Virus record (IMG/VR): IMGVR_UViG_3300035703_000020 | Location: 85,879-149,878 of that record | DNA from: a virus | Length of the DNA: 64,000 nucleotides | Strand: one strand, 5' to 3' | Notes under the pieces: generated by a model | Told to the model about the DNA's origin: nothing | Databases searched by the model: none | The model's input: the letters and a program-made list of their open reading frames with translations, nothing else | Shown here: positions 1-64,000 of the stretch, piece after piece | Layout of the letters: each line of letters begins with the position of its first letter | Numbering within the stretch: the stretch's first letter is position 1 | Position numbers and translations under genes: made by a program

Positions 1-1
1 C

Positions 2-1615
2 CCGGTCGCCGGCGCGGTCCTGTACTCGCAGGCGGGCCAATTCAACGTGACGGCCGTCGGGGCCAGCGGGCAGGTGCTGAGATCCAACGGCGGCGCTGCC
101 CCAAGCTGGACGAGCTCGCTCGACCTGACCGACCTGAACATCTCATCGTCCCTGCACCTGCTTGACCAGAAGGCGATCCGGTTCTACGAGGGCGGCGGCG
201 GGCCGAACTACGTCGAGATGCGGGCGCCCCTGACGATCGGCTCGGACTACGTGCTGACGCTCCCGGCCGACGACGGCAATCCCGGCGAGGTCATGGCGAC
301 CGACGGCTCCGGCAACCTGTCCTGGACGAGCCCGGTCGGCACCTTCATCTCGGCCGGCGACTCCGGCGTCTACGTGACGGACCCGGGCGTCGGCGGCCAG
401 ATCGCGTTCAAGACCGACAACCTCACCCGCTGGGAGCTCAACACTGCTGGGCACCTCATCCCGAGCACCGACAGCACCTACGACCTCGGCCTAAACGGCC
501 AGCGCGTCGCGAACGTCTACGCAGACAGCTACCACGGCGAGATCGCGACCAACAACCAGCCGAACATCACCGGGCTCGGGACCGTCTCCAGCGGCACGTG
601 GAGCGCGACGGTCATCGACCCGCTGTACGGCGGGACCGGCGTGTCCAACCCGTCCGGGCGCACGATCACGCTCGGTGGATCGATCACGACCGCCAACTCG
701 TTCCAGACGTCGGGCAACTTCCCCATCACCCTGACGGCCACCGGCAACACGAGCATCACGCTGCCCACGAGCGGCACGCTGGTGTCGTCGTCGGTCACGA
801 CGCTCAGCAGCCTGACCACCGTCGGCAGCCTGCTCAGCCTGACGTGCCAGGGGACGACCAACCTGCAGGCCGGCGTGACCCTGGGCAGCAATGCCACCGA
901 CACGCTCACGATCAACAGCCGCCTGGCCTCGGACATCATCCCGAGCACGGACAACGCCAGGGACCTCGGCGGCGCCGGCTACCGCTTCGCGGAGGTTTGG
1001 GCTAGCCTGGCCTACCTCAACGAGGTCCGCCTCCCGACCGAGGGCCCGGTCAAGTTCTACGAGGCGGCGGTCAACGGCACCGACTATGTGGGCTTCCAGG
1101 CCCCGACGAGCATCACTGGGACCGTCATCTGGAAGCTGCCGCCCGCGGACGGCGGCGCCAACCAGGTGCTGAAGACGGACGGCGCTGGCAACCTCTCCTG
1201 GGCAGCGGGCAGCGCGGTCGCGGCGGGCGGCTCCACCACGCAGGTCCAGTACAACTCGGGCGGATCGCTGACCGGCTCCGCGAACATGACGTTCGACGGG
1301 TCGACGCTGACCGTGCTTGGGCTGACTGTCAACAACGCCGCCAGCTTCAACGGTTCCACGACCACGTTCGGCAACGCCACGAGCGACGCCGTCGTCTTCA
1401 ACGCGCGGGTCAACTCCGACCTCCTCCCCAGCACGGACAACACGCGCAACCTCGGCAGCGCGTCCAACCGCTGGGCGAACATCTACACCGGCGACCTCCA
1501 CCTCAAGAACGAGAGGGGAGACTGGACGATCATCGAGGAGGAGGACGCGCTGACCATCCGCAATAACAAGACGGGCAGGGTCTACGACATCATGATGACG
1601 CCGAGGGGGTCCTGA
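2..1615 (+). CDS. Tail-fibre-like structural protein, 5' end outside window
   Basis: The frame is open from base 2 with no convincing start, so the N terminus lies before the window; about 537 residues are visible. The protein is Gly/Ser/Thr/Asn-rich and repetitive. It carries two copies of a roughly 55-residue beta-rich unit (pattern FYE..YV..AP..LP..DG..TDG.GNLSW), three units of the type LPSTDNxRxLG..RWxxxY, and a C-terminal module of about 50 residues beginning YTGDLHLKNERGDW. The same modules occur in the proteins at 21363, 23039, 23434 and 54039. A distal fibre or appendage role is inferred from this architecture and no receptor domain is recognised. The stop overlaps the next start as TGATG. 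Confidence 0.7.
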   Translation, partial: PVAGAVLYSQAGQFNVTAVGASGQVLRSNGGAAPSWTSSLDLTDLNISSSLHLLDQKAIRFYEGGGGPNYVEMRAPLTIGSDYVLTLPADDGNPGEVMATDGSGNLSWTSPVGTFISAGDSGVYVTDPGVGGQIAFKTDNLTRWELNTAGHLIPSTDSTYDLGLNGQRVANVYADSYHGEIATNNQPNITGLGTVSSGTWSATVIDPLYGGTGVSNPSGRTITLGGSITTANSFQTSGNFPITLTATGNTSITLPTSGTLVSSSVTTLSSLTTVGSLLSLTCQGTTNLQAGVTLGSNATDTLTINSRLASDIIPSTDNARDLGGAGYRFAEVWASLAYLNEVRLPTEGPVKFYEAAVNGTDYVGFQAPTSITGTVIWKLPPADGGANQVLKTDGAGNLSWAAGSAVAAGGSTTQVQYNSGGSLTGSANMTFDGSTLTVLGLTVNNAASFNGSTTTFGNATSDAVVFNARVNSDLLPSTDNTRNLGSASNRWANIYTGDLHLKNERGDWTIIEEEDALTIRNNKTGRVYDIMMTPRGS

Positions 1616-2796
1616 TGGAGCTCCGGTCGATCACGAAGATCGAGCAGTTCATGACCAACGCGCTGCTGTCCTCGCCGCTCGTCCCGCTCGGGGTGAACGT
1701 GGTGAGGCTGGCGGACGTGTCCGACGAGGAGGGCATCTTCCAGATGGTCAACTCGATGGTCGTGCGCTACACCGACTCGAGCGTGAACATCGTCAGCCGC
1801 GCACCACTCTCGATGGAGCGCACGCTGAACTTCGAGGTGAACATCGCCTGCCAGAGCTACCTCAGCAACTCCGGGCACGATTTCGCCGTGCAGCTGCTGG
1901 CCGCGGCCCACGAGACGCTGATCAACCAGGTGCCGTGCGACACCGGCCTGGAGGTGATCGAGCCGCTGGTGATGTCGAGCGAGCGCTTCACCGGGCTCAC
2001 GGACTCCACGCACTACACCTACACGCAGACCTGGTCGCTGGTGGTGCAGGACTACTACCGCGGCATCGCCCTCGACCCGTGCGTCGCCCGCGGCAACTGC
2101 AGCAAGCTGTGGCCGGCGTACCTCAACCAGAGGCTCCTCCCCGGCGAGTTCGTCGCGAGCGGCAGGATCACCGCCCCGGTGCTGCCGCCGCCGAACGACT
2201 CGATCGACTACGACTGCGAGTACGCCGGCGTCGTGGTGAACGAGGCGGGCGACTGGGTCTACAAGTGGGACCCCACCAAGGTGTTCATGTCCGCCGGCGA
2301 GATCGCGAACTGCGAGGTCATCTACACCGGCCAGACGGACGAGTCGGGCAAGTTCTACATCTATAACATCAAGTGCGGCGGCGAGTTCGTCAGGTTCTTC
2401 TTCGCCTGCGACACCGGCAAGAGGCTGCTGCAGGTGAGCGAGACCCTGTTCAGGTCGCCGAACCAGCTCGTCGGGCTGCCGCGGGTCTCGGATCCAGGAG
2501 AGAGGATCGTGCCCAACACGCTGCTGCCCCGCAACGGGTACGGCTTCGTGGCGCCGGCCAAGGCGTTCATCTACAAGGACCCGACCGACCCCGACGCCAT
2601 CGCCATCCTCGTGCAGAACGGCGACCTGTTCCCGACCGAGGAGGGCACGGTGCTGGCGGTCGACGACGCCTCGTACTACCGCATCGGCGGCACCCCGATT
2701 GGCAAGGCCTGGATCGACACGCGCGACTTCAGCCTGCTCGAGCCGAACCAATACCTGCCCCGGGTGGACGCGTCCGGGCCGGAGATCGAGGAGTAG
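1615..2796 (+). CDS. Tail-associated structural protein, unknown subfamily
   Basis: A 393-residue soluble protein without repeats or membrane segments. The N-terminal half (about residues 1-150) reads like a compact alpha/beta tail-completion or terminator-type domain. The rest is beta-rich with paired Cys residues near positions 160-166. It starts inside the stop of the fibre gene and precedes the terminase block, so it probably belongs to the late morphogenesis operon. I do not recognise a family by name. A neck, tail-terminator or baseplate role is an inference from position and composition. Confidence 0.5.
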   Translation: MELRSITKIEQFMTNALLSSPLVPLGVNVVRLADVSDEEGIFQMVNSMVVRYTDSSVNIVSRAPLSMERTLNFEVNIACQSYLSNSGHDFAVQLLAAAHETLINQVPCDTGLEVIEPLVMSSERFTGLTDSTHYTYTQTWSLVVQDYYRGIALDPCVARGNCSKLWPAYLNQRLLPGEFVASGRITAPVLPPPNDSIDYDCEYAGVVVNEAGDWVYKWDPTKVFMSAGEIANCEVIYTGQTDESGKFYIYNIKCGGEFVRFFFACDTGKRLLQVSETLFRSPNQLVGLPRVSDPGERIVPNTLLPRNGYGFVAPAKAFIYKDPTDPDAIAILVQNGDLFPTEEGTVLAVDDASYYRIGGTPIGKAWIDTRDFSLLEPNQYLPRVDASGPEIEE

Positions 2797-2810
2797 GGTA
2801 AGAGCCGCTG

Positions 2811-3026
2811 ATGGGAACAGCCGCGCGGGTGGACCTCTCCGACCTGAGCAACGAAGTGGACGCATCGCGCTACAGGCGCATGAGGCGGACCTACATCAAC
2901 ATGCTGGCCTCGGAGGTCCCCGAGTCCTTCCTCCTCCGCTTCGACAGCGAGGAGACGGCGCTCGAGGAGCTGCTAGACGCCATCTACGGCACAATGGAGG
3001 CGGACGACGATGAACAACGGGCGTGA
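2811..3026 (+). CDS. Small hypothetical protein
   Basis: A 71-residue charged, helical protein with an acidic C terminus (MEADDDEQRA). It starts 12 bases after a GGGTAAGA motif (2796-2803) and overlaps the next gene by 17 bases. Its place just before the candidate small terminase suggests co-expression with packaging genes. No family is recognised. Confidence 0.5.
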   Translation: MGTAARVDLSDLSNEVDASRYRRMRRTYINMLASEVPESFLLRFDSEETALEELLDAIYGTMEADDDEQRA

Positions 3027-3195
3027 CATCCTCTGGAAGGAGTACTACGCCGCGGTCAAGGCCGGCAACGCCGACCGCGCCAAGCTGATTCTGAAGAAGC
3101 TGCACTCGGGCCCCTCCGGGACGTCCGGGTCGGTGTACATGCCCAACGGCGCGCAGGCGCCGGGTGGGTGCAAGCGATGCAGGAGGACGATCTGA
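3010..3195 (+). CDS. Small hypothetical protein with C-terminal Cys pair
   Basis: A 61-residue protein with a helical N-terminal half (WKEYYAAVKAGNADRAKLILKKL) that is similar in style to the 51-residue protein at 13609, followed by a Gly/Pro-rich tail ending CKRCRRTI. Its start lies within the preceding gene and its TGA overlaps the next ATG. Function unknown. Confidence 0.5.
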   Translation: MNNGRDILWKEYYAAVKAGNADRAKLILKKLHSGPSGTSGSVYMPNGAQAPGGCKRCRRTI

Positions 3196-3488
3196 TGGCC
3201 GACAGGAACGAGCGGATCATCGAGCAGAAGAGCAAGCTCGCCGAGAAGGTGCTGAAGGTGGCCGAGCAGGCGCTCGGCGACATCGAGGCGACCATGGGCG
3301 AGGCGCCCGTGCGCGACCTGATCAGCATCTTCAACTCCTCGATCAAGGTCCACCGCGACCTCATGAGCGACATCGTCGCCATCCAGGAGAGCGAGACGAA
3401 GGCCGAGAAGGAGCTGGCCAAGGACAAGGAGTACACCTCCAAGGTCGACGACCTGCTCAAGAAGCTGGGGCAGGGCAAGCAGGAATGA
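3195..3488 (+). CDS. Candidate small terminase subunit
   Basis: A 97-residue, almost wholly helical and coiled-coil-prone protein. The start at 3195 is preferred over the in-frame ATG at 3168 because it forms a TGATG junction with the upstream gene. Its stop overlaps the ATG of the large terminase. Small terminases are short helical oligomers normally encoded directly before terL, so position and fold type support this call. There is no clear HTH or other diagnostic motif, so it could be another helical packaging accessory. Confidence 0.45.
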   Translation: MADRNERIIEQKSKLAEKVLKVAEQALGDIEATMGEAPVRDLISIFNSSIKVHRDLMSDIVAIQESETKAEKELAKDKEYTSKVDDLLKKLGQGKQE

Positions 3489-5173
3489 GGCCCATCATCA
3501 CGCACGCGTCGCAGCTGGAGGAGCACTCGAGCTGGCGCGTGTACAAGCGCGGGCTCCGCGAGCTGGAGCTCATGGAGGCGCCGAAGAGCGTGCTGCAGGA
3601 CTACAGGTTCCGCGCGGCGCGCTCTTGCTTTCTGGCGTTCGCGGACGTCATGCTCGACGGCAAGCTGCAGGTCGCCGACTTCCACGAGATCATCGGCTCC
3701 GCGTTCGAGGACGTCGCCCAGCTGCGCTACCAGAGGCTGATCGTCAGCTGCGCGCCGCGCTCGGGCAAGTCAATGCTCGCCCAGCTGTTCGTCGCATGGC
3801 TCCTCGGCCACGACGAGCAGACGCAGCACATCATCGCGTCGTACGGCCAGCTCCTCTCGAACAAGTTCAACCGCGGGGTCAACGGCTACCTCCGCCACAA
3901 GCACTTCCAGCGCATCTTCCCCGAGTGGAGCGGCTTCCACCCGGACTCCAAGTACGACATGCGCGGCGGCGGGTTCATCCTCGCGACGTCCGTCGGCGGG
4001 GTGCTCACAGGCTTCACGGCCGGGACGCCGCACGAGGACAGCCCCGGCGTCGGCGCGATGGTCATCGACGACCCGCTGAAGGGCTCGGACTCCCGCGCCG
4101 CGTTCGAGGAGTTAGAGGACTGGTGGGGCGAGCAGGCGTCCACCCGGCGCACGAACCGCTGGGCCCAGCTCGTCATCGGCACCCGCTTCGGCGAGAAGGA
4201 CCTCCACGGCCTCCTGATGGACGGCGACGGCCTCTGGGACCCCGACGACAACCCGAAGGGCTGGCGGTGGGTGAACATCGAGGCGCTCTGCGAGAACGAG
4301 GCGACCGACATCCTCGGCCGGAAGAACGGCGAGTCGCACTGGCCCGGTAACGGCACCTTCACCGTCGACATGCTCCTCTCGCAGAAGAGGATCATGGGCT
4401 CGGACAAGTTCTCCGCGCTCTACCAGGGCAGGCCGACGGCGCAGGAGGGCTCGATCGTCAAGGCGGGCTGGATCAGCGTGAAAAGGCCCGAGGACTGCCC
4501 GGAGTTCGACATCACCTACCTGTCGCTCGACACGGCGTTCTCCGAGAAGCAGAGCGCGGACGAAAGCGTGATCGCGGTGATGGGCTACTCGCGCAAGCAC
4601 AAGGACGACGTCTACGTCCGCGAGATCATCAGCGGGCGGTGGGGCTTCCCAGACCTGCTCGCCATGCTCGAGCAGACGCGGAAATACTATGGGGCGAAGT
4701 TCCTCACGATCGAGCAGGCGGCGTCCGGCCAGTCGCTGATCCAGATGCTCGAGCGGGAGAGCAAGATACACATCCACGGATTCAAGCCGCTGCGGTCCAA
4801 GACGATCCGCCTGCAGACGGTGTCCCCGCTGTGGGAGGCCGGGCGCGTGCACTTCGTCGAGGGCGCCTGGACGGACGACTTCATTAAGGAGCTCACGGCC
4901 TTCCCCTTCGTGCCGCACGACGACCGGACTGACGCGGTCGTTTACGGGTTGACGTACTACATGTTCCACCTCGACGGTGGAACGCACGGCGACACGCTCC
5001 AGGCGATTGTCGGCGCCAAGGGCAAGTCACCAGGCCGCGGGCAGCTCACGGGCGAGTTCACGGAGCTGCGGAGCGGCAGGAAGCGCGAGCTGCTGACGCA
5101 CGGCGAGAGGGCACTGTACTTCGGCAAAGGCGGCAAGCGGTCGGGGCTCTCGTACGACATAGGCATGGACTGA
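3485..5173 (+). CDS. terL: Terminase large subunit
   Basis: A 562-residue packaging motor. The ATPase domain has a Walker A-like segment (CAPRSGKSMLAQ, about residues 87-98), a hydrophobic strand ending in acidic residues (GAMVIDDP, about 185-192), and a probable motif III or coupling region around VIGTRFGEKDL. The C-terminal nuclease domain shows the RNase H-like first acidic strand (YLSLDTAF) and a late DDRTDAVVYG segment supplying further metal ligands. The frame stays open upstream to 3164, but the ATG at 3485 overlaps the preceding stop (ATGA) and begins the conserved protein. The enzyme would translocate and cut concatemeric DNA at the portal. No portal gene is adjacent in this window. 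Confidence 0.93.
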   Translation: MRPIITHASQLEEHSSWRVYKRGLRELELMEAPKSVLQDYRFRAARSCFLAFADVMLDGKLQVADFHEIIGSAFEDVAQLRYQRLIVSCAPRSGKSMLAQLFVAWLLGHDEQTQHIIASYGQLLSNKFNRGVNGYLRHKHFQRIFPEWSGFHPDSKYDMRGGGFILATSVGGVLTGFTAGTPHEDSPGVGAMVIDDPLKGSDSRAAFEELEDWWGEQASTRRTNRWAQLVIGTRFGEKDLHGLLMDGDGLWDPDDNPKGWRWVNIEALCENEATDILGRKNGESHWPGNGTFTVDMLLSQKRIMGSDKFSALYQGRPTAQEGSIVKAGWISVKRPEDCPEFDITYLSLDTAFSEKQSADESVIAVMGYSRKHKDDVYVREIISGRWGFPDLLAMLEQTRKYYGAKFLTIEQAASGQSLIQMLERESKIHIHGFKPLRSKTIRLQTVSPLWEAGRVHFVEGAWTDDFIKELTAFPFVPHDDRTDAVVYGLTYYMFHLDGGTHGDTLQAIVGAKGKSPGRGQLTGEFTELRSGRKRELLTHGERALYFGKGGKRSGLSYDIGMD

Positions 5174-5240
5174 TCCCCCTTCACATGCTTAGCCGACGAG
5201 CGGGGCATCTTATTCAATAAGTAAAAGAAGACATGGGTAA

Positions 5241-5246
5241 TATAAT
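5241..5246 (+). promoter_or_regulatory. Candidate promoter -10 box before homing cassette
   Basis: TATAAT lies in an AT-rich spacer after terL, directly preceded by a GGGTAA sequence at 5235. It sits about 57 bases before the ATG at 5303. The surrounding 5174-5302 stretch holds no gene that I can support. No convincing -35 box is visible. Confidence 0.45.
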
Positions 5247-5302
5247 GACGTTCGCGTCTTACACTCGTGCCGAATAATAGATTCCAGAAGAAACGCACCT
5301 TC

Positions 5303-5563
5303 ATGAAGACTCAGCCAATGGACGACCGATTCATAGAGGAGCGCATCCCCGTAGAGGCCAAACCACCGCGTAATTACCTTCGTGATCGCGGCAAGCGACT
5401 CACTAATCGAGCCACCGGACGCCGCATAACCGTGCAGGGCGGTGTCGGTTGGAAAGAGATCTGCGAAGAGATCCTCCGCGATGGTACGCATCCGAAATCA
5501 CTCGCCCAGGTTGCGGCTGGAAAATGGAAAACTGCCAATGGGTGGGAGGTCGAGGTATTGTGA
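5303..5563 (+). CDS. NUMOD1-like DNA-binding protein of a homing cassette
   Basis: An 86-residue protein from ATG 5303; an in-frame GTG at 5267 is possible. The C-terminal part (about residues 45-86) ends in AAGKWKTANGWEVEVL, which resembles the GKRKTAxGY/W signature of NUMOD1 or intron-encoded-nuclease DNA-binding repeats. It overlaps the following HNH gene by GTGA, and both are richer in A/T than their neighbours. The two genes together may form a split homing endonuclease: one DNA-binding module plus one nuclease. Confidence 0.5.
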   Translation: MKTQPMDDRFIEERIPVEAKPPRNYLRDRGKRLTNRATGRRITVQGGVGWKEICEEILRDGTHPKSLAQVAAGKWKTANGWEVEVL

Positions 5564-5997
5564 AACACAAGCACAGAATCACGCCAGGCTACGAAGGTGG
5601 TGAGTACGTAGAGGGGAATGTAGTCGAGCTGACACCGACGCAGCACGCAATGTGGCATTTCGCCGAATGGCAACGCAAAGGCAATTGGCAAGATAGATTA
5701 GCGTGGCAGTGCTTGACCGCGCAATGCACGAGGGGGGAAGCTGTAAGAAAAGCTCAATCAGAAGGCGGTAAACTGGGAGGCAGATCAAGACCATCGGCTG
5801 AAGCTAGAGAGAAAATGAGCGCGTGGCAACGTGGTGAAAGGAGCCCGAGTTACGGAAAATGTAAGAGCGAGGAAACGCGGAGGAAAATTTCGGCAAGTAG
5901 CAAGGGAAAGAAACTGAGCGAGGAAACACGCCGCAAAATAAGCGAGGCCAGTAAAGGTAGAACACCATGGAATAAGGGCTTGCGTCTGCGGGGGTAA
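5560..5997 (+). CDS. HNH homing endonuclease with NUMOD3-like repeats
   Basis: 145 residues from GTG 5560, preceded by a strong Shine-Dalgarno (GGGAGGTCGAGG region, 5543-5555). Residues 2-35 carry an HNH-like core: KHKHRI, GN at about 19-20, and QHAMWH at 27-32. The C-terminal half has repeated SEETRRKIS-type NUMOD3 motifs and a terminal TPWNKGL motif. The core is closely related to the protein at 50787. Its A/T-rich codon use contrasts with the GC-rich flanks, consistent with a mobile free-standing endonuclease between terL and phoH. Confidence 0.8.
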   Translation: MKHKHRITPGYEGGEYVEGNVVELTPTQHAMWHFAEWQRKGNWQDRLAWQCLTAQCTRGEAVRKAQSEGGKLGGRSRPSAEAREKMSAWQRGERSPSYGKCKSEETRRKISASSKGKKLSEETRRKISEASKGRTPWNKGLRLRG

Positions 5998-6027
5998 GCT
6001 CGGGACATACCTTGGCAAGAATATGCC

Positions 6028-6828
6028 ATGGCAAAAATTAAAGGGGGTGAGCCGCATGATCACCTAGAGTTCGCATTGGTCGAATCTCAAACCTTTGTCA
6101 CCGATACAATGCCAGCTTGCAAAGAGCGTCGCAAGGAACGCAGGGCTAACGTGGCCCGCGCCGAGCTCGACACCCACCGCAACATGGACCTCATGCCGTT
6201 CATCCCGAGGACGGACAGGCAGGAGGAGCTCTGGACATGCCTCAACAAGAACACCGTCACGATCGCCGTCGGCCCGGCCGGCGTCGGTAAGACCCTCGTG
6301 GCCCTGCACTGGGGCCTCAGCTCGATCAGGGTCAACCAGATCGACAAGATCTACTACCTGCGCTCCGACGTCGGGGTCATGCACCAGCGGGGCCGCGGCG
6401 CGCTGCCGGGCACGATGGAGGAGAAGATGGCGCCGCTCGTCGGCCCGGTCTTCGACAACCTCAACGTGATCATGCGGTCGCACGGCGCCGCCGAGTACCT
6501 CGTCAACAAGAAGGTCGTCGAGCCGATCCTGCTCGAGGACGTCCGCGGCCGCTCGCTGTCGAACTGCCTGATCGTCTTTGACGAGGCGCAGAACGCCACG
6601 CCCGACCAGTGCAAGACCGTGCTGAGTCGCGTCGGCGAGAACGCCAAGGTGGTCCTCACGGGCGACACCAGGCAGATCGACCTCGACGTGTTCCAGACCA
6701 ACTGCGGGCTGATCGACGCCTACCAGCGCCTCGCGGGGCTCGACCAGGTCGGCAGGGTCCGGTTCACGGCCGACGACATCGTGCGCAACTCGGTGATCGC
6801 ACACATCCTCAGAAGGTATGACGACTGA
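6028..6828 (+). CDS. phoH: PhoH-like P-loop ATPase
   Basis: 266 residues. The Walker A motif is GPAGVGKT at about residues 83-90. Further motifs are the PhoH-typical RSDVGVMHQRGRGALPG segment, Walker B LIVFDEAQN at about 182-190, and a TGDTRQIDL motif resembling RecD/UvrD motif III. PhoH-like proteins are very common in cyanophages; an RNA helicase or RNA-processing role is proposed, but the function in phage is not settled. The first ATG has no clear ribosome-binding site, and an internal ATG (6184) starts the conserved core, so the true N terminus is uncertain. It overlaps the next gene by 11 bases. Confidence 0.92.
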   Translation: MAKIKGGEPHDHLEFALVESQTFVTDTMPACKERRKERRANVARAELDTHRNMDLMPFIPRTDRQEELWTCLNKNTVTIAVGPAGVGKTLVALHWGLSSIRVNQIDKIYYLRSDVGVMHQRGRGALPGTMEEKMAPLVGPVFDNLNVIMRSHGAAEYLVNKKVVEPILLEDVRGRSLSNCLIVFDEAQNATPDQCKTVLSRVGENAKVVLTGDTRQIDLDVFQTNCGLIDAYQRLAGLDQVGRVRFTADDIVRNSVIAHILRRYDD

Positions 6829-7594
6829 CGCGGACAGGTACGCATCCTCGTTCGACGGTGGGTCCCGGGAGGTTCTCGGGGCCCTCTTCGACTTCGCGGC
6901 GTGCGAGAGGCCGGACGGGTCCCGCTACGGGATCGCGGCCGGCAGGCGGTGCAGGAAGGGCCGCGAGGTCGACATCGAGGGCGCCGAGTGGGAGTACCTC
7001 ACGAAGGGCAACTACGGGGCCGTCGAGATCGACCGAAAGCAGGGGCTGATCCGCAAGACCAACGTGCCGGGCCGGAGCTTCGGCGAGCACGAGGCGGAGC
7101 TGCAGAGGATGATGGGCGACGCGGGCCACAGCCCGAAGCTCCACAGGGCGTCCGACAGCGAGATCGTCATGGACCTGGCGCCCGGGAAGACGATCTGGAA
7201 GGACTACAGGCCGTCCGAGGGCGAGAAGGGCGTGAGGTTCAACGAGGCGCAGGCCTCGGCCGCGGCGAAGGCCGTGCTGTTCCTCCACCGCAAGGGCTTC
7301 TACCACGGCGACATGCACAGCCTGCAGTGGATGGTGGACGGCGACAGGCCCATGCTGATCGACTTCGGCCTGAGCGGTAAAACGGCCTCGGACCCGAGGA
7401 AGGCGCTGCAGGACTGGACGAAGGGCGCGGCGTTCATGAACCTCGACGCCGTCGGCGGGGAGGGCGGCAGGCGCGTCCGGGACTACGTCGGGCGGTACAG
7501 GGAGGCGGGGGCGTCCAAGCCCGCGAAGGACAGGCAGGCCAAGCAGGAGCAGGTCGCCAGGGAGTACCTGGACTGGGTCGGCTCGCTCGGGTAA
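6818..7594 (+). CDS. CRKG-tagged kinase-like protein (small)
   Basis: 258 residues. The N-terminal Cys tag occupies about residues 25-48 (DFAACERPDGSRYG then CRKG). The remainder reads as a compact kinase-like fold: a likely ATP-binding Lys in LIRKTN, an EHEAEL helix Glu, a catalytic-loop-like HGDMHS (His163, Asp165) and DFG (Asp182). The usual catalytic-loop Asn is replaced (HGDMHSLQW), so activity is less certain than for the tagged kinase at 11221. This size resembles RIO/Bud32-type or lipopolysaccharide-kinase-like phage kinases. It may phosphorylate host proteins early in infection; that is inference. Confidence 0.72.
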   Translation: MTTDADRYASSFDGGSREVLGALFDFAACERPDGSRYGIAAGRRCRKGREVDIEGAEWEYLTKGNYGAVEIDRKQGLIRKTNVPGRSFGEHEAELQRMMGDAGHSPKLHRASDSEIVMDLAPGKTIWKDYRPSEGEKGVRFNEAQASAAAKAVLFLHRKGFYHGDMHSLQWMVDGDRPMLIDFGLSGKTASDPRKALQDWTKGAAFMNLDAVGGEGGRRVRDYVGRYREAGASKPAKDRQAKQEQVAREYLDWVGSLG

Positions 7595-7637
7595 ACCCTA
7601 CGAGGCGGGCTCCCGTCCCGCGTTAAAGCAGACTGCC

Positions 7638-8246
7638 ATGAGAAAAGACCGCTTCACCGACGAGGCCCTGCGGAACGCGCGGGCGCTCGCCGAACTGAAA
7701 TACTCCGAGAACCCCGAGGAGCAGACGGCCTTCGCGGAGGCCTACGACTTCGCGCGCTGCCAGCGGCCCGACGGCACCTTCTACGGCACCAGCGGCCAGT
7801 GCCGCAAGGGCCAGGAGGCCGGCGCCAACAAGAAGCTCAAGACGGACTTCCGCAAGGAGGTGGCCGCCGGCGCCGCCAAGCGCAAGGTGCGGGACGAAAA
7901 GATCACGGCCAGGCAGGGCCGCGACGCCGAGCTGCGGACGCAGATCCGCGACGCGATCGTCGCGCAGCGCCCGATCAAGGCCGAGCTCGACCGCCGCGAG
8001 CGGGCCCTCCGCGAGGTGGAGCGCCGCGTGAAGAAGGACCCCTCGAAGGAGAACAGGGCCAACATGAGGACGCTCGCCGCCGCCGTGCGGGAGAAGGAGC
8101 GCGAGTACAACAAGGCCGAGCGGGAGATCGAGAAGATGGCGCGCGAGCGGGCGCGCCTCGAGCGGCAGCGGCAGCGCGAGCTGATGACCCCGGCCCAGAG
8201 GGCCGAGGAGCGCCGCGTCGGCAAGATCATCAAGGAGCGCGGCTGA
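7638..8246 (+). CDS. CRKG-tagged coiled-coil protein
   Basis: 202 residues. The tag is at 37-58 (DFARCQRPDGTFYG then GQCRKG). Everything after it is a long, highly charged Arg/Lys/Glu-rich coiled coil, roughly residues 65-200, without Pro. No enzyme motif is seen. The upstream spacer contains GGGTAAAC at 7589 and a GTTAAAG sequence near 7621. The TGA overlaps the next ATG. An internal virion or DNA-associated role is possible from the basic coiled coil. Confidence 0.65.
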   Translation: MRKDRFTDEALRNARALAELKYSENPEEQTAFAEAYDFARCQRPDGTFYGTSGQCRKGQEAGANKKLKTDFRKEVAAGAAKRKVRDEKITARQGRDAELRTQIRDAIVAQRPIKAELDRRERALREVERRVKKDPSKENRANMRTLAAAVREKEREYNKAEREIEKMARERARLERQRQRELMTPAQRAEERRVGKIIKERG

Positions 8247-8839
8247 TGGCCAGGGTACACAGCAACATCTTCGACAACTTCAGCGAGGAGGCCCTCGAGG
8301 CGCTGGACTTCGCCCGTTGCCAGCGGGCCGACGGCTCCTACTACGGGACCTCGGGCCAGTGCCGCAAGGGCAAGGAGGCGGGCGACAAGACAGCTGAGCA
8401 AAAGAAAGTTCCAACGGCGAAGCCCAGCGGAGTAAGCAACGAGCAGGCGATGAAGCTCCGCGCCTCCCTCACCAAGCAGATCGGCGACGCAGCAAAGTCC
8501 CGCGACCTGAACAAGACCAACAATCTGATGCAGGCGCTCGCGGCCGTCGAAGGTCAGCTCAAGGCCAGAGGCGTTAATCTCGCCGGAGGCGGGGCGATGG
8601 CCGAGGCCAAGGCCGGCGAGCGCGAGATCGCCCGCGGCGAGAAGTTCATCGGCCGCGCCCGCGTCGCGATGAAGAAGCTCTCCAACGAGCGCAATGTCGC
8701 CCAGATGCGCCTGCAGATCGGGCGCATGAACCAGATCGACGAGGCCATGAAGCGCCTCCGCAAGAAGGCTGAGCAGGTCGGCGGGCGGCTCGACGAGCTG
8801 ACCGGCACCAAGGGCCAGGGCAAGTACTACGTCCCCTGA
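8246..8839 (+). CDS. CRKG-tagged helical protein A
   Basis: 197 residues from ATG 8246, which overlaps the upstream TGA; an open frame further upstream is a shadow. The leader MARVHSNIFDNFSEEALEAL is followed by the tag at 21-42 (DFARCQRADGSYYG then GQCRKG). The body is Lys/Arg/Ala-rich and helical, with no catalytic motif. The 125 bases encoding the leader and tag (8263-8387) are identical to 8861-8985 in the next gene, while the bodies differ completely. Confidence 0.65.
   Translation: MARVHSNIFDNFSEEALEALDFARCQRADGSYYGTSGQCRKGKEAGDKTAEQKKVPTAKPSGVSNEQAMKLRASLTKQIGDAAKSRDLNKTNNLMQALAAVEGQLKARGVNLAGGGAMAEAKAGEREIARGEKFIGRARVAMKKLSNERNVAQMRLQIGRMNQIDEAMKRLRKKAEQVGGRLDELTGTKGQGKYYVP
8263..8387 (+). 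repeat. 125-bp direct repeat, copy 1 (tag-coding)
   Basis: This segment encodes the FDNFSEEALEALDFARCQ leader plus CRKG tag. It is base-for-base identical to 8861-8985, including synonymous positions. Flanking bases diverge at once, so the repeat is bounded to the tag module. Confidence 0.95.
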
Positions 8840-8846
8840 GGCCGGC

Positions 8847-9365
8847 ATGGCGATACACGACAACATCTTCGACAACTTCAGCGAGGAGGCCCTCGAGGCG
8901 CTGGACTTCGCCCGTTGCCAGCGGGCCGACGGCTCCTACTACGGGACCTCGGGCCAGTGCCGCAAGGGCAAGGAGGCGGGCGACAGGCCGGCCGAGGCGC
9001 CCAAGGGCGACCGGGCGCCGGTGCTCAAGGACCGCATCGCCAAGGCTAAGGCGTCAGGTGACAAGAAGAAGCCTGAGATCGACGAGAGCAAGCTCTACAG
9101 GCTGAATCAGAAGCAGAACCAGCTGGCCGAGAGAATCGGGCGCGAGCGGTCCATGCTGGCCCGCATGAGCACGGGCAAGGCGGCTGCCGAGCTCCGCAAG
9201 CGGCGCGAGGACCGCATCAAGAAGCTCTCGCGGTCGCTCAAGCGGCTGGGCGAGCTGCGAACCGAGGCGAACAGGCGGCTCGACAAGGGCGCCAGGAAGT
9301 CCGGCAGGCCGAGGCCGCTGATGGCCCCCAACTGGGGTACCAGCCCCGGGAGACCCACCAAGTAG
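8847..9365 (+). CDS. CRKG-tagged helical protein B
   Basis: 172 residues. It has the same leader and tag as the upstream gene (tag at 20-41), encoded by a 125-base exact copy. The body is a basic coiled coil that ends in a short Pro/Gly-rich tail (TSPGRPTK). It lies 7 bases after the previous stop. No enzyme motif is seen. The pairing of a conserved tag with an unrelated body suggests the tag is a transferable sorting signal. Confidence 0.65.
   Translation: MAIHDNIFDNFSEEALEALDFARCQRADGSYYGTSGQCRKGKEAGDRPAEAPKGDRAPVLKDRIAKAKASGDKKKPEIDESKLYRLNQKQNQLAERIGRERSMLARMSTGKAAAELRKRREDRIKKLSRSLKRLGELRTEANRRLDKGARKSGRPRPLMAPNWGTSPGRPTK
8861..8985 (+). repeat. 125-bp direct repeat, copy 2 (tag-coding)
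   Basis: Exact second copy of 8263-8387 at the start of the gene at 8847. Identity at synonymous sites points to recent duplication or gene conversion of the tag alone. Confidence 0.95.
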
Positions 9366-9369
9366 GCCC

Positions 9370-9789
9370 ATGAACAACTTCGGACGCATCAACCCCGAGG
9401 CCCTCGAGTGGGCCGAGAACCCCGAGTGGGCCGAGAAGTACGGCGGCATCGACTTCCGCCCGCCCCAGTCCGTGGCTGACGCGGCGGCGCGCGGGCTCGA
9501 GCTGCGCAAGAAGACGGGCCGCGGCGGCTTCAGCACGAAGCAGGCGGCCGCCGAGGGCGTGGGCTCCGGCGTGCAGCGCGCCGCGTCGCTGAAGAACAGG
9601 CAGTCGCTGTCGCCGGCGACCATCGGCCGCATGGTGAGCTTCTTCGCCCGCCACTCGGCGTACAAGAAGGACCACACGACGGACCCCCCGTCCAACAGCC
9701 TCATCTCGTGGCTGCTCTGGGGCGGCGACCCGGGCAGGGCCTGGGCCGAGAAGGTCAAGGCGCAGATGGACCGGGCCGATGAGAAGTAG
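9370..9789 (+). CDS. Conserved phage-type hypothetical protein
   Basis: 139 residues without the Cys tag. The middle segment (IDFRPPQSVADAAARGLEL, a Gly-rich stretch, then SGVQRAASLKNRQSLSP) and the C-terminal ISWLLWGGDPGRAWAEKV resemble a small domain often seen in phage head or internal proteins. I recognise the pattern but not a function. It overlaps the next gene by 11 bases and sits within the tagged-protein operon. Confidence 0.6.
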   Translation: MNNFGRINPEALEWAENPEWAEKYGGIDFRPPQSVADAAARGLELRKKTGRGGFSTKQAAAEGVGSGVQRAASLKNRQSLSPATIGRMVSFFARHSAYKKDHTTDPPSNSLISWLLWGGDPGRAWAEKVKAQMDRADEK

Positions 9790-11218
9790 GCTACCGCAGC
9801 ACGGCGGCTGGGACACCGGCCTCGAGGCGAAGGCCAGGGAGGTCCTCGCGCTCCGCTACTCTGAGTCGAACGGGCACCTGGACTACACGATCTGCCAGCG
9901 CGCGGACGACTCCCGGTACGGGATCGGCGAGGGCAAGGAGTGCCGCAAGGGGAAGGAGGTCAGTCGCGAGGAGGTGCTCACGATGCTGACGCGCGAGGGG
10001 CTCGTGCGCACGGACAAGCAGCGCGAGAGGCTCAGGCAGCTCGACGACAAGACCCTTGCGAAGGTCGCCGACAGGGCGGTCACCCGCGCCGAGCAGGGCA
10101 CGCTGAAGATCGCCGGGAAGATCCAGGAGAAGCAGGGGCTCGACGAGGGGCAGGCCAAGCGCGCCGCCACGGCCGTCCGCGCGCTGAAGTACGACCCGTC
10201 CGGCAGCAAGAAGGAGGGCGGCGCCAACCTGCAGGACCCGGGCGAGGCCGCGAAGTACGCCGAGTTCTACGCGAACAAGCAGGACCTCAAGTACAAGTCG
10301 CCCTTCGACACCGACCCCAAGGTGGTCAAGGCGACGCTAGCGCAGCTCAAGGAGGAGATGCCGGCGTCCGACTACCAGAAGCTGATGACCGCCCTCGGCG
10401 GCAAGGGCAGCCCGACCAAGGAGCAGCTCGATGCCGCCGGTTGGAAGGGCCGCGGCGAGCGCGCCGAGGCCGTGCTCAAGTCCCTCATGGACAATGACTT
10501 CAAGGACGTCATGGGCAAGGAGCTGTCATGGCGCCAGGGCCTGCAGCTCGACCACAAGCGCGCCGGGTCCACCGGCGGCAGCGACCGCCCGGACAACTGG
10601 ATCTGGATCTCGACCGCGTCGAACCAGGTCAAGGGTGGCATGGAGGCCGCGGCCAAGAAGCGCCAGGGCACCGCGGTCGAGAAGGAGGACTTCATCCGCC
10701 GCGGGCTGATCGAGAAGCTCCAGGCCAACGCCAGGATGACGCCCGACCAGGTCCGCGAGGCCAAGGCCGCCGGGTCGATGGGCGCCTCGGCCAAGGCCGA
10801 GAAGGCCGCCGCCATGCGCGACAATCTCCCGCTGATGACCCCGCAGCAGCGGGCAGAGCGGATCCGGGACGCCAGCATCGACGACCTGAAGGCCATGCTG
10901 AAGGGCTCCGTCAACCCGGACAAGACCAACCCGGCGACCGGCCGCAAGCCGTCCTACCGCCCCGTCCTCAGCGGCGGCGGCGGCGCGCGGGTCCGCAAGG
11001 ACTACGGCACCGGCCCGCAGATGAAGTCGCTGATGCGGCTGCGCTGGGGCGAGAAGCTCGAGGAGAACGACATCAAGAACATCGGCGCCATGCTCGGGGC
11101 GTCGACCGGCAGCACCAAGAGCGCCAAGGACAAGCTCGAGGAGCTCCTGGGCAACTTCCCGCCGACCAGTGGCCTGACGGCCGCCGAGCGGGTCGCGATC
11201 ATCAAGGAGGCAGGCTGA
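9779..11218 (+). CDS. CRKG-tagged HNH-like protein
   Basis: 479 residues. The tag is at 35-58 (DYTICQRADDSRYG then ECRKG). In the middle (about residues 250-285) is an HNH-like signature: LQLDHKRAG with His259, then a DRPDNWIWIS segment and SNQVKG, matching the DH..N..NxxKG pattern of HNH nucleases. The flanks are helical and basic. The ATG lies within the end of the previous gene. It could be a DNA nuclease delivered with the genome to attack host DNA, or a morphogenesis nuclease. The tag links it to the neighbouring kinases. Confidence 0.68.
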   Translation: MRSRLPQHGGWDTGLEAKAREVLALRYSESNGHLDYTICQRADDSRYGIGEGKECRKGKEVSREEVLTMLTREGLVRTDKQRERLRQLDDKTLAKVADRAVTRAEQGTLKIAGKIQEKQGLDEGQAKRAATAVRALKYDPSGSKKEGGANLQDPGEAAKYAEFYANKQDLKYKSPFDTDPKVVKATLAQLKEEMPASDYQKLMTALGGKGSPTKEQLDAAGWKGRGERAEAVLKSLMDNDFKDVMGKELSWRQGLQLDHKRAGSTGGSDRPDNWIWISTASNQVKGGMEAAAKKRQGTAVEKEDFIRRGLIEKLQANARMTPDQVREAKAAGSMGASAKAEKAAAMRDNLPLMTPQQRAERIRDASIDDLKAMLKGSVNPDKTNPATGRKPSYRPVLSGGGGARVRKDYGTGPQMKSLMRLRWGEKLEENDIKNIGAMLGASTGSTKSAKDKLEELLGNFPPTSGLTAAERVAIIKEAG

Positions 11219-11220
11219 CC

Positions 11221-13566
11221 ATGGCTAAACTGACGCAGCACGGCGCCTTCGACGCCGACAGTGAGAGGAGGGCCCGCGAGGAGCTCCTCACCGAATTCAC
11301 CGAGGGCCGGTCCTGGGCGGACGCTTGCGGCGACTGGTCGGCAGAGGACTTCGGCGAGATCGCGGACGGATTCGACTTCGCGCAGCTCTGCCAGAAGCCG
11401 GACGGCAAGATCTACGGGACCCAGGGCCAGTGCCGCAAGGGCACGCCCATCTCCTACCGCCCGGGCGACCGCCAGGGCGACGTCTACAACAAGGGCCGCG
11501 CGGCCGGCATGCGGGTCGAGTCGATCCTCGACGAGAACAAGCGCCTCCGCCTCGAGAAGGGCCTCAAGATGGTCAAGGGGCCCGAGGCGGTCCAGTCGCT
11601 CGTCCGCAGGCTGAACCAGCGGATGGGCGTGGCGCAGAAGCCCGACGACCAGAAGAACGTCAAGACACCGGAGCAGGCGGCCAAGGCGGCCAAACCTCCC
11701 GAGACCCCGTCGCGCCAGGCGTCCCAGGCGCTGCGCGACCTAGTCAAGGCCGGCGACCGCCTCGACGCCAGGGCCGCGCAGAGCGCCGCAGACCGCCTTC
11801 AGGCGGCGAGGGCGGCGGCCGAGAAGCCCGCGTGGCAGCGGGAGCGGGACGTGATGAACAGGGGCCCAGCGGACCCCGCGGGGCAAGAAAAGCAGCTGAA
11901 GTTCAACCTCAGGGTCGCCCAGAACAAGGGGACGCAGTCGCAGATAGTCAGGGCGCAGAACGAGCTCCGCGAGTTCCGCAAGCAGCAGCGGATGGTCAAG
12001 GAGGCAGCCAGGCCAGGGGCCAAACCCGCGGCCGCCAAGCCCGCGGCTAACGCGGCGAAGGAGAAGCCCTCGATGCAGGTCAACGCGCGGTTCCTGAAGA
12101 AGGAGACGACGCAGAAGCTGCAGGAGTACCTCGACGGCCGCAAGCTGTACGCCTACCAGCGCAAGGCGATCGAGGAGGAGCTCAAGCGCCGCGAGAAGGC
12201 CGGCCAGGCCGACGTGCGCGTCCGCCGCGAGGCCCCCAAGGCAGCTGCCCCGAAGGCGTCTCTCGGCGACAGGGCGGCGCGCAAGGCCGCCATCGACGAC
12301 GTCAACCGCCAGATCGAGGCCATCCGCCGCCGGCGCAACGAGCCGGCCTACCAGAAGCCCGACCAGAAGAAGTTCCTCGACAGCCTGGAGATCGGGCTGG
12401 TCCGCCGCCGCATGGACATCGAGGCCGGCGTCGCCCTGCCGAAGGCCGGCGCGAAGTCCCTCAACGACACCTCAGCCCTGGCGAAGCGCGCGCTCCAGCC
12501 CGGCTCCGCCGGCCGCGAGGCCCGCCTGAAGCTCGGCGAGAAGGTCAGGCTCGAGCGCGCCAAGGCCGGCATCGGCCCGGAGGTCGCGTCGGCCAAGCCT
12601 GCCCGCGTCGACCAGAAGCTGCTCCAGGCTCCCACCGACAAGCTCCAGGCGATCCTCCGCCGGGGCGACCTCGGCGCCGGTCAGCGCAAGAAGATCGAGG
12701 AGGAGCTCGGCGGCCGCGGCGTGACGCCCGCAAGGCCCGTGAAGATCACCGCCGGCATGACCACCGACGCGGCCGTCAAGGCGGGCTGGAAGCTCGACCG
12801 CGCGGTCAGGGACTACGACCCGATCGCCGTCTACAGCCAGACAGGCAACCAGCTGCTTGCGAAGGGCGCGTTCGGCGCCGCCTACCGCACCGACGGCCCG
12901 CCGCCCGGCGTCATCAAGCAGGGCAAGATCGGCGAGCACGAGGCGGAGGTCTGGCAGAAGCTGCAGGGCACCGGCCGCGTCCCCGAGTTCCACGGCGCCG
13001 TCGTCAGCCCGAACATGCGCGTCGTCGGCTCCGGCTACGGTGGCCACGTGAAGGAGGGCAGCGGCTACCTGGGCATCGGCGAGGCGAAGGGCGTCCCCGT
13101 GGCGAAGTACAGCCCGCGCACGAACGAGGAGAGGAACAAGGTCCTCGAGGAGTACATCCGCGCCCGCCGCGACATCCACCTAGCCGGCGTCGCCCACAAC
13201 GACATGCACGGCAACAACGTCTTCTATGACAAGGCGACCGGCAGGATGCAGCTCATCGACTTCGGCCTGGCGCAGCCGAGCTACAAGGCCGCCCTCATGG
13301 AGGCCTTCGGCACCAACCAGGGCGACTGGCAGTCCGAGCGGTTCATCGGGAACTACTCGGGGCGCGGGGGCGAGGCGCCCGCCTACTACCGCTTCCGGCG
13401 GAACCAGGAGCGGGTCAACCGCGCGCTCGAGGAGCTCGACATCGACACCAACCGCATGCGCGGGATGGGCATCCGGAACAAGCCGGAGCACATCGACCGG
13501 GTCCTCAACGGGATGTCCGAGCAGGCCGCCAAGGCGTACGTAGAGATGCTGTACGAGGGCGTCTAG
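11221..13566 (+). CDS. CRKG-tagged large kinase-like protein
   Basis: 781 residues from ATG 11221; the frame is open upstream but is a shadow there. The tag is at 52-74 (DFAQLCQKPDGKIYG then GQCRKG). A long basic, Ala/Lys-rich, coiled-coil linker spans about 90-500. The C-terminal domain is kinase-like: Gly loop AKGAFGAAY from about 547, Lys in VIKQGK, Glu in GEHEAEVW, catalytic loop HNDMHGNNV (His659, Asp661) and DFG (Asp680). All the expected catalytic positions are present, so activity is plausible. Unlike most phage kinases it carries a long linker and the shared N-terminal tag. Confidence 0.78.
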   Translation: MAKLTQHGAFDADSERRAREELLTEFTEGRSWADACGDWSAEDFGEIADGFDFAQLCQKPDGKIYGTQGQCRKGTPISYRPGDRQGDVYNKGRAAGMRVESILDENKRLRLEKGLKMVKGPEAVQSLVRRLNQRMGVAQKPDDQKNVKTPEQAAKAAKPPETPSRQASQALRDLVKAGDRLDARAAQSAADRLQAARAAAEKPAWQRERDVMNRGPADPAGQEKQLKFNLRVAQNKGTQSQIVRAQNELREFRKQQRMVKEAARPGAKPAAAKPAANAAKEKPSMQVNARFLKKETTQKLQEYLDGRKLYAYQRKAIEEELKRREKAGQADVRVRREAPKAAAPKASLGDRAARKAAIDDVNRQIEAIRRRRNEPAYQKPDQKKFLDSLEIGLVRRRMDIEAGVALPKAGAKSLNDTSALAKRALQPGSAGREARLKLGEKVRLERAKAGIGPEVASAKPARVDQKLLQAPTDKLQAILRRGDLGAGQRKKIEEELGGRGVTPARPVKITAGMTTDAAVKAGWKLDRAVRDYDPIAVYSQTGNQLLAKGAFGAAYRTDGPPPGVIKQGKIGEHEAEVWQKLQGTGRVPEFHGAVVSPNMRVVGSGYGGHVKEGSGYLGIGEAKGVPVAKYSPRTNEERNKVLEEYIRARRDIHLAGVAHNDMHGNNVFYDKATGRMQLIDFGLAQPSYKAALMEAFGTNQGDWQSERFIGNYSGRGGEAPAYYRFRRNQERVNRALEELDIDTNRMRGMGIRNKPEHIDRVLNGMSEQAAKAYVEMLYEGV

Positions 13567-13570
13567 CCCG

Positions 13571-13576
13571 CATAAT
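13571..13576 (+). promoter_or_regulatory. Candidate -10 box (CATAAT)
   Basis: CATAAT lies 5 bases after the stop of the large tagged kinase gene and 33 bases before ATG 13609, in the longest spacer of this block. A similar spacing is seen for the CATAAT/TATAAT boxes before hli, the gene at 27697 and the gene at 43667. No clear -35 box. Confidence 0.35.
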
Positions 13577-13608
13577 ACCACGAAGAGCACCGACACCCAC
13601 ACCACACC

Positions 13609-13764
13609 ATGGCCAGCAAGTACGTGGAGCTGATGACCAAGCGCAAGGAGGCCCTGTTCAGGGGCGACGAGGCCACGGCCGAGAAGCTCCTGACCCTCGC
13701 CGAGAAGCTCGCGGAGCGCGGCAAGGTCTCCGACGACGAATTCCTCGCGGCAGCGTACCTATGA
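13609..13764 (+). CDS. Small helical protein (51 aa)
   Basis: A 51-residue protein beginning MASKYVELMTKRKEALF and ending FLAAAYL, two amphipathic helices. It resembles the 61-residue protein at 3010 in its helical KAGNADRAKLI / RGDEATAEKLL pattern. ATGA overlap with the next gene supports translation. Function unknown. Confidence 0.55.
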   Translation: MASKYVELMTKRKEALFRGDEATAEKLLTLAEKLAERGKVSDDEFLAAAYL

Positions 13765-14372
13765 GCGGCCGAGCACCAGAGCAGCAGGTAGTCGACTACC
13801 TCGAGGCGGCCGGCTACAGGCCCGACTCCATCATCCGCTACCTCGAGGCGCAGGTCGCCCGCGAGTGGGCGTCCGCCGACTTCGCCGAGTGCGGACCGGG
13901 CGAGAAGATGACGTTCGGCGTCTGCCGCAAGATCGGTGAAGCCCCCGCGGCCCAGCCCGCGCAGCAGGGCGCCACGCCGGCGCAGCCCCGGGCTCAACAG
14001 CCAGGGCAGAGGGCGGCGGGCCAGCAGCCCAAGCCGAAGGAGGCGCAGAAGTCCGGCATGGAGGAGAAGCTCGAGAAGGCCGCGAAGGCTCAGGGCTCCG
14101 ACGCCACCAACAACCGCAAGGTGGTGATCGACGGCAAGGCGTACGGCTGGGCGATCCAGAACGGCAAGCCGATCATGGTCGAGTGGGGCGCCGTCGCCGG
14201 CATCAAGAAGGTCGGGCCAAAGCAGGCCAAGCCCAAGCGCGGCGGCCGCCGCGGTGGCGCTGGCGGCGACAACGCGGGCCGCATCGCGGGACTGAAGAAG
14301 GCGCTCGAGAAGCAGGTCAACGAGGCCGGGCGCCAGGCCATCCTGAAGCAGATCCAGGAGCTGGGCGGGTAA
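13761..14372 (+). CDS. Degenerate-tag basic protein
   Basis: 203 residues. Residues 40-57 (ADFAEC, then FGVCRK) look like a shortened CRKG tag. A Gln/Pro/Ala-rich linker follows, then a small beta-like segment (VVIDGKAYGWAIQNGKPIMVEWG), then a basic Gly/Arg-rich C terminus with a final helix. The composition is suited to nucleic-acid or capsid-interior contact. The stop lies inside a GGGTAAGA motif (14367-14374). Confidence 0.6.
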   Translation: MSGRAPEQQVVDYLEAAGYRPDSIIRYLEAQVAREWASADFAECGPGEKMTFGVCRKIGEAPAAQPAQQGATPAQPRAQQPGQRAAGQQPKPKEAQKSGMEEKLEKAAKAQGSDATNNRKVVIDGKAYGWAIQNGKPIMVEWGAVAGIKKVGPKQAKPKRGGRRGGAGGDNAGRIAGLKKALEKQVNEAGRQAILKQIQELGG

Positions 14373-14402
14373 GACACGCGGGTACCAACCCACGGAAACA
14401 AC

Positions 14403-15134
14403 ATGTCCGGATTCGGGAGCTTCTCGCAGGAGGCCTACGAGCAGCTGCGGCAAGCATACTCTGACCAGCTCCAGCGCGCAGACGAGATCGAGGAGGCCGG
14501 CGTCCAGATCGGCCAGGACAAGCTCGGCGTCGAGACCGCGCCCGTCCGCAGCGACTGGCTCGACAAGACCGGCCTCTGGAAGTACCCCGACGGCCGCGGC
14601 GAGCGCCAGGACGTCGAGCAGCGGCAGCAGGACCTCCTGGCCGCCCTCCGCGACGAGGACGGTAACCTCCCCGACAACGATGACGACGAGCAGGACCTCG
14701 ACGCGATGTCCGACGAGGAGATCGACGCCCTGATCAGCCAGGTCCTCGACGAGATCGACGGAGACGACGACGAGGAGGAGGAGGAGCCCGGCGGCGACGA
14801 CCTCGTCTCCAGGATCCTCGAGGCCATCGGCGACGGCGGGCTGAGCGACGAGGAGATCGACGCCGCGATCGACCAGATCCTGGGCGAGGGCGACGCCGCC
14901 GAGGATGACGACGACGAGGGGGAGGAGAGCGACGAGCCGTCCGCCGACGAGATCGCGTCCAGGATCGCCGAGCTCAGGGCCGAGCTGGCCGCACTGTCCG
15001 AGGGCGGCGGGGACGAAGAAGAGGACGAGGACTACGAGCCCGAAGAAACTCAGGGCGACGAGGAGGAAACCGAACCCGACAACGACACCGACATCGAAGA
15101 CGAGGAGGTGACCTCCGATGATGAACCTAACTGA
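14403..15134 (+). CDS. Very acidic protein with tandem helices
   Basis: 243 residues, dominated by Asp and Glu. Two related helix units (SDEEIDALISQVLDE at about 103-117 and SDEEIDAAIDQILGE at about 146-160) sit between poly-acidic runs, and the C terminus is almost wholly acidic. It overlaps the next gene by 17 bases. The composition suggests a scaffold, a DNA-mimic or a partner for the basic internal proteins upstream. No family is recognised. Confidence 0.55.
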   Translation: MSGFGSFSQEAYEQLRQAYSDQLQRADEIEEAGVQIGQDKLGVETAPVRSDWLDKTGLWKYPDGRGERQDVEQRQQDLLAALRDEDGNLPDNDDDEQDLDAMSDEEIDALISQVLDEIDGDDDEEEEEPGGDDLVSRILEAIGDGGLSDEEIDAAIDQILGEGDAAEDDDDEGEESDEPSADEIASRIAELRAELAALSEGGGDEEEDEDYEPEETQGDEEETEPDNDTDIEDEEVTSDDEPN

Positions 15135-15603
15135 TACGCTCGTGGGGCAGGTCATCCCCGTCGACGCGCTCGAGGCCAACAAGAAGCGCCGCGAGCGGGT
15201 CGAAGCCCTGATCCCCAAGGACCGCGACAACTACATCGTCGGCGACGACGTGATGCGCGAGATCATGGGCCGCAAGCGCGCCCGCATGGAGATGGCCCGC
15301 CAGAACCGGGTCAACTACCAGGAGGAGGCCTACGGCATCAACCACCGCGAGTGGTCCGGCGACATGCGCAAGGCGCTGTCCGAGGGCAAGATGAAGGGCG
15401 GCTTCGCCGGCCCCGACACGTCCTTCCCGATCGCGTCCCCAGGCGACGTGGCGGCGGCGTGGTCGTCCGTCGGCCGCGCCAAGGACCCCGACGCCACGAT
15501 GCGGAAGATCATCAAGATCGCGAAGGACAACGGCTGGGAGCAGGGCCTGCCTAAGTCCGTCCGGGACCGCTTGAAGGCGGGCAAGTCCGGGCTCCCCGAG
15601 TAA
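15118..15603 (+). CDS. Conserved phage protein with SFPIASPGD-type domain
   Basis: 161 residues. The C-terminal half (DTSFPIASPGDVAAAW, GRAKDPDATMRKIIKIAKD) matches a small helical domain common in phage head-proximal proteins, where it may be fused to proteases or scaffolds. The N-terminal half is basic and charged. No catalytic motif is visible, so I do not call a protease. Confidence 0.55.
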   Translation: MMNLTDTLVGQVIPVDALEANKKRRERVEALIPKDRDNYIVGDDVMREIMGRKRARMEMARQNRVNYQEEAYGINHREWSGDMRKALSEGKMKGGFAGPDTSFPIASPGDVAAAWSSVGRAKDPDATMRKIIKIAKDNGWEQGLPKSVRDRLKAGKSGLPE

Positions 15604-15619
15604 CACACTGGAGGCAGCC

Positions 15620-16084
15620 ATGCCAACTTTCCTCGAACCACTCTACCCGGCCCTCGCCGGCATCCTGATCGGCGTCGCCACGATGGGCGCCAAGAAGGTG
15701 CTGGAGAAGGTCAACGCGCGCAAGTACGCGCCGCTCCTGGCCAAGGTCTACGACGTCGTCGACCCGCTGTTGGACAAGTACTACACAGGCTGGGACGGCA
15801 GCACGATCGACACCGTGCTGGAGCTCGCCTTCTACTCCGTCGGCGACGGCCAGCTGAGCAAGGAGGAGGCCCAGGCCGCCGTCCAGATGGCCAAGGAGAA
15901 GTTCCTGCCGGACGTCGCCAAGTCCAAGAAGCTCGACCCCAATACGCCTGAGGGCCGCAAGTCCCTCGAGATCGCCGAGATGGTGCTCAAGATGGAGGAG
16001 GGCGTGGACAAGGACAAGCTAGTCGACCTAGCCAAAGCATCGGTACCCCTCGAGCCCGCACAGCGGCTGCTCGGGCTGTTCTGA
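15620..16084 (+). CDS. Small protein with hydrophobic N terminus
   Basis: 154 residues. Residues 8-26 (YPALAGILIGVATMGA) could insert in a membrane. The rest is soluble and helical, with two segments rich in Lys and Glu. A Shine-Dalgarno (TGGAGG) precedes it. Next to another single-membrane-helix gene, it might be part of a lysis or holin group, but this is weak. Confidence 0.45.
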   Translation: MPTFLEPLYPALAGILIGVATMGAKKVLEKVNARKYAPLLAKVYDVVDPLLDKYYTGWDGSTIDTVLELAFYSVGDGQLSKEEAQAAVQMAKEKFLPDVAKSKKLDPNTPEGRKSLEIAEMVLKMEEGVDKDKLVDLAKASVPLEPAQRLLGLF

Positions 16085-16104
16085 TCTTGGAGACTTAGGC
16101 CACA

Positions 16105-16434
16105 GTGGAAGCGCTCGTTCTGCAGTTGATCGGCTCCGTCGTGCTCCCGTCCGTCATAGCGGTGGGCGGCGCGATCGGCTGGTTCAACATGGTGTCGTCC
16201 AAGCACATGGACGACAAGTTCAAGACGATCTCAGGCCAGATCACCTCCAACGACACTAAGATCGAGCGCGTCGAGCGGGACCTCCTCGAGATGCAGATGA
16301 AGCTCCCCAAGGAGTTCGTCATGCGCGAGGAGTTCATCGCCCGGATGAGCGACGGCGCCAAGAAGATGGACTACCTCGTGGAGCAGGTCGACGCCATCAA
16401 GAACATGCTGATGTTCGGGAGGGAGAAGCAGTGA
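16105..16434 (+). CDS. Single-pass membrane coiled-coil protein
   Basis: 109 residues from GTG 16105. One transmembrane helix (about residues 5-27, VLQLIGSVVLPSVIAVGGAI) is followed by a soluble coiled coil. The topology resembles type-III holins, spanin inner subunits or haemolysin-XhlA-like proteins. TGATG junction with the next gene. A lysis role is inferred from topology only. Confidence 0.5.
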   Translation: MEALVLQLIGSVVLPSVIAVGGAIGWFNMVSSKHMDDKFKTISGQITSNDTKIERVERDLLEMQMKLPKEFVMREEFIARMSDGAKKMDYLVEQVDAIKNMLMFGREKQ

Positions 16435-16595
16435 TGCGCGACATCTGCGCGAGGAGCAAGTCCTCGGGCAAGACGTGGGAGCAGCGCCGCGACTCCCTCA
16501 GGAAGAACCTCTCGGCGCAGGGCTTCGCGCCCGACTCAGTTGAAAAGGTTCTCTCGATGCTCTTCGAGAGGTGCATTAAAAAATTGCCCCAGTAG
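16434..16595 (+). CDS. Small basic protein (53 aa)
   Basis: A 53-residue protein starting MRDICARSKSSGKTWEQRRD and ending IKKLPQ, a helical UBA-like pattern (GFAPDSVEKVLSMLFE). It starts inside the previous stop and ends 6 bases before the next ATG. Function unknown. Confidence 0.5.
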   Translation: MRDICARSKSSGKTWEQRRDSLRKNLSAQGFAPDSVEKVLSMLFERCIKKLPQ

Positions 16596-16601
16596 CACAC
16601 C

Positions 16602-17216
16602 ATGCCAGTCAAGAAGGGAAAGGGCTGCGTCGCCGACGTCATGCGTGAGTGGAAGGCAGGCCAGCTCCACTCCGGCGAGGACGGCAAGGTCGTCAAGGAC
16701 CAGAAGCAGGCGGTCGCCATCGCCCTGTCGATGTGCGGCGGCAGCCGCGAGAAGGCCAAGTCGTACGAGGAGTACGCCAACAGCCTGGTCGACGAGGTGA
16801 AGGACACCTACGCCGAGAAGTGCGGCTGCAAGCACAAGAAGGGCACGAAGGAGTACGGTGAGTGCAACTGCGGCTGCAAGGGCTGCAAGCGCCGCGCGAT
16901 GGCCATCGGCTACCCCACCCCGACCTTCGGCGAGGAGGAGACGATCGGCATGATCCGCACCCGCCTCAAGGTCATGCACGGCCGCCTGTCCGACATCGAG
17001 CGGGCGATCGAGATGGCGATGATGCGGGGTAGCGAGATCGAGATGGAGCCCTGGATGATCGACAAGATCACCCTGGCCGCAGACTACCTCTCGGCGGTCG
17101 CCGATAACGCCGTGTACGGCGACGGCATCGAGGTCGAGATGGAGAACGAGGGCGAGGAGGAGGAGGGCGGTTACGCGCAGTTCCGCCGCTTCGGGTACGC
17201 CGAGGGAAAGGGCTGA
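16602..17216 (+). CDS. Cys-rich protein, likely 0-frame product of a frameshift pair
   Basis: 204 residues. It has an N-terminal short domain (VMREWKAGQLHSG, QAVAIALSMCGG) seen in phage proteins, a Cys cluster (CGCKHKKG, CNCGCKGC, about residues 74-97) suited to metal binding, then a helical domain with EPWMIDKITLAADYLSAVADN (about 148-168), as found in cyanophage structural proteins. The stop TGA is preceded directly by the heptamer A-AAG-GGC (17207-17213), which could shift ribosomes into the downstream frame to give a 355-residue fusion. Confidence 0.6.
   Translation: MPVKKGKGCVADVMREWKAGQLHSGEDGKVVKDQKQAVAIALSMCGGSREKAKSYEEYANSLVDEVKDTYAEKCGCKHKKGTKEYGECNCGCKGCKRRAMAIGYPTPTFGEEETIGMIRTRLKVMHGRLSDIERAIEMAMMRGSEIEMEPWMIDKITLAADYLSAVADNAVYGDGIEVEMENEGEEEEGGYAQFRRFGYAEGKG
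17207..17213 (+). promoter_or_regulatory. Candidate -1 ribosomal frameshift heptamer
   Basis: A-AAG-GGC fits the X-XXY-YYZ slippery pattern in the frame of the upstream gene and is followed at once by the TGA stop at 17214-17216. A -1 slip reads AAA-GGG-CTG-AAG and enters the downstream open frame, which has no good start of its own. Confidence 0.5.
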
Positions 17217-17668
17217 AGCCGGACTACGCCAAGGGTCTCACGAAGCGGGAGCAAGCCATCGCAAAGCGCGAGGCCGAGGAGACCCAGGAGAAGGCGAAGT
17301 CCGGCAAGGGCGCCAAGAGCGTGTACGAGGACTGGAAGTCCGACAAGGCGTACCGCAACAGGAAGAAGGGCGAGATGCCCAAGTCGAAGGCCACGGAGGC
17401 CTACGAGCGGATGTACGGCAAGAAGGACGCCGAGGACATGGCCGAGGGCGGCTCCGGCAAGGCCCTGGCCGCGAAGGCGAAGGAGTCCGGGATCCCACTC
17501 GGCGTGCTCCGGCAGGTGTACGAGCGCGGCATGGCCGCGTGGCGCGGCGGCCACAGGCCGGGCGTGTCGCCGCAGCAGTGGGCGATGGGCCGCGTGAACT
17601 CTTTCATCACCGGCTCCGGCGGGGCCAGGAAGGCCGACGCGGACCTATGGAAGAAGGCCGGCAAGTAG
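17213..17668 (+). CDS. Downstream half of frameshift pair, conserved phage domain
   Basis: The frame is open from 17213 and encodes 151 residues. The first possible start codon is GTG 17321, but recognisable sequence (KPDYAKGLTKREQAIAKREA) already begins at 17216, so an independent start would lose part of the domain. The C-terminal part (ALAAKAKESGIPLGVLRQVY, GHRPGVSPQQWAMGRVNSF, GGARKADADLWKK) is a domain common in phage genomes. It is either made by -1 frameshifting from the gene at 16602 or is the separated half of a frame-shifted gene. Confidence 0.6.
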   Translation: MKPDYAKGLTKREQAIAKREAEETQEKAKSGKGAKSVYEDWKSDKAYRNRKKGEMPKSKATEAYERMYGKKDAEDMAEGGSGKALAAKAKESGIPLGVLRQVYERGMAAWRGGHRPGVSPQQWAMGRVNSFITGSGGARKADADLWKKAGK

Positions 17669-17723
17669 ACGCACTGGCCACCGCCGGGGTAAAAGATAGA
17701 GCAACCACACGCCGGCGGTTGCC

Positions 17724-17888
17724 ATGCCAAAGTCGTTCCAGGAGGCCTTCAACGAGTGGAAGGCCGATGACCGGTACAAGATCGGGGACGACATAGGCTG
17801 GGAGTTCGCCGACGCGAAAGAGGCCGGTCCTACGCCGGCCGACAGTTCCTCAACGACACAGCAAGATGGCCCAGCGCATCCAGCATAA
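17724..17888 (+). CDS. Small hypothetical protein (54 aa)
   Basis: A 54-residue acidic protein starting MPKSFQEAFNEWKADDRYKI. It lies 37 bases after GGGTAAAA (17687-17694) and overlaps the start of the large fibre gene by 23 bases. Function unknown; it could be a leader gene for fibre translation. Confidence 0.5.
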   Translation: MPKSFQEAFNEWKADDRYKIGDDIGWEFADAKEAGPTPADSSSTTQQDGPAHPA

Positions 17889-20800
17889 GCGCTCCTCGAT
17901 CCTCGGGAAGCGCCCGGCCGAGCAGTATTTGGAACCCGGGGAGCTGGCGCTCAACACCAACGCCAGCGACCCGGGCGTCTTCTTTGAGACCAACAACGGC
18001 GAGATCGCCAAGGCCGGCCCGACGTCGATAGGCCCGCAGCCCCCGGTGAGCGAGGTCGGCTACGGCCCGGGCGAGTCGTGGTACGACAGCGGCAACGGCA
18101 CACTCAACCTGTGGGTGCCGGCGCTGGAACAGTGGGTCCCCGTGTCGTCCCCGTTCTTCGGCGGCTCCATCACGGCCATCTTCGTCGGCTCGGAGTTCCC
18201 CCAGGCCACCGACGACCTCTCGAACGACGGCTACGCGCGCCCGTTCGTGTCGCTGAACCGCGCGATGATAGAGGTGGCCAGGCGCTCGATCCTGCGCGGC
18301 CGCCCGGACGACGCGTTCAACGCCAGGTTCTCGGTGTTCCTGCTGCCGGGCAACAACGTCGCCTATAACGAGCCGGGTCTGACCTTCTCCGAGTTCGAGG
18401 CACAGACCGAGGTCTTCGTCGAGGACCAGGCGCTCACGCAGAAGCAGCTGGCCCAGTTCAACTCGCCCACCGGCGGCGTGATCGTCCCGAGGGGCACCAC
18501 GATCTTCGGCCTCGACCTGCGGAAGACGATCATCAACCCGACCTACTACCCGGTCTGGACGCGCGACGCGTACGAGAACGAGCCCGAGACGCTAGCCGCC
18601 CGCTCCGCCGTCCTGCGCTGGACCGGCAACTCGTACTTCACGTCGTTCACCTTCCGGGACAAGGTCTCGGAGTGCTCGGTCACCGAGATCACCGGCCAGA
18701 GCTTCGAGGTCGCCGTGCTGCGCACCCTGCGGCCGCACGGCTTCCGCTCGCTCGTGACCACGCTGGAGGACGAGGACCAGATCCTCGACGGCGACAAGGC
18801 CGAGCTGGTCTACCCCGACGGCATCTCCCGCTTCTACAACGGCGTCCCCACGGTGCCGCAGGAGGAGTACTACGCCGAGCCGATCGACGCCTACCGGTTC
18901 AGGCTGCGAAAGGTGCAGAGCGGTCTCGCCGTGCTCCGCAGCGAGCTGCCGGAGGCGCCCGTGGCCGGCACGTCGCCGAGCCTGTTCCTGAACTTCCGCG
19001 TAAGGCTCGGCACCGCCCACCGCCTCACCGCCATCGAGTACGCGGAGGACCTGGACCTCAACTCCCTCTACGACAAGGTGCAGCGCGCCTTCTCGACCCT
19101 CTCGTTCTCCGGCACGGCGTCCAACGCCGAGATCTCCGGGGGCGAGACCATCATCGTCGCCAGCACGCCAGAGACCCCCAACGTAGAGACCAACAGCGTC
19201 GACAACGCGTCCCCGTACGTCTTCAACGTCTCGCTGCGGTCGCAGTGGGGGATGTCGGGCATGTGCGTCGACGGCGGCGAGATCGGCGGCTTCAAGTCGG
19301 CCCTCAGCTGCAATTACACGGCGGTGTCCGTCAACAACGACCCCGACGTGTACGAGGTCTACGACGACCAGCAGTGGAAGTCACTCCGCGAGGCCTACGC
19401 CGAGTCCGTCGGGTTCCCGGTCTCCGAGACCACGCGCGAGCAGGCGATGAACTACCTCGTGCGGACCGTCAAGACCGACGACATCCGGTTCTTCCTCAGG
19501 CAGGCGTATGACATCCCGGGCCAGGACGGCAAGTCCTCGGGCCAGGTCAGCGAGCTGTCGGACACCCGGCACTACGCGACACTGGCGACGAACGGGGCCT
19601 TCGTGCAGATCGTGTCGTCGTTCGCCATCGGGCTGGCCGTGAACTACTGGACAAAGGCCGGCGGCGAGATCGCCGTGACCAACGCCAACTCCAACTTCGG
19701 CGGCGTCGCCCTCCGCGCCGAGGGCTTCTCCGGCATCGGGACCACCGGCGGCGCGCTCGACCCCGACCGCGGCTTCACCGTGCAGGGCGTGCGGCGCCCG
19801 TCGGTCGTGACGCAGAAGATGGTCGAGGACAGCGTGGTCAAGCGCGCCGTCAACTCGCGCATCGCCTCGACCACGAGCACCACCATCACCCTGGCCGAGC
19901 CCTTCTACGGGCTGACCATCGCCCCGTTCACGCTGCGCAACGGGACCTTCATCTACGTCCAGGACTCGCGCGATGGCACGGAGTACAGGGCCCAGCTGGC
20001 CACGACCGGGGCCGTCGTCAGCGAGGACGGGCTGACGATCTCCGTGGTCGACACGACCAGCCAGATCCACACCGCCATCGTCGGCGGGCTCAACCCGGAC
20101 TTCCTGACGCTGCCCTACATCAAGCGCTTCAAGGACCCGCGCGCGCCGATCGACCGGCAGTACAGCCTCTGGGTGCAGAACACATCGCAGTTCCACCGCC
20201 CGCCGCAGCAGCAGTTCGTCCTCCGCTTCGCCGAGAAGCCCCAGACGGGCGTGGCCAACCTGGTCCGCCCCAACATGCAGCTCGACCCGGGCGAGAAGGG
20301 CGGCTGGGCGCACCTGTTCCAGATCACCGACGCCAGGACCAAGCGCGAGGGCGATAACCCGAACGGGATCGAGCCCCTGATCACGCCGATCGTCGGCACC
20401 GAGAGCTACTACGTGACGATCGCGCTCGTCGACGGCTTCCGCCCGTACGTGACCGTCTCCGACAATGGCTTCACCGACGACGCGACCATCGACCACGCGT
20501 CCGGCCAATACTGCACCTACAACGACCGCCTCTTCTACCCGCAGGACAACGACCTCGCGCCCGCCGCGCTGAAGCTCGACCCCACGAACGACCGCTCCGT
20601 GTGGACGCGCTCGAAGAACTTCGAGCTGTGCTCGCCCGTCGACGAGGCGTGGTACGGCGCTGACTCGCTCAGCACGGCGACGGAGGACGTCTACGTGGCG
20701 GCCTACCCCGAGAACGCCACCTACCCCCGCGGCCTGCAGTACGAGATCCAGGACATGTCGGCCGACCTCGTCGTCGACGAGGACGACGGCACCCCGACCC

Positions 20801-21315
20801 TCGGGATCGTGACGGGCGGCGTCGCCGACGTGGACAAGTACGACCCGTGGTGGTCGCCCTCGAAGCTCTCGATGGCACGCCTGCTGCAGCTGCTCGGCTT
20901 CACGTTCGCGGACATCGGCTCGATGCTGGTCCCGCAGTTGTGGTCCTCGAGGAACCTCCCGGTCACCTCCATGCCCGACGTCACCGGCGGCGGCTACGCG
21001 ATCACCACCGGCACGTGGCCCGTCGAGTTCAACCGGCCGTCGACCATCCGCTGCGGCAACCACACGTGGGAGTGGTGCGGCTACATCAACTACACCAAGG
21101 GCCTCCCGCAGTACCAGACCACCCAGCTGTCCGTGCGCGAGCGCTTCGACTTCATGCAGACGGCCCTCTGGGGCGGCCAGGTGTACTCCACGGGCACGAA
21201 CGAGAAGGGCGAGTACGTCTTCTCGGGTAAGACAGTGGCTGCCGGGACAGGCGACATCCTGCTGAACACCAACGTACCGCTGGTGCCAGCCGCGCCCCCA
21301 GCCCCAATCAGCTAG
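17866..21315 (+). CDS. Large fibre/appendage protein with Mtd-type N-terminal module
   Basis: 1149 residues. Residues 1-55 have the module [KR]RSS...KRP.P..L..GELALN.N..DPGVFFE...G...K.GP shared with the proteins at 21363, 24752 and 25159, and similar to the N-terminal virion-anchoring domain of major tropism determinants. The central region is long and beta-rich, with a solenoid-like portion (VIVPRGTTIFGLDLRKT) as in pectate-lyase-fold appendages. A C-terminal globular domain follows. It is the largest gene of the fibre cluster and probably a virion adsorption structure. No enzymatic residues are recognised. Confidence 0.7.
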   Translation: MAQRIQHKRSSILGKRPAEQYLEPGELALNTNASDPGVFFETNNGEIAKAGPTSIGPQPPVSEVGYGPGESWYDSGNGTLNLWVPALEQWVPVSSPFFGGSITAIFVGSEFPQATDDLSNDGYARPFVSLNRAMIEVARRSILRGRPDDAFNARFSVFLLPGNNVAYNEPGLTFSEFEAQTEVFVEDQALTQKQLAQFNSPTGGVIVPRGTTIFGLDLRKTIINPTYYPVWTRDAYENEPETLAARSAVLRWTGNSYFTSFTFRDKVSECSVTEITGQSFEVAVLRTLRPHGFRSLVTTLEDEDQILDGDKAELVYPDGISRFYNGVPTVPQEEYYAEPIDAYRFRLRKVQSGLAVLRSELPEAPVAGTSPSLFLNFRVRLGTAHRLTAIEYAEDLDLNSLYDKVQRAFSTLSFSGTASNAEISGGETIIVASTPETPNVETNSVDNASPYVFNVSLRSQWGMSGMCVDGGEIGGFKSALSCNYTAVSVNNDPDVYEVYDDQQWKSLREAYAESVGFPVSETTREQAMNYLVRTVKTDDIRFFLRQAYDIPGQDGKSSGQVSELSDTRHYATLATNGAFVQIVSSFAIGLAVNYWTKAGGEIAVTNANSNFGGVALRAEGFSGIGTTGGALDPDRGFTVQGVRRPSVVTQKMVEDSVVKRAVNSRIASTTSTTITLAEPFYGLTIAPFTLRNGTFIYVQDSRDGTEYRAQLATTGAVVSEDGLTISVVDTTSQIHTAIVGGLNPDFLTLPYIKRFKDPRAPIDRQYSLWVQNTSQFHRPPQQQFVLRFAEKPQTGVANLVRPNMQLDPGEKGGWAHLFQITDARTKREGDNPNGIEPLITPIVGTESYYVTIALVDGFRPYVTVSDNGFTDDATIDHASGQYCTYNDRLFYPQDNDLAPAALKLDPTNDRSVWTRSKNFELCSPVDEAWYGADSLSTATEDVYVAAYPENATYPRGLQYEIQDMSADLVVDEDDGTPTLGIVTGGVADVDKYDPWWSPSKLSMARLLQLLGFTFADIGSMLVPQLWSSRNLPVTSMPDVTGGGYAITTGTWPVEFNRPSTIRCGNHTWEWCGYINYTKGLPQYQTTQLSVRERFDFMQTALWGGQVYSTGTNEKGEYVFSGKTVAAGTGDILLNTNVPLVPAAPPAPIS

Positions 21316-21362
21316 TATATCCCTAAGCGAAACTTCACTTTGGCCTGTAAAGGTGTCATGCA

Positions 21363-23039
21363 GTGACTACTAACATCCAGCTCCTGCGGTCTTCGGTCGC
21401 CCAGAAAAGACCGAACCCCGCCTCGCTGCTTGATGGTCAGCCCGCGGTCAACATCAACGTTGACGAGCCCGGGCTGTTCTTCAAAGCGACGGACGGCACA
21501 CTCTTCAAGGTAGGCCCGGCCGCCATCACTTCGAGCGGCTCCCCACCGAACGCATCCGCTGTCGGCCCCGTCGGCAACGTGAAGGGCGAGCTCTGGCTCG
21601 ACGGCCGCGCGGCGTACTCCAACGCCGTGATGAAGATCTACAACGGCACCCAGTGGGTACCGGCGAGCGGCTTTCAGGTCAACGACACCACCGGCAACTT
21701 TACGCTGTCGAAGGCCCTGACCGTCTCGACGCTGATCGCGAACGGCTCAGGCGCCAGCAGCTACATCCGGGTGCCGCAGGGCCCGAATACGGACGAGTCG
21801 CTGATCCCGGCTGTCGCCGGCATGATCCGCTTCGACACGACGCTCGACGTGTTCCGCGGCTACGATGGCACCACCTGGTCCGACCTCGGCACCGGTAACA
21901 TCGCCGGCAACCTGACCGTCGGCGGCAACGGTACGATCGCGGGCAACCTGACGGTCGACGGCAGCGTCACCCTCGGCAACGACTGCACGAGCGACATCGT
22001 CACGGTGAACGCCACGGCGAACTTCGCCTGCAATGTGACTGTCGGCAACGCCGCGACCGACACCCTGACCGTCGCCTCGATCAGCGACTTTCAGAACGCT
22101 CTGCGGCTGTCCAACCAGAACGACCTGCGCTTCCACAGCGGCTCCGTCGGCTCCTCGAACTACGTCGGCTTCCAGGCGCCGGGCTCCATCGCGTCCAACG
22201 TGCTCTGGACCCTCCCGGCCCAGGACGGCACCCTCGGGCAGGCCCTGATCACCAACGGCTCCGGCGTGCTGAGCTGGGGCGCCGCCGGTGGCGGCGGTGC
22301 GCAGGTGACCGTGAGCGACAGCGCGCCCACCTCCCCGGCCCCGCAGGAGGGCGACCTCTGGTTCAACTCCGCGTCCGGCCGCCTGTACGTCTTCTACGAG
22401 GACGGCACCAGCGACCAGTGGATCGACGCCGCGCCCAACAGCTCCGGCGCCGCGGCCATCCGGACCCTGGACGACATCTCGGCCTCGTTCGACGGCGTCA
22501 CGTCGACGTTCAACCTCACGATCGGCGGCTTCGCGTTCACCCCGGTGAACCCCCAGCAGCTGATCGTCCACAAGGCTGGCGTCTACCAGGACCCCTCCAC
22601 GGCGTACACCGTGGTCGGCTCGACGATCGTGTTCGCGGCGGGCAACATCCCGACCTTCGGCCAAACGTTCTCCGGCGTGGTCCTCGGCGCGGCGGTGACC
22701 CAGAACACCGTCGCCGACTTGTCGATCAACACGCTGAAGCTGGCCAACCTGGCCGTGACGGACGCCAAGATCGCCAACAACTCGATCACTGGCGCCAAGC
22801 TCGCGCCTGGCTCCGTCCAGGTCTCCAAGCTGAGCATCGACGGCAACCTCCTGCCCAACTCGGACAACGCGTTCAACCTGGGCTCGCCGACGTTCCGCTG
22901 GGCTAACATCTACACGGGTGACCTTCACCTCCAGAACGAGCGCGGCTCGTGGACTGTGATCGAGGAGGAGGAGTTCCTGACCCTCAGGAACAACAAATCG
23001 GGTAAAACCTTCAAAATCGTTATGGAGGCGATCGACTGA
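21363..23039 (+). CDS. Modular tail fibre protein
   Basis: 558 residues from GTG 21363. It has the N-terminal anchoring module (residues 5-50), DG..Y..GTTW and LTVGG repeats at about 150-235, one ~55-residue YVGFQAPGSIASNVLWTLP unit near 265-320, a second beta domain, then a LLPNSDNAFNLGSPTFRWAN unit and the C-terminal YTGDLHLQNERGSW module. It therefore combines modules seen separately in neighbours. The end overlaps the next start, and a GGGTAAAA lies 39 bases before that start. Confidence 0.72.
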   Translation: MTTNIQLLRSSVAQKRPNPASLLDGQPAVNINVDEPGLFFKATDGTLFKVGPAAITSSGSPPNASAVGPVGNVKGELWLDGRAAYSNAVMKIYNGTQWVPASGFQVNDTTGNFTLSKALTVSTLIANGSGASSYIRVPQGPNTDESLIPAVAGMIRFDTTLDVFRGYDGTTWSDLGTGNIAGNLTVGGNGTIAGNLTVDGSVTLGNDCTSDIVTVNATANFACNVTVGNAATDTLTVASISDFQNALRLSNQNDLRFHSGSVGSSNYVGFQAPGSIASNVLWTLPAQDGTLGQALITNGSGVLSWGAAGGGGAQVTVSDSAPTSPAPQEGDLWFNSASGRLYVFYEDGTSDQWIDAAPNSSGAAAIRTLDDISASFDGVTSTFNLTIGGFAFTPVNPQQLIVHKAGVYQDPSTAYTVVGSTIVFAAGNIPTFGQTFSGVVLGAAVTQNTVADLSINTLKLANLAVTDAKIANNSITGAKLAPGSVQVSKLSIDGNLLPNSDNAFNLGSPTFRWANIYTGDLHLQNERGSWTVIEEEEFLTLRNNKSGKTFKIVMEAID

Positions 23040-23434
23040 TGGCGATCAACTTCCCCGCGGCGACCGTTGTGGGACAGACGTACACAGACCCCGCCTCGGG
23101 TAACACGTACGTGGTCGTCGCAGTCGGTCCACCGGCCCAGTGGGTCGGGTCGGGCAGCACCAACAACCTGGACGGAACCTACTTCCGCGTCGACGCATCT
23201 AACGGCCCTCTGGGCAACACGGTCTCGGTGGACGGCAACATCCTCCCCAACACCGACAACGTCCGCAACCTCGGCTCTGTCACGCAGCGCTTCGCGAACA
23301 TCTACACGGGTGACCTCCACCTGAAGAATGAGCGCGGGGACTGGACGATGATCGAGGAGGATGAGTTCCTCACTCTGCGGAGCAACAAGACCGGCAAAGT
23401 GTTCAAGCTCCTCATGGAAGAGGTCCAAGACTAA
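23039..23434 (+). CDS. Short fibre protein with shared C-terminal module
   Basis: 131 residues. A short unique N-terminal domain (about 1-60) is followed by an ILPNTDNVRNLGSVTQRFAN unit and the YTGDLHLKNERGDW C-terminal module. It is essentially a fibre tip without a shaft. TGATG and ATG-overlap junctions on both sides indicate translational coupling within the fibre operon. Confidence 0.62.
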   Translation: MAINFPAATVVGQTYTDPASGNTYVVVAVGPPAQWVGSGSTNNLDGTYFRVDASNGPLGNTVSVDGNILPNTDNVRNLGSVTQRFANIYTGDLHLKNERGDWTMIEEDEFLTLRSNKTGKVFKLLMEEVQD

Positions 23435-23763
23435 TGGCGATCATCAGCACTACATCCCTCATCTCGTCCGTCAACGGTCAGAACCGTCTGGTGGTCGACA
23501 ACGCCGGCAACGTGGAGATCCTGGGTAACTCGTCCCAGGCCGGTACCCTCAAGATCTTCGAGGATAGCGACAACGGCACCAACTACGTTGCCCTGCGCGC
23601 CCCCAGCTCCGTCGCCTCCAACGTCACCTTCACCCTGCCGAACGCGGACGGCTCCGCGGGCCAGGCGATCGTGACCGACGGCGCCGGCAACCTGAGCTTC
23701 TCCAGCAGCCCCATCTCGACGACAGGTAAGTCGATCGCGATGACCCTGATCTTCGCTATCTGA
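23434..23763 (+). CDS. Short fibre-type structural protein
   Basis: 109 residues made of a single copy of the YVALRAPSSVASNVTFTLP beta unit with its GQAIVTDGAGNLSF tail, between short unique ends. It is probably a virion component; function is inferred from the module only. Confidence 0.6.
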   Translation: MAIISTTSLISSVNGQNRLVVDNAGNVEILGNSSQAGTLKIFEDSDNGTNYVALRAPSSVASNVTFTLPNADGSAGQAIVTDGAGNLSFSSSPISTTGKSIAMTLIFAI

Positions 23764-23797
23764 TCAACCCCCTTCATTCCGATTAGAGGACCGAACA

Positions 23798-24190
23798 GTG
23801 CCTATCAACATCGTTAACGTTGCCACCATCAACGGCAAGACCGTCGGCGCAGCCCTGACCGCCGCCGCCCCCACCCCAGCCCAGGCGGTTCTGACCAACC
23901 CCGGAGCTCCGGCAGCTGAGAAGCTGTTCAAGGTCAACTCCGTCTACGTGGCCAACGTCGACGGCACCACCGCGGTGGACGTGACCTGCTTCTTCTACGA
24001 CGCCAGCGCCACCCCAGCCGCGACGAGCTACAAGGTCGCCAACACGATCTCCGTGCCCGCCGACGCCACCCTGGTGCTCGTCGACAAGACCGCGCCCCTC
24101 TACCTCGAGCAGGGCGACCGCCTCGACTTCATCACCTCCGACGCCACCAGCGGCCTCGAGGTCGTGATCAGCTACGAGGAGATCAGCTGA
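23798..24190 (+). CDS. Small beta-rich structural protein
   Basis: 130 residues from GTG 23798, with AGAGGA about 14 bases upstream. It is Ala/Val/Thr-rich with alternating beta pattern (KVNSVYVANVDGTTAVDVTC, APLYLEQGDRLDFITS). Proteins of this look are common in cyanophage fibre regions. No repeats are shared with neighbours. Confidence 0.55.
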   Translation: MPINIVNVATINGKTVGAALTAAAPTPAQAVLTNPGAPAAEKLFKVNSVYVANVDGTTAVDVTCFFYDASATPAATSYKVANTISVPADATLVLVDKTAPLYLEQGDRLDFITSDATSGLEVVISYEEIS

Positions 24191-24225
24191 GCAAGCTGAC
24201 GCAAAGCAAACAAGCAGTCTAATCA

Positions 24226-24735
24226 ATGGCGGACCTGTATTCCCTGCAGGGCCGCGAGCCGGAGCCGCTACCCGAGAAGGTGCGGCTCCTCGACTCCGGC
24301 CTGACCGTCCGTGTCGTCGACGACATGGACCCCGAGATTCTGAAGCAGTGCGGCTACACCGGCCCGCACGCTCCCCTGACGGACTTCGACCAGAACACGC
24401 ACAAGTGCGTGTGGTCCCCCGAGGATACCGCGTACGTGGTGATCGAGAAGAGCTCGATCGAGCTACGCAACGCCGTAAACAGCGCGTGGGCCCAGCTCCG
24501 GGTCGACCGCAACTCCCTGCTCGCCGACAGCGACAAGCGGATCATGCAGTGGCTCGAGAAGGGCCAGCCCGCGCCCGAAGCCTGGCAGAAGTACAGGCAG
24601 GCGCTGAGGGACCTGCCGGCAAACACCGAGGACCCCTTCCGCGTCATGTGGCCGATGGAGCCTCTGCCCGAGCCGCAGTCGGGCGGCGAGGAGAAGCCGA
24701 AACCTAGGACCTCCCGCCGCCGCAAGACCACCTGA
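24226..24735 (+). CDS. Candidate tail-fibre assembly or chaperone protein
   Basis: 169 residues. The C-terminal part has WQKYRQALRDLPANTEDPF and VMWPMEPLPEP, closely matching the YRQALRDxP..WPxxP signature of phage tail assembly chaperone or fibre-assembly domains. It ends in a basic RTSRRRKTT tail. Placed among fibre genes, it may assist folding or attachment of fibres. Confidence 0.6.
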   Translation: MADLYSLQGREPEPLPEKVRLLDSGLTVRVVDDMDPEILKQCGYTGPHAPLTDFDQNTHKCVWSPEDTAYVVIEKSSIELRNAVNSAWAQLRVDRNSLLADSDKRIMQWLEKGQPAPEAWQKYRQALRDLPANTEDPFRVMWPMEPLPEPQSGGEEKPKPRTSRRRKTT

Positions 24736-24751
24736 CCTGGGATAGCCCGAA

Positions 24752-25147
24752 ATGTCTTTCACCGTTCAGCACATCCGCTCGGCGGACTACGGCAGGCGCC
24801 CGACGCCCGACTCGCTCGCGGCCGGTCAGCTGGCGGTCAACTACAACTCCCAGTCCGTCGGCCTGTTCTTCAAGACAGACACCGGCGGCCTGGTCAAGGT
24901 GGGCCCCACATTCGTCGGGAACGACCCGCCCCCGCTGAGCAACTACCTCGAGCGGTCAGTGGGCGAAATGTGGCTCGACACGTCCACCAACCCCACGCCA
25001 CTCCTCAAGGTGTGGCTCGCGTCCGGCTGGGCCACGGTCAGCACGCAGGTGACGCAGACGAGCGTCTTCATCCCGCCCACCTCCCCGACCGGTCTGCCGT
25101 CCGGCGCCGTGTGGAATAACAACGGCATCCTGACGATCGTCCCCTGA
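24752..25147 (+). CDS. Short fibre protein with anchoring module
   Basis: 131 residues. Residues 4-50 carry the N-terminal anchoring module (RSADYGRRPTPDSLAAGQLA, then GLFFKTDTGGLVKVGP), followed by a small GEMWLDTSTNPTPLLKVW segment. The protein ends without shaft or tip, so it may be a minimal adaptor. A similar LWLD segment follows the module in the proteins at 21363 and 25159. Confidence 0.6.
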   Translation: MSFTVQHIRSADYGRRPTPDSLAAGQLAVNYNSQSVGLFFKTDTGGLVKVGPTFVGNDPPPLSNYLERSVGEMWLDTSTNPTPLLKVWLASGWATVSTQVTQTSVFIPPTSPTGLPSGAVWNNNGILTIVP

Positions 25148-25158
25148 GCGCGGTGTAG

Positions 25159-26886
25159 ATGTCGACGCAGATACAGTTCCTCCGCACCGACCAGTCGCAG
25201 CTGCGGCCGGATCCCAACGTCCTCGCCAACGGGATGCCGCTGCTCAACTTCAACGAGCAGGAGCCCGGGCTGTTCTTCAAGGCGAGGGACGGCTCGCTGT
25301 TCAAGGTGGGCCCCACGGCCGTGGGTGGCCTGGCCCCCAATTCCGGCGCAAACGGCTACGCCGGCAACACGGTCGGCGAGATGTGGCTCGACACGAGCGG
25401 CGCCGTCGCTGAGCTCAAGGTGTACGACGGCGCCGACTGGGTGATCCCGGGCGCCGGGGACACTCGCGTGTCCAGCGTCGGGCTCTCGATGCCACCGTCG
25501 ATCTTCGACGTCGAGGGGACCCCGATCACGACCGCGGGCACCTTCGACGTCAACCTGCAGCCCCAGGCGCGCAATCGCTTCCTGGGCGGCCCGACCGAGG
25601 GCTCGGCCCAGATCCCCACCTTCCGCGCGCTCGCCGGCGACGACATCCCCGGCCTCGACGCGACCAAGGTCGTCTCCGGCCTGTTCAACCAGGCCCGTAT
25701 CCCCAGCCTCGACGCAACGAAGATCACGAGCGGGGTGTTCAACAGCGCCCGGATCCCGGGCATCGACGCGACCAAGATAATCTCCGGCGTCCTCCCGTAC
25801 TCCTTCGGCGGCACCGGCGTCGGCGCCTACCCCGGCCCCGGCGAGCTGCTCATCGGCGGCATGTCGACGGGCTGGAACAAGACGACCCTGACCGCCGGCC
25901 CGGCGATCGGCATCACCAACGGGGCGGGGAACATCACCCTGCGCGTGTCCCCTCCCGGGGCGGGCGGCGAGGTGATGTTCAACAACCAGGGGTCGCTTGG
26001 GGCCGACTCGAGCTTCTCGTACGACGGCGTCTCCAACACTCTGCAGCTCGACGGCCAGCTCTGGCTCCGCTCTGGCACCGGGCTCCGGCTGCGCGAGAGC
26101 GGCGGCACGCCGACCCCGGCCCTGTTCGAGTCGGGCAACGGCAACGCCATCACCCTCCGCGCCCCCACGTCGGGCATCGCCGCCCCCTACACGCTGGTCC
26201 TCCCGCCGAGCATCCCGGGGACCTCGGCCGAGAACATCCTCAAGGTCAGCGGGTCCGGGACCCTCAGCTTCACGGACTCCGTGACGCTCAACAACCTGGA
26301 CGTCAGGGACACCCTGGCGGTGCAGAACTCCTCCACCGGGTTCGAGACGCGCGTGCGCGCCGGGTCCGGCCTGGCCTCCAACCTCGACCTTACGCTCCCG
26401 ACGTCGTACGGCGCGTCTGGCGGCTACCTGAAGACGGACCCATCCGGCGTCCTGTCGGTCTCCGAGAACGTCTCCGCGCCCATCGTCGAGCCAGGCCAGC
26501 TGCGCATGATCTCGTCGAGCCCGAGCCGCACGTTCATCTCCGACGTGGCGTCGCTGGCCGTCAGCTCCAACGGGACCTACAACCTGATCGAGATAACTGC
26601 AAACGGCTCGCCGGCGTCGGTGAGCTTCACCGTGTTCGTCCACGACGAGAGCGCCGCGATCGGCACCGGCACGCTGACGGTCTCGTACAACGCGCACTAC
26701 AACGGGTCCGCGGCGGTCCTCAGCGCGGCCGGCAACAAGGTCGACAGCTGGACCGGCACCGAGCCCACGTTCGCCGCGACCTATTCCGGTGGCGTCCTCA
26801 TGGTGCAGACGACGACCGCGAGCGGCAGCAACCAGCTGCGCTTCATGGTCGACTACACCTACGTCATCAACGTCAGCCCGACCTAG
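25159..26886 (+). CDS. Modular tail fibre protein
   Basis: 575 residues. It has the N-terminal anchoring module (5-50), a GEMWLDT segment, three tandem ~15-residue repeats of the type IPGIDATKVVSGVFNQARIP (about 158-207), beta units including TLVLPPSIPG and GSGTLSF, and a distinct C-terminal domain (about 450-575) without the YTGDLHL module. The stop overlaps the stop of the opposing minus-strand gene. Confidence 0.7.
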   Translation: MSTQIQFLRTDQSQLRPDPNVLANGMPLLNFNEQEPGLFFKARDGSLFKVGPTAVGGLAPNSGANGYAGNTVGEMWLDTSGAVAELKVYDGADWVIPGAGDTRVSSVGLSMPPSIFDVEGTPITTAGTFDVNLQPQARNRFLGGPTEGSAQIPTFRALAGDDIPGLDATKVVSGLFNQARIPSLDATKITSGVFNSARIPGIDATKIISGVLPYSFGGTGVGAYPGPGELLIGGMSTGWNKTTLTAGPAIGITNGAGNITLRVSPPGAGGEVMFNNQGSLGADSSFSYDGVSNTLQLDGQLWLRSGTGLRLRESGGTPTPALFESGNGNAITLRAPTSGIAAPYTLVLPPSIPGTSAENILKVSGSGTLSFTDSVTLNNLDVRDTLAVQNSSTGFETRVRAGSGLASNLDLTLPTSYGASGGYLKTDPSGVLSVSENVSAPIVEPGQLRMISSSPSRTFISDVASLAVSSNGTYNLIEITANGSPASVSFTVFVHDESAAIGTGTLTVSYNAHYNGSAAVLSAAGNKVDSWTGTEPTFAATYSGGVLMVQTTTASGSNQLRFMVDYTYVINVSPT

Positions 26887-27632
26887 AAGTCCAGGTCGAC
26901 CTCCTCCTCGCTCGTCTTCTCGAACGAGCCCAACACCCCGACGGGCGTCTCGTATCCCGAGGCGCCCTTCGATCTATTCGCCGCCGCGCAGACGGCGATC
27001 AGCCTGGCGTTGTCCTCGTGGAACATCGGCCAGGCGTCGTTGTACTTGGGCTCCTTGAAGCGCTTGAGGTTCGGCGGCCCGACCAGCGCGAGGTCGCAGT
27101 ACGTCAGCCCTAGCGACTCGACCCACTCGTCGGCCAGCTGCACGAACGGCTTCCCGAGGTGGTCGATGTCGACGCGCATTCCAGGCCTCAGCTGCTTCCC
27201 GGTCACGTAGCACTCGACCGGGTACTGCAGAGTCTTGCGGTAGGAGCGGAGCTGGCAGTCGACGAGCTGGCGCATGGCCGCGCGGACGGCCGTGACGTGC
27301 TTACGCTCCGTGTTCGGGGCCCTCTTGGTGACGCGGGGCGGGTACAGCTGGTCGACGAGCTGATTCTTCGGGATCGGGTACTCCTTCCCGTCCTTGCGCT
27401 TCATCACGGCCATCTTGACCTTGCGCGGGCCGCAGGGCCACATCTTCACCCTCAGCTCCACGTCCGGCTCGTTCGCGACGGTCGAGAACCTGTCGGCCAG
27501 CCGCGCGGCGGTGATGATGAAGTTCCGGGGCTCGCCGATGAGCTTCGACCCGGCGCGGTGGGCCTCGATGATCCGAGACAGCTTGTCCGAGAACTCGCCC
27601 TTGTTGAGGCCGAAGGTCTCCTTTCCGATCAT
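26883..27632 (-). CDS. HNH-like endonuclease, only minus-strand gene
   Basis: 249 residues. The middle and C-terminal parts show CYVTGKQL, VDIDHLGKPFVQLADEW and, after a gap, FHEDNARLIAVCAAANRSKG. This is the pattern of a phage HNH-related family in which a D-H pair and a C-terminal N...N-x-S-K-G segment surround a FHxxx(A/N)RL motif. It ends in an acidic EEEVDLDF tail. It is transcribed against every other gene here and shares a short palindromic divergent region with the gene at 27697. Possible roles are host or recombination-intermediate DNA cleavage. Confidence 0.6.
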   Translation of the reverse strand: MIGKETFGLNKGEFSDKLSRIIEAHRAGSKLIGEPRNFIITAARLADRFSTVANEPDVELRVKMWPCGPRKVKMAVMKRKDGKEYPIPKNQLVDQLYPPRVTKRAPNTERKHVTAVRAAMRQLVDCQLRSYRKTLQYPVECYVTGKQLRPGMRVDIDHLGKPFVQLADEWVESLGLTYCDLALVGPPNLKRFKEPKYNDAWPMFHEDNARLIAVCAAANRSKGASGYETPVGVLGSFEKTSEEEVDLDF

Positions 27633-27641
27633 GGTCCTTTA

Positions 27642-27657
27642 CCGCGGCCGGCCGCGG
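27642..27657. promoter_or_regulatory. 16-bp perfect palindrome in divergent promoter region
   Basis: CCGCGGCCGGCCGCGG is a perfect palindrome between the only minus-strand gene and the divergent gene at 27697. It is followed on the + strand by CATAAT (27660-27665) and TATAAC (27673-27678), which look like -10 boxes. It could be an operator or a hairpin separating the two transcripts. Confidence 0.45.
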
Positions 27658-27696
27658 CGCATAATGTGGGCGTATAACGCAGGAAGCGATGGGTCC

Positions 27697-28260
27697 GTGA
27701 GCCACTTCTCCCCCGTCCCGCCGGGAGAGAGGAAGTACGCCCCGAACTACAGGAAGGAGCTGCAGCCGCTCGAGGCCCAGCTTGTCAGGGTCAGCGGCCG
27801 GGTCAAAGAGTTCAGGGACCACCCCGAGCGCTCGGACCTCCGATCGCTGCTCCTGGTGAACCTGATCATAACCCCCGTCCCGAGGGGCAGATCGATCAAG
27901 CTCTCGCACCTGTGGGTGCTCGAGAAGCACGTCAGACGCACCGGGATCGAGCCCAAGCAGGGCCGCAGGGTGACATTCGTCGGGTCGGTCTACGCGTACT
28001 TCAGACTCGGCGGGAAATCAAAGCAGCGCGGGCTTCTGGGCTCGCACGACTTCTCAATCCTCCCGATGCACAGGGACCAGATCGAGACGTTCAAACCAGG
28101 CATAAAACAACGCTATGAAATTGAAGACGAAAGAGCCCTCGACGGCGGAGATGGCGGAGGCGAAGGCCGAGGCGACCGCGTGGGCGAAGCAGCGGCTGTC
28201 GGACCCGCGGACGGTCATCGTCGACGTCGAGACGACCGGCATCCTATCCCGAGACCCTGA
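27697..28260 (+). CDS. Hypothetical protein with long 3' overlap
   Basis: 187 residues from GTG 27697, with AGGAAG 10 bases upstream; an ATG at 27664 is possible but lies inside the -10 region. Residues 1-140 look like a genuine basic alpha/beta protein. The last ~48 residues lie inside the next gene and are Gly/Arg-rich, as out-of-frame GC-rich sequence usually is. The stop may have been lost after 28115. No family is recognised. Confidence 0.45.
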   Translation: MSHFSPVPPGERKYAPNYRKELQPLEAQLVRVSGRVKEFRDHPERSDLRSLLLVNLIITPVPRGRSIKLSHLWVLEKHVRRTGIEPKQGRRVTFVGSVYAYFRLGGKSKQRGLLGSHDFSILPMHRDQIETFKPGIKQRYEIEDERALDGGDGGGEGRGDRVGEAAAVGPADGHRRRRDDRHPIPRP

Positions 28261-28744
28261 TACCGAGATCTGCCAGCTCTCGATGATCAACACGGCCGGG
28301 CGCCCGCTGCTCTCGATGCTGATCCAGCCCAACCGGCCGATCCCGCTCGAGGCGACCAGGATCCATGGGATCGAGCAGCGCGACGTCGCCCACTGCCCGC
28401 CCTTCCAGGTGGTCGGCGACCTCGTCGCCGGGCTGATGCAGGGGCGCCACGTGGTGGCGTACAACGCCGCCTTCGACGTGCACCTGATCACCCACATGCT
28501 CGCGAAGTACGGCATCGAGGTCCCGGACTTCGACACGTCGTGCTGCATGGAGGAGTACGCCCGCTGGTGCGGCCAATGGGACTCCCGCAAGGACGACTGG
28601 AAGTGGCAGAAGCTGCCAAAGTTGGCCTACGGCAATGCACACGACTCGCTCACGGACTGTATGTCGACCCTGCTGCTGATGCGGAAGATGGTCGGGGACT
28701 TCTCTGACGAGCCGTCGGCCGACGATCTCGACCTGGACTTTTGA
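28115..28744 (+). CDS. DEDDh 3'-5' exonuclease (DnaQ-like)
   Basis: 209 residues. Exo I is DVETTG (about residues 37-42), Exo II is the NAAFD segment (about 117-121) and Exo III is HDSLTD (about 176-181), which completes the DEDDh set. Such enzymes proofread or trim DNA or RNA. There is no fused polymerase and none was recognised nearby. The C terminus is DDLDLDF, resembling the ends of the proteins at 26883(-) and 39430, which may be a shared partner-binding tail. Confidence 0.8.
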   Translation: MKLKTKEPSTAEMAEAKAEATAWAKQRLSDPRTVIVDVETTGILSRDPDTEICQLSMINTAGRPLLSMLIQPNRPIPLEATRIHGIEQRDVAHCPPFQVVGDLVAGLMQGRHVVAYNAAFDVHLITHMLAKYGIEVPDFDTSCCMEEYARWCGQWDSRKDDWKWQKLPKLAYGNAHDSLTDCMSTLLLMRKMVGDFSDEPSADDLDLDF

Positions 28745-28753
28745 GGTGCACCA

Positions 28754-28921
28754 ATGCTGAGACTCCTGGAACTGCTCATCCGTGGCCACATCCACGACTG
28801 GGAGACCATTGACCAGCGCAGATTCAACTGGTCCAACGACTTCGGGGAGCAGGGGACCTGCACCCGCTTCTACCTCCGCTGTAAGAAATGCGGCTGGATC
28901 CGCAAGATCGACTGCAGATGA
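28754..28921 (+). CDS. Small Cys-containing protein (55 aa)
   Basis: A 55-residue protein starting MLRLLELLIRGHIHDWETID. Its C-terminal CTRFYLRCKKCGWIRKIDC has a CxxC plus two further Cys and may bind zinc. ATGA overlap with the next gene. This size and pattern occur in other cyanophages; function unknown. Confidence 0.55.
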   Translation: MLRLLELLIRGHIHDWETIDQRRFNWSNDFGEQGTCTRFYLRCKKCGWIRKIDCR

Positions 28922-29142
28922 GGCACTTCGCGAGCTGGTACTACACCGCCCGCGCGGGCACTATACTATACGGCTGGGCGTGCCTCAGGCTGGCCGTCCG
29001 CTACTGGAGGTTCCTCGTGTTCGGCTCGGACAAGTACGGGCCCCGCGAGGTGGAGGGCGCCAGGATACAGTTCTTCGAGTCGCTCGACCCCAAGTCGATC
29101 TCCGACGACTTCATACGCAACAACCACCTGAGACTGCAATGA
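28918..29142 (+). CDS. Small protein upstream of halogenase
   Basis: 74 residues from ATG 28918. The N-terminal half is aromatic and hydrophobic (WYYTARAGTILYGWACLRLA), possibly membrane-associated; the rest is soluble. ATGA overlap with the halogenase gene suggests coupled translation. Function unknown. Confidence 0.5.
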   Translation: MRHFASWYYTARAGTILYGWACLRLAVRYWRFLVFGSDKYGPREVEGARIQFFESLDPKSISDDFIRNNHLRLQ

Positions 29143-30689
29143 CGTCCAAGCTCAACAGGATAGCGATAGTCGGCGGCGGGTCCGCTGGCTGGATGTCCGC
29201 GGCGACGATGGTCAGGGCGCTGCCGGACGCCGAGGTCGTCATCATCGAGAGCCCGGACCACCCGGTCGTCGGGGTCGGCGAGAGCACGCTGGGATCGATT
29301 AGGGACTGGACGAATTGGCTCGGGCTGGACGAGGACGAGCTCATCCGCGGCACCGACGCGTCGATCAAGCTCAGCATCCGGTTCACCAACTTCGAGACCG
29401 AGAGCTCCGGGTCGTTCCATTACCCGTTCGGGCAGGTCGTCCTCCCCGAGAACCACGACAATGGCACGTCCGACTGGTACCTCCGCAAGGCCATGGACCC
29501 GTCGCTGCCGGTCCAGGACTACGCCAGGACCTACTTCCCGAACATGGCGCTCGTGGAGGCCAACCGGGTCTCCCGCGACGCGCGTGCACTCGACGGGTTC
29601 CTCTACAGGAGGGACACCGCCTTCCACTTCGACGCGATCAAGTTCGGCCAGTGGCTCAAGACCGGCTACTGCCTGCCGCGCGGGGTCGAGCTCATCCAGG
29701 ACTCCGTCGAGCACGTCAGCACCTCTGACGGCGCGGTGACGTCCCTCCGCCTGAGCCGCGGCGGCGAGGTCTCGGCCGACCTGTACATCGACTGCACGGG
29801 GTGGAAAGGGCTGCTCATAGGCGAGGCACTCGGCGTCGGCATGCGGCCGTTGAGGGACCTGCCCAACAACAGGGCCATCGCCACGCGCGTGCCCTACGTC
29901 GACAAGCGCTCGCAGCTGGTGCCGTACACGGACTGCACCGGGCTCAAGAACGGGTGGGTGTGGAACATCCCGCTGTGGTCGCGCATGGGCATCGGCTACG
30001 TGTACAGCGACGCGCACACGTCCCACGACGGCGCGCTCTCGGAGCTCGAGGGCTACCTGGCCGGGCTCGGCGTCAGGGATTTCGACAGCCTGGAGTTCCG
30101 GCCGATCGAGATCGGCACGGGGCTGCGGCACGAGATCTGGAGCTCCAACGTGGTCGCCATAGGCCTGTCGGCGGGGTTCATCGAGCCCCTCGAGAGCAAC
30201 GGGCTCTTCACCGTGCACCAGTTCCTGCTCAAGCTGGCGACGCTCGTCCAGCGCGGGGACGTCAACCAGTGGGACCGCGACTGCTTCAACTGGGCGGCGA
30301 GGCGCCAGTTCGAGTCGTTCGAGGAGTTCGTCGCGCTCCACTACGCCCTCAGCCGCCGGGACGACTCGGAGTACTGGCGCGACGTGACCGAGATGAGCCG
30401 CGCGTCCAACCTGGCGGCGAGCGTCGGCGACTACATGTTCTACGCCGACCAGCGGCTGGTCTCCAAGCGCTTCGACCCCGTGGCCGGCATGCAGTGCATC
30501 GCGACCGGGATGAACCGCTTCCCCCTCAGCGAGATCGAGCTGCTGCCCATCTTCGAGATGCACGGCGTGGATCCACGCCACAACGCCGCCGCCTACGATA
30601 GGGCGGCGGCTGTGCAGAGGGCTCGGTGGGACTCCGCCGCCGCATCCCTCCCCACGCTGCACGAATTCCTGGAGAGAATCCACAGATGA
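29139..30689 (+). CDS. Tryptophan-halogenase-like flavoprotein
   Basis: 516 residues, the usual length of flavin-dependent halogenases. The FAD-binding GGGSAGWMSA is at about 10-19. The Lys in SIKLSIRF fits the catalytic lysine position. The family-defining WxWxIP motif is present (GWVWNIPLW, about 269-277), and AGFIEPLESNG carries the conserved Glu. The start at 29139 overlaps the upstream stop. The family chlorinates or brominates tryptophan or related aromatics using FADH2. The substrate is unknown; homologues occur in some T4-like cyanophages. Confidence 0.88.
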   Translation: MTSKLNRIAIVGGGSAGWMSAATMVRALPDAEVVIIESPDHPVVGVGESTLGSIRDWTNWLGLDEDELIRGTDASIKLSIRFTNFETESSGSFHYPFGQVVLPENHDNGTSDWYLRKAMDPSLPVQDYARTYFPNMALVEANRVSRDARALDGFLYRRDTAFHFDAIKFGQWLKTGYCLPRGVELIQDSVEHVSTSDGAVTSLRLSRGGEVSADLYIDCTGWKGLLIGEALGVGMRPLRDLPNNRAIATRVPYVDKRSQLVPYTDCTGLKNGWVWNIPLWSRMGIGYVYSDAHTSHDGALSELEGYLAGLGVRDFDSLEFRPIEIGTGLRHEIWSSNVVAIGLSAGFIEPLESNGLFTVHQFLLKLATLVQRGDVNQWDRDCFNWAARRQFESFEEFVALHYALSRRDDSEYWRDVTEMSRASNLAASVGDYMFYADQRLVSKRFDPVAGMQCIATGMNRFPLSEIELLPIFEMHGVDPRHNAAAYDRAAAVQRARWDSAAASLPTLHEFLERIHR

Positions 30690-30892
30690 GCTACGCCGAC
30701 CGTAGAGACAGGGCGATCGGGATCCTGATGGAGGCCATCCGCGCCATCCCGCAGGACGCGATCGTCTCGGCCGTGCTGCACGGCTGCAACAGCGAACTTC
30801 ACGAGGTGGCCGAGGAGACGTATGAGTGGCTCGCCACGCTGCGACGCTTCCCTGTGTACCCCAAAAGAGAGGGCGGCAATGGGGATGTTTGA
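30686..30892 (+). CDS. Small helical protein
   Basis: 68 residues from ATG 30686, overlapping the halogenase stop (ATGA). It is charged and helical (AIGILMEAIRAIPQDAIVSA) with one Cys. It overlaps the next gene by 14 bases. No family recognised. Confidence 0.5.
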   Translation: MSYADRRDRAIGILMEAIRAIPQDAIVSAVLHGCNSELHEVAEETYEWLATLRRFPVYPKREGGNGDV

Positions 30893-31280
30893 CTGGGTGC
30901 GTTGCGGGTGTCTTCACACACACGACCCGCGTGTGGACACACACACGACGTACCAGACCAAGGACCTCGACTGCTGCCTCGACGACTACTGGGTCGACCC
31001 GGCCGGGCAGATCTGGCGGGTCGACTACTCTGGCACGCACGACTACGTTGAGGAGCCGCCAGAGGAGGTGGAAAAAGCCAGGCTGGAGAAGCGCTGGCTA
31101 CCGCCATTCACCCCAGTGCCGAACGGCAACCGAGGGAGGGTGAGGCCGCTCGACCTCACGCGCACCATCCGCCTCCACCCAGCACAGTGGAAGCACCACA
31201 AGCCCGACCACAGCGACTGGCCGGAGTACGAGCTAACGTTCAGAGACGGAAAAGTCATCCTCATCCAATGCTTAAAGTAA
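30879..31280 (+). CDS. Conserved phage protein (MGMFDWV type)
   Basis: 133 residues starting MGMFDWVRCGCLHTH, followed by TYQTKDLDCCLDDYWVDPAG, the typical opening of a small phage family in which the protein begins MGMFDY and contains QTKDL. It is Cys/His-rich at the N terminus, possibly metal-binding. It overlaps thyX by 13 bases. Function unknown. Confidence 0.55.
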   Translation: MGMFDWVRCGCLHTHDPRVDTHTTYQTKDLDCCLDDYWVDPAGQIWRVDYSGTHDYVEEPPEEVEKARLEKRWLPPFTPVPNGNRGRVRPLDLTRTIRLHPAQWKHHKPDHSDWPEYELTFRDGKVILIQCLK

Positions 31281-32002
31281 CCGAAGACGCAATCACCAAT
31301 GACGCCCACTGGGTCATCTCAGGATCGTCCAAAGCCCGACTGGTCAACGCGACTCCACACCTTGATGAGACTGTGGGCTACGTGGCACGTGTATCGAGCA
31401 AGGCTCAGGAGAATCCATCCGTCGAGCGGCTGCTCGGGTACTGCGCCAAGCACGGGCACTGGAGCGTCTTCGAGCAGGGGTCGATCACGGTAGAGGTCGT
31501 CACGCCGCTAGCTATCGCGATCCAGGCTCTGCGGCACCGGAGCTTCTGCTTCCAGCAGTTCAGCGGCCGGTACCAGGACCACTCCGAGATGGCGGGCATG
31601 ACGCTCGGCCTGCCGGCGCTGTCCGGCATGTTCTACATGCCCGAGGTGGCGCGCCTGCAGGACCCCAAGAACAGGCAGAACAGCGTCGCGACCGACGACG
31701 AGGGGCTCACGGCTGAGATGCGCGCCGACATGACGATGGCCTACGAGGTCGCGATCGCCTGCTACGCGTCGCTCATCGAGAAGGGCATCGCGAAGGAGAT
31801 CGCCAGGTTCGTGCTCCCGGAGGGCGTGTACACGCGGCTCTACGTCACCGGCAGCCCGCGCTCGTTCATCCACTACTGCGGCGTCCGCGACGACGAGGGC
31901 GTGGCGCAGCTCGAGCACGTCGAGCTGGCGCGCGCGGTCCGAGCGGTGTTCTCGCAGGCGTGCCCGGTCATCGCCAGATCTATCTGGGGAGGGGCCGTCT
32001 AA
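31268..32002 (+). CDS. thyX: Flavin-dependent thymidylate synthase
   Basis: 244 residues. The ThyX signature RHRSFCFQQFSGRY is at about residues 79-92 (RHR, seven residues, then S). Further conserved stretches are GHWSVFEQ and the late FVLPEGVYTRLYVTGSPRS segment that binds dUMP. It makes dTMP from dUMP with FAD and methylenetetrahydrofolate. ATG 31268 is chosen because upstream frame is a shadow of the previous gene. It supplies dTMP alongside the RNR and dCMP deaminase genes. Confidence 0.95.
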   Translation: MLKVTEDAITNDAHWVISGSSKARLVNATPHLDETVGYVARVSSKAQENPSVERLLGYCAKHGHWSVFEQGSITVEVVTPLAIAIQALRHRSFCFQQFSGRYQDHSEMAGMTLGLPALSGMFYMPEVARLQDPKNRQNSVATDDEGLTAEMRADMTMAYEVAIACYASLIEKGIAKEIARFVLPEGVYTRLYVTGSPRSFIHYCGVRDDEGVAQLEHVELARAVRAVFSQACPVIARSIWGGAV

Positions 32003-32026
32003 GATAGGTTGGTATAGGCAAACACA

Positions 32027-32983
32027 ATGGCGCTGCGAGAGGAGTCCTTCGAGCTCGATCTCGAGCCTGCGCCCCTGGTCGTCTTCGACTTCATGGTCGC
32101 GGCCTGGGGCGTGTTCGGCTACCTACAATCGATCGAGCACCTCTACACGCCGGAGATGCTGCAGAAGATCACCAAGGCCCTGTGGGCGATCAAGGCGAAC
32201 CGCGGGCCGGACATGCTACCGCGGCACGGCTACAACATCGTGGTCGTCTCGGACAAGAGGTACGAGGCCTACGGCACGTACTGGCGCGGCGTGGAGATAC
32301 GCAAGGACGAGCGGATGGAGGTGGTCTGGGAGGAGTACTGCGAGGCCAAGGGCCTCGACCAGGCCGGCACCGCGACCGGCTACAAGGGCAACCGCCGCGA
32401 GAAGGACGACAACTTCTACCAGGTCGTGGAGACCGGCTGGGAGTACTGCCAGCGGTACTTCCCGTGCTTCAAGGAGGAGGGGCTCGAGGCCGACGACTGG
32501 GCCGGCGCCATCTTCCGCGTGTCGAGGGACACGAAGGGCGTGTGCCGCGACCGCCAGGTCCTGCTGAGCACGATCGACCGCGACTGGTCGATGCTCGTCG
32601 ACGAGTCGCACCGCGTCTACTGGGCCAACACGCGCATCCCGGGGCCGAAGGAGCGCATCCAGGAGCGGCTGGCGGGCGAGGATCAGGTGCTGCTTCACAC
32701 GGAGATGAAGTTAGGAGTAAAAATAAAGCACCCGCGCTTCCTGGCGCACGCCAAGCAGGAGCAGGGCGATCTCGGCGACAACCTCCCGCCGGGCTCCCCG
32801 CTCGAGTACTTCGACCTCTGCGAGCCCCACCCCAAGTACCGGGTGGAGGAACTGGAGGACTACCCTCGTCTCGTCGAGGCGCTGAACGACCCGGCGCCGA
32901 ACGTGATCCACGAGCACATGGACAAGGCGCTGGCGGCCTTCAGGAAGATCGGGCTCGAACCGCCTCCGTACTCCTTCTGCTAG
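32027..32983 (+). CDS. FEN/T4 RNase H-like 5' nuclease
   Basis: 318 residues. It has the acidic cluster of the PIN-like 5' nuclease family in order: an early strand with Asp (LVVFDFMVAAW), a YKGNRREK helical-arch-like segment, GLEADDWAG, STIDRDWSMLV, and GDLGDNLPPGSP near the C terminus matching the GDxxDNxPG helix-hairpin-helix entry. These positions bind the two metal ions. It would remove RNA primers or flaps. The sequence is divergent, with an AT-rich AAGTTAGGAGTAAAAATAAA stretch around 32708-32727. Confidence 0.72.
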   Translation: MALREESFELDLEPAPLVVFDFMVAAWGVFGYLQSIEHLYTPEMLQKITKALWAIKANRGPDMLPRHGYNIVVVSDKRYEAYGTYWRGVEIRKDERMEVVWEEYCEAKGLDQAGTATGYKGNRREKDDNFYQVVETGWEYCQRYFPCFKEEGLEADDWAGAIFRVSRDTKGVCRDRQVLLSTIDRDWSMLVDESHRVYWANTRIPGPKERIQERLAGEDQVLLHTEMKLGVKIKHPRFLAHAKQEQGDLGDNLPPGSPLEYFDLCEPHPKYRVEELEDYPRLVEALNDPAPNVIHEHMDKALAAFRKIGLEPPPYSFC

Positions 32984-32984
32984 C

Positions 32985-34292
32985 ATGCCGAACTTCCTGG
33001 CCGGACTGACGAGCGGGCAATCCCAGAGCGCCCTGAACGCGGCCGGGTCGTCCTTCGGCGTCGGCAACGTGGGGTCGCTCGCCTACTCCGGCTCGGCGGC
33101 CGTCGCCGCCCTGCAGAACACGAACGGGCAGGCGCTGCAGCAGGCGGGCTTCAACGCCGCGATCAGCCTGACCAGCGGCGCGTCGCTCGGCACCGTCGCG
33201 TCCAACGCCCTCTCGAGCCTGACCGGCGTGAGCTTCGGGCCCCTGAGCGGGCTCCTGGGCGGTGGCGGCGGGCTCAGCGGCGTCAAGCCCGTGGCCCTCC
33301 ACACCGAGTTCGCGGCAGGGCCCGCGGAGATGGGCCGCACCTACGGTGAGCAGGACCTGGTCTTCTACCTGCTGAGGGCAGACCAGGGGGCCGCGTCCGC
33401 CACCACCAAGATCGAGGACCAGACGGCCGCCGCGGGCGGCGGGCAGCTGGGGACGCTCGGGACGCTGGCCTCCGTCGCGACAGTCGCCGGGGCGATCACG
33501 GGCAACGCCGTCGTGCAGAACGTGGCGACGGGCCTGGCGTTCGCGAAGGCGGCAACGGGCCTGTTCAACAAGGGGCCCGCGGCCGCGATTTCAGCCCTGG
33601 CGGGCGGCGGCGGCTCCGGCAACCTGGCCGCCAAGGACATCCAGAACACGGACCTCCCGGGCACGATGCCCACGGAGTGGTACTTCATCACGCCGCCGCA
33701 GGACGTCAACTGGTCCAAGGACTCGAAGAGCGGCGCGGTGGAGACCTACGGCACGAACTCGCCGTACGTGACCTACGCCGCGACGGGCCTGAGGAAGCTG
33801 TCGCTCGGCAACGCGATGCTCGAGGGCTTCTCCAACGGCAAGCAGGTCGAGGGCAACGTCACGCAGCTCGAGGCGTCGATGAACATGGTGCTGCAGAGCG
33901 GCTACACCGCCCCCTTCTGCTGGAAGGTGTACTGCGGCCCCACGAAGGAGTACGGGACGTTCATCATCTCCTCCGTGAAGGTGAAGGAGGCGATGAGAGA
34001 CATGAGCGGTTACGCCACGCGGGCCTTCGTCGACGTTGACCTGATAGAGGTCCCGTCGTACCAGGTGTCCGGCGGCATCGACCTGGCTGGCGGGAGCATC
34101 CTCAGCTCCGGGCTGTCGAGCGCCGCCAAGGGCGCTAGCGCGGCGTCCTCCAACTCGTCCGCGTCGCAGAACGCGGCGGCCGCGTCCGCCACGCCCAAGC
34201 CACCGGCGAGTACGGCTAGCACGGCTGCAGCCGCCGCGAAGGCGCCCGCGGCACCGGCCGCGGCCGCGCCCGGCACCAGACTCGCGCAGTGA
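32985..34292 (+). CDS. Baseplate or tube-linked protein upstream of tape measure
   Basis: 435 residues. The N-terminal ~150 residues and a second segment (about 150-215) are Gly/Ala-rich. The central domain (about 225-365; PTEWYFITPPQDVNW, TYAATGLRKLSLGNAMLEGF, VDVDLIEVPSY) resembles the phage and contractile-injection-system tube or baseplate LysM-adaptor family. The tail is Ala/Ser/Pro-rich. Its place directly before the tape measure and hub genes fits a tail-tip role. No LysM domain is evident. Confidence 0.55.
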   Translation: MPNFLAGLTSGQSQSALNAAGSSFGVGNVGSLAYSGSAAVAALQNTNGQALQQAGFNAAISLTSGASLGTVASNALSSLTGVSFGPLSGLLGGGGGLSGVKPVALHTEFAAGPAEMGRTYGEQDLVFYLLRADQGAASATTKIEDQTAAAGGGQLGTLGTLASVATVAGAITGNAVVQNVATGLAFAKAATGLFNKGPAAAISALAGGGGSGNLAAKDIQNTDLPGTMPTEWYFITPPQDVNWSKDSKSGAVETYGTNSPYVTYAATGLRKLSLGNAMLEGFSNGKQVEGNVTQLEASMNMVLQSGYTAPFCWKVYCGPTKEYGTFIISSVKVKEAMRDMSGYATRAFVDVDLIEVPSYQVSGGIDLAGGSILSSGLSSAAKGASAASSNSSASQNAAAASATPKPPASTASTAAAAAKAPAAPAAAAPGTRLAQ

Positions 34293-34306
34293 GGAACTAG
34301 ACTGAC

Positions 34307-37300
34307 ATGGCAGACAAGGAAATCAGGCTAGTTGGGTCGTTTAAGGACGACATCACGCCGAAGCTGGCGAAGCTGTCGAAGGAGATCGACGCCGTCACAA
34401 AGAGCTTCACCAAGATGCAGGGGAAGCTCAGGCCGATCGCGCGCGACATGGGCGTCCTCGCCATGGCCTCAGAAAGGCTCGGCGACGGCCTGCGCTCGCA
34501 GCGCACCGGGTTCGAGACCAACATCCGGGCGATGCAGCAGTACCGCTCGGAGATGGGCAAGGTCGCCCGCGCCCAGCGCGCGATCCGGCCGACGACGCTC
34601 TCGGCCCCTCGCGGCGGGGGCGGCGGCACCCCGCGCGTTCGCGGCGGCGGTGGCGGAGGGACCGGCATAGGCGAGATCGCCATCGGTAGCGCCATCGGCG
34701 GCGTGGTGACCAGCGCGATCGTCGCCGGGTTCCAGACCGGCGTCCAGCTGATGACGAAGCCGTTCGAGATGTTCGGACGCGCGTTCGCCGAGAGGATCGG
34801 CGACGAGATGGAGGACATCAAGTCGGCCGGCGGGATGTTCGCGCTCGACAAGAAGTCGAAGACCCCGTTGTTCACGTCCTTCGAGGACGCGATGAAGATG
34901 CAGGAGGGGCTCAACAGGTCCCTCGCCAAGTCCGCCGCGGCGCTGCCCGGCGCGACGAGCGACTACGTGAAGGCGGCCCGCGGCCTGACCGACACGGTGA
35001 TGGGCGCGTTCACCAAGAACGAGGAGGCATTCAAGAAGTTTGCCACCGAGCTCGGTGCGCGCCAGGGCGCGACGTCCGAGGAGGCCATCACCAAGGTGCT
35101 CCAGCGGTTCACCGAGCAGACGGTGCTGCTGGGCCAGGGGCAGAAGGGCGGCATGCCCCTCACGATGCTGATGGAGCAGCTCGTCACGCGCGAGTCGGTC
35201 AACATCACGGGCATGGCAGCCCGCTACGCCCAGCTCAGGAGCAACCCGCTGCTGGCGGGCATGCTCAAGGACGCCGAGGCGGAGATCAACAAGACGACGG
35301 CGGGCACCGCCGAGCGCTTCAGGGCCGTGATGAAGGCCCTCGACGCCGCACTGCCGCAGGAGGTCGTCAACAAGATGCGCAGGTCGGTGAGCGGCCTGAT
35401 CGAGGCGACCCGCTCGGCGTTCCTCGACCCCGACACCGGCCTGTTCGGCCTGTCGCGCGAGCTGCAGATGACGGTCCCGGCCGTCAACCAGTTCGGCCAG
35501 TACGTCGACGAGAACGGCAAGGCCGTCCGCGACGCGGCGCTGGCGGCGCGCGAGTCGACGTCGCTGTTCAAGATCCTCAAGGAGACGCTCGCGAACTTCG
35601 CGGTGCCCATCCTCGAGCTGCTCAGCACGCTGCCCCAGATCTTCGACCCGTTCAAGAAGATCGCGGAGCAGTTCAAGGAGCTGCGCGAGACTTCGAACCT
35701 GTTCTACCGCAACTTCAACTCCTACACGAAGTGGTTCGAGAACCAGTCCGCCAACTTCATGAAGCAGGCGGAGAAGATCACCGACCCCAAGGCGGCCGCG
35801 GACCTCAAGCGCCGGGCCAACATGCTCAAGGAGCAGGCCGGCGGGCGCGGCGCGCTCGCGACCCTCAACAACGCGCTGGCGTCCATCGGGGCGATCGACG
35901 ACAAGCAGTTCAAGGCCAACGCCGCCAAGCTCGCCGACACCAGCAAGGCCGGGATCGAGTCCTTCGGGGCCAAGGGCATGGCGGAGATGACCAAGACCCT
36001 CCTCGTGCAGTTCGGCAACTCGAAGTACATCGCCGACCTGGCCGAGACGCTCGGCAAGGCGATGGGCGCGTTCATCGACACCGTGTTCACGATGCTCGAC
36101 GGCGCGCTGTCAGGCGTTGAGAGCAAGACCGGCAACAAGATCGTCGAGGCGTTCGGCCGCGGCTTCGCCAGCGTGATCAACAAGCGGCGCGCGGACGAGA
36201 TCGCTGAGATCATCGACAGGCTGCTGACCAAGGTCTTTGATATGGCCGCCAACATCCTGATCACGAAGGTGATCCCGGCGATCGGCGTGGCCATCATCAA
36301 GTCGATCGAGGCCGCCTGGAAGGCGGGCCCGCTCGGGAAGTTCCTGGTCATCGTTGGCGTGCTGACGACCTTCCAGCGAGCCGTGGTGGCCGCGACGGCT
36401 GCCATGAAAGCCCTGGCACTGCTGAGGGCGCTCGGCGGCGGTGGCCTCCGGGGTCTGGGCGGCGTTGCCGGCCCGGCGAGGACGGCGGCCGGAAGCAGAG
36501 CGATGGCCATCGGGGCCGGGATACGTGGATCGTTCCGCGGGTCGCTCATGGGGCGGGCCGGGACGGCGATGGCCGCGCGGGGCATGCCAGCGATGCCTGG
36601 CTTCATGGGCGGCGCGATGCAGGGCGTCCGCGGGGCGGGGGCCCGGATGACCAAATTCATGCGCAGCCCGGTGGGCGGGGGAATCGGGGCCGGCGCCCTG
36701 ACCGCCGTGTTCTCCGGGCTCGAGACCCTCTCGCAGCTTGAGGGCATCGACGCCGAGCGCTCGCAGCTCGAGAAGGAGCGCAAGGAGGCGCTGAAGCAGG
36801 GCGACTACCAGCGCGTGGCCGAGATCGGCAAGGAGCAGTCCGCGCTGGCCGACCTCAAGGGCAAGACCCAGGCCGAGGGCGTTGGCGGCATCGCCGGCTC
36901 GCTCGCGGGTGGGGCGCTGGGCGGCCTGATCGGCGGCCCCATCGGCGCCATGATCGGCGCGCAGGTGGGCAACGCCATCGGCACGAAGTTCGGCCCGGCC
37001 ATCGGCAACTGGTGGAACAGCACCGCGGCGCCCTTCCTGTCCAACCTCGGCGCCACGATCGGCAACTTCTTCACCCAGACCATCCCCGCCTGGTGGAGCG
37101 GCACCGCGTGGCCCGGGATCCAGAACGCCTTCAACCTCCTCAAGGACGGCATCGGGCTGGTCTTCAAGGTGCTGTTCTGGCCGCAGACGATGGCGCTGAA
37201 CCTGATCCGCGGCCTCGCCCAGAACATCTACACCGCGGCGCAGAACATCGTCCCGGGCATAGGGAAGTTCTTCGTCGACCTCCCGGGCAAGATCGGGTCA

Positions 37301-38023
37301 GCCATCAAGGGCATGTTCGGCTTCGGCGGCGGGTTCGCCCGCGGCGGCGTCGGCGGGTTCCCCAAGACCTCCGGGTTCGGCATGCGCTGGGGCCGGATGC
37401 ACTCCGGCAACGACTACGGGATGCCGACGGGCACGAAGCTCGGGCTCGGCGGGCCCGGCAAGGTCAAGTACGCCGGCTGGGGTGGCGGCTACGGCAACAT
37501 GGTCGACATCCAGGGCGCCGACGGCGTCCTCTACCGCTTCGCCCACCTGAGCAAGATCAACGCGCCCGTCGGCGCGGTCCTGCCCCCGGGAGCCGTGTTC
37601 GGCCTCTCCGGCAACACGGGCAACTCTACCGGCCCGCACCTGCACTTCGAGGCGCGCCCCGGCGGGGGCGCCGCGGTCAACCCCGACCGCTACGCTGGCA
37701 TGATCCGGGCCAACTTCGGCGGCACCGACCTCGGCGGCATGCTGGCGGCGGCGCAGCTCGAGGCGGGCAAGATGCCGTACGGCGCCAACCTCGCGATCGG
37801 CAACTCGGACGAGATCTTCATGAAGCCCATCCAGATGTCGTCGCTTGTGGAGAGCGCGACGCGGGCGGGCGTCAACGGGGCGGGCAACTTCGACGTGCAG
37901 AAGGTCGAGGTCACCGTCGTCGACAACACGGGCAACATAGCGCAGGTGGCCGACCAGGTCGCCGAGCAGTTCCTCACGCACATGTACAAGGCGTCCCTCA
38001 GCGTGGACGGCCGGGCGGGATAA
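34307..38023 (+). CDS. Tape measure protein with M23 peptidase domain
   Basis: 1238 residues, the longest protein here. The N-terminal two thirds are mainly helical, with hydrophobic, Gly/Ala-rich segments (about 675-790 and 855-900) typical of tape measures that enter the cell envelope. A LytM/M23 domain follows (about 1020-1130): GMRWGRMHSGNDYGMPTG supplies the first His and Asp, and GPHLHFEAR the later HxH. It sets tail length and may cut peptidoglycan during DNA entry. The following hub-like gene supports this. Confidence 0.88.
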   Translation: MADKEIRLVGSFKDDITPKLAKLSKEIDAVTKSFTKMQGKLRPIARDMGVLAMASERLGDGLRSQRTGFETNIRAMQQYRSEMGKVARAQRAIRPTTLSAPRGGGGGTPRVRGGGGGGTGIGEIAIGSAIGGVVTSAIVAGFQTGVQLMTKPFEMFGRAFAERIGDEMEDIKSAGGMFALDKKSKTPLFTSFEDAMKMQEGLNRSLAKSAAALPGATSDYVKAARGLTDTVMGAFTKNEEAFKKFATELGARQGATSEEAITKVLQRFTEQTVLLGQGQKGGMPLTMLMEQLVTRESVNITGMAARYAQLRSNPLLAGMLKDAEAEINKTTAGTAERFRAVMKALDAALPQEVVNKMRRSVSGLIEATRSAFLDPDTGLFGLSRELQMTVPAVNQFGQYVDENGKAVRDAALAARESTSLFKILKETLANFAVPILELLSTLPQIFDPFKKIAEQFKELRETSNLFYRNFNSYTKWFENQSANFMKQAEKITDPKAAADLKRRANMLKEQAGGRGALATLNNALASIGAIDDKQFKANAAKLADTSKAGIESFGAKGMAEMTKTLLVQFGNSKYIADLAETLGKAMGAFIDTVFTMLDGALSGVESKTGNKIVEAFGRGFASVINKRRADEIAEIIDRLLTKVFDMAANILITKVIPAIGVAIIKSIEAAWKAGPLGKFLVIVGVLTTFQRAVVAATAAMKALALLRALGGGGLRGLGGVAGPARTAAGSRAMAIGAGIRGSFRGSLMGRAGTAMAARGMPAMPGFMGGAMQGVRGAGARMTKFMRSPVGGGIGAGALTAVFSGLETLSQLEGIDAERSQLEKERKEALKQGDYQRVAEIGKEQSALADLKGKTQAEGVGGIAGSLAGGALGGLIGGPIGAMIGAQVGNAIGTKFGPAIGNWWNSTAAPFLSNLGATIGNFFTQTIPAWWSGTAWPGIQNAFNLLKDGIGLVFKVLFWPQTMALNLIRGLAQNIYTAAQNIVPGIGKFFVDLPGKIGSAIKGMFGFGGGFARGGVGGFPKTSGFGMRWGRMHSGNDYGMPTGTKLGLGGPGKVKYAGWGGGYGNMVDIQGADGVLYRFAHLSKINAPVGAVLPPGAVFGLSGNTGNSTGPHLHFEARPGGGAAVNPDRYAGMIRANFGGTDLGGMLAAAQLEAGKMPYGANLAIGNSDEIFMKPIQMSSLVESATRAGVNGAGNFDVQKVEVTVVDNTGNIAQVADQVAEQFLTHMYKASLSVDGRAG

Positions 38024-38026
38024 CCT

Positions 38027-39337
38027 ATGGCGGTTCTACCAGGCCTACTCATCCAGCCCCTCGTCTGGGTCAAGTGGGGCGACACGGACCTCACGCAGTA
38101 CCCCGTCGGCTCCGGCCTGGAGCCGGTGGTCTACGGCGTCTCGATCACGATCCCGGAGAAGGACAACGTCCCGACGTGCGAGTTCAACTTCGCGCCGACG
38201 CCGGCGGGCTTCACCGCGTTCCAGAAGTGCGTCACCTCGGACAAGGACAAGCCGGTCACCGTCACCATTGGCTACCAGGGCGGGCCGGAGTTCAAGATGA
38301 AGTTCTTCTTCACCGGCCTGACGTTCTCCACCGGAGTCGACACCAGCGCGAGGGTGTTCCTGACGGTCGCGACCAAGGGCGCCTGGACCGACAACAGGAT
38401 CTCCTTCACGATGACCGAGAAGGAGAAGGTCACGCTCGACGCCTTCCCGGACTTCATCAAGAAGAAGATCGGCGACGCCGGCAAGGACATCAACATCGAG
38501 TTCGCGGGCCAGCTGAAGGAGGACGCGCCTAAGATCGAGGTGCAGCTCAACGTCATCCAGCAGACGCCGATGCAGATCATCGAGGGGATGGCCAGGTCCA
38601 TGGGCTTCGTCATCAGCAACGGCGACACCGTCATCGAGGGCGGCCCGCTGGTGCTCAGCTACTCCCCCAACTACGAGCCCGACAAGAAGAAGGACGCGCC
38701 GATCGTGCTCGGGAAGCCCGGGACGCCGAAGCCCGCCGAGCGCAAGGTCTACATTGTGGGCCCCGGCCTGATGGAGACGTTCCAGAGGGAGATGAAGTTC
38801 ACGACGAGCATCTCCGGCTTCGACATCGGCAAGTCGTTCAAGGAGCCCGGCTCGTTCGACTCCGACTCGGAGAAAATCCTCGACACGAAGACCGAGGCCG
38901 GCAAGAAGAAGGTGGAGGGCACCAACACGAAGGGCACTACGGGCAACGCCGGAGGCAAGACCCCGGCCCAGCGCGGCGCCAAGAAGTCCGCGGGCGTGGA
39001 GAAGGAGGCCCGCTCGAAGAAGGAGCAGATCGGCAACATCAAAGCGAGCGGCGAGTTCTTCATGGTCCCCTACATGGTCGGGATCAAGCCCAGGGACTTC
39101 ATCGCCATCCCCTCGCTCGCGCTGCCGTGCGCCTACGTCGAGGACTGGGCCGTCGAGCAGGTGACGTACACGCAGACGGACGAGGGCGGCGTGCGCGTGG
39201 GCGTCGAGTGCACGCGGGAGTTCATCGGCACAGAGAACATGATGGACAAGGACCCCGTCGACGCCGTCAAGAAGATCGCCGACGCGAACCACGCCGGCGG
39301 TACCTCCTTCTGGCACCGGATGTACTGGGAGGCCTGA
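38027..39337 (+). CDS. Baseplate hub protein (gpD/gp27-like)
   Basis: 436 residues starting 3 bases after the tape measure stop. It has an N-terminal beta-rich domain (SITIPEKDNVPTCEFNFAPT) followed by a domain with QQTPMQIIEGMARSMGFVI, as in late-control gpD or T4 gp27-type hubs, a Lys-rich flexible linker (about 280-350), and a C-terminal domain. Gene order of tape measure then hub supports the call. It would sit at the tail tip beneath the tube. Confidence 0.65.
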   Translation: MAVLPGLLIQPLVWVKWGDTDLTQYPVGSGLEPVVYGVSITIPEKDNVPTCEFNFAPTPAGFTAFQKCVTSDKDKPVTVTIGYQGGPEFKMKFFFTGLTFSTGVDTSARVFLTVATKGAWTDNRISFTMTEKEKVTLDAFPDFIKKKIGDAGKDINIEFAGQLKEDAPKIEVQLNVIQQTPMQIIEGMARSMGFVISNGDTVIEGGPLVLSYSPNYEPDKKKDAPIVLGKPGTPKPAERKVYIVGPGLMETFQREMKFTTSISGFDIGKSFKEPGSFDSDSEKILDTKTEAGKKKVEGTNTKGTTGNAGGKTPAQRGAKKSAGVEKEARSKKEQIGNIKASGEFFMVPYMVGIKPRDFIAIPSLALPCAYVEDWAVEQVTYTQTDEGGVRVGVECTREFIGTENMMDKDPVDAVKKIADANHAGGTSFWHRMYWEA

Positions 39338-39363
39338 CGGGACTCACCCCTAGGGCGCCCAGC

Positions 39364-39369
39364 TATGAT
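39364..39369 (+). promoter_or_regulatory. Candidate -10 box (TATGAT)
   Basis: TATGAT lies in the spacer after the hub gene, 60 bases before the GTG start at 39430. The same hexamer occurs at 45920 and 60244 in front of other transcription units. Confidence 0.4.
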
Positions 39370-39429
39370 GGTCTCGAGCGCCACCGGCAACAGGGCCGGA
39401 CCGAGAGCGCTCTACACGAGAGACCAAAC

Positions 39430-40395
39430 GTGAAGAACGTCAAGATCAACATCGCACTGGACGAGCGCAACCGCGCGCGCCTCGAGACCAAGTCGTACGA
39501 CCGGGCCTACGTGGACGTGCCGAACCGCGCGCTGCCCGCAGGCCTCAAAGAGGAGCTGAGCGTCATCCACGCCGCGCTGACCGGCGATGAGCTGTCCGAC
39601 GAGGGCAGCACCTTCACCGTGCGCGCCGACGCCGCGGGCACCTTCAAGCGCCTCTACAGCCCGACGGTCTTCTCCACCGAGGAGAAGGGCCTGATCATCC
39701 GCTGGGGCACCGACGACATCCCACTGGCCGTGACCAACGGCAAGATCGGCGCGCCAACCGCCGACAAGAAGGCCAAGTTCGCCTTCAAGGAGGAGCAGGT
39801 CGGCAAGTACAACGAGACCGTGCTGAGCGTCTCGATCGCCAAGGACGGCACCCTCTACACGATGCCCTTCCCCGTGAAGGCGGCTGACTGGGAGGCGGGC
39901 GTGAGCCCCGACGTGCTCGACGTGCTGCTCGAGGAGAACCCCGACGCCATCGCCGACCAGATCGCGGTCGCCGGCGACCCCACCAAGCGCGGGGAGGGCG
40001 GCGGGCCCCGGCTGCAGGGCCACATCATCAAGGTGGCCGAGCTGCCGATCGGCACCTACACCGTGACCGGCTACCGCTCCCGCGAGACCTCCTACGGCAC
40101 CGACTACATGATCCAGGCCGTGGTCGAGGAGCCCTTCGTGGCCACGACCCGCGTCAAGGACGAGGCGACCGAGGAATGGGGCGACGCGGAGGTCGAGGTG
40201 AGCGGCTTCGCCATCGTGAAGCCCAACACCCAGCTCAAGAAGCTGCTGGCCGCCGAGCCCATCATCGACGAGTCCAACCCAGCGACCCTGCAGGTCGTCG
40301 ACCACGGCGAGTGGAACGGCTACAAGACCGCAAAGGTGAGCCTGAAGTGCTCCGCCTTCAAGCAGGACGACGGCTCGTTCGACATCGACTTCTGA
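39430..40395 (+). CDS. Candidate ssDNA-binding protein with acidic aromatic tail
   Basis: 321 residues from GTG 39430. It is beta-rich (VDVPNRALPAGLKEELSVIH; LPIGTYTVTGYRSRETSYG; WNGYKTAKVSLKCSAF), with an acidic C terminus DDGSFDIDF ending in Phe. Acidic tails with a terminal aromatic residue mark SSB and T7 gp2.5-type proteins, where they recruit replication enzymes. Followed by a terminator and then the helicase gene. The start is uncertain, since the frame is open far upstream. An SSB role is inference from the tail and context. Confidence 0.45.
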   Translation: MKNVKINIALDERNRARLETKSYDRAYVDVPNRALPAGLKEELSVIHAALTGDELSDEGSTFTVRADAAGTFKRLYSPTVFSTEEKGLIIRWGTDDIPLAVTNGKIGAPTADKKAKFAFKEEQVGKYNETVLSVSIAKDGTLYTMPFPVKAADWEAGVSPDVLDVLLEENPDAIADQIAVAGDPTKRGEGGGPRLQGHIIKVAELPIGTYTVTGYRSRETSYGTDYMIQAVVEEPFVATTRVKDEATEEWGDAEVEVSGFAIVKPNTQLKKLLAAEPIIDESNPATLQVVDHGEWNGYKTAKVSLKCSAFKQDDGSFDIDF

Positions 40396-40416
40396 TCGGC
40401 CGGATCGGCTAACTCG

Positions 40417-40440
40417 GAGGGGCCCAGCGCCCCTCTTTTA
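40417..40440 (+). terminator. Rho-independent terminator
   Basis: Perfect stem GAGGGGC (40417-40423) and GCCCCTC (40429-40435) with a 5-base loop and a TTTTA tract. It ends the SSB-like transcript just before ATG 40443. Confidence 0.88.
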
Positions 40441-40442
40441 TT

Positions 40443-40694
40443 ATGGGAACGTTCTGGATAGTCTTCTTCGCCGCGCTGGCGCTGCTGGCCGCGGTGCTGC
40501 CCGACGACGCGGCGATCGCGATCGACCTCGTAGACGTGTGGCTGCGCGCCGCCCGCGTGTGGCTGGCGTCGAGGCTGATGATGGCCCGCCTGTGGCTGAG
40601 GCTCAAGTGGGACGGGTCCCAGATCGCGTGGCGCCTGTGGCTCATCCGCCGCAGGGCCGCGCACAATAGAAACAACGAAGCAAAAGGCAACTGA
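40443..40694 (+). CDS. Small membrane protein
   Basis: 83 residues. The N-terminal hydrophobic segment WIVFFAALALLAAVLP (about 5-20) is followed by an amphipathic, Arg/Trp-rich region. It starts directly after the terminator T-tract, so read-through or a promoter inside that region would be needed. TGATG junction with the helicase gene. Function unknown. Confidence 0.5.
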   Translation: MGTFWIVFFAALALLAAVLPDDAAIAIDLVDVWLRAARVWLASRLMMARLWLRLKWDGSQIAWRLWLIRRRAAHNRNNEAKGN

Positions 40695-42634
40695 TGACTG
40701 ACAGGTTCAGCGGCAAGGCGTTCACCGACCCGCAGAGCGACAACATCCGGAAGACGGCGAAGGCCCGCAAGTTCTCGACCAAGAAGGACGAGACGGGCGA
40801 CGAGAAGAAGGCCCCGTCCAACCTCTCCGAGCTGTACAACAAGGGCGTGGAGCACCTGCGCACCTTCAACTTCCACATCGAGCTGGCGGAGACGGGCGAC
40901 CACATCAAGCACCGGATCCTCAAGCCCGCCGCCCCGACCCAGATCCTGGGGATCAACTACCCGGCGAGCTTCCAGCCGCTGCAGGACATCTCTACGCTGG
41001 AGGACTTCCAGCGCATCGAGCGCGCGTTCGAGTCCGCCGAGACCGAGGTGCGCGACTTCTGGACGCCGCTGTTCCGGCCCAAGGGCGGCGAGACCGACCT
41101 CGGCAACTTCGCCGACCGCCTGCTGGCGATGAAGCGCATCCAGCAGAACATCAACATCCACGAGACTCTCGATTACGGCCACACCTTCGACCCCGACGGC
41201 AGCCTCTGCGGCTACGGCTTCGTGCGCAACCCGCGCGTGTGGGTGCCAGCGAAGGAGTGGTTCGACGAGAAGCTGCGGGCCGTGACGCTGCAGGACGTCT
41301 TCACGATCTTCCCCGAGGCGGAGGTCGAGATGCTGAAGATGATCCTCGGGCGCGTGGGCGTCGGCCGCGCCAACCACCTGCCGCCGAACTTCCCCAAGCC
41401 CATCGACCACACGGCCCGCATGGCCGCGGTCATCGTCGGCAAGGACGCCGGCCTGGGCAAGTCGACCATCTTCAACGGGCTCACGGCCGCGCTGTCCAAG
41501 TGCGGCTTCGCGACTCACACCTTCAAGTCCACGGAGGACCGCTTCGGCCTCAAGGCAGCCGCGCTGGCCAACGTCGCCTACAAGGACGACACGGCCATGA
41601 AGTCGCTCAAGCAGTTCCTCGCGGCGGAGGAGACGAAGATCCTCATCACCAACGGCCTATTCCAGACCGAGGAGAAGTTCCAGAACGCCGAGCAGATCTG
41701 GCCGCAGTGCGTGCTGATCGTCAACTCGAACGACTGGGACGCGCACTTCGCCTACGACCTCGACCCCGGCATCATCGACCGGATCAAGATCCTCTCCACC
41801 TACCGCGAGTATGAGGTCCTCAAGAATCGCAAGGCTCTGGCGGACACTGCTTCTGACGGTACTCCTGACCTGCGCCCTCGCGCTCACATCCCCTTCCTGG
41901 CTGACAAGCTTGGCGTCTCTGCTGACGCTCTTTACCTTTGGTGCCTTCGCCTTGCGACTGATCGCTTCTGGGAGATAATCAACGACACCGAGGACCCGAC
42001 GGTCAACCGCCTGCAGGTCGAGGTGCGCTACTGGACCACGCGCCAGCGCATCCGCTTCAAGGCCGACACGTCGCAGGCCCTGGTCAACGCCATGGCGATC
42101 TGCGCGGCCATCCGCAACGGCCACGAGCCGTACTCGATGCCCGAGCTCACCCCGGAGGTGCTCACGAGGCACCTGCGCGACCTGCTGTTCGTCGGCATCG
42201 ACAAGAGCGGCAAGAAGCTGATGTCGGCGATGAAGGCCAAGTGGGAGGAGGCCGGCCGGCCGTCCACGCACTACTACCAGGGTCTCCGCGAGATCCGGTG
42301 GGAGTCGGTGCAGCTAGCGATCGACACCTTCGTCAACGCCCAGCACTACGGCGGCAAGACGCCAGCCGAGCTGGTCAAGGAGGTCATGAGCAAGCTGATC
42401 ATGCGCGACGGCTTCAAGATCTCTACCGGCCTGAGCTACGTGATCGAGGACTGGAACACCTGCCGCTACGCCATCGGCGAGATCTCCGAGGAGGCCCAGG
42501 CCCTGCGGTCGACCCTTTCGAAGACCCAGCAGGAACGGCTCTGCGACAGGAGCATCGAACCGACCCGGGACTGGCTCTCGAACCCAAACTACTCGCCCGA
42601 CCGGGCAGAGGAACTACGCCCCGACATGGACTGA
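40694..42634 (+). CDS. SF3-type helicase / primase-helicase
   Basis: 646 residues. The ATPase core has Walker A VGKDAGLGKSTIFN (about residues 249-262), then a strand with acidic residues near KSLKQFLAAEETKI and the SF3-like motif C region CVLIVNSNDWDAHF with its Asn. A DUF5906-like arrangement follows. The N-terminal ~230 residues may contain a divergent primase or origin-binding region, but no zinc finger or catalytic primase motif is clear. Likely the replicative helicase. Bases 41826-41975 use many T-ending codons unlike the rest of the gene. Confidence 0.72.
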   Translation: MTDRFSGKAFTDPQSDNIRKTAKARKFSTKKDETGDEKKAPSNLSELYNKGVEHLRTFNFHIELAETGDHIKHRILKPAAPTQILGINYPASFQPLQDISTLEDFQRIERAFESAETEVRDFWTPLFRPKGGETDLGNFADRLLAMKRIQQNINIHETLDYGHTFDPDGSLCGYGFVRNPRVWVPAKEWFDEKLRAVTLQDVFTIFPEAEVEMLKMILGRVGVGRANHLPPNFPKPIDHTARMAAVIVGKDAGLGKSTIFNGLTAALSKCGFATHTFKSTEDRFGLKAAALANVAYKDDTAMKSLKQFLAAEETKILITNGLFQTEEKFQNAEQIWPQCVLIVNSNDWDAHFAYDLDPGIIDRIKILSTYREYEVLKNRKALADTASDGTPDLRPRAHIPFLADKLGVSADALYLWCLRLATDRFWEIINDTEDPTVNRLQVEVRYWTTRQRIRFKADTSQALVNAMAICAAIRNGHEPYSMPELTPEVLTRHLRDLLFVGIDKSGKKLMSAMKAKWEEAGRPSTHYYQGLREIRWESVQLAIDTFVNAQHYGGKTPAELVKEVMSKLIMRDGFKISTGLSYVIEDWNTCRYAIGEISEEAQALRSTLSKTQQERLCDRSIEPTRDWLSNPNYSPDRAEELRPDMD

Positions 42635-42639
42635 CGGCT

Positions 42640-43068
42640 ATGGTATCGACCCAGACAAAACCGCGGGTAAGCTCAACGGAACCCCCCTCGCTGGGGGCCG
42701 TTGAAGACCGCGAAACAATGGACGCATACGCCTACGAGCAGGACAAGCAGAGGCGCCTGCTCGACGAGCTGGTGGCGGGCGGCTACACCCTGGCCGACGA
42801 CCCGGCCGGGCTGCACGAGCACATCGGAACCTCGATGGACATCGAGGTCTGGTGCGAGATGTGGACGCCGCGCCTGCTATGCAAGCTCTTCGTGAGGGGC
42901 ACCGAGGAGGTGGCCCACTCGTTCCACCTGGTCCCCCTGCACCAGATCGTCAAGTGGCTCTACCAGGTGCCGAACCCGGGCGACGCCTTCGTCGGGAGGT
43001 TCGTCGTGGGCGTGCGCCGCGTGAGCGAGACCCAGTACGTCCCAGCCCTCAGGCTGCCGCTGAAGTAG
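42640..43068 (+). CDS. Hypothetical protein
   Basis: 142 residues from ATG 42640, or 116 from ATG 42718. The later start is preceded by GGGTAAGC (42665-42672), a hairpin (AACGG..CCCC / GGGG..CCGTT, 42676-42704) and a run of A residues, so it may be the real one. Sequence is acidic N-terminally with a beta-rich end (HLVPLHQIVKWLYQVPNPGD). No family recognised. Confidence 0.45.
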   Translation: MVSTQTKPRVSSTEPPSLGAVEDRETMDAYAYEQDKQRRLLDELVAGGYTLADDPAGLHEHIGTSMDIEVWCEMWTPRLLCKLFVRGTEEVAHSFHLVPLHQIVKWLYQVPNPGDAFVGRFVVGVRRVSETQYVPALRLPLK

Positions 43069-43100
43069 GGTAAGTCACACCGCAAACAACAGGAGCCGAA

Positions 43101-43616
43101 ATGCAGGACGCGACCGCCGTCATCGACGGCATCAAGAAGTCAGTGGAGCTGGCCGGCAGGTCCGGCCGCGACGGCATCACGCTGGACAACGTCTCCTTCA
43201 GGCTCGACATCCGCGAGGTGGACGTGCCCCACGGGGCCGAGCTCAGCGAGGCCTCGCTTATCGCCGGAGAGCTCGCCTACGACCTGCTCGAGGACGGGGC
43301 CCTGGGCTACAGCCAGGAGGGCGTCTTCCTGGTGTACAGCGACGAGATGTTCCCCAACTGCGTGTCGCTGCAGGTCCTGCTCGTCGACCACGGCGTCGAC
43401 GGCAAGAGGCTGGACATGATCGCCACCCTGCACCGCTCCGACGTGGCCGGTGAGCTCCCGCGCGACGTGCTCGTGTGCGAGCTGCTCGCGCACAGGTTCG
43501 CCCACGCCGCCAACCGCAGGGCCGGCTTCCTCACCGTGAACGTTGGTCTCGCGACCGTCATGTGGGACGACGCCGATTTGCTCGAGGAGCCGGACGAGAT
43601 CGAGATCCCGATGTGA
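43101..43616 (+). CDS. Thymidylate-synthase-fold-like protein
   Basis: 171 residues, 33 bases after GGGTAAGT (43068-43075) and with AGGAG about 10 bases upstream. The segment LDMIATLHRSDVAGELPRDV, then CELLAHRFAHAANRRAGFL and NVGLATVMWDD, resembles the RS.D..LG.P.N..xx.LL...A...G...H..GD.H.Y core of ThyA and dCMP hydroxymethylase, but it is much shorter than either and the catalytic Cys is not placed clearly. Could be a modifying enzyme remnant or a non-catalytic paralogue. Confidence 0.4.
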   Translation: MQDATAVIDGIKKSVELAGRSGRDGITLDNVSFRLDIREVDVPHGAELSEASLIAGELAYDLLEDGALGYSQEGVFLVYSDEMFPNCVSLQVLLVDHGVDGKRLDMIATLHRSDVAGELPRDVLVCELLAHRFAHAANRRAGFLTVNVGLATVMWDDADLLEEPDEIEIPM

Positions 43617-43638
43617 GCGCACCTGGCGCACTTCGAAG

Positions 43639-43644
43639 TACAAT
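43639..43644 (+). promoter_or_regulatory. Candidate -10 box (TACAAT)
   Basis: TACAAT lies 23 bases before ATG 43667 in a 50-base spacer. No clear -35 box. Confidence 0.35.
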
Positions 43645-43666
43645 CAACCCGTAGAGGCAAACAACG

Positions 43667-44179
43667 ATGGCATTCGACTACGTAGAGTTCGTCAACGAGG
43701 GCTTCTCCGCCCAGCAGAAGTACGCGGAGAAGGTCGGCGAGATGGGCCCAAAGGACTTCGCCATGGTCGACATGGTGAACCAGTTTGGGGGCGACGCCGC
43801 GGACGTCAACGAGATCCGCTACCGCAAGGTCATCGAGCACTTCGGCCACCTGATCGAGGAGGCCATCGAGGCGCGCGTGTACGTGCCGCGCCGCAGCTGG
43901 AAGAACGGCGAGCGCAGCTACCTCGACAGCCCCGAGCTGCGGAAGGAGTTCGTCGCCGAGATGTACGACATCCTGCTGTTCCACCGCGCGATCCTGGCCT
44001 ACGCGGGCGTGACCGGCGAGGAGTTCGCGCAAGTGGCCGCCGAGAAGCAGGCCTACAACCAGACCCGCAAGGACCACAACGTCAACGGCGACGAGCCCGT
44101 GAGCGCCAGCCCGAGCGAGGAGCTTGCCGGCGCCTGCGCCTCCGCCTCCTTCGCCAACAACTCGTACGACCGCGACTGA
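43667..44179 (+). CDS. MazG/dUTPase-like all-alpha NTP pyrophosphatase
   Basis: 170 residues. HLIEEAIEAR (about 61-70) supplies the EExxE-type motif and EFVAEMYDILLF (about 93-104) the ExxD-type motif of the all-alpha NTP-pyrophosphohydrolase superfamily, with a preceding QFGGDAADVNEIRYR helix. This arrangement fits dimeric dUTPase or phage MazG proteins. It would clear dUTP or alter ppGpp-type signalling; the first suits neighbouring dCMP deaminase. A Ser/Ala-rich tail follows the domain. Confidence 0.7.
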   Translation: MAFDYVEFVNEGFSAQQKYAEKVGEMGPKDFAMVDMVNQFGGDAADVNEIRYRKVIEHFGHLIEEAIEARVYVPRRSWKNGERSYLDSPELRKEFVAEMYDILLFHRAILAYAGVTGEEFAQVAAEKQAYNQTRKDHNVNGDEPVSASPSEELAGACASASFANNSYDRD

Positions 44180-44322
44180 TGCAAGACACGTTCATTGTCA
44201 AGCTGATCAACCAGGGACGGGTGATCAACATCTCCGTCCAGGCGACGTCGCAGCAGGAGGCCAAGCGCGTCGCCGAGAACATGTATCACGGATACCGCGC
44301 CATGTCGGCGCAGCGGGGCTGA
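44179..44322 (+). CDS. Small protein (47 aa)
   Basis: A 47-residue protein starting MQDTFIVKLINQGRVINISV and then ATSQQEAKRVAENMYHG, a compact beta-alpha pattern seen in small phage proteins that start with a similar V-K-L-I strand and an xxAKxxAExxYxG helix. TGATG junction with the preceding gene. Function unknown. Confidence 0.5.
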   Translation: MQDTFIVKLINQGRVINISVQATSQQEAKRVAENMYHGYRAMSAQRG

Positions 44323-44325
44323 CCG

Positions 44326-44523
44326 ATGGCCATCTCACAGCCGGTTCTCGAACCGTTACGCGACGCCGAGAAGTCGCTCCGCGACGCGCTAGCATCAGCA
44401 GCGAGGGTCGAGAAGGCCCACGTCCCGGCCGTCATCTCCGAGCTCATCGTGAAGATCAATACCCTGATCGACATGACCGAGTTCCTCGAGGACGTCCAGG
44501 AGCGCATCCCCAAACGATTCTAG
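44326..44523 (+). CDS. Small helical protein (65 aa)
   Basis: 65 residues, two or three amphipathic helices (LRDAEKSLRDALASAARVEK; VISELIVKINTLIDMTEFLE). Tightly packed between neighbours by 3 and 4 bases. Function unknown. Confidence 0.5.
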   Translation: MAISQPVLEPLRDAEKSLRDALASAARVEKAHVPAVISELIVKINTLIDMTEFLEDVQERIPKRF

Positions 44524-44527
44524 GCCG

Positions 44528-44935
44528 ATGAAAATCTACCGCCGAACGCCCGGCATCACGGTCCAACTGCGGAGGGCCACCGACGAGGACCTCCTCGAGA
44601 TGGAGCTGCAGTACCCCGACGACAGGCTGCTGCCCACGATGTCCGCGATGGAGAGCTACGTGCTCATCGTCGGCGAGGACCGGTACAAGCGGCCCGTCGG
44701 CTTCATCGAGTACTTCGTGCGGGACGCCGAGCTGTTCGTCACCGGCCTGTGGGTGGCCCCGGACCACAGGGGCAATGGCTACGGCACCATGATGCTCGAG
44801 CTCGCGGAGGCCACCGAGCGCCCGGACATGATGCGGGTGGTCGCCACGCCGCACTCCGAGGGCTTCTACGAGAAGCGCGGCTACAACATGGACCAGGGTT
44901 TCAGGGTCATGACCAAGGTGTGCATCGATGACTAA
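44528..44935 (+). CDS. GNAT-family acetyltransferase
   Basis: 135 residues. Motif A is VAPDHRGNGYGTMML (about 77-91), with the R/Q-x-x-G-x-G/A acetyl-CoA pyrophosphate loop, and GFYEKRGY (about 115-122) is motif B. The N-terminal strand-helix (ITVQLRRATDEDLLEME) is also typical. The substrate is unknown; phage GNATs may modify host proteins or polyamines. Confidence 0.82.
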   Translation: MKIYRRTPGITVQLRRATDEDLLEMELQYPDDRLLPTMSAMESYVLIVGEDRYKRPVGFIEYFVRDAELFVTGLWVAPDHRGNGYGTMMLELAEATERPDMMRVVATPHSEGFYEKRGYNMDQGFRVMTKVCIDD

Positions 44936-45185
44936 GACGAAGGACTACGACTTCGACCGCATTACGCGGATCCTCCGCTCGAGCGAGGCCGGGCAGCTGA
45001 TCGACAGCTTCGTCCGAGTCGAGCACGGCGAGGACTTCCTGCGGGCCGCGTGGGACGCCTTTCTGGACCTCGGCGAGTACTTCGACGAGGTGTACGAGGG
45101 CGAGCGCCAGATGCTCAACCAGTTCGTGCTCATGCTCGAGGACGAGGTGGGCCTGAAGGACATGGGGCTGCCCGTATGTGTGTGA
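44928..45185 (+). CDS. Small acidic helical protein
   Basis: 85 residues. Rich in Asp/Glu, with an all-helical pattern (RITRILRSSEAGQLIDSFVR). It overlaps both neighbours by 8 and 10 bases. Function unknown. Confidence 0.5.
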   Translation: MTKTKDYDFDRITRILRSSEAGQLIDSFVRVEHGEDFLRAAWDAFLDLGEYFDEVYEGERQMLNQFVLMLEDEVGLKDMGLPVCV

Positions 45186-45772
45186 GCGCCTGGGACGGCC
45201 GCTTCATGGAGATGGCCTCGCTGATCTCCGGCTGGAGCAAGGACCCCGGGACCAAGGTCGGGGCCGTGCTCGTCGGCGACAGGAACATCCTCGCCACGGG
45301 CTACAACGGCTTCCCGTCGGGGATCGACGACAATCCCGCGAGGTACGCGGACCGCGAGGTAAAACTTGCCTACACCGTCCACGCGGAGGTGAACGCGCTG
45401 CTCAACGCGGCGAAGAACGGGGCCAAGACGGAGGGGTCCACGCTGTATGCTACGTTCCACCCGTGCGTCAACTGCGCGGCTGCGATCATACAGGGTGGCA
45501 TAAGGAGGGTTGTTTGTCCGTCGGTAGAATCGGCTCCCGAGAGATGGCACGATAGCTTCAAGCGTGCCCGGGACCTCATGCTGGAGGCCGGCATCGAGAT
45601 CCACCAACACGGAGCACACGATGAGCGAGGAGGAATCCCTCAGCCGGACCTGCCCGAAGTGCGGGGCAAGGTTCCTGGGCGGCAGGCTGTACTGGGCGAC
45701 GGGCAAGCCCGGCGACCCGAAAGACCTTGCGGGTCTCGTCTGTCAGAACTGGGGCGACGCGACCTGCATTAA
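45176..45772 (+). CDS. dCMP deaminase with out-of-frame C-terminal extension
   Basis: 198 residues from ATG 45176. Zinc and proton-shuttle motifs are present: HAEVNALL (about 69-76) and HPCVNCAAAI (about 98-107, PCxxC). The normal enzyme of about 150 residues should end near the start of the next gene (45621). Here the frame stays open for 152 more bases across that gene, giving a tail rich in Arg/Gly/Pro. It makes dUMP for ThyX. The missing stop may be recent or tolerated. Confidence 0.85.
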   Translation: MCVSAWDGRFMEMASLISGWSKDPGTKVGAVLVGDRNILATGYNGFPSGIDDNPARYADREVKLAYTVHAEVNALLNAAKNGAKTEGSTLYATFHPCVNCAAAIIQGGIRRVVCPSVESAPERWHDSFKRARDLMLEAGIEIHQHGAHDERGGIPQPDLPEVRGKVPGRQAVLGDGQARRPERPCGSRLSELGRRDLH

Positions 45773-45869
45773 CCCCATGCGAGAGGCCAAGGGAGGCGAC
45801 ACGTGGGTGAAGCGGCTCGAGTTCATGCGGGCCATGGACTCCGAGCTGCAGCTACCCCCGATTGAGTAG
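45621..45869 (+). CDS. Small zinc-ribbon-like protein
   Basis: 82 residues from ATG 45621. TCPKCGARFLGG and, later, LVCQNWGDATCIN give a CxxC...C...C arrangement suited to zinc binding. It lies inside the 3' end of the deaminase frame, and codon use favours this frame as the real one. Function unknown. Confidence 0.55.
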   Translation: MSEEESLSRTCPKCGARFLGGRLYWATGKPGDPKDLAGLVCQNWGDATCINPMREAKGGDTWVKRLEFMRAMDSELQLPPIE

Positions 45870-45919
45870 ACGGTCCGCGAACCGCCACACTGCCCGTCCC
45901 GGTGGCGCCCGGGGCGGGC

Positions 45920-45925
45920 TATGAT
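45920..45925 (+). promoter_or_regulatory. Candidate -10 box with near-leaderless start
   Basis: TATGAT ends 6 bases before the ATG at 45932. It is preceded by a GC-rich inverted repeat (GCCCG..CCC / GGG..CGGGC, 45892-45919). With usual spacing, transcription would begin at or next to the start codon. Confidence 0.4.
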
Positions 45926-45931
45926 GTCTGT

Positions 45932-46546
45932 ATGACGAAACAAACCATGCCGGACAAGCCCGAGAACCAGATCATCGCAGAGGCCCAGGCGGGCGACCGC
46001 CGCGCCGAGCGCGCCATCCTCAAGAAGTACGAGCGCCTCGTGCACAAGCTGGCGTGGAAGTACGCCTTCACGGCGACCTCGCACACCCACGAGGACCTCA
46101 CGCAGGAGGGCTACATCGGCCTGATCAGCGCGATCAAGTCCTACGACCCCACCCGCGGCGCCAAGTTCATGACCTGGGCCTACTACCACGTCCGCGGCGC
46201 GATCACCTCGTGCGGCCGCTCCGACCGCCACCAGCCGAAGTACCCGTACTCGCTGGAGGACTGCCCCCGCGCGTACAATGTCGAGGACCCGACGCAGGAG
46301 ATCGACGTCAAGATGGACGTCCCCGCCGAGTTCGTCCGCACCGTCGTCGCCGAGTGCTGCGGCGGCATGCACACCAAGCGGGCGCAGGTCGTCGTCGACC
46401 GCTTCGGCCTGTTCGGCAAGCCCGAGCTGCGCAACTGCGAGGCCGCGGCCAAGTACGGCATGACCAAGTACGCGGTCAACGCCCACGTCTACGCCTTCAA
46501 GAAGAAGGCCGCCGAGCGCTACCCCGAGCTGGAGATGTACGTATGA
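45932..46546 (+). CDS. Sigma-70-family factor (first of two)
   Basis: 204 residues from ATG 45932. Region 2 is clear: AERAILKKYERLVHKLAWKY, then HEDLTQEGYIGLISAIKSYD and GAKFMTWAYYHVRGAITS (about 28-97), as in sigma-70 core-binding and -10 recognition segments. A C-terminal HTH-like part (CEAAAKYGMTKYAVNAHVYA, about 170-190) could be region 4. It probably redirects host RNA polymerase to phage promoters. Short, like T4 gp55-type factors, but with more sequence after region 2. Confidence 0.82.
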   Translation: MTKQTMPDKPENQIIAEAQAGDRRAERAILKKYERLVHKLAWKYAFTATSHTHEDLTQEGYIGLISAIKSYDPTRGAKFMTWAYYHVRGAITSCGRSDRHQPKYPYSLEDCPRAYNVEDPTQEIDVKMDVPAEFVRTVVAECCGGMHTKRAQVVVDRFGLFGKPELRNCEAAAKYGMTKYAVNAHVYAFKKKAAERYPELEMYV

Positions 46547-46836
46547 GGGTCTGGAAGATCTCCGACCAGGACTGCCCGATCTGCGCCGAGATGGCCACCT
46601 TCGACGCCGGCGTCGCCGCTGGCCTCGAGTGGGGCTTCGGCGTGATCAACTTCGACTTCCTGTCCGAGTACTCCGACATCCGCGACTACGTCCGCGTGAA
46701 CTTCGTCGCCACCGACGGCTCCGTCGACATCCCGATCTACGTGATCGAGAGCGAGGACGGGCGCCTGATCGGCGGCGTGCAGGGCCGGAACACCAAAGGC
46801 GAGCTCCGCCGCAAGCTGATGCAGGCCGCAGGATGA
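46543..46836 (+). CDS. Thioredoxin-like small protein
   Basis: 97 residues. DCPICAEM (about 10-17) is a CPxC redox motif at the start of a helix, preceded by a KISDQ strand; IPIYVIESEDGRLIGGVQG contains the cis-Pro-type and edge-strand region. It may reduce phage enzymes such as RNR, or be a redox regulator. ATGA overlaps with both neighbours. Confidence 0.6.
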   Translation: MRVWKISDQDCPICAEMATFDAGVAAGLEWGFGVINFDFLSEYSDIRDYVRVNFVATDGSVDIPIYVIESEDGRLIGGVQGRNTKGELRRKLMQAAG

Positions 46837-47027
46837 TGTCATCGCTGATACAAGTCATCCTGACGCGGCTCTCCGACGGCTCGGAGTTCGAGGGCATGGC
46901 CTGGTGCGACAACGGGAAGTACGAGGCCATCTGGAACGAGGGTGGCCTGCGCTACGTCTTCCACTTCCGCGAGGACGGCAAGCAAATAGGCGTCAACAAG
47001 TACCGCCTCCGCCGCGCCGATCAGTGA
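46833..47027 (+). CDS. Small hypothetical protein (64 aa)
   Basis: 64 residues, beta-rich (IQVILTRLSDGSEFEGMAWC; LRYVFHFREDGKQIGVNKYR). It starts inside the previous stop. The 90 bases after it contain a TCGACTAGTCGA palindrome (47089-47100) and no other gene. Confidence 0.5.
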   Translation: MMSSLIQVILTRLSDGSEFEGMAWCDNGKYEAIWNEGGLRYVFHFREDGKQIGVNKYRLRRADQ

Positions 47028-47117
47028 ACCGGCACGTGGCAGAGTCTACGCGGTCTCGAATGTTACAGAATATGGAAGACCCAGAGCGGGTCGACTAGTC
47101 GAAACGATCGAACCTAC

Positions 47118-48008
47118 ATGAAAGCAATCGCAACCGCCGCGCTGGCCGCCGCACTGAGCGTGGCCCCGGCCATGGCACAGGTGACCAGCGTCGGCCAGCT
47201 GCGCGACGTGCAGCCCACCGAGTGGTCCTACCAGGCCGTGAGCAACCTGGTGTCCCGCTACGGCTGCGTGGCCGGCTTCCCCGACGGCACCTTCAAGCCC
47301 GGCCAGCCCGCCACCCGCGCCCAGCTCGCCGCCCTGACCAACGCCTGCCTCGACCGCATCGCCGAGTACCAGAGCGCCGCTGACGCCCAGCTGGCCGCCG
47401 CGCTGCGCGCCGAGTTCGCCAAGGAGCTCGGCCAGACCAACGCCCGTGTGACCGCCCTCGAGGTCGCGGCCGAGACCAAGGCCAAGGGCGTCGGCAACTA
47501 CGTCGGCATCGGCGTGCTGCTGAACAAGCAGGGCGTCGGCGGCTCCGGCGTGGAAGGCATGGCCAGCCCCAACTCCACCGTCTCCGGCGGCACCCTGCAG
47601 GGCCGCTACGCCCTCGGCACCGCCTGGGGCAACGAGTACTCCCTGCGCCCGTACATCAACGCAGCGGCCGGCCCCAACGGCCAGATCGGCGCTGCCGGTG
47701 GTGCCCTGCTGACCTACGACTACAGCATCTCCAAGGCCACACTCGAGAACGGCGCCAAGGTCAGCCGCGCCAACATCTATGGGGGCGTGGGCTACCAGGT
47801 GCCCTTCACCAACAACGTGGAGGCCTCCTTCCAGTCCGCGATCGGCAGCAATCGCGGTGGCCAGGCTGTATTCGTGCTCGGCACCGAGGGCCGCATCACC
47901 AACAGCATCGTGGGCTTCGCCGACCTGAAGTTCCCCACGACCAACGCGGGCATCCAGGGCAGCTCCTACAGCCCCGTGTTCACCACCGGCCTCGGCATCA
48001 AGTTCTGA
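47118..48008 (+). CDS. SLH-domain outer-membrane porin-like protein
   Basis: 296 residues. A signal peptide (MKAIATAALAAALSVAPAMA, cut after about 20) is followed by one SLH domain (about 22-85): SVGQLRDVQPTEWSYQAVSN, then YGCVAGFPDGTFKPG and TRAQLAALTNACLDRI. A short coiled region follows, then a truncated beta-barrel-like part (about 125-296) ending in an aromatic residue (GLGIKF). Cyanobacterial porins of the SomA type share this SLH-coil-barrel plan but are far longer. It probably anchors at the host outer membrane. Confidence 0.8.
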   Translation: MKAIATAALAAALSVAPAMAQVTSVGQLRDVQPTEWSYQAVSNLVSRYGCVAGFPDGTFKPGQPATRAQLAALTNACLDRIAEYQSAADAQLAAALRAEFAKELGQTNARVTALEVAAETKAKGVGNYVGIGVLLNKQGVGGSGVEGMASPNSTVSGGTLQGRYALGTAWGNEYSLRPYINAAAGPNGQIGAAGGALLTYDYSISKATLENGAKVSRANIYGGVGYQVPFTNNVEASFQSAIGSNRGGQAVFVLGTEGRITNSIVGFADLKFPTTNAGIQGSSYSPVFTTGLGIKF

Positions 48009-48184
48009 TGACTACCACCGAGCAGATCGTGGAGGTCTTCGAGCAGTGGCGCGCCGAGGACGAGAAGTTCACCGACAAGGGCAACAAGGCGGCGGGAACC
48101 CGCGCCCGCAAGGCCCTTTTAGAGCTGGGCAAGCTCGCCAAGGCCCGCCGGGCCGAGATCAGCGAGGCTAAGGCCGAGGCCTGA
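48008..48184 (+). CDS. Histone H1-like Hc1-type DNA-binding protein
   Basis: A 58-residue Lys/Arg/Ala-rich protein starting MTTTEQIVEVFEQWRAEDEK. The KFTDKGNKAAGTRARKALLE segment (about 21-40) matches the N-terminal part of Chlamydia-type Hc1 and related cyanobacterial histone-like proteins. It would condense host or phage DNA. TGATG junction with the SLH gene and a terminator right after it. Confidence 0.65.
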   Translation: MTTTEQIVEVFEQWRAEDEKFTDKGNKAAGTRARKALLELGKLAKARRAEISEAKAEA

Positions 48185-48200
48185 GCCATCGCCGCGATTC

Positions 48201-48227
48201 GGGAGCCTTCGGGCTCCCTTTGAATTT
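48201..48227 (+). terminator. Rho-independent terminator after the SLH/Hc1 unit
   Basis: Stem GGGAGCC (48201-48207) / GGCTCCC (48212-48218) with a TTCG loop, followed by TTTGAATTT. The tract is imperfect but the hairpin is strong. Confidence 0.8.
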
Positions 48228-48245
48228 GCGCCAACTTTTGTAACA

Positions 48246-48251
48246 CATAAT
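48246..48251 (+). promoter_or_regulatory. Candidate hli promoter -10 box
   Basis: CATAAT lies 24 bases before ATG 48275, in an AT-rich spacer just after the terminator. A TTGCGC/TTTTGT stretch upstream is a poor -35. Confidence 0.4.
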
Positions 48252-48274
48252 CGGTGCGAACACGCGCCAGCGGA

Positions 48275-48469
48275 ATGACAGTAACCACCAACGAGCACGG
48301 GCAGCAGAACATGTGGGCCAAGGAGCCCGCGATGTACTACCAGAACTACGGCATGCTGAGCCCCGGCGAGGTCAAGGAGCGGACCAACGGCCGCTGGGCG
48401 ATGATGGGCATCGTGGCCGGCGCCATCTCCTACGCAATCACAGGCAAACTCTTCTTCGGTATCTACTGA
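48275..48469 (+). CDS. hli: High-light-inducible protein (first)
   Basis: 64 residues from ATG 48275 (GTG 48254 is in frame). The single helix ERTNGRWAMMGIVAGAISYA (about 38-57) carries the chlorophyll-binding ExxNGRxAMxG motif. HLIPs bind chlorophyll/carotenoid at photosystem II and protect it from excess light. Followed by a second hli by TGATG, then a terminator, forming a small bicistronic unit. Confidence 0.9.
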   Translation: MTVTTNEHGQQNMWAKEPAMYYQNYGMLSPGEVKERTNGRWAMMGIVAGAISYAITGKLFFGIY

Positions 48470-48582
48470 TGGGCTTCAACGAGAACAGCGAGAAACTCAA
48501 CGGCCGCCTCGCCATGATCGGCATCATGGCGGCGATCGGCGCCTACCTGGCCACCGGTCAGATCATCCCCGGAATCTGGTGA
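48469..48582 (+). CDS. hli: High-light-inducible protein (second, short)
   Basis: A 37-residue HLIP, among the shortest of the family. The helix SEKLNGRLAMIGIMAAIGAY (about 7-26) keeps the ExxNGRxAMxG motif. It likely pairs with the upstream HLIP. The terminator at 48602 follows. Confidence 0.9.
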   Translation: MGFNENSEKLNGRLAMIGIMAAIGAYLATGQIIPGIW

Positions 48583-48601
48583 TCGCGCCCCTGATCTTCA
48601 C

Positions 48602-48635
48602 GAGCACCAGCGTAGCGTTCCTGGTGCTCCTTTTT
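48602..48635 (+). terminator. Rho-independent terminator after hli genes
   Basis: Perfect 9-base stem GAGCACCAG / CTGGTGCTC (48602-48610 and 48621-48629) with a 10-base loop, then CTTTTT. Confidence 0.92.
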
Positions 48636-48644
48636 CATTCTGTC

Positions 48645-48650
48645 TATAAT
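48645..48650 (+). promoter_or_regulatory. Candidate -10 box (TATAAT)
   Basis: TATAAT lies 10 bases after the hli terminator T-tract and 26 bases before ATG 48677. It probably starts the transcript of the nrd region. Confidence 0.5.
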
Positions 48651-48676
48651 CTCGCGGGAACCTACGACCTGTGACG

Positions 48677-48970
48677 ATGGATGGGGACGACATCTGGTGG
48701 CCGAGAGTTAGCGCGCTGGAAGACCTCACGATAGACGAGATCGAAAGCGGCTTCACGCTGAGCGCCCCAGACGGCACGGAGTGCGCCGACTGGCTCGCCC
48801 ACTACAATTCCACAGACGAGCTGCGGGAGCGGTTCAACGCCGCCTTCGTGAGGATGCTCGCCGAGTACATACAGAAACTGGAGCAAGATGGCAGTAAAGG
48901 CCAAGTCCCTGACGGGGTCGAAGCTGATCGAGAGCAAGCCGAAGAAGACGAGCCTCGGCCGGTCGCATAA
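48677..48970 (+). CDS. Hypothetical acidic protein
   Basis: 97 residues from ATG 48677; GTG 48671 in frame. The first half (MDGDDIWWPRVSALEDLTID) is soluble; the C terminus is overrun by the next gene, and its last ~28 residues look like shadow sequence. Function unknown. Confidence 0.45.
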   Translation: MDGDDIWWPRVSALEDLTIDEIESGFTLSAPDGTECADWLAHYNSTDELRERFNAAFVRMLAEYIQKLEQDGSKGQVPDGVEADREQAEEDEPRPVA

Positions 48971-49034
48971 TACCAAGCTCAGCGCCACCTCGCGCAACTC
49001 GCGCAAGAAGCGCTACCGCGGCCAGGGGCTGTGA
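48888..49034 (+). CDS. Small basic conserved cyanophage protein (48 aa)
   Basis: A 48-residue very basic protein, starting MAVKAKSLTGSKLIESKPKK and ending NSRKKRYRGQGL. I recall near-identical small proteins in other cyanophages, with the SLTGSKLIE and KKRYRGQG elements. It may bind nucleic acid or ribosomes. It overlaps the previous gene by 83 bases and the next by GTGA. Confidence 0.6.
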   Translation: MAVKAKSLTGSKLIESKPKKTSLGRSHNTKLSATSRNSRKKRYRGQGL

Positions 49035-49222
49035 ACTACGAGTGCCTGCGGAAGGTGGGCGACGGCGAGGAGTGGGTCACCTGCACGGTGGTCGACTCCT
49101 ACACGTCGCCGACCCACTGGTACGTCCGCTGCGAGCTCGGACCAGAGTCGGATCACGTGTGGCTGCCGATCGACAAGGTCCGGAGGATCAGCTTCAACAA
49201 CACTAACGAGCCGTCGTACTGA
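49031..49222 (+). CDS. Small beta-rich protein (63 aa)
   Basis: 63 residues from GTG 49031. SH3-like look: VTCTVVDSYTSPTHWYVRCE, then DHVWLPIDKVRRI. No further function suggested. The spacer to 49277 holds a GC-rich hairpin (49227-49242) and a GTAAAAGA sequence. Confidence 0.5.
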   Translation: MNYECLRKVGDGEEWVTCTVVDSYTSPTHWYVRCELGPESDHVWLPIDKVRRISFNNTNEPSY

Positions 49223-49276
49223 GCTCGCCGGCCGCTGCGCGCGGCATCATGTAAAAGACTCGCAAAACAACAAGCG

Positions 49277-49849
49277 ATGAACCTATTTGTCGTCGACCGC
49301 GACCCGGTCAAGGCGGCCGAGTGCCTCCCCTCCAAGCTGATCGTTAAAATGCCCCTCGAGACCTGCCAAATGCTGGCGGTCAACATGGGGCCTCTCTATC
49401 TCGACTGGGGTCCGCTGAGGCGGAAGGACGGGCAGCCGTACGGCCACAAGGGCTTCCGCAACCACCCGAGCACGGTGTGGGGGCGCGAGCGGGACGAGAA
49501 CATGGCGTGGATGATCACGCACGGCCTCGCCCTCTGTGGCGAGTACCTGCGGCGCTACGGGAAGCTCCACGCGTGCTTCGCGGGCCTGACCGACGCCAGG
49601 CGCCTCTTCGAGCTCAACACCGGCAAGCCGCTGTCGGTGTGGCGCGACGTGGACTCGTTCGCACGGGCCATGCCGGAGGAGCTGAAGTTCGACGACAGCA
49701 TAGACGACGTAACTGCGTACCGACTCTATGTCAACGGGCACAAGCACTACGCAGAGTGGAAACGCCGCCCGGAGGCAAAGCCCTCCTGGTGGGACGAAGA
49801 ACTCTTCTCTCGATGTCTATCACGGACCACCGCGACCCCTACAAGCTGA
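49277..49849 (+). CDS. Conserved phage protein upstream of nrdB
   Basis: 190 residues opening MNLFVVDRDPVKAAECLPSK, then VKMPLETCQMLAV, the signature of a widespread phage family (MNIFxLDxDPxxAAxxxCDKHxVKMxxETxQxL). Family function is not established. A C-terminal YVNGHKHYAEWKRRPEAKPSW segment is also characteristic. It overlaps nrdB by 37 bases. Confidence 0.68.
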   Translation: MNLFVVDRDPVKAAECLPSKLIVKMPLETCQMLAVNMGPLYLDWGPLRRKDGQPYGHKGFRNHPSTVWGRERDENMAWMITHGLALCGEYLRRYGKLHACFAGLTDARRLFELNTGKPLSVWRDVDSFARAMPEELKFDDSIDDVTAYRLYVNGHKHYAEWKRRPEAKPSWWDEELFSRCLSRTTATPTS

Positions 49850-50790
49850 ACGGCTCATTCGAATACCCAGAATACTACGAGAGATTCCAGAAAGCGATCG
49901 CGTCGGTGTGGAGGCCCGAGGAGGTCTCCATGGCGCACGACGTCTACGACTGGCAGGAGGCGCTGCCCGAGGAGCGCGAGGTCATCGGCGGCATCCTCCG
50001 CGGCTTCACGCAGCTTGAGCTGCACGTCGCCTGCTACTGGGGCGACGTCATCACGAAATACTTCCCGAAGCACGAGATCCACGCGATGGCGCGGGCCTTC
50101 AGCTCCAGCGAGGCCGTGCACGCCGCCGCGTACTCGCACCTGTCCGACACGCTCGGGCTGGACGAGTTCGAGGCATTCCTCGGCGATCCGACCGCACGCG
50201 CGAAGATCGACTACTTTGTGAATCAAGCTGACCCCGTGGTGTCCCTAGGTGTTTTCTCAGGCGCCGGCGAAGGGGTTTCTCTATTCTCGTCGTTCGCCGC
50301 TCTTCTGTCATTCAACCTCGACGGGAGGTTCAAGGGCGTCGCGCAGATCATCTCGTGGTCCGCGCTCGACGAGCAGCAGCACTCGGACGGGGGATGTTCT
50401 CTCTTCCGCGAGCTCGACTCTGAGGGCCGAGTTAGCGCTGTGCAGAAGGCCGAGATCGTGGAAGGATTTAAGGCGGTCCTCGCTAACGAGGATGCGTTCC
50501 TCGAAAAGATCTTCAACGGCTACAGCCTCAGGTGCATCAATCGGGAGGATCTTTGGCACTATCTGCGTCACAGGGCTAACGATCGCCTTCGCATGTTGGG
50601 CATTGACCACTCCTTCGAGTATGACCGAGCTAAAGCGGACGTCATCCGCCGCTGGTTCGAGCCGGTACTGAAGGGTCAAGTTTCTCAAGACTTCTTCGCC
50701 CACCACAAGGAAGGATCAGCTTACATCGCTAAGCCTGCACAGGACTTTTCGAGGGTGAAGTGGTCTCTTTTGGAGTTGGATCTTACATGA
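49813..50790 (+). CDS. nrdB: Ribonucleotide reductase class I beta subunit
   Basis: 325 residues from ATG 49813. Ferritin-like helices with metal ligands: EEREVIGGILRGFTQLE, EIHAMARAFSSSEAVHAAAY (E..H pair) and SWSALDEQQHSDGG (E..H pair). The normal radical tyrosine is expected near the first E..H pair, and AYSHLSDT provides a candidate. It forms the radical-generating partner of NrdA. The 3' part (from about 50220) is visibly richer in A/T than the 5' part, next to the inserted HNH gene. Confidence 0.88.
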   Translation: MSITDHRDPYKLNGSFEYPEYYERFQKAIASVWRPEEVSMAHDVYDWQEALPEEREVIGGILRGFTQLELHVACYWGDVITKYFPKHEIHAMARAFSSSEAVHAAAYSHLSDTLGLDEFEAFLGDPTARAKIDYFVNQADPVVSLGVFSGAGEGVSLFSSFAALLSFNLDGRFKGVAQIISWSALDEQQHSDGGCSLFRELDSEGRVSAVQKAEIVEGFKAVLANEDAFLEKIFNGYSLRCINREDLWHYLRHRANDRLRMLGIDHSFEYDRAKADVIRRWFEPVLKGQVSQDFFAHHKEGSAYIAKPAQDFSRVKWSLLELDLT

Positions 50791-51353
50791 AACACAAGCA
50801 TAGAATCCTTCCAGGGTACGAGGGGGGAAGCTATATTGATGGGAATGTGATCCTACTGTCTCCGATTCAGCACGCCATGTGGCATTTTGCTGAATGGCAA
50901 CGTAAAGGTAGATGGCAAGATCGGGTGGCATGGAGAGCCCTTGCTGGACTGGCTTCCCAGGGGGAGATCATGTCAACAGTCCTAAGTGAAGCTGGAAAGA
51001 AAGGCGCCCAGTGGAACAAAGACCCAGCCAACAAGCATCTGAAGATGCATCGTAAAGGTGCTAGACATGATCAAACTGCTCGCCGCAAGATGCGTGAAGC
51101 TCATGGTCGTCGTCTAGATAGCCCTGGTGATCAACTTAGGACGGTCTCAAAAGAACAAAGAGCGGTGAACGCAAAGAAAGGCCTGCTAAGCAGATGGGGT
51201 TATGGCGGTCTTTACCCGTCCTCCAATGAGTTTAGGACTTCACTTTCAGAAACCTTCATAGAATACTTCTCCATTCATGGCCATCCAACTCCAAAGCGAG
51301 TCAGACGTAACAGTTCAGCAAGTGCCAGACTGGTTGAGCCCAGAAGGGCTTAA
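50787..51353 (+). CDS. HNH homing endonuclease between nrdB and nrdA
   Basis: 188 residues from ATG 50787 (ATGA overlap with the nrdB stop). The N-terminal core KHKHRILPGYEGGSY..GN, QHAMWHFAEWQRKGRWQDR is near-identical in pattern to the HNH protein at 5560. The C-terminal two thirds are basic with degenerate NUMOD3-like KM/REAHG motifs. It overlaps the first 77 bases of nrdA. It is AT-rich, unlike the flanking genes further out, and is most likely a free-standing mobile endonuclease targeting the nrd locus. Confidence 0.8.
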   Translation: MKHKHRILPGYEGGSYIDGNVILLSPIQHAMWHFAEWQRKGRWQDRVAWRALAGLASQGEIMSTVLSEAGKKGAQWNKDPANKHLKMHRKGARHDQTARRKMREAHGRRLDSPGDQLRTVSKEQRAVNAKKGLLSRWGYGGLYPSSNEFRTSLSETFIEYFSIHGHPTPKRVRRNSSASARLVEPRRA

Positions 51354-53211
51354 CACCCTCTCGCGAGGCTACCTCCTCCAGGGGGAGACCCCACGGGGCA
51401 TGCACCACCGCCTCTCCGCCTACGCGGCGAAGGTCCTCCAGATGCCCGAGATCGAAGATGATCTCTTCGAGATGTTCTGGCGCGGATGGCTGGGGCCCGC
51501 GACGCCAGTCGCCTCTAACTTCGGCACAAACCGCGGCCTGCCAATCTCGTGCTACTCGGTCCATGTCGGAGACAGCGTCAACTCGATCTACTCACACCTC
51601 AAGGAGGTGGCTCAGCTCTCGAAGAACGGGGGTGGTGTGGGCGTCTACCTCGGCGACGTCCGCCCCAGCGGCAGCCCGATCAGCTCAGGCGGGAAGTCGA
51701 CCGGCGTCGTCCCTTGGGCGCAGCAGTACGACCTCGCGTCGCGCGTCGTGTCCCAGGGCGGCGTCCGCCGCGGCTCGTTCGCGATCTACCTCCCGATCGA
51801 CCACCCGGACGTCCCCGAGCTGCTGCAGGCCAAGGACCATTCCAAGGGCGACCCCAGGCGCTTCGTCGACTCGAACATCGCCCTGACGATCACCGACGAG
51901 TGGATCGAGTCGATGCTCGCCGGCGACGAGAAGAAGCAGGAGCTGTTCAGCGAGGTGCTCAAGACGCGCCTGATCAGCGGCTCCCCCTATATCGTCTACA
52001 TCGACAACGTCAACCGCCAGAACCCCGAGTGCTACCGGCAGAGGGGCCTCGAGGTCAAGACGTCCAACCTGTGCTCGGAGATCACCCTGCACACCGACGA
52101 CGACCACACGTTCGTGTGCGTGCTGTCGTCCCTCAACCTTGCGAAGTACGACGAATGGCGGGACTGGCGTGGTACATCCTCTCTCAGCGTCCCGGAGCTC
52201 TCGATCCACTTCCTCGACGCCGTCGTGGAGGACTTCATCCACAAGGCGAGCCGCATCCCGAGCATGGGGCGGGCCGTGCGGTTCGCCCGCAAGTCCAGGG
52301 CACTTGGCCTGGGCACGATGGGCTTGCACTTGCTCTACCAGCGGCGTGGTCTGCCCTTCGCCTCCCCTGAGGCCCGCGAGCTCAACGTCGAGGTCCACAG
52401 GTTCATCAAGGACGAGGCGACCAAGGCAAGCCGCGCTCTGGCCGAGAGGCTGGGCGAGCCGGAGTGGTGTGCGGGTTCCGGCATGCGCCATACGCACCTC
52501 CTCGCCATCGCCCCGACGCGCACGAACAGCGTGATCAGCGGCGCCTTCTCGCAGGGCATCGAGCCGATCGACGCGAACTACTTCGTGGCCAAGCAGGCCA
52601 AGGGGACGTTCGTCCGCAAGAACCCGGTGCTGGAGGAGCTCTTCTGCCGCAAGGGCGTCAAGGAGTCCGTCTGGGACTACATCCTCGAGGAGAAGGGCTC
52701 AGTCCAGAAGCTCGACTGCCTGACCGCCGAGGAGAAGGAGGTGTTCAGGACCGCGCGCGAGATCGACCAGTTCGAGATCGTCAGGCAGGCCGCCGACCGC
52801 ACCCCGTTCGTGTGCCAGGCCCAGTCGCTCAACCTGTTCGTCGACCCCGAGATCGAGGCCGAGGAGCTGGTGCGGCTGCACCTGTCCGCGTGGCGGAACG
52901 GCGTCAAGTCGCTCTACTACCTGCGCAGCACGTCGCTCGTGGCGAAGAAGGATTCGTCCTCGCCCCGCGGGAAGATAATCTCGAAGAAGGACTGCCCCTT
53001 CTGCGATAAGCTCAAGGCGCGGCTGAAGGCCGACGGCGTGACCTTCCACGAGATCGACAGGTCGATCGTCGAGGAGTTCCCGTACAAGACCGTGCCCCAG
53101 CTGTGGATCGACGGCGAGCATGTTGGCGGCTACACCGACTACATGCGAAAGTTCCATGCCCCTGACAGTGACGCTGACGGCGAGAATGAGTGCAAAGCCT
53201 GCGAAGGGTAG
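51277..53211 (+). CDS. nrdA: Ribonucleotide reductase class I alpha with internal glutaredoxin
   Basis: 644 residues. The catalytic barrel has redox Cys92 (PISCYSV), thiyl Cys266 (SNLCSEITL), a second redox Cys in TFVCVLSSLNL, and the radical-transfer Tyr pair in SLYYLRST. An ATP-cone is not evident at the N terminus. After the barrel, residues about 566-625 form a glutaredoxin domain (CPFC 573-576, TVPQLWIDGEHVGGYTD), followed by the NrdA swinging-arm tail ECKACEG (Cys639, Cys642). The glutaredoxin thus lies between the barrel and its own reducing tail. Confidence 0.9.
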   Translation: MAIQLQSESDVTVQQVPDWLSPEGLNTLSRGYLLQGETPRGMHHRLSAYAAKVLQMPEIEDDLFEMFWRGWLGPATPVASNFGTNRGLPISCYSVHVGDSVNSIYSHLKEVAQLSKNGGGVGVYLGDVRPSGSPISSGGKSTGVVPWAQQYDLASRVVSQGGVRRGSFAIYLPIDHPDVPELLQAKDHSKGDPRRFVDSNIALTITDEWIESMLAGDEKKQELFSEVLKTRLISGSPYIVYIDNVNRQNPECYRQRGLEVKTSNLCSEITLHTDDDHTFVCVLSSLNLAKYDEWRDWRGTSSLSVPELSIHFLDAVVEDFIHKASRIPSMGRAVRFARKSRALGLGTMGLHLLYQRRGLPFASPEARELNVEVHRFIKDEATKASRALAERLGEPEWCAGSGMRHTHLLAIAPTRTNSVISGAFSQGIEPIDANYFVAKQAKGTFVRKNPVLEELFCRKGVKESVWDYILEEKGSVQKLDCLTAEEKEVFRTAREIDQFEIVRQAADRTPFVCQAQSLNLFVDPEIEAEELVRLHLSAWRNGVKSLYYLRSTSLVAKKDSSSPRGKIISKKDCPFCDKLKARLKADGVTFHEIDRSIVEEFPYKTVPQLWIDGEHVGGYTDYMRKFHAPDSDADGENECKACEG

Positions 53212-53935
53212 GGGCTGGACCCCTCTGAGCAAGCGCCTCGGCCTGCAGCCCGGCGACACCTTGCCAGACCGCCGGAAGGACCGGCGCAAGAAGTACCCGC
53301 CCCTGACCAGGGAGCAGCAGCGCCTGGTCGAGGAGCACCGCTGGATCGCGGGGCGCCTCGCCCACAGCGCGAAGGCGATGACGGGAGGCTACACCGGCTG
53401 CTTCTCGCGGCAGGACCTCGAGTCTGTGGCCTACTTCGCCCTGTGCGTGGCGGCCACCAGGTACGACCCGTCGCTCGGCTGGAAGTTCAGCACCTTCGCC
53501 TGGAATACGGCCAGGGGCTACATCCAGCATGCCCTGCGCGACCACAGCCGCATGGTGCGCGTGCCCCGCTGGATCATGCCGATCCGGGCCGAGGTGCGCC
53601 AGATGCTCACCGACGGCGCGACCTACGACGAGATCGGCGAGGAGCTCGGGCTGACGCACCAGCAGGTGCTGATGTGCGAGGAGTCGTGGCAGGAGATCCA
53701 CTCGTCGTACGACCACACGCCGGACGAGTGGCGCCCGAAGGAGTTCATCTATGAGATCGACGAGGCCCGCGCCATGATCGGCGAGGAGGTGCTCCAGGCG
53801 CTCGGCAACCTGCCCGACCCGGACCTCGAGCTGCTGCTCGCGCACGTCGAGGGGCCGCTGGAGGACGACGACGACATCGCCAGGGCCGACGAGCTGCTGA
53901 AGTACCTGCGCGCGATCGTCGAGGAGCACGGGTAA
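53186..53935 (+). CDS. Sigma-70-family factor (second)
   Basis: 249 residues from ATG 53186, overlapping the nrdA end by 26 bases. A basic N terminus (about 1-45) precedes region 2: VEEHRWIAGRLAHSAKAMTG, then DLESVAYFALCVAATRYD and GWKFSTFAWNTARGYIQHAL (about 75-120). A possible HTH (TDGATYDEIGEELGLTHQQV, about 138-157) may be region 3/4. It is distinct from the factor at 45932 and probably recognises other promoters, perhaps those of late genes such as the fibre gene downstream. Confidence 0.82.
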   Translation: MSAKPAKGRGWTPLSKRLGLQPGDTLPDRRKDRRKKYPPLTREQQRLVEEHRWIAGRLAHSAKAMTGGYTGCFSRQDLESVAYFALCVAATRYDPSLGWKFSTFAWNTARGYIQHALRDHSRMVRVPRWIMPIRAEVRQMLTDGATYDEIGEELGLTHQQVLMCEESWQEIHSSYDHTPDEWRPKEFIYEIDEARAMIGEEVLQALGNLPDPDLELLLAHVEGPLEDDDDIARADELLKYLRAIVEEHG

Positions 53936-54038
53936 GAACACGCGTCGCCGGCGCTGACCGAGCGGCGCAAGGCATTGGATCCCAAGCCGGGCCGAATCCC
54001 GGGTAAGACCCCCAACAAATAGAGGCATCCGCACGCTG

Positions 54039-55904
54039 ATGGCGACTGTACGCATCTCTCAACTCACCGCAATCACGGCGCCCACGGATGATGACGTACT
54101 CATCATCAACGACGCCGATACCAACACGCGAAAGATCACCTTCGCGAACCTGACCCAGAACCTGGTCAACACGACCGCCGCCGCCCAGACCAAGTCTGGC
54201 GCCCTGACCGTCACCGGCACGCTGACGGCCGGCGCGAACTTCGTCGTAGACACCAATACCTTCTTCGTCGACTCCGTCACCAACCGCTGCGGCGTCCGCA
54301 CGATCTCGCCCAACACCGAGCTCGACATCGACGGCACGGTCCACATCCGCAACAGCAACACACTGCAGTTCGGCGACGCCAACGACTCGAACTACGTGAG
54401 CCTCGGCGCCCCGAGCGTCATCGCCTCGAACTTCGCCCTGACGCTGCCCGCGTCGCTGCCTGCGGCCAACAACATCCTGTGGTCCGACGGCTCCGGCAAC
54501 CTCGGCTACACCACCGGCGTCACCTACGACTCCGGCACCCAGGCGCTCACCCTCGGCCAGGCATACTTCACCAACCGAGGCTCGGTCCGCTTCTACGAGC
54601 AGAGCATCAACGGCTCCGAGTACGTCGGCTTCACCGCTCCGGCCAACCTGGCGAGCACGACGGGCTACACGCTGCCGGGCACCTACCCCGCCTCTAACGG
54701 CTTCGTCCTGGCGTCGACGACCGGCGGCGTCCTCTCCTGGGTCAGCAACGGGGCCGGCGCCGCCGGCAGCGCGGGCGACGTCCAGTTCAGCGACGGCGCC
54801 CAGCTGACCTCCAACAGCAACTTCAACTTCAACAACGGCACCCAGACGCTCAACGTGCCATCCGTGGTCGTCGGCTCCGTGTTCGAGTCCAACGGCTCGA
54901 GCCAGCTCGGCAACAGCAGCGGCGACGACCTCATCATCAACGCCTCGCTCACCACCGACTTCAAGCCCAAGACGACCGGAACCGTCGACCTCGGCACCAG
55001 CATCCTGCACTTCGCCGAGGCTCACGTCGACGACCTGTACGTCTACGGCAACGCCGAGCTCGGCAACGGATCCGGGGACCTGATCTCCATCAACGGCGCG
55101 GTGGACACCAACGTGCTGCCCGACGTCACCGTCACCCGCAACCTCGGCTCCTCGACCGTACGCTGGAACTCCGTCTTCGCCAATGGCCTGGACTTCATCG
55201 GCGACGCGACCTTCGGGGACACCTCCGGCGACCTGATCACCATCAACGGCGACATCGCCGGCCGCCTGATCCCGCGGGCCGACGGCGCGATCGACCTCGG
55301 CAGCGCCACGCGGCGCTTCGCGAACGCGCACATCAACCAGCTGAGCACCTACGGCACCACGACCCTCGGAGACACCAACGCCGACTCGGTCGTGATCAAC
55401 GGCGTGGTGCAGAGCAACGTCCTGCCGTCCGGGGGCTTCGACCTCGGCGCCGCGGGCAGCCGGTGGGCCAACGTCTACGCGACCGCGGTCGACGCCACGA
55501 GCGTCAACACGTCGGGCTCGGCCACGGTCGGCGCGGCGCTGACGTTCTCGTCCATCAAGATGTCTGGCGCCATCGCCGGCCCGCTGCTGGCCGCCGCCGC
55601 CGCCAACTTCCAGCTCGAGGACATCACGACGCACCGTGCGTACAGCGTGTCCGTGTTCGCCCGCGACACGACGACCAACGCCACCGAGCTGTTCGACTAC
55701 CTGATCGCCTCCGACGGCACCGTCATCAGCGGCCAGGCCGGGACGACCGTCCGGTCCGGCGTCGCCTCGGCCCTCGTGACCCCTTCGGTCTCCATCGTCA
55801 CCGTCGGCGCCGCGAACTTCGCGCGCCTCACGCTGACGAACACCGCTGTCTCCACCAACTCCGTCTCCGTGCGGATCGTCGTCACCGCGGTCCCCAACTT
55901 CTAA
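54039..55904 (+). CDS. Modular tail fibre protein (repeat-rich)
   Basis: 621 residues, 38 bases after GGGTAAGA (54001-54008). It has an N-terminal RISQLTAITAPTDDDVLIIN module seen in other phage fibre proteins, two beta units (YVSLGAPSVIAS..LP; YVGFTAPANLAST..LP), four or five units of the LGxxSGDxxxINGxVxxxxLP..xxDLGxxxxRWxxVYA type (about 290-490), and a C-terminal globular domain (about 500-621). It belongs to the same modular family as the 5' truncated gene and 21363, but lies in a separate late transcript beside the second sigma factor. Confidence 0.7.
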   Translation: MATVRISQLTAITAPTDDDVLIINDADTNTRKITFANLTQNLVNTTAAAQTKSGALTVTGTLTAGANFVVDTNTFFVDSVTNRCGVRTISPNTELDIDGTVHIRNSNTLQFGDANDSNYVSLGAPSVIASNFALTLPASLPAANNILWSDGSGNLGYTTGVTYDSGTQALTLGQAYFTNRGSVRFYEQSINGSEYVGFTAPANLASTTGYTLPGTYPASNGFVLASTTGGVLSWVSNGAGAAGSAGDVQFSDGAQLTSNSNFNFNNGTQTLNVPSVVVGSVFESNGSSQLGNSSGDDLIINASLTTDFKPKTTGTVDLGTSILHFAEAHVDDLYVYGNAELGNGSGDLISINGAVDTNVLPDVTVTRNLGSSTVRWNSVFANGLDFIGDATFGDTSGDLITINGDIAGRLIPRADGAIDLGSATRRFANAHINQLSTYGTTTLGDTNADSVVINGVVQSNVLPSGGFDLGAAGSRWANVYATAVDATSVNTSGSATVGAALTFSSIKMSGAIAGPLLAAAAANFQLEDITTHRAYSVSVFARDTTTNATELFDYLIASDGTVISGQAGTTVRSGVASALVTPSVSIVTVGAANFARLTLTNTAVSTNSVSVRIVVTAVPNF

Positions 55905-55921
55905 GTTCACCAGCCGTAAGT

Positions 55922-55943
55922 CCGGCCACGATCGTGTGGCCGG
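55922..55943 (+). terminator. Strong hairpin after fibre gene
   Basis: Perfect 8-base stem CCGGCCAC / GTGGCCGG (55922-55929, 55936-55943) with a 6-base loop. No U-tract follows, so termination would not be classic; it could be an RNA-stability element. Confidence 0.55.
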
Positions 55944-55961
55944 CGCGCACTAATCAACACG

Positions 55962-56150
55962 ATGGACACTAAGCAAACCCTCGCCAACCTGATCGACGCC
56001 TACGCCGCGGCGAAGCAGACCAACAACGAGACGCTCGTACGCATGTCGGTGGCGGAGTTGCAGGCCTTCCTCGCTCGCCACGACGTGGTACCACTGGGCA
56101 CCGCAGATGAGCAAGTGCAGGATACTGAAGGAGCAGGTGTCGCCGGGTGA
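55962..56150 (+). CDS. Small hypothetical protein (62 aa)
   Basis: 62 residues, helical (KQTLANLIDAYAAAKQTNNE). The last 14 residues lie in the next gene and may be extra. Function unknown. Confidence 0.45.
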   Translation: MDTKQTLANLIDAYAAAKQTNNETLVRMSVAELQAFLARHDVVPLGTADEQVQDTEGAGVAG

Positions 56151-56337
56151 CATCCACCCGAGACAGCTGACGAACGACTGCTACTACGTCCACAGGGTGG
56201 ACGGGCAGGTCGACATAGCCCGGGCTGGTAAGATGGTCGAGGTCTTCGACGTCTACCACGACCTGGGCATCTTACTGACCAGGATCGAGCACTCAGGCGG
56301 CAGGCGCAACCCCAAGTTCCAGGAACCGGAGCTGTGA
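56107..56337 (+). CDS. Small hypothetical protein (76 aa)
   Basis: 76 residues, beta-rich (DCYYVHRVDGQVDIARAGKM). It overlaps the previous gene by 44 bases. Function unknown. Confidence 0.45.
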   Translation: MSKCRILKEQVSPGDIHPRQLTNDCYYVHRVDGQVDIARAGKMVEVFDVYHDLGILLTRIEHSGGRRNPKFQEPEL

Positions 56338-56338
56338 G

Positions 56339-56536
56339 ATGCCCCGCGAGTGGAACACGCCGAAGCGCGAGGCGTGGAACGCCCCGATCCACCAGATCCT
56401 GAGGGCGATCGACGAGCACAACCGCCAGTTCTTCCTCACGCGCGACCCCTGGCACCTGGAGAAGGCCACCCTGCTGAGGGCCTACCTCCACGAGCTCAAG
56501 ACGTGGATCCACAGGCAGGAGGGGCGTGACGGTTGA
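56339..56536 (+). CDS. Small hypothetical protein (65 aa)
   Basis: 65 residues, Trp/Arg/His-rich helical (WNAPIHQILRAIDEHNRQFF). Placed 1 base after the previous stop. Function unknown. Confidence 0.45.
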   Translation: MPREWNTPKREAWNAPIHQILRAIDEHNRQFFLTRDPWHLEKATLLRAYLHELKTWIHRQEGRDG

Positions 56537-56585
56537 AGCACCGCCCTAATCTTTGATTCACACTCCGTTACACTGCGTAAGATAA

Positions 56586-56617
56586 GGTCATCGGCGCTAC
56601 CGATGGCCTTTCTTTTT
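56586..56617 (+). terminator. Rho-independent terminator upstream of psbA
   Basis: Nine-base stem GGTCATCGG (56586-56594) / CCGATGGCC (56600-56608), one G-T pair, 5-base loop, then TTTCTTTTT. It insulates psbA from upstream transcripts. A GCGTAAGAT sequence sits just before the stem. Confidence 0.9.
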
Positions 56618-56675
56618 GGCCTCGGGAGCCATCCTGCTGAAACGGGACTCGCACTCCTTACCGGGGCTAAGCAGG

Positions 56676-56682
56676 CTAAATA
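56676..56682 (+). promoter_or_regulatory. Candidate psbA promoter (CTAAATA)
   Basis: CTAAATA resembles the T4-type late promoter core of cyanophages. It lies 80 bases before the psbA ATG at 56762, after the terminator. The leader that follows contains GC-rich inverted repeats and a TTTAATGG start context. Confidence 0.4.
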
Positions 56683-56761
56683 CGCCCCTCATGCCGACCT
56701 TAAGGGGGGTCGGGAATACCGAAACGCCGGTCCCTGCCGCGCGCTTTCTTCTGAACGTTTA

Positions 56762-58052
56762 ATGGCTTCATCTGTTCTCTCCCGCCGCTCAACTAATTCC
56801 GGCTGGGAGTCTTTCTGCGAGTGGGTCACCTCGACGAACAACCGCCTCTACGTCGGTTGGTTCGGCACCCTGATGATCCCGACGTTGCTCGCCGCAACTA
56901 TTTGCTTCATCGTCGCCTTCATCGCAGCCCCACCGGTTGACATCGACGGAATCCGCGAGCCTGTTGCCGGCTCCCTCATGTACGGCAACAACATCATCTC
57001 CGGCGCCGTGGTACCGTCGAGCAATGCTATCGGCCTCCACTTCTACCCGATCTGGGAGGCCGCGTCCCTCGATGAATGGCTCTACAATGGCGGTCCTTAC
57101 CAGCTCGTCGTCTTCCACTTTCTCATCGGCGTTTTCTGCTATATGGGCCGGGAGTGGGAGCTTAGCTATCGCCTCGGCATGCGCCCTTGGATTTGTGTTG
57201 CTTACAGCGCTCCGGTAGCCGCCGCGACCGCCGTGTTCCTGGTCTATCCTTTCGGCCAGGGCAGCTTCAGCGACGGCATGCCCCTCGGCATCTCCGGCAC
57301 CTTCAACTACATGCTGGTGTTCCAGGCTGAGCACAACATCCTGATGCACCCCTTCCACATGCTCGGCGTCGCCGGCGTGTTCGGCGGCTCGCTCTTCAGC
57401 GCGATGCACGGCAGCCTCGTGACCAGCTCCCTGGTCCGCGAGACCACCGAGAACGAGTCCCAGAACTACGGCTACAAGTTCGGCCAGGAGGAGGAGACCT
57501 ACAACATCGTGGCCGCCCACGGTTACTTCGGTCGCCTGATCTTCCAGTACGCCAGCTTCAACAACAGCCGCAGCCTGCACTTCTTCCTGGCCGCGTGGCC
57601 CGTGATCGGCATCTGGTTCACCGCCCTGGGCGTGAGCACGATGGCGTTCAACCTCAACGGCTTCAACTTCAACCAGTCCATCGTGGACGCCCAAGGCAAG
57701 GTGATCAACACCTGGGCCGACGTGCTGAACCGCGCCGGTCTGGGCATGGAGGTGATGCACGAACGCAACGCTCGACTTGTGGGCGCCCTCGCCTGAAAGG
57801 GCGAGGTAAACTCCGGATGAATTGCTGGGAACCCGGCGGGGCAATCAGCAGCCAAGCCGCTCACGCTTGAGCGGAAGGTTCAGAGACTAGGCGGTGTGGA
57901 GAGCGCTCCACGTAAAACGCCACTAGCGTCCGGCACCTAAACCCCCTTGGGGCACGGTGAAGATATAGTCCAAGCGGGAGCACAACTTCCCCCTCGATCT
58001 CGCAGCCGCTGAGGCCACTCCTGTGGCTCTCAAGGCTCCAGCGATTGGTTGA
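56762..58052 (+). CDS. psbA: Photosystem II D1 protein, split by a group I intron
   Basis: Two exons: 56762-57772 (337 residues) and 57981-58052 (23 residues plus TGA); spliced length 360, normal for D1. ATG 56762 starts [12 protein letters not shown]; the frame is open to 56603 but D1 homology begins here. Conserved features include [20 protein letters not shown], the [12 protein letters not shown] quinone/iron region and [19 protein letters not shown]. Unspliced RNA would end in RLVGALA after MHERNA; exon 2 restores HNFPLDL and a C-terminal tail ending in the normal AIG. Maintains PSII repair during infection. The 5' half is less GC-rich than the 3' half. Confidence 0.96.
57773..57980 (+). 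ncRNA. Group I intron in psbA
   Basis: A 208-base intron. The upstream exon ends in T (57772) and the intron ends in G (57980), as group I introns require. A P2-like hairpin (57785-57806), the P-like AATTGCTGGGAA (57820-57831), the R-like GTTCAGAGACTA (57878-57889) and the S-like AAGATATAGTCC (57960-57971) are visible in order. No ORF inside. Known cyanophage psbA introns are of similar size. Confidence 0.88.
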
Positions 58053-58106
58053 GCTAACGCACAACTTTCCTCTCGGGTATACTATATTCGAGAGGATTTT
58101 TTCTAA

Positions 58107-58733
58107 ATGGGCACAAAGAGGCCACACTGCCGCCGAGATTGGGACCGGGACCTCAAGGAACTCGGCGCGCGGATCGGATTCGAAGTCATCGCCTGGGACG
58201 GCTATCCGGCCAGGCGAAATAAGGTTCTAATCCGCTGCCCGCACGGCGAGAGGTGGGTATTTCCGAACGGTCAGATCAACAAGACGCACTGCTGCCGCTC
58301 TGCGTCAAAACAGGGCGCCAACAACCCCTTCCACAACAAACCCACGTGGAATGCTGGCACGAAAGGCGTAAGCCGCGGGCACGGGTTCGGCTACAGGCCG
58401 AATCACGAGCAGTCGCAATTGCCTGGTCTTCTGTATCTCGCCCAGTACTCAGATTGCGGCGAATCCCACTTCAAGCTCGGCATCACGGGTCGCTCCACGA
58501 GGAAGCGTCTGCAAAGTCGACTCCTGTGGATTGTCAAAGAATGGGAACTACCACTTGGAAAGTGTTTCGATCTGGAGCAGGCTGCACTCGGCCATGCTTC
58601 GCAACATGGCTACCGCTACTCCTCACCAACAACAACCGAGCTCATCCGCCCCGACGGAGTGGTTCCAATTCTCGAGTTCATCGAACAGTATCTCGATGCT
58701 GATGGACACGTGGCCCAACCTCCCTCGGCCTAA
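58107..58733 (+). CDS. GIY-YIG-like endonuclease downstream of psbA intron
   Basis: 208 residues, with GAGAGG and a T-run before the ATG. The N-terminal third (about 1-70) is a small Cys/His DNA-binding-type domain (CPHGERWVFPNGQINKTHCC). The central segment LLYLAQYSDCGESHFKLGIT, then GRSTRKRL (about 108-135), resembles the GIY-YIG fold with its catalytic R and later E. It lies where a free-standing homing endonuclease (F-CphI) is found in other cyanophages. It is AT-richer than neighbours, and may mobilise the psbA intron. Confidence 0.6.
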   Translation: MGTKRPHCRRDWDRDLKELGARIGFEVIAWDGYPARRNKVLIRCPHGERWVFPNGQINKTHCCRSASKQGANNPFHNKPTWNAGTKGVSRGHGFGYRPNHEQSQLPGLLYLAQYSDCGESHFKLGITGRSTRKRLQSRLLWIVKEWELPLGKCFDLEQAALGHASQHGYRYSSPTTTELIRPDGVVPILEFIEQYLDADGHVAQPPSA

Positions 58734-58837
58734 TGACTGAGGGATACAGTCTTCGGCCCATCATCGATTCGGTGATGGGCACCGCAATCGGGATCTCCTC
58801 GGTCCTCATTCCACTCTTGGTCGTACTCCTACTATGA
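58733..58837 (+). CDS. 34-aa single-membrane-helix protein coupled to psbD
   Basis: 34 residues, [14 protein letters not shown] then a membrane helix to the end ([20 protein letters not shown]). TAATG junction with the endonuclease gene and ATGA overlap with psbD. Size and topology resemble small PSII subunits, but no named one matches. It contains an inverted repeat (58756-58780). Confidence 0.5.
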
Positions 58838-59889
58838 CTGCATCTGCCCTAACTGCCCCTTCACGAGGATGGTTCGATGTCCTGGATGACTGGCTTAAAC
58901 GCGATCGCTTTGTATTTGTGGGCTGGTCTGGACTACTTCTTTTTCCCACTGCTTATCTGGCCCTTGGTGGCTGGCTTACTGGCACAACGTTTGCTACGAG
59001 CTGGTACACCCACGGGCTGGCGTCTAGCTACCTTGAGGGCGCTAATTTCCTCACAGCAGCTGTTTCGACGCCTGCAGATGCTATGGGTCATTCTCTTCTT
59101 CTACTTTGGGGCCCTGAGTCTCAGGGCGACTTCGTCCGCTGGTGCCAGCTTGGGGGACTCTGGCCTTTTGTGGCGCTCCACGGAGCCTTCGCTCTTATAG
59201 GCTTCATGCTCCGCCAGTTCGAGATCGCCCGTCTGGTCGGCATCCGCCCCTACAACGCCATCGCCTTCTCCGGCCCGATCGCGGTGTTCGTGTCGGTGTT
59301 CCTGATGTACCCCCTCGGCCAGAGCAGCTGGTTCTTCGCTCCCAGCTTCGGCGTGGCGGCGATCTTCCGCTTCCTGCTCTTCCTGCAGGGCTTCCACAAC
59401 TGGACGCTGAACCCCTTCCACATGATGGGCGTGGCCGGCATCCTCGGCGGCGCCCTGCTCTGCGCCATCCACGGCGCCACGGTGGAGAACACCCTGTTCG
59501 AGGACTCCGAGCAGGCGAACACCTTCAAGGCGTTCGAGCCCACCCAGGAGGAGGAGACCTACTCGATGGTCACCGCCAACCGCTTCTGGAGCCAGATCTT
59601 CGGGATCGCCTTCTCCAACAAGCGCTGGCTGCACTTCTTCATGCTGTTCGTGCCGGTGATGGGCTTGTGGACCTCGTCCATCGGTATCATCGGCCTCGCG
59701 CTGAACCTCCGCGCCTACGACTTCGTGTCGCAGGAGATCCGCGCCGCCGAGGACCCGGAGTTCGAGACGTTCTACACCAAGAACATCCTACTGAACGAGG
59801 GCCTGCGCGCGTGGATGGCCCCGACGGACCAGCCCCACGAGAACTTCGTGTTCCCGGAGGAGGTCCTGCCCCGCGGCAACGCTCTCTGA
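58834..59889 (+). CDS. psbD: Photosystem II D2 protein
   Basis: 351 residues, full length for D2. Conserved blocks include [20 protein letters not shown], the [20 protein letters not shown] quinone/iron region, and the C-terminal [15 protein letters not shown]. Partner of D1 in the PSII core. The first ~125 codons use visibly more A/T-ending codons than the rest, with a sharp change near 59210. Confidence 0.97.
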
Positions 59890-59955
59890 CGGAGGCGGGT
59901 AAGCACCCAACATAGGCCGGAACCCACGCGCTCGAAGTTCTTCGCTCGAACAACC

Positions 59956-60192
59956 ATGTCCATGATGCTCCGCAACTTCCAGTACCTCTCCGGGGGGACC
60001 GCCAACGGGCAGTACCCGTCCGGCGATCTGGAGGCGAACATCGCAGCCGCGACCACCGGAACGGCGCTCCGCGCCGCCCTCGGCATCGAGGAATACGCCA
60101 CCAACGCGGCCGCCCTCACCGGTGGCCTCAGCGCCGGCGACCTGTACTTCAACACCGGCAGCAGCACCTACGTGCTGGTCCAGGCGCCCTGA
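59956..60192 (+). CDS. Small structural-type protein (78 aa)
   Basis: 78 residues, 59 bases after GGGTAAGC (59897-59904). Gly/Ala/Thr-rich (FQYLSGGTANGQYPSGDLEA; LSAGDLYFNTGSSTYVLVQA), with a short beta end resembling small fibre or decoration proteins. A terminator follows. Confidence 0.5.
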   Translation: MSMMLRNFQYLSGGTANGQYPSGDLEANIAAATTGTALRAALGIEEYATNAAALTGGLSAGDLYFNTGSSTYVLVQAP

Positions 60193-60216
60193 AACCGGTC
60201 GCCAATCCACCACGAG

Positions 60217-60241
60217 AGCCGCCCCACGTGGGCGGCTTTTT
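60217..60241 (+). terminator. Rho-independent terminator
   Basis: Perfect 8-base stem AGCCGCCC (60217-60224) / GGGCGGCT (60230-60237), 5-base loop, then TTTT. Confidence 0.9.
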
Positions 60242-60243
60242 GC

Positions 60244-60249
60244 TATGAT
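60244..60249 (+). promoter_or_regulatory. Candidate -10 box (TATGAT)
   Basis: TATGAT, directly after the terminator, 25 bases before ATG 60275. It contains an earlier in-frame ATG (60245), which argues that 60275 is the true start. Confidence 0.5.
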
Positions 60250-60274
60250 ACTCGGAGCAGCAGCTCTGACGGCC

Positions 60275-60754
60275 ATGGACCCCTTCGTGGCGCGCTACCA
60301 GGCCTTCGACAAGGCGGCCATCCTAGACGCCCTGGGCGAGATCAGGTGGGGCGGCAACGGCCTCATCGACGGCGAGGGCTCGTCGTCGTACCACACGGAC
60401 AGCCTGCTCTTCCTGACGCACCCGCGCGTCTTCAACGAGCTCGCCTGCTTCATCTGCGGGAAGCTGCCGTTCGGCGTCAAGTTCCAGGAGATGTGGGCAA
60501 ATACTACCCAGAGCGGCAGCCACACGAAGCCGCACAACCACGTCTCGGCCGAGCAGCCGAGGGTGATCGTGGCCGTGCTCTACGTGCACAAACCGGAGGG
60601 CTCGGGGAGCATCGTGATAGAGGGCGAGCGCTGGGACGCGGGGGAGGGCGACGTGCTGTTCTTCGACGGGTCCATGACCCACTGGACCGAGGTCAACGGC
60701 TCGCCCGAGCCGCGCACGGTCGTGACATCAAACCTTCAGATCATCGGGAGATGA
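60275..60754 (+). CDS. 2OG-Fe(II) oxygenase-like protein (first)
   Basis: 159 residues from ATG 60275. The double-stranded beta-helix carries PHNHVSAEQPR (about 87-97) for the HxH-type ligands, GDVLFFDGSMTHWTE (about 128-142) with the distal His, and PRTVVTSNL with the 2-oxoglutarate-binding Arg. Similar proteins are frequent in cyanophages and may respond to 2-oxoglutarate or modify proteins. ATGA overlap with the next gene. Confidence 0.72.
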   Translation: MDPFVARYQAFDKAAILDALGEIRWGGNGLIDGEGSSSYHTDSLLFLTHPRVFNELACFICGKLPFGVKFQEMWANTTQSGSHTKPHNHVSAEQPRVIVAVLYVHKPEGSGSIVIEGERWDAGEGDVLFFDGSMTHWTEVNGSPEPRTVVTSNLQIIGR

Positions 60755-61026
60755 CCCTAGAGGACGCCTGCTACTCGCTAAAGCTCGAGTGCGCCCTGCG
60801 CGAGCTCGGGTTCGTGGACATAGGCTGGCGCGTAGTCGCGCACGCTGGCATCTTCTTCGTCGAGCCGGTCGGCTGGAGCTCCGTGTGTGGTCCGGCGGAC
60901 GACCTGCTCGGGTTCCAGCTGCAGCGCCACGTCATGGCGAGGGAGACCGAGCGCGGCCTCCACCTGGGGCGCCCGATCGCCCAGACGGCCAGGCAGGCGC
61001 TGGACCTCGCCATATCGCTCTCATGA
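60751..61026 (+). CDS. Hypothetical protein (91 aa)
   Basis: 91 residues, soluble, with alternating hydrophobic strands (FVDIGWRVVAHAGIFFVEPV). ATGA overlaps with both neighbours in the oxygenase unit. Function unknown. Confidence 0.5.
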   Translation: MTLEDACYSLKLECALRELGFVDIGWRVVAHAGIFFVEPVGWSSVCGPADDLLGFQLQRHVMARETERGLHLGRPIAQTARQALDLAISLS

Positions 61027-61259
61027 ACATGGACCCGCTGCCGCTCGAGAAGGAGCTGAGGATCGAGTCGATAAAGCGGCACATCACCGAACTGCCGCGG
61101 GACGAGCTCATCGAGAGCCTGGCCAGCGCCATCGACACGCTGACGCGGATGACGCACCAAACGAAGCAGCTGCTGGCGTACATCGACATCCTCGAAGCCC
61201 GGACGCACCCCGCCGGCGATTCGCACGGGGCGGGCAGGCTGGATAATCGGGCGGATTGA
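61023..61259 (+). CDS. NblA-like small helical protein
   Basis: 78 residues. The first 55 form a helical hairpin (LEKELRIESIKRHITELPRD, then ELIESLASAIDTLTRMTHQT, KQLLAYIDILE) matching the spacing of NblA: L-x-E-x-E-L...L-x-R-E...L...K-x-L-L. NblA targets phycobilisomes for degradation, and has been found in some cyanophages. The fit is by pattern, and diagnostic NblA residues at the C-terminal end differ. A disordered tail follows. Confidence 0.45.
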   Translation: MNMDPLPLEKELRIESIKRHITELPRDELIESLASAIDTLTRMTHQTKQLLAYIDILEARTHPAGDSHGAGRLDNRAD

Positions 61260-61269
61260 GAGCGAGCGA

Positions 61270-61860
61270 TTGGAAATCGACAGCAAGCTTCTATTCCCGC
61301 GCCAGGTGGTGAGCGTGACCGATCGCAGTTACGCCACGGACGAGCTGCTGCGCTTCTGCTACGCGGCAAGGGAACGGGACAGCGCCGGGCGGCGTGTATC
61401 GAACCAGAACGGGGGGTGGCAGAGCGAGTCCATAGAGGCGGGAAACGAGGCGTACGAGGCGCTCAACTCCGCCATAGCGGAGCCGCTGCGCGCCGGCCTT
61501 GTCGGCGGCATGGGCGTCGACCCGGATTGGGCCTACGCGGTGTCCAACTTCTGGATCAACATCTCCGGGCCAGGGGCGTACAACGTGTCCCACATACACC
61601 CCAACTCGTCATTCTCCGGCGTGTTCTACGTGCAGGTGCCGGCGGACAGCGGCTGTCTGATCTTCGAGGACGACCAGCACCGGATGCTGGAGGAGGCCCG
61701 CCGCACTAAAGCGGCGACCGACGCCACCCTGCAGCACCAGACGTACTGGTTCTCGCCTGTCCCAGGCCAACTGCTGCTGTTCCCGGCAACCCTGCCGCAC
61801 CGTGTCGCCACCAACAGGTCCGGCGCGGACCGCGTGACGATAGCCTTCAACATGCTCTAA
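61270..61860 (+). CDS. 2OG-Fe(II) oxygenase-like protein (second)
   Basis: 196 residues from TTG 61270. The metal ligands sit in SHIHPNSSFSGVFYV (about 106-120) and FPATLPHRVATNRSG (about 171-185), with the 2OG-binding Arg in GADRVTIAFN. This is a different subtype from the protein at 60275. Cyanophages often carry several such proteins. TTG start and weak Shine-Dalgarno suggest low translation. Confidence 0.72.
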   Translation: MEIDSKLLFPRQVVSVTDRSYATDELLRFCYAARERDSAGRRVSNQNGGWQSESIEAGNEAYEALNSAIAEPLRAGLVGGMGVDPDWAYAVSNFWINISGPGAYNVSHIHPNSSFSGVFYVQVPADSGCLIFEDDQHRMLEEARRTKAATDATLQHQTYWFSPVPGQLLLFPATLPHRVATNRSGADRVTIAFNML

Positions 61861-61881
61861 AGCGCTCGCGGCGAAACAGAG

Positions 61882-61887
61882 TATAAT
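61882..61887 (+). promoter_or_regulatory. Candidate -10 box for leader RNA
   Basis: TATAAT, with expected transcription start near 61894, the first base before the CGTTC of the leader element. The match of start site and RNA motif supports both calls. Confidence 0.55.
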
Positions 61888-61894
61888 CTACGCA

Positions 61895-62035
61895 CGTTCA
61901 TTCGCACTTTCGGGCACAAGTTGCCCGATCCTGCGAACGGAAGTAAGCCGACGCGGAACGGAACGTTCATATCAGCAAAGCTGATAAACGCCATTTATCA
62001 ACAGGGCTGATACGCAAACGCCGACTGAAGGAACG
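61895..62035 (+). ncRNA. Candidate glutamine-riboswitch-type leader (glnA/downstream-peptide motif)
   Basis: A 204-base gene-free leader. It opens CGTTCATTCGC, which can pair with GCGAA and with distal GGAACG. The core GCGAACGGAAGTAAGCCG (61933-61950) and the distal GAAGGAACG (62027-62035) match the GGAAGUA...GAAGGAACG elements of the cyanobacterial glutamine-binding RNA motifs. A second CGTTC (61964-61968) and a TATCAGC/GCTGAT hairpin add a further module. It would control the small genes at 62065 and 62214 in response to nitrogen state. Confidence 0.55.
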
Positions 62036-62064
62036 CGGAATGTAACCACACATTTCGAGGACCG

Positions 62065-62217
62065 ATGTCAATCGCCACCTACCGCGGTGTCAAGTACGAC
62101 ACCGAGAAGCACCAGTCCACATTCCGCGACTGGTGGAACGAGATCCACTGCAACGCGACCCGCTGGTTCACCTACCGCGGCAAGCACTATCGCGCGTACG
62201 GGGAGTGCAAGCTGTGA
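62065..62217 (+). CDS. Small YRGVKYD-type protein (50 aa)
   Basis: 50 residues with two YRG strands: MSIATYRGVKYDTEKHQSTF and RWFTYRGKHYRAYG. This is the pattern of a small cyanobacterial and cyanophage protein family (DUF4278-like), often placed after leader RNAs of this kind. A GAGG sequence lies 6 bases upstream of the ATG. Confidence 0.65.
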   Translation: MSIATYRGVKYDTEKHQSTFRDWWNEIHCNATRWFTYRGKHYRAYGECKL

Positions 62218-62312
62218 AGCCCGCCTTCCTCACGTGGCTCGCCGCCGCCAAGCGCCGCGACGCCAGGATCGCCAAGCAGTACGAGCACAGCGTCCCCTCG
62301 GGCGTCGTGTAA
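62214..62312 (+). CDS. Very small basic protein (32 aa)
   Basis: 32 residues from GTG 62214, overlapping the previous stop; starts MKPAFLTWLAAAKRRDARIA. It ends just before the terminator, so it is part of the riboswitch-controlled transcript. Confidence 0.4.
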   Translation: MKPAFLTWLAAAKRRDARIAKQYEHSVPSGVV

Positions 62313-62316
62313 GATC

Positions 62317-62344
62317 AGGGGGCCCGCGGGCCCTCTTTCTTTTT
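62317..62344 (+). terminator. Rho-independent terminator
   Basis: GC-rich hairpin AGGGGGCCC / GGGCCCT (62317-62334) with a very short loop, followed by CTTTCTTTTT. It ends the leader-controlled transcript. Confidence 0.82.
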
Positions 62345-62354
62345 GGGCAAACCC

Positions 62355-62885
62355 ATGCTCAACTTCCACTTCGGCCGGCGCAGGCCGAGCATCAAGCAAT
62401 GGGCGGCGTACTCCGTCGGGACCGCGACCGCCGTCGCCCTGATCGTGCACTACGGCAACATGCTTTTAGCGTCCAAGCATGGGGAATTCATCCGCGACGC
62501 CATCTGCGCGACGTCGAAGGTCATGCCGGACGGCCACCTCGCGCGGCTGATGTCCACGCTCTGCAGGGCCTCGAAGGACGGCACGATCACGCCGGAGGAG
62601 GCCAAGACGGCCCTCGGCAGGGCACAGCAGGCGACGGGGGCGTTCCGCGAGTACTTTGACAACGACCCCGAGAACACCGACCTGAGGGCAAAGGACGAGG
62701 TCGACTTCGCCGTCGAGGGGTGGAAGCGTCTGAACCCGTCGCCCAAGATCGATCCGGGCCTCCGCAGGCAGTTCCCGGACATGACAGAGGAGCAGCTCTG
62801 CGTGCTGTCCCAGGCCGAGCGCTACACGGATGGCGACGCCATCGGGATCAGGTACGCCGGGATGGCCGTCTGCGAGGACGAGTAA
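62355..62885 (+). CDS. Hypothetical protein with N-terminal membrane helix
   Basis: 176 residues from ATG 62355. A hydrophobic segment (about 18-36, WAAYSVGTATAVALIVHY) precedes a soluble, helical domain with an EF-hand-like KDGTITPEEAKTA stretch near 76-88. The calcium-type loop is incomplete, so it is only a resemblance. Function unknown. Confidence 0.5.
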   Translation: MLNFHFGRRRPSIKQWAAYSVGTATAVALIVHYGNMLLASKHGEFIRDAICATSKVMPDGHLARLMSTLCRASKDGTITPEEAKTALGRAQQATGAFREYFDNDPENTDLRAKDEVDFAVEGWKRLNPSPKIDPGLRRQFPDMTEEQLCVLSQAERYTDGDAIGIRYAGMAVCEDE

Positions 62886-62913
62886 GATCAGGGCACACAC
62901 CCGCAGCGGAAAG

Positions 62914-64000
62914 ATGCGCGTCATCGACTCCTACACGTTCACGCCCGGCGCGCGCAACGCCGGCACCATCGTCATCCCGGAGGTGGTGGAGCTCGAGGAC
63001 ATCGACCGCATCTGGAACGTGACCCGCGGCGCCATCATCTACGAGACCACCAACTCGCAGTACGGCATCTCCAACGTCGTCATCGCGAACGGGTCGACAA
63101 CGCTGACGATCGAGACCGGCACGGAGACGATGAGCTCCGGCGACGAGCTGCAAATTCTGCTGTTTGATTCGACGGGCCAAAACGGCACGCTCGGCATCAC
63201 TGGGACCGGGGCCACGGCGACAAGCGCCTTCGGGGAGCCGATCGCCGTCCCCGTCACGCCAGTCTTCCAGCTCGACGGGATCTACGGCTTGCCCACGGTG
63301 GACTTCGAGCAGTACACCAGCGGGACCGGATCCGTGACGTCCGCTGGCCTGATGACCGTGTCCACCGGAGCCGGGGCCGGCGGCTATGGCGTGCTCCGCT
63401 CGCGCCGTGTTGTGCGCTACCGCCCGGGCCAGGGCGCTCTGGCAAGATTCACGGCCATGTTCAGCGCCCCTCTCGCCAACTACACCCAGAGGGCCGGATT
63501 CTTCTCCCAGGAGCAGGCCCTCATGGTCGGCTACAACGGGACAAGCTTCGGCATCCTGAGACAGAACGGAGGCAAGGCCCACATCGAATCCCTGACGATC
63601 ACGAATGCCGGCAACGGGTCCGAGACGGTGACCATCACCCTGAACGGCACCGCGTTCAACATCCCGATCTCAGGGACTACTATCGCCTCGAACGCGACGG
63701 TGATCGCCAACTCCGCCTTCGCTGGGTGGATCGTGTACCAGGTGGGGGCCAAGGTCTGGTTCCTATCCACGACGGTGGGGCCTAAGGCGGGTGCCTTCTC
63801 GGTGGCGACGTCAGTCGGGGGCACCTTCGCCGGGACGATGGCCGTGGCCCAGGCCGGGGTTAACCACACCGACAATTGGACCCCTCAGGCGAGCTGGAAC
63901 ATCGACAAGCTCGACGGCACTGGCCCCTCCGGCGTGACGCTGAACCCACAGACCCTCAACATCTTCCAGATCAGTTTCCGCTGGCTCGGGGCAGGGGAGA
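62914..64000 (+). CDS. Structural protein, 3' end outside window
   Basis: At least 362 residues from ATG 62914, open to the window end. It opens MRVIDSYTFTPGARNAGTIV, then IPEVVELEDIDRIWNVTRG, the typical start of a cyanophage structural protein that ends in a beta-rich domain; the last visible residues are FRWLGAGE. The protein is beta-rich without fibre repeats. It starts about 35 bases after GAGTAAGA, a variant of the recurrent GGGTAAGA motif. The ORF is real although its stop lies outside. Confidence 0.68.
   Translation, partial: MRVIDSYTFTPGARNAGTIVIPEVVELEDIDRIWNVTRGAIIYETTNSQYGISNVVIANGSTTLTIETGTETMSSGDELQILLFDSTGQNGTLGITGTGATATSAFGEPIAVPVTPVFQLDGIYGLPTVDFEQYTSGTGSVTSAGLMTVSTGAGAGGYGVLRSRRVVRYRPGQGALARFTAMFSAPLANYTQRAGFFSQEQALMVGYNGTSFGILRQNGGKAHIESLTITNAGNGSETVTITLNGTAFNIPISGTTIASNATVIANSAFAGWIVYQVGAKVWFLSTTVGPKAGAFSVATSVGGTFAGTMAVAQAGVNHTDNWTPQASWNIDKLDGTGPSGVTLNPQTLNIFQISFRWLGAGE

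Follow-up and report, generated by a model that had tools for sequence, protein, structure and literature searches.

The tagged gene block

The window (the whole stretch of 64,000 nucleotides that was analysed) comes from a cyanomyovirus of 150 kb, a relative of the Synechococcus phage S-CBWM1. Six proteins encoded in one block of this genome (6818, 7638, 8246, 8847, 9779 and 11221) carry a short cysteine motif, here called T1, in front of bodies that are unrelated to each other, as the earlier note had proposed: two are kinase-like, one is HNH-like and the others are basic or coiled (Table 1).

Table 1. Genes and tags of the block and its borders in the window
Feature	Coordinates	Strand	Description
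Terminase large subunit ORF	3164..5173	+	S-CBWM1 gp103 homologue; neighbours the block on its upstream side
PhoH-like ATPase	6028..6828	+	Borders the block upstream; in synteny with S-CBWM1 gp105
6818	6818..7594	+	T1-tagged protein kinase-like protein, 258 aa; only two cysteines, both in the tag
T1 tag of 6818	6890..6961	+	DFAACERPDGSRYGIAAGRRCRKG; long-spacing variant
7638	7638..8246	+	Basic (pI 10.2), charged and coiled-coil-like; T1 tag 7746-7811
8246	8246..8839	+	Basic (pI 9.9) and helical; T1 tag 8306-8371, preceded by NFSEEALEAL
8847	8847..9365	+	T1-tagged basic protein, pI 10.4; tag 8904-8969
9370	9370..9789	+	Untagged, cysteine-free cluster member with the N-terminal element of the tag proteins, MNNFGRINPEALEW
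9779	9779..11218	+	T1-tagged HNH-nuclease-like protein, 479 aa; tag 9881-9952
11221	11221..13566	+	Large protein of 781 aa, kinase-like domain at the C terminus; T1 tag 11374-11442
Small conserved gene	13609..13764	+	Cysteine-free; 3' of the kinase gene
13761	13761..14372	+	Conserved family; related two-cysteine hairpin DFAECGPGEKMTFGVCRKIG at 13878-13937
14403	14403..15134	+	Conserved core protein, very acidic (pI 4.1) and without cysteine; N-terminal element MSGFGSFSQEAYEQL as in tag proteins
Tail-fibre/baseplate-wedge protein	17866..21315	+	S-CBWM1 gp116 homologue; borders the block downstream

The kinase-like domains of 6818 and 11221 give weak Pfam matches, and both bodies belong to the kinase superfamily by their catalytic-D and DFG-type motifs (HGDMH and LIDFG in 6818, HNDMH and LIDFG in 11221). 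The AlphaFold model of 6818 (mean pLDDT 83) is matched by Foldseek to the kinases PknG and RIO with a probability of 1.00. For the body of 9779 a weak PHROG HNH match was obtained (E 0.011), and L025, a relative whose body falls into the same cluster, attains the Pfam cut-off for HNH.

Two further genes of the block had been linked to the tag. The earlier note counted 13761 as a seventh, degenerate member of the tagged set; this protein is not matched by the T1 profile and belongs to a conserved family of its own with a similar hairpin, C-x-(P/E)-x-(E/T/Q)-K-M-x-(F/Y/W)-G-x-C-R-(K/R), found in about a dozen loci, so that only the other six of the seven proteins stand. The acidic protein 14403 (38% D+E), whose neighbouring position is conserved in over 20 loci, had been proposed as a scaffold or an antitoxin-like partner. 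The antitoxin reading is not supported, 14403 being a conserved core gene of the block, and a scaffold or virion protein would fit better because of this conservation and of the N-terminal element that it has in common with the tag proteins. The presence of this element in both 9370 and 14403 was noticed before being tested. In other phages the 9370 domain recurs in late proteins, among them ParB-containing ones.

Form and distribution of T1

T1 comprises about 24 residues with two cysteines, is predicted to form a beta-hairpin, and has C, YG, C and G columns that are invariant across 72 divergent tags. When all ORFs of the window were searched with a profile HMM made from 66 tags of other phages and free of window sequences, exactly the six T1 proteins were recovered (E 1e-9 to 5e-23); no other ORF scored better than E 1.9. 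A DNA pattern for DGxxYGxxGxCRKG gave 4 matches in the window vs 0 in 100 shuffles; in the tags of 6818 and 9779 the spacing is longer (YGIxxG), and these two hence lie outside the four. In the remainder of the 149,878-bp record no further T1 copies were found. The structure model of T1 is of moderate confidence (mean pLDDT 71), and no structural relative was found (best Foldseek E 1.4, best PDB profile E 0.19); no Pfam, NCBIfam or PHROG domain matching the tag was seen, and no description of T1 or T2 (see below) was found in literature searches, which cannot prove absence.

The 20-50 residues preceding the tag, initially described as variable, are not purely so, as an M-x-G-x-F-S-x-E-A-L element, usually present and predicted to be a short helix, recurs there and is followed by F-(S/A)-E. 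The tag is mostly N-terminal, lying no more than 120 aa from the upstream stop in 69 of 74 ORFs. Tags are also internal or duplicated (L056, L093, L046), and T1 thus does not fit a classic cleaved N-terminal signal.

Beyond the window, 55 viral contigs encode about 75 distinct proteins with T1. In ~85,000 cellular genomes (GTDB) it was found in 2 contigs, and a convincing copy is present in one of 151 related genomes; with these counts, a host origin of the tag was rejected. The constant tag is followed by variable bodies in about 25 sequence clusters, which rules out that the tag is a piece of one enzyme, the outcome that the earlier note had named as refuting its proposal. These bodies include protein kinases (about 30 kinase-like proteins over T1 and T2 together), HNH nucleases, NMN-adenylyltransferase/cytidylyltransferase-like proteins and ADP-ribosyltransferases. 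None of the latter was flagged by a motif script; they were identified instead through profile searches, one of them above Pfam's cut-off (3.4e-12). In many tagged proteins the body is short, basic or coiled, and no effector can be recognised in it. At least two apparent effector domains per polypeptide are found in L046, L056 and L093 (in L046 without Pfam support), which is not the rule in the window. A GNAT-like reading of the L056, L058, L093 and L046 bodies was discarded, being based on a by-eye motif with no Pfam support.

A second tag on the same effector families

A second tag, T2, has four cysteines (CxKGKSCGxxCI...C) and is found on the same kinase and HNH nuclease families as T1. 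Both tags are present in 13 contigs, and at least three T1/T2 exchanges are forced by the kinase tree. The body cluster of 9779 carries T2 in S-CBWM1 gp106 and gp174, and the nearest differently tagged relative of 11221, L114, has T2 on a 41% identical body. In L046, a single polypeptide contains two T2 modules and one T1 module. Judging from these sequences, T2 can replace T1 on the same effector family, and the proposal of a transferable tag before effector-like bodies is well supported.

Cysteine depletion and links to virion proteins

Outside the tags, cysteine is nearly absent: 30 of 21580 residues in T1 bodies (0.14%) and 4 of 5194 in T2 bodies (0.08%), vs 1.24-1.30% in enzymes of the same phages (p 1e-34 against T1, p 4e-19 against T2) and 0.4-0.6% in structural proteins, the protein sets for this comparison having been hand-picked from annotations. 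Among the S-CBWM1 kinases, the three tagged ones have no cysteine outside their tags, whereas the untagged one has seven; seven T2 proteins of phage PaV-LD have a single one in 3768 aa.

The same signature is found in a protein of the virion. P-SS2 gp030, which combines MuF and zeta-toxin domains, has only four cysteines in 1499 aa, all of them in the MuF module, and has been detected in virions by mass spectrometry with 96.5 peptides (PMC2784084). The bodies of three tagged proteins (L067, L056 and L029) match the C-terminal part of gp030 (33% identity, E 5e-19), and this body family also matches a PHROG minor head protein (2e-22). In addition, tagged genes are part of a late block that is conserved and has terminase/PhoH genes on one side and baseplate genes on the other, PhoH/terL and/or baseplate-wedge homologues adjoining them in many loci. 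The gene of S-CBWM1 gp174 (T2-HNH) is situated between that of the MuF-like gp171 and the major capsid gene, and two T2 proteins are labelled virion proteins in the PaV-LD record, annotations that may rest on similarity.

Interpretation of the tags

The effector repertoire, the late position, the domain in common with a virion protein proven by mass spectrometry, the tag swapping and the cysteine depletion lend indirect support to the packaging and injection proposed in the earlier note, and suggest that the tag loads enzymes into the virus particle for entry into the host with the DNA. On this evidence we consider it fairly probable that T1 and T2 can stand in for each other and load effectors into the virion for co-injection, probably as disulfide-bonded modules. 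The gene layout would then be tag, linker and effector, with T1 as a portable loading module: the tagged proteins would be produced late, the tag would bind them into the assembling particle, presumably through a partner there, and would hold them in the particle with its cysteines oxidised to a disulfide. After ejection with the DNA, the kinases, nucleases, ADP-ribosyltransferases and nucleotidyltransferases could act on the host at once. T2 would do the same job as T1. The wider proposal of a cyanophage-wide loading code, in which interchangeable disulfide-forming tags carry and deliver effectors purged of other cysteines, is put forward tentatively as a real possibility.

The tag could instead serve inside the infected cell, as a domain for docking, zinc binding or redox sensing that brings phage enzymes together on one partner, with no packaging involved. 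Two- and four-cysteine modules can bind zinc, an N-terminal module common to many enzymes resembles docking domains, and the tags may be internal; however, this alternative, which we regard as rather unlikely, leaves unexplained the near-absence of body cysteine, its recurrence in P-SS2 gp030 and the late position among virion genes. Cysteine depletion would also fit an oxidising host compartment, and the only clear cyanobacterial match, a small protein, has two copies of the motif and what looks like a signal peptide; nevertheless, a tag that sends or keeps proteins in the periplasm, the thylakoid lumen or on the host surface rather than in the virion seems quite improbable, given that the phage T1 proteins start with an FSEEAL-type helix and no signal peptide, that the ATP needed by kinases and NMNATs is cytoplasmic, and that related genomes so rarely contain the tag.

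Recombination among duplicated genes of a fast-changing island might likewise spread a conserved seam that has no role in delivery. Tandem tag-body fusions do exist, and 8246 and 8847 have in common a block of 143 nt with 96% DNA identity that covers the N-terminal tag region only. Against this origin, which appears very improbable, the invariant columns persist across divergent tags and the unrelated T2 replaces T1 on the same body, which argues for selection for function.

To our knowledge, the cargo that cyanophages inject with their DNA is largely unknown. If virion loading by T1 and T2 is true, sequence alone could suffice to list the arsenal that uncultured cyanophages inject, a readable tag pointing to kinases, ADP-ribosyltransferases, NMNAT-like enzymes and nucleases as candidates for injection. 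S-CBWM1 would be one cultured model, its tagged proteins including gp39, gp106, gp113, gp161, gp162, gp165 and gp174. The tag would moreover be a portable delivery module distinct from those of T4 and MuF, with cysteine depletion as a simple new marker for virion-borne effectors.

Comparison with known systems

A close parallel to a common delivery module followed by exchangeable effectors is that of the MuF (SPP1 gp7/Mu gpF) minor head proteins such as P-SS2 gp030, which has one domain family in common with the tagged proteins and confines its cysteines to the delivery module. Unlike gp030, neither the window proteins nor the 80-member tagged set match the Phage_Mu_F/SPP1 gp7 domain; the tags are hairpins on many separate genes instead of one large minor head protein, and the tagged phage also has its own small MuF-like gene. 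Another parallel is found in the T4 internal head proteins and Alt, with their N-terminal capsid-targeting sequence: a short N-terminal signal, late genes, ADP-ribosyltransferase cargo, and a packaged protein poorer in cysteine (0.44% in Alt) than its non-packaged relatives ModA and ModB (1.5%). In contrast to that sequence, T1 is a cysteine hairpin that does not keep a strict N-terminal position, being sometimes internal or repeated; moreover, the prohead protease is Mu I-like and no T4 cleavage consensus was seen. The kinase, ADP-ribosyltransferase and nuclease cargo near virion genes also recalls the polyvalent proteins (Iyer et al., 2017, PMC5512222), in particular the long, multi-domain L046 with its tags before putative effector segments, although most tagged proteins carry one effector each, and no description of the two modules was found in that work. 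Finally, in the Planktothrix phage PaV-LD the same four-cysteine module precedes ADP-ribosyltransferase and metalloprotease-like bodies of late proteins, in the portal-to-tape-measure region; this phage differs in having T2 only, together with an additional shared N-terminal domain.

Phage Identity and Gene Order

The window (bases 85,879–149,878 of a 149,878-bp IMG/VR virus record; 65.5% GC) belongs to a cyanomyovirus. Its genes include those for PhoH, a terminase homologue, tail-fibre, primase and sigma factor. Among annotated phages, the nearest relative found is Synechococcus phage S-CBWM1, where homologues of the terminase, PhoH, portal, Mu I-like protease, MuF-like protein, capsid, sheath, primase and sigma factor follow a similar order. 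In many loci, including the window, the genes of tagged proteins adjoin a PhoH, terminase and/or baseplate-wedge homologue.

Coordinates of features in the window and in compared loci
Location	Strand	Feature
Window 6818–16434		Listed proteins with cysteines confined to tags, the 13761 hairpin and residue 36 of 11221; PhoH (five cysteines) immediately upstream
Window 16602–17216	+	Cysteine-rich protein with segment G-K-V-V-K-x-x-K-Q-A-V-A-I-A-L-S
Window 28782–30689	+	Tryptophan-halogenase family of phages, PHROG 2928 (E 8e-127), strong match in cyanophage
Window 58834–59889	+	psbD-like (photosystem II D2) gene, judged from sequence; counted toward cyanophage identification
L139:186–668		Small protein with two T1-like motif copies and an apparent signal peptide, on an apparently chromosomal Prochlorococcaceae contig
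L013:17830		S-CBWM1 kinase gp161; T2 tag gained from upstream ATG
L012:20398		S-CBWM1 kinase gp113; T2 tag gained from upstream ATG

A Two-Cysteine Tag on Unrelated Proteins

The tag T1 (about 24 residues, of DGxxYGxxGxCRKG type) was recovered in six window ORFs, named by their starts (6818, 7638, 8246, 8847, 9779 and 11221; E 1e-9 to 5e-23), by a profile made from 66 tags of other phages with the window rows left out. The next-best match in the window, the N-terminal element of the acidic protein 14403, has an E of 1.9, and 100 shuffles gave zero matches to the T1 DNA pattern. The earlier note had counted seven tagged proteins; these six stand, but 13761 belongs to a separate conserved family of about a dozen loci, in which its own hairpin, C-x-(P/E)-x-(E/T/Q)-K-M-x-(F/Y/W)-G-x-C-R-(K/R), is followed by one constant body. 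In IMG/VR, the DNA pattern was found in 76 stretches on 55 contigs, and 75 distinct T1 proteins were counted (window and S-CBWM1 included), with seven tagged genes within the single 14-kb locus L064. Only two contigs of GTDB genomes match the pattern, one from a Gemmobacter MAG and one from Prochlorococcaceae; the L139 protein is the only convincing T1-like copy across 151 related genomes. C25, Y33, G34, C39 and G42 (numbering of protein 8246) are invariant in 72 aligned tags, and no more than 120 residues separate the tag from the upstream stop in 69 of 74 distinct ORFs. AlphaFold models T1 with moderate confidence as a short helix plus hairpin, for which no known structural relatives were found.

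The 20–50 residues ahead of the tag, previously called variable, are only partly so, since M-x-G-x-F-S-x-E-A-L and then F-(S/A)-E are partly conserved there. The former pattern has four matches among about 2,500 possible starts in the record (9370, 11221, 14403 and one internal GTG), a scan partly after the fact because 9370 and 14403 were noticed before the pattern was written. The element is kept by 14403 homologues in more than 20 loci. A segment like that of the cysteine-rich protein at 16602 stands ahead of T1 in the protein of L092. Within the tagged set, one protein has a match to Pfam DUF6496.

The bodies behind the tag are indeed unrelated, as had been proposed: once tags are removed, Blast clustering gives about 25 clusters. 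The largest clusters comprise kinases (Pfam, NCBIfam and PHROG matches; AlphaFold/Foldseek for 6818), HNH-like nucleases and NMNAT/cytidylyltransferase-like proteins, including S-CBWM1 gp39, so annotated. The L020 body is a clear ADP-ribosyltransferase (Pfam 3.4e-12). Three further bodies match residues 994–1320 of a PHROG minor head protein family 1440 residues long and, by eye only, look ART-like; a GNAT-like motif was likewise seen only by eye in several bodies, and profiles lend it no support.

A Second Tag and Tag Exchange

A four-cysteine tag, T2 (CxKGKSCGxxCI...C), is carried by the S-CBWM1 kinases gp161, gp162 and gp113 and by the HNH proteins gp106 and gp174, the last encoded between the MuF-like and capsid genes. 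The annotated starts of gp113 and gp161 are probably too far downstream. The T2 DNA pattern occurs in 42 stretches on 39 contigs; on 13 of these contigs T1 is present as well. Matching bodies bear either tag: an L114 T2 protein shares 41% identity over 261 residues with the window T1 protein 11221 (E 6e-51), and an L087 T1 kinase is matched by T2 proteins of L131 and L107. In the kinase tree, the tag label takes four changes; well-supported branches force at least three of them, and a single change suffices in none of the bootstrap trees. In L046 (IMGVR 3300005525_000034), a single ORF of at least 1452 aa carries both tags, T2 twice and T1 once, interspersed with putative effector segments that look ParB-like and GNAT-like by eye. 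Given the matching bodies, the exchanges on the tree and the mixed polypeptide, the two tags seem equivalent in function.

Cysteine Depletion

Leaving the tags aside, cysteine makes up 30 of 21,580 residues (0.14%) in T1 proteins and 4 of 5,194 (0.08%) in T2 proteins, as against 1.30% in S-CBWM1 enzymes, 1.24% in those of the window phage and 0.4–0.6% in structural proteins (Fisher p of 1e-34, 4e-19 and 4e-10, for sets picked by hand from annotations). A matched comparison within S-CBWM1 sets three tagged kinases, with 0 cysteines outside the tag, against the untagged kinase gp173, with seven. In five of the six tagged window proteins, the sole cysteines are those of the tag. Because the bodies are so depleted, an oxidising setting with paired tag cysteines is suggested. 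T4 Alt, which is injected, is lower in cysteine than ModA and ModB, related proteins that are produced in the cell.

Links to the Virion

The observations are explained most economically if T1 and T2 are portable modules that load effectors into the virion, to be injected along with the DNA. Tagged proteins would then be present in the virion, form a disulfide, have a binding partner there, be injected and act on targets. Such effectors are a known class, since MuF effectors, polyvalent proteins and head-packaged ARTs have been described (PMC5512222, PMC9503650); no description of the T1 or T2 modules was found in the literature searched. The minor head protein P-SS2 gp030 combines a MuF with a zeta-toxin domain, and tagged proteins of L067, L056 and L029 have bodies homologous to its C-terminal part. 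gp030 has been detected in P-SS2 virions by mass spectrometry, with 96.5 peptides on average (PMC2784084), and has just four cysteines in 1,499 residues, all in the MuF module. In the Planktothrix phage PaV-LD, seven proteins with a T2-like module are encoded between the portal and tape-measure genes; the record names two of them as virion proteins, and outside the tags all seven together have one cysteine in 3,768 residues. Four PaV-LD proteins (ORF061R, 065R, 078R and 079R; L097, L098) have a further common N-terminal domain, PTEVQMKL...FKDA.RPR.FEF, closing with W-E-x-F-S-x-G-Y-x-(Y/F)-R-x-D-A ahead of T2, which recalls the FSEG element before T1.

Follow-up and report, generated by a model that had tools for sequence, protein, structure and literature searches.

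Organization of the locus

A gene-free leader of 170 bases, located upstream of two small genes near the end of a virus record, raises the question of what RNA it encodes and of whether that RNA contains one ligand site or two. The DNA analysed (the window) is the final 64 kb of a record of 149,878 bases. A first-pass annotation, made from the sequence alone, had viewed the leader as a glutamine-sensing RNA of a phage. The phage is a T4-like cyanophage, and psbA/psbD of such phages are matched by the 57-64 kb end of the window. Between 61882 and 62336, the order is a TATAAT box, the leader, a 50-aa gene with the motif YRGVKYD, then a gene of 32 aa and, last, a hairpin resembling a terminator:

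61882-61887, + strand: TATAAT, −10 box, seven bases before CGTTC 61895
61933-61950, + strand: core element GCGAACGGAAGTAAGCCG
61964-61968, + strand: second CGTTC
61970-61976 and 62006-62012, + strand: TATCAGC/GCTGATA arms, with an alternative partner at 61980-61986
62027-62035, + strand: core element GAAGGAACG, that is, GAAG-GAACG, the second half of the glnA core
62065-62217, + strand: 50-aa DUF4278-like gene (YRGVKYD; PF14105, phrog_5049, 50 viral relatives)
62214-62312, + strand: basic small gene of 32 aa; it overlaps the preceding gene at the stop codon of the latter
62317-62336, + strand: intrinsic-terminator-like hairpin that closes the two-gene unit (one match, 0.8 expected by chance)

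The TATAAT box, both core elements, the leader, the second CGTTC and the TATCAGC hairpin all lie where the first-pass annotation had placed them, and the terminator that it proposed after the small genes has a counterpart in the hairpin at 62317-62336. With this TATAAT box, transcription would begin on or near the first aptamer base. A TATAAT-like hexamer is found 7-8 bases 5' of CGTTC in 58 of 125 related elements; a −35 box was not found in the window.

The plural in “small YRGVKYD genes” holds for the first gene only, as the second lacks the motif. The product of the first gene matches PF14105 (DUF4278) with 20.9 bits (E 4.9e-4), below the cut-off of 25.3, and phrog_5049 with E 4e-9, while the ORFs at 62214 and 62355 have no family match. 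Pairing of a DUF4278-type gene with an upstream glutamine riboswitch, as seen here, is known from the hosts, where type 1 glutamine riboswitches raise expression of the DUF4278 gene with glutamine (PMC6316151). In phage S-CREM1 (L235, 1026-1172), a single protein combines a YRG DUF4278-like start and a basic tail that resembles the separate second gene of related phages, a hint that the two small gene products act together.

Assignment of the leader to the Glutamine-I class

The Rfam model of glnA (RF01739, Glutamine-I) matched the window at 61893-62039 with 33.5 bits against a curated cut-off of 35, a shortfall of 1.5 bits (E 1.6e-5 for the 501 bases searched). The match spans the full model (1-53) and accommodates a 77-base insert within the P3 loop. 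A covariance model (R1) built from 16 compact elements, with the window held out, matched over its full length at 61895-62035, with 73.5 bits and E 1.8e-16 over the 64 kb. The downstream-peptide model (RF01704, Glutamine-II), the other class that had been proposed, gave no match in 61850-62350 up to E 10; over the same interval and threshold, Rfam yielded RF01739 plus one unrelated chance match. Of the two proposed identities, glnA is supported and the downstream-peptide motif is not.

Inspection of the core leads to the same class. The three-way junction P1/P2/P3 is present, with covariation in P2a and P3; J2/3 CGGAAGUA (61938-61945) and J3/1 GAAG (62027-62030) keep all canonical core bases, and the G23-C60 linchpin is found as G61940-C62036. 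On these comparative grounds the leader is a Glutamine-I-type riboswitch, from which we infer glutamine binding and the switching mechanism. The phage might sense nitrogen status through it, as the first-pass annotation proposed.

That short motifs came together by chance, or that the leader codes for a protein, might be suspected given that the Rfam score is below the curated cut-off and some parts are short. However, both E values (1.6e-5 and 1.8e-16) and repetition of the layout in loci retrieved by the protein alone indicate that the motif is not fortuitous; in addition, its pairs covary and P2b of the window is free of ORFs. The probability of such an origin is negligible, and we consider it already refuted by the comparative data.

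One interlocked aptamer or two in tandem

The structure that we propose has the following parts:

61895-61899, + strand: P1 5' strand CGTTC, pairing with 62031-62035 (R1 alignment)
61901-61937, + strand: P2a, a TTCGC/GCGAA stem capped by a long hairpin, with covariation among relatives at each of its four base pairs
61938-61945, + strand: J2/3 core CGGAAGTA; G61940 is the counterpart of linchpin residue G23
61946-61953, + strand: P3 5' strand AGCCGACG, pairing with 62019-62026
61956-61968, + strand: hairpin P1b (GAACG-GAA-CGTTC), part of the inner glnA-like junction, which is circularly permuted
61970-62012, + strand: P2b, TATCAGC/GCTGATA enclosing GATAAA-CGCCA-TTTATC; site of an ORF in 81 relatives
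62013-62018, + strand: inner J2/3' CGCAAA; C62015 can pair with G61961 as an inner linchpin equivalent
62019-62026, + strand: P3 3' strand CGCCGACT, covarying with 61946-61953
62027-62036, + strand: J3/1 GAAG, P1 3' strand GAACG and linchpin C62036, pairing with G61940

In this structure, long-range P3 and the linchpin join the two halves of the glnA core, CGGAAGUA at 61938-61945 and GAAG-GAACG at 62027-62035. The AGTA of J2/3 is presumably one half of a loop-E-like pair with GAA. We assign a probability of about 70% to the leader being a single Glutamine-I riboswitch in which another glnA-like three-way junction, circularly permuted, has taken the place of the P3 arm.

The obvious competitor is a pair of independent glutamine aptamers (61893-61969 and 61962-62039) that would give a steeper response, an effect already described for tandem glutamine riboswitches. 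At lower stringency RF01739 does yield two overlapping sub-threshold matches (28 and 25.5 bits), as it does in about ten relatives; tandem glnA RNAs are already known (PMC2864571), and 157 doublets have been catalogued (PMC9481103). Nearest-neighbour energies (nested −52.0, tandem −53.9, best −58.2 kcal/mol) slightly favour the tandem and do not favour the nested form; by themselves they do not select a state. Several observations, however, make two separate aptamers very unlikely:

(i). Neither core is complete. Unit 1 has CGGAAGUA and lacks GAAG, while unit 2 has GAAG but carries CGCAAA instead of GGAAGUA. No element with two complete cores was found among the loci collected, including the 50 found by protein alone.

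(ii). Pairs internal to each unit fail. Of 38 elements, 15 can form the internal P3 of unit 2, and the linchpin would be G-G in 109 elements for unit 1 and C-C in 117 for unit 2. No double change was seen in tandem-specific P3 pairs, and the tandem drawing equals the overall score of the nested one solely through P2a and P2b, which are common to both.

(iii). Pairs between the units covary. In the ORF-less set, the nested structure has a covariation of 0.304, compared with 0.089 after shuffling (none of 500 shuffles reached the former value) and with at most 0.075 when the structure is slid along the alignment. The P3 of the window has six standard pairs and two constant A-C mismatches. Its terminal pair, which our pattern scans left free, is paired in all 89 distinct elements (U-A, G-C, A-U or U-G), with a mutual information of 1.11 bits, as high as that of the P2 stems; a second variable position is G-C, A-U or G-U, and eight elements with a shorter P3 match GUCG with CGAC. 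On the tree of the ORF embedded in relatives, the terminal pair underwent eight state changes and pairing was kept every time; the supported independent contrasts agree (3/3), a number too small for a significant sign test.

(iv). Two loci (L009 and L011) have lost the inner P1b and kept the outer core and P3, a combination that only nesting allows.

(v). The outer linchpin is G-C in 131 and C-G in 13 of 144 elements, without a single mismatch. One pattern fixed the C after P1 and another the G in J2/3, so that only the opposite side was free each time; the isolates with C-G were found by BLAST. Because the scans preset some letters, invariance at those letters is not taken as evidence.

The tandem is therefore rejected in favour of the interlocked aptamer: the cores are incomplete, the unit-internal P3 and linchpin pairs fail, and those between the units covary. 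RNAalifold (alignment A3) paired the outer P1 and the inner hairpin unprompted, and did not predict P3 itself. The P1 strands are all invariant within phages and their covariation is uninformative, so that the choice of P1 partners rests on P3 and the linchpin. Altogether, comparison of sequences argues for the outer P1, P2a, the P3 between the halves, G61940-C62036, the inner hairpin and P2b.

Of the “tandem or extended form” suggested in the first-pass annotation, the second term is the one that survives, as the aptamer is wrapped round a second glnA-like junction. The additional module that it noticed is real, yet it is a junction opened the other way round and not a second complete aptamer. 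The arrangement probably originated by fusion of two tandem aptamers after complementary losses of one half each. The inner linchpin equivalent is C-G in most elements and G-C in one (L053), where the J2/3' base is G.

P2b holds the sole copy of its GATAAA...TTTATC palindrome within the window. Another palindrome, TTCGCTATT(C/T)GCAAATAGCGAA, serves as P2a or P2b in many elements (L236, L030 and L014 among them), and part of it matches sites annotated as tRNA-Ala in other cyanophages; it may be a mobile hairpin.

Variation of the linchpin in marine phages

In the crystal structure of a host aptamer, G23 of J2/3 contacts the side chain of the ligand, inserts at the end of P1 and pairs with C60 upon ligand binding (PMC11477058). 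The equivalent bases of the window, G61940 and C62036, flank the insert, one on each side. In a number of marine phages (L236, L239, L240, L242-L248, L250, L251 and L253), CGCAAGTA replaces CGGAAGTA, and the resulting G23 to C change in this ligand-stacking residue is compensated by a C to G change after P1. A specificity variant is possible, and the C-G state could reflect a single event in a marine phage clade.

One may then ask if the structure has been preserved and glutamine sensing lost, in such a way that the RNA serves as a fixed mRNA leader (for stability, processing or ribosome loading) or responds to another small molecule. The C found at the position of G23 in 13 elements and the altered inner junction would both fit. 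Nevertheless, linchpin complementarity survives the G23 to C change, the window retains the canonical bases of J2/3 and J3/1, and the downstream gene is the usual host target. Loss of sensing is thus rather improbable, and glutamine sensing is retained as the preferred reading.

Leader forms in phages and hosts

A search with the 50-aa protein alone retrieved 50 IMG/VR loci, most of them with the same layout 5' of the same small gene. RF01739 was detected in 45 of the 50 related records, above the cut-off in 25; one interlocked element (G002/L004) reached 42.6 bits. Further elements came from pattern scans and phage isolates. Three leader forms precede the same gene: a simple glnA junction (L006-L008, L043 and L051-L052), a compact interlocked form and an interlocked form with an ORF in P2b. 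The compact form, to which the window belongs, reads CGTTCA-P2a-CGGAAGTA-AGCCGACG-CG-GAACG-(3-4 bases)-CGTTCA-P2b-ACGCAAA-CGCCGACT-GAAGGAACG, lacks the ORF and precedes the DUF4278-like gene.

Isolates with the compact form are S-CREM1, S-PM2, Bellamy and P-TIM68; those with the ORF are P-RSM6, P-SSM7, P-HM1, P-SSM4, S-SSM7, P-SSM2, P-TIM40, DSL-LC02, DSL-LC03 and S-SRM01. The interlocked form is widespread in T4-like cyanophages (e.g., S-PM2, P-SSM2, P-HM1 and S-CREM1).

Among host-family genomes, 45 of 121 had an RF01739 match, with the simple form in those read by eye. The interlocked model, run with filters that lose weak and perhaps ORF-bearing matches, was applied to samples of 121 genus and 122 family genomes; its only match there was a 189-kb contig, which is phage. 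A first pattern scan of genome contigs gave no match; a second gave four contigs, all phage-like and at least one clearly phage. Since the host samples yielded only a phage contig, the interlocked form appears to be phage-specific within the sample.

Two contigs binned as Dehalococcoidia and Acidimicrobiia (L251 and L252) carry this cyanophage RNA and gene, and are likely mis-binned phage DNA. Some simple glnA elements of the host family (L264-L266 and L273) lie before the gene of another small protein (MSIITVHYLQRHRE...), which on visual inspection does not resemble DUF4278.

Genes embedded in the RNA of relatives

The P2b loop is enlarged in 81 loci to hold an ORF, about 50-65 codons long, that starts just past the 5' strand of P2b; the flanks of P2b still pair in 47-49 of 49. 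The median dN/dS, calculated without the RNA core codons, was 0.14 and 0.16 in two subfamilies; by this sequence measure (about 0.15), the ORF is under purifying selection. The stop codon is TGA in 79 loci and TAA in two, and in 78 of the 81 it occupies the identical place, within CTGAAGG of the aptamer core. The protein is phrog_504, of unknown function. Eight copies of phrog_504 occur in 11 isolate records, seven of them at the P2b site; the remaining one, in Bellamy, is at another place that lacks the RNA.

A second ORF (phrog_6471) fills P2a in P-HM1 (L244), L250 and L253, and ends in the TAA of the J2/3 core CGCAAGTAAG; P-HM1 and L250 thus have genes in both arms of the RNA. A literature search, with subscription journals mostly outside its reach, found no published description of an ORF placed in a riboswitch in this manner.

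In relatives with the P2b ORF, a ribosome that terminates at the stop codon in the core would unfold the aptamer, and translation of the ORF and ligand sensing should then disturb each other. A bolder and rather less likely reading is that embedded-gene translation and glutamine sensing gate each other through the shared stop codon; the inner permuted junction would then serve as a relay or as another sensor, and the window would represent the compact, gene-less form.

A candidate translational switch

One more feature lies between the aptamer and the first gene:

62036-62057, + strand: candidate expression platform hairpin CGGAATGT/ACATTTCG, adjoining the Shine-Dalgarno sequence GAGGA (62057-62061)

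The base pair C62036-G62057 of this hairpin competes with the linchpin and with the first Shine-Dalgarno base. Because the hairpin begins with the linchpin C, C62036 can be used either in the ligand-bound state or to close the hairpin, not for both. In many relatives, CTCTTTA just 3' of P1 pairs with TAAGGAG of the Shine-Dalgarno sequence; in some marine phages a Shine-Dalgarno hairpin is not evident.

We infer rather than demonstrate, and at present prefer, translational control by competition for the Shine-Dalgarno sequence, with the following direction. Without ligand, the interchangeable strands CGTTC, GAACG, CGTTC and GAACG could pair locally, and C62036 would close the hairpin that abuts or covers the Shine-Dalgarno sequence. 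Glutamine binding would form the outer junction, pull C62036 into the linchpin pair and loosen the hairpin. High glutamine would then increase translation of the DUF4278-like protein and its neighbour, the same direction as in the host gifB switch.

Strand exchange may take part in the switch, as only 2 kcal/mol separates nested from local P1 pairing in the nearest-neighbour model. In its strong version, local pairing (strands 1-2 and 3-4) would be the ligand-free state and nested pairing the bound one, and the exchange itself would be the switch. The four P1 strands are exactly interchangeable, and dual pairing would demand invariant strands. Simple single junctions before the same gene (L006-L008 and L051-L052) manage without it, however, and we hold this version only tentatively. 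It is compatible with the interlocked aptamer and would refine that explanation.

Comparison with known glutamine riboswitches

The phage leader adds a new variant to a riboswitch class already known. It shares with cyanobacterial Glutamine-I RNAs (RF01739) the P1/P2/P3 junction, the CGGAAGUA and GAAG core, the linchpin and the DUF4278-type gene downstream; it differs in that P3 is built from two distant halves, in the presence of a second glnA-like junction or an ORF inside the RNA, and in P1, which is CGTTC/GAACG in phages and CGTTG/CAACG in the sampled hosts (the inner end being C-G and G-C, respectively). Glutamine-II RNAs (RF01704) also precede small peptides, in picocyanobacteria, but the phage leader does not match them.

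Tandem glutamine riboswitches (PMC2864571, PMC9481103) likewise have two glnA-like units head to tail and are the probable ancestor of the interlocked form; in the phage, both units are incomplete and their halves interlock to make a single site. This form may also be present among the catalogued doublets. The phage RNA suggests that elements counted as “tandem” glutamine riboswitches are, at least in some cases, a single interlocked structure with one glutamine site, not two that cooperate. It would provide a natural example of complementary loss following aptamer duplication. The marine G23 to C elements supply natural variants of the ligand-stacking residue. Most of the surprise resides in the ORF-bearing relatives rather than in the compact copy of the window: well-studied cyanophages have small genes within a riboswitch whose ligand core holds their stop codons, so that a coupling of translation to metabolite sensing during infection becomes open to direct test.

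glnA RNAs have been annotated in cyanophages before, in S-CREM1 (PMC9964418) and elsewhere (PMC9602691), by class name only in the accessible portions of these reports; the S-CREM1 riboswitch, of the same Rfam class, is the compact interlocked form. The glnA RNA of methylophage Melnitz (PMC9004378), again given by class name only in the accessible text, belongs to the same Rfam class but is a simple single junction.

Two neighbouring features deserve mention. A group I intron (RF00028, 55.3 bits, 57763-57977, + strand) lies upstream of psbD (58834) and probably interrupts psbA. Directly upstream of the riboswitch is a gene for a 2OG-Fe(II) oxygenase (PF13759, 61270-61860, + strand); 2-oxoglutarate is the other signal of nitrogen status in cyanobacteria.
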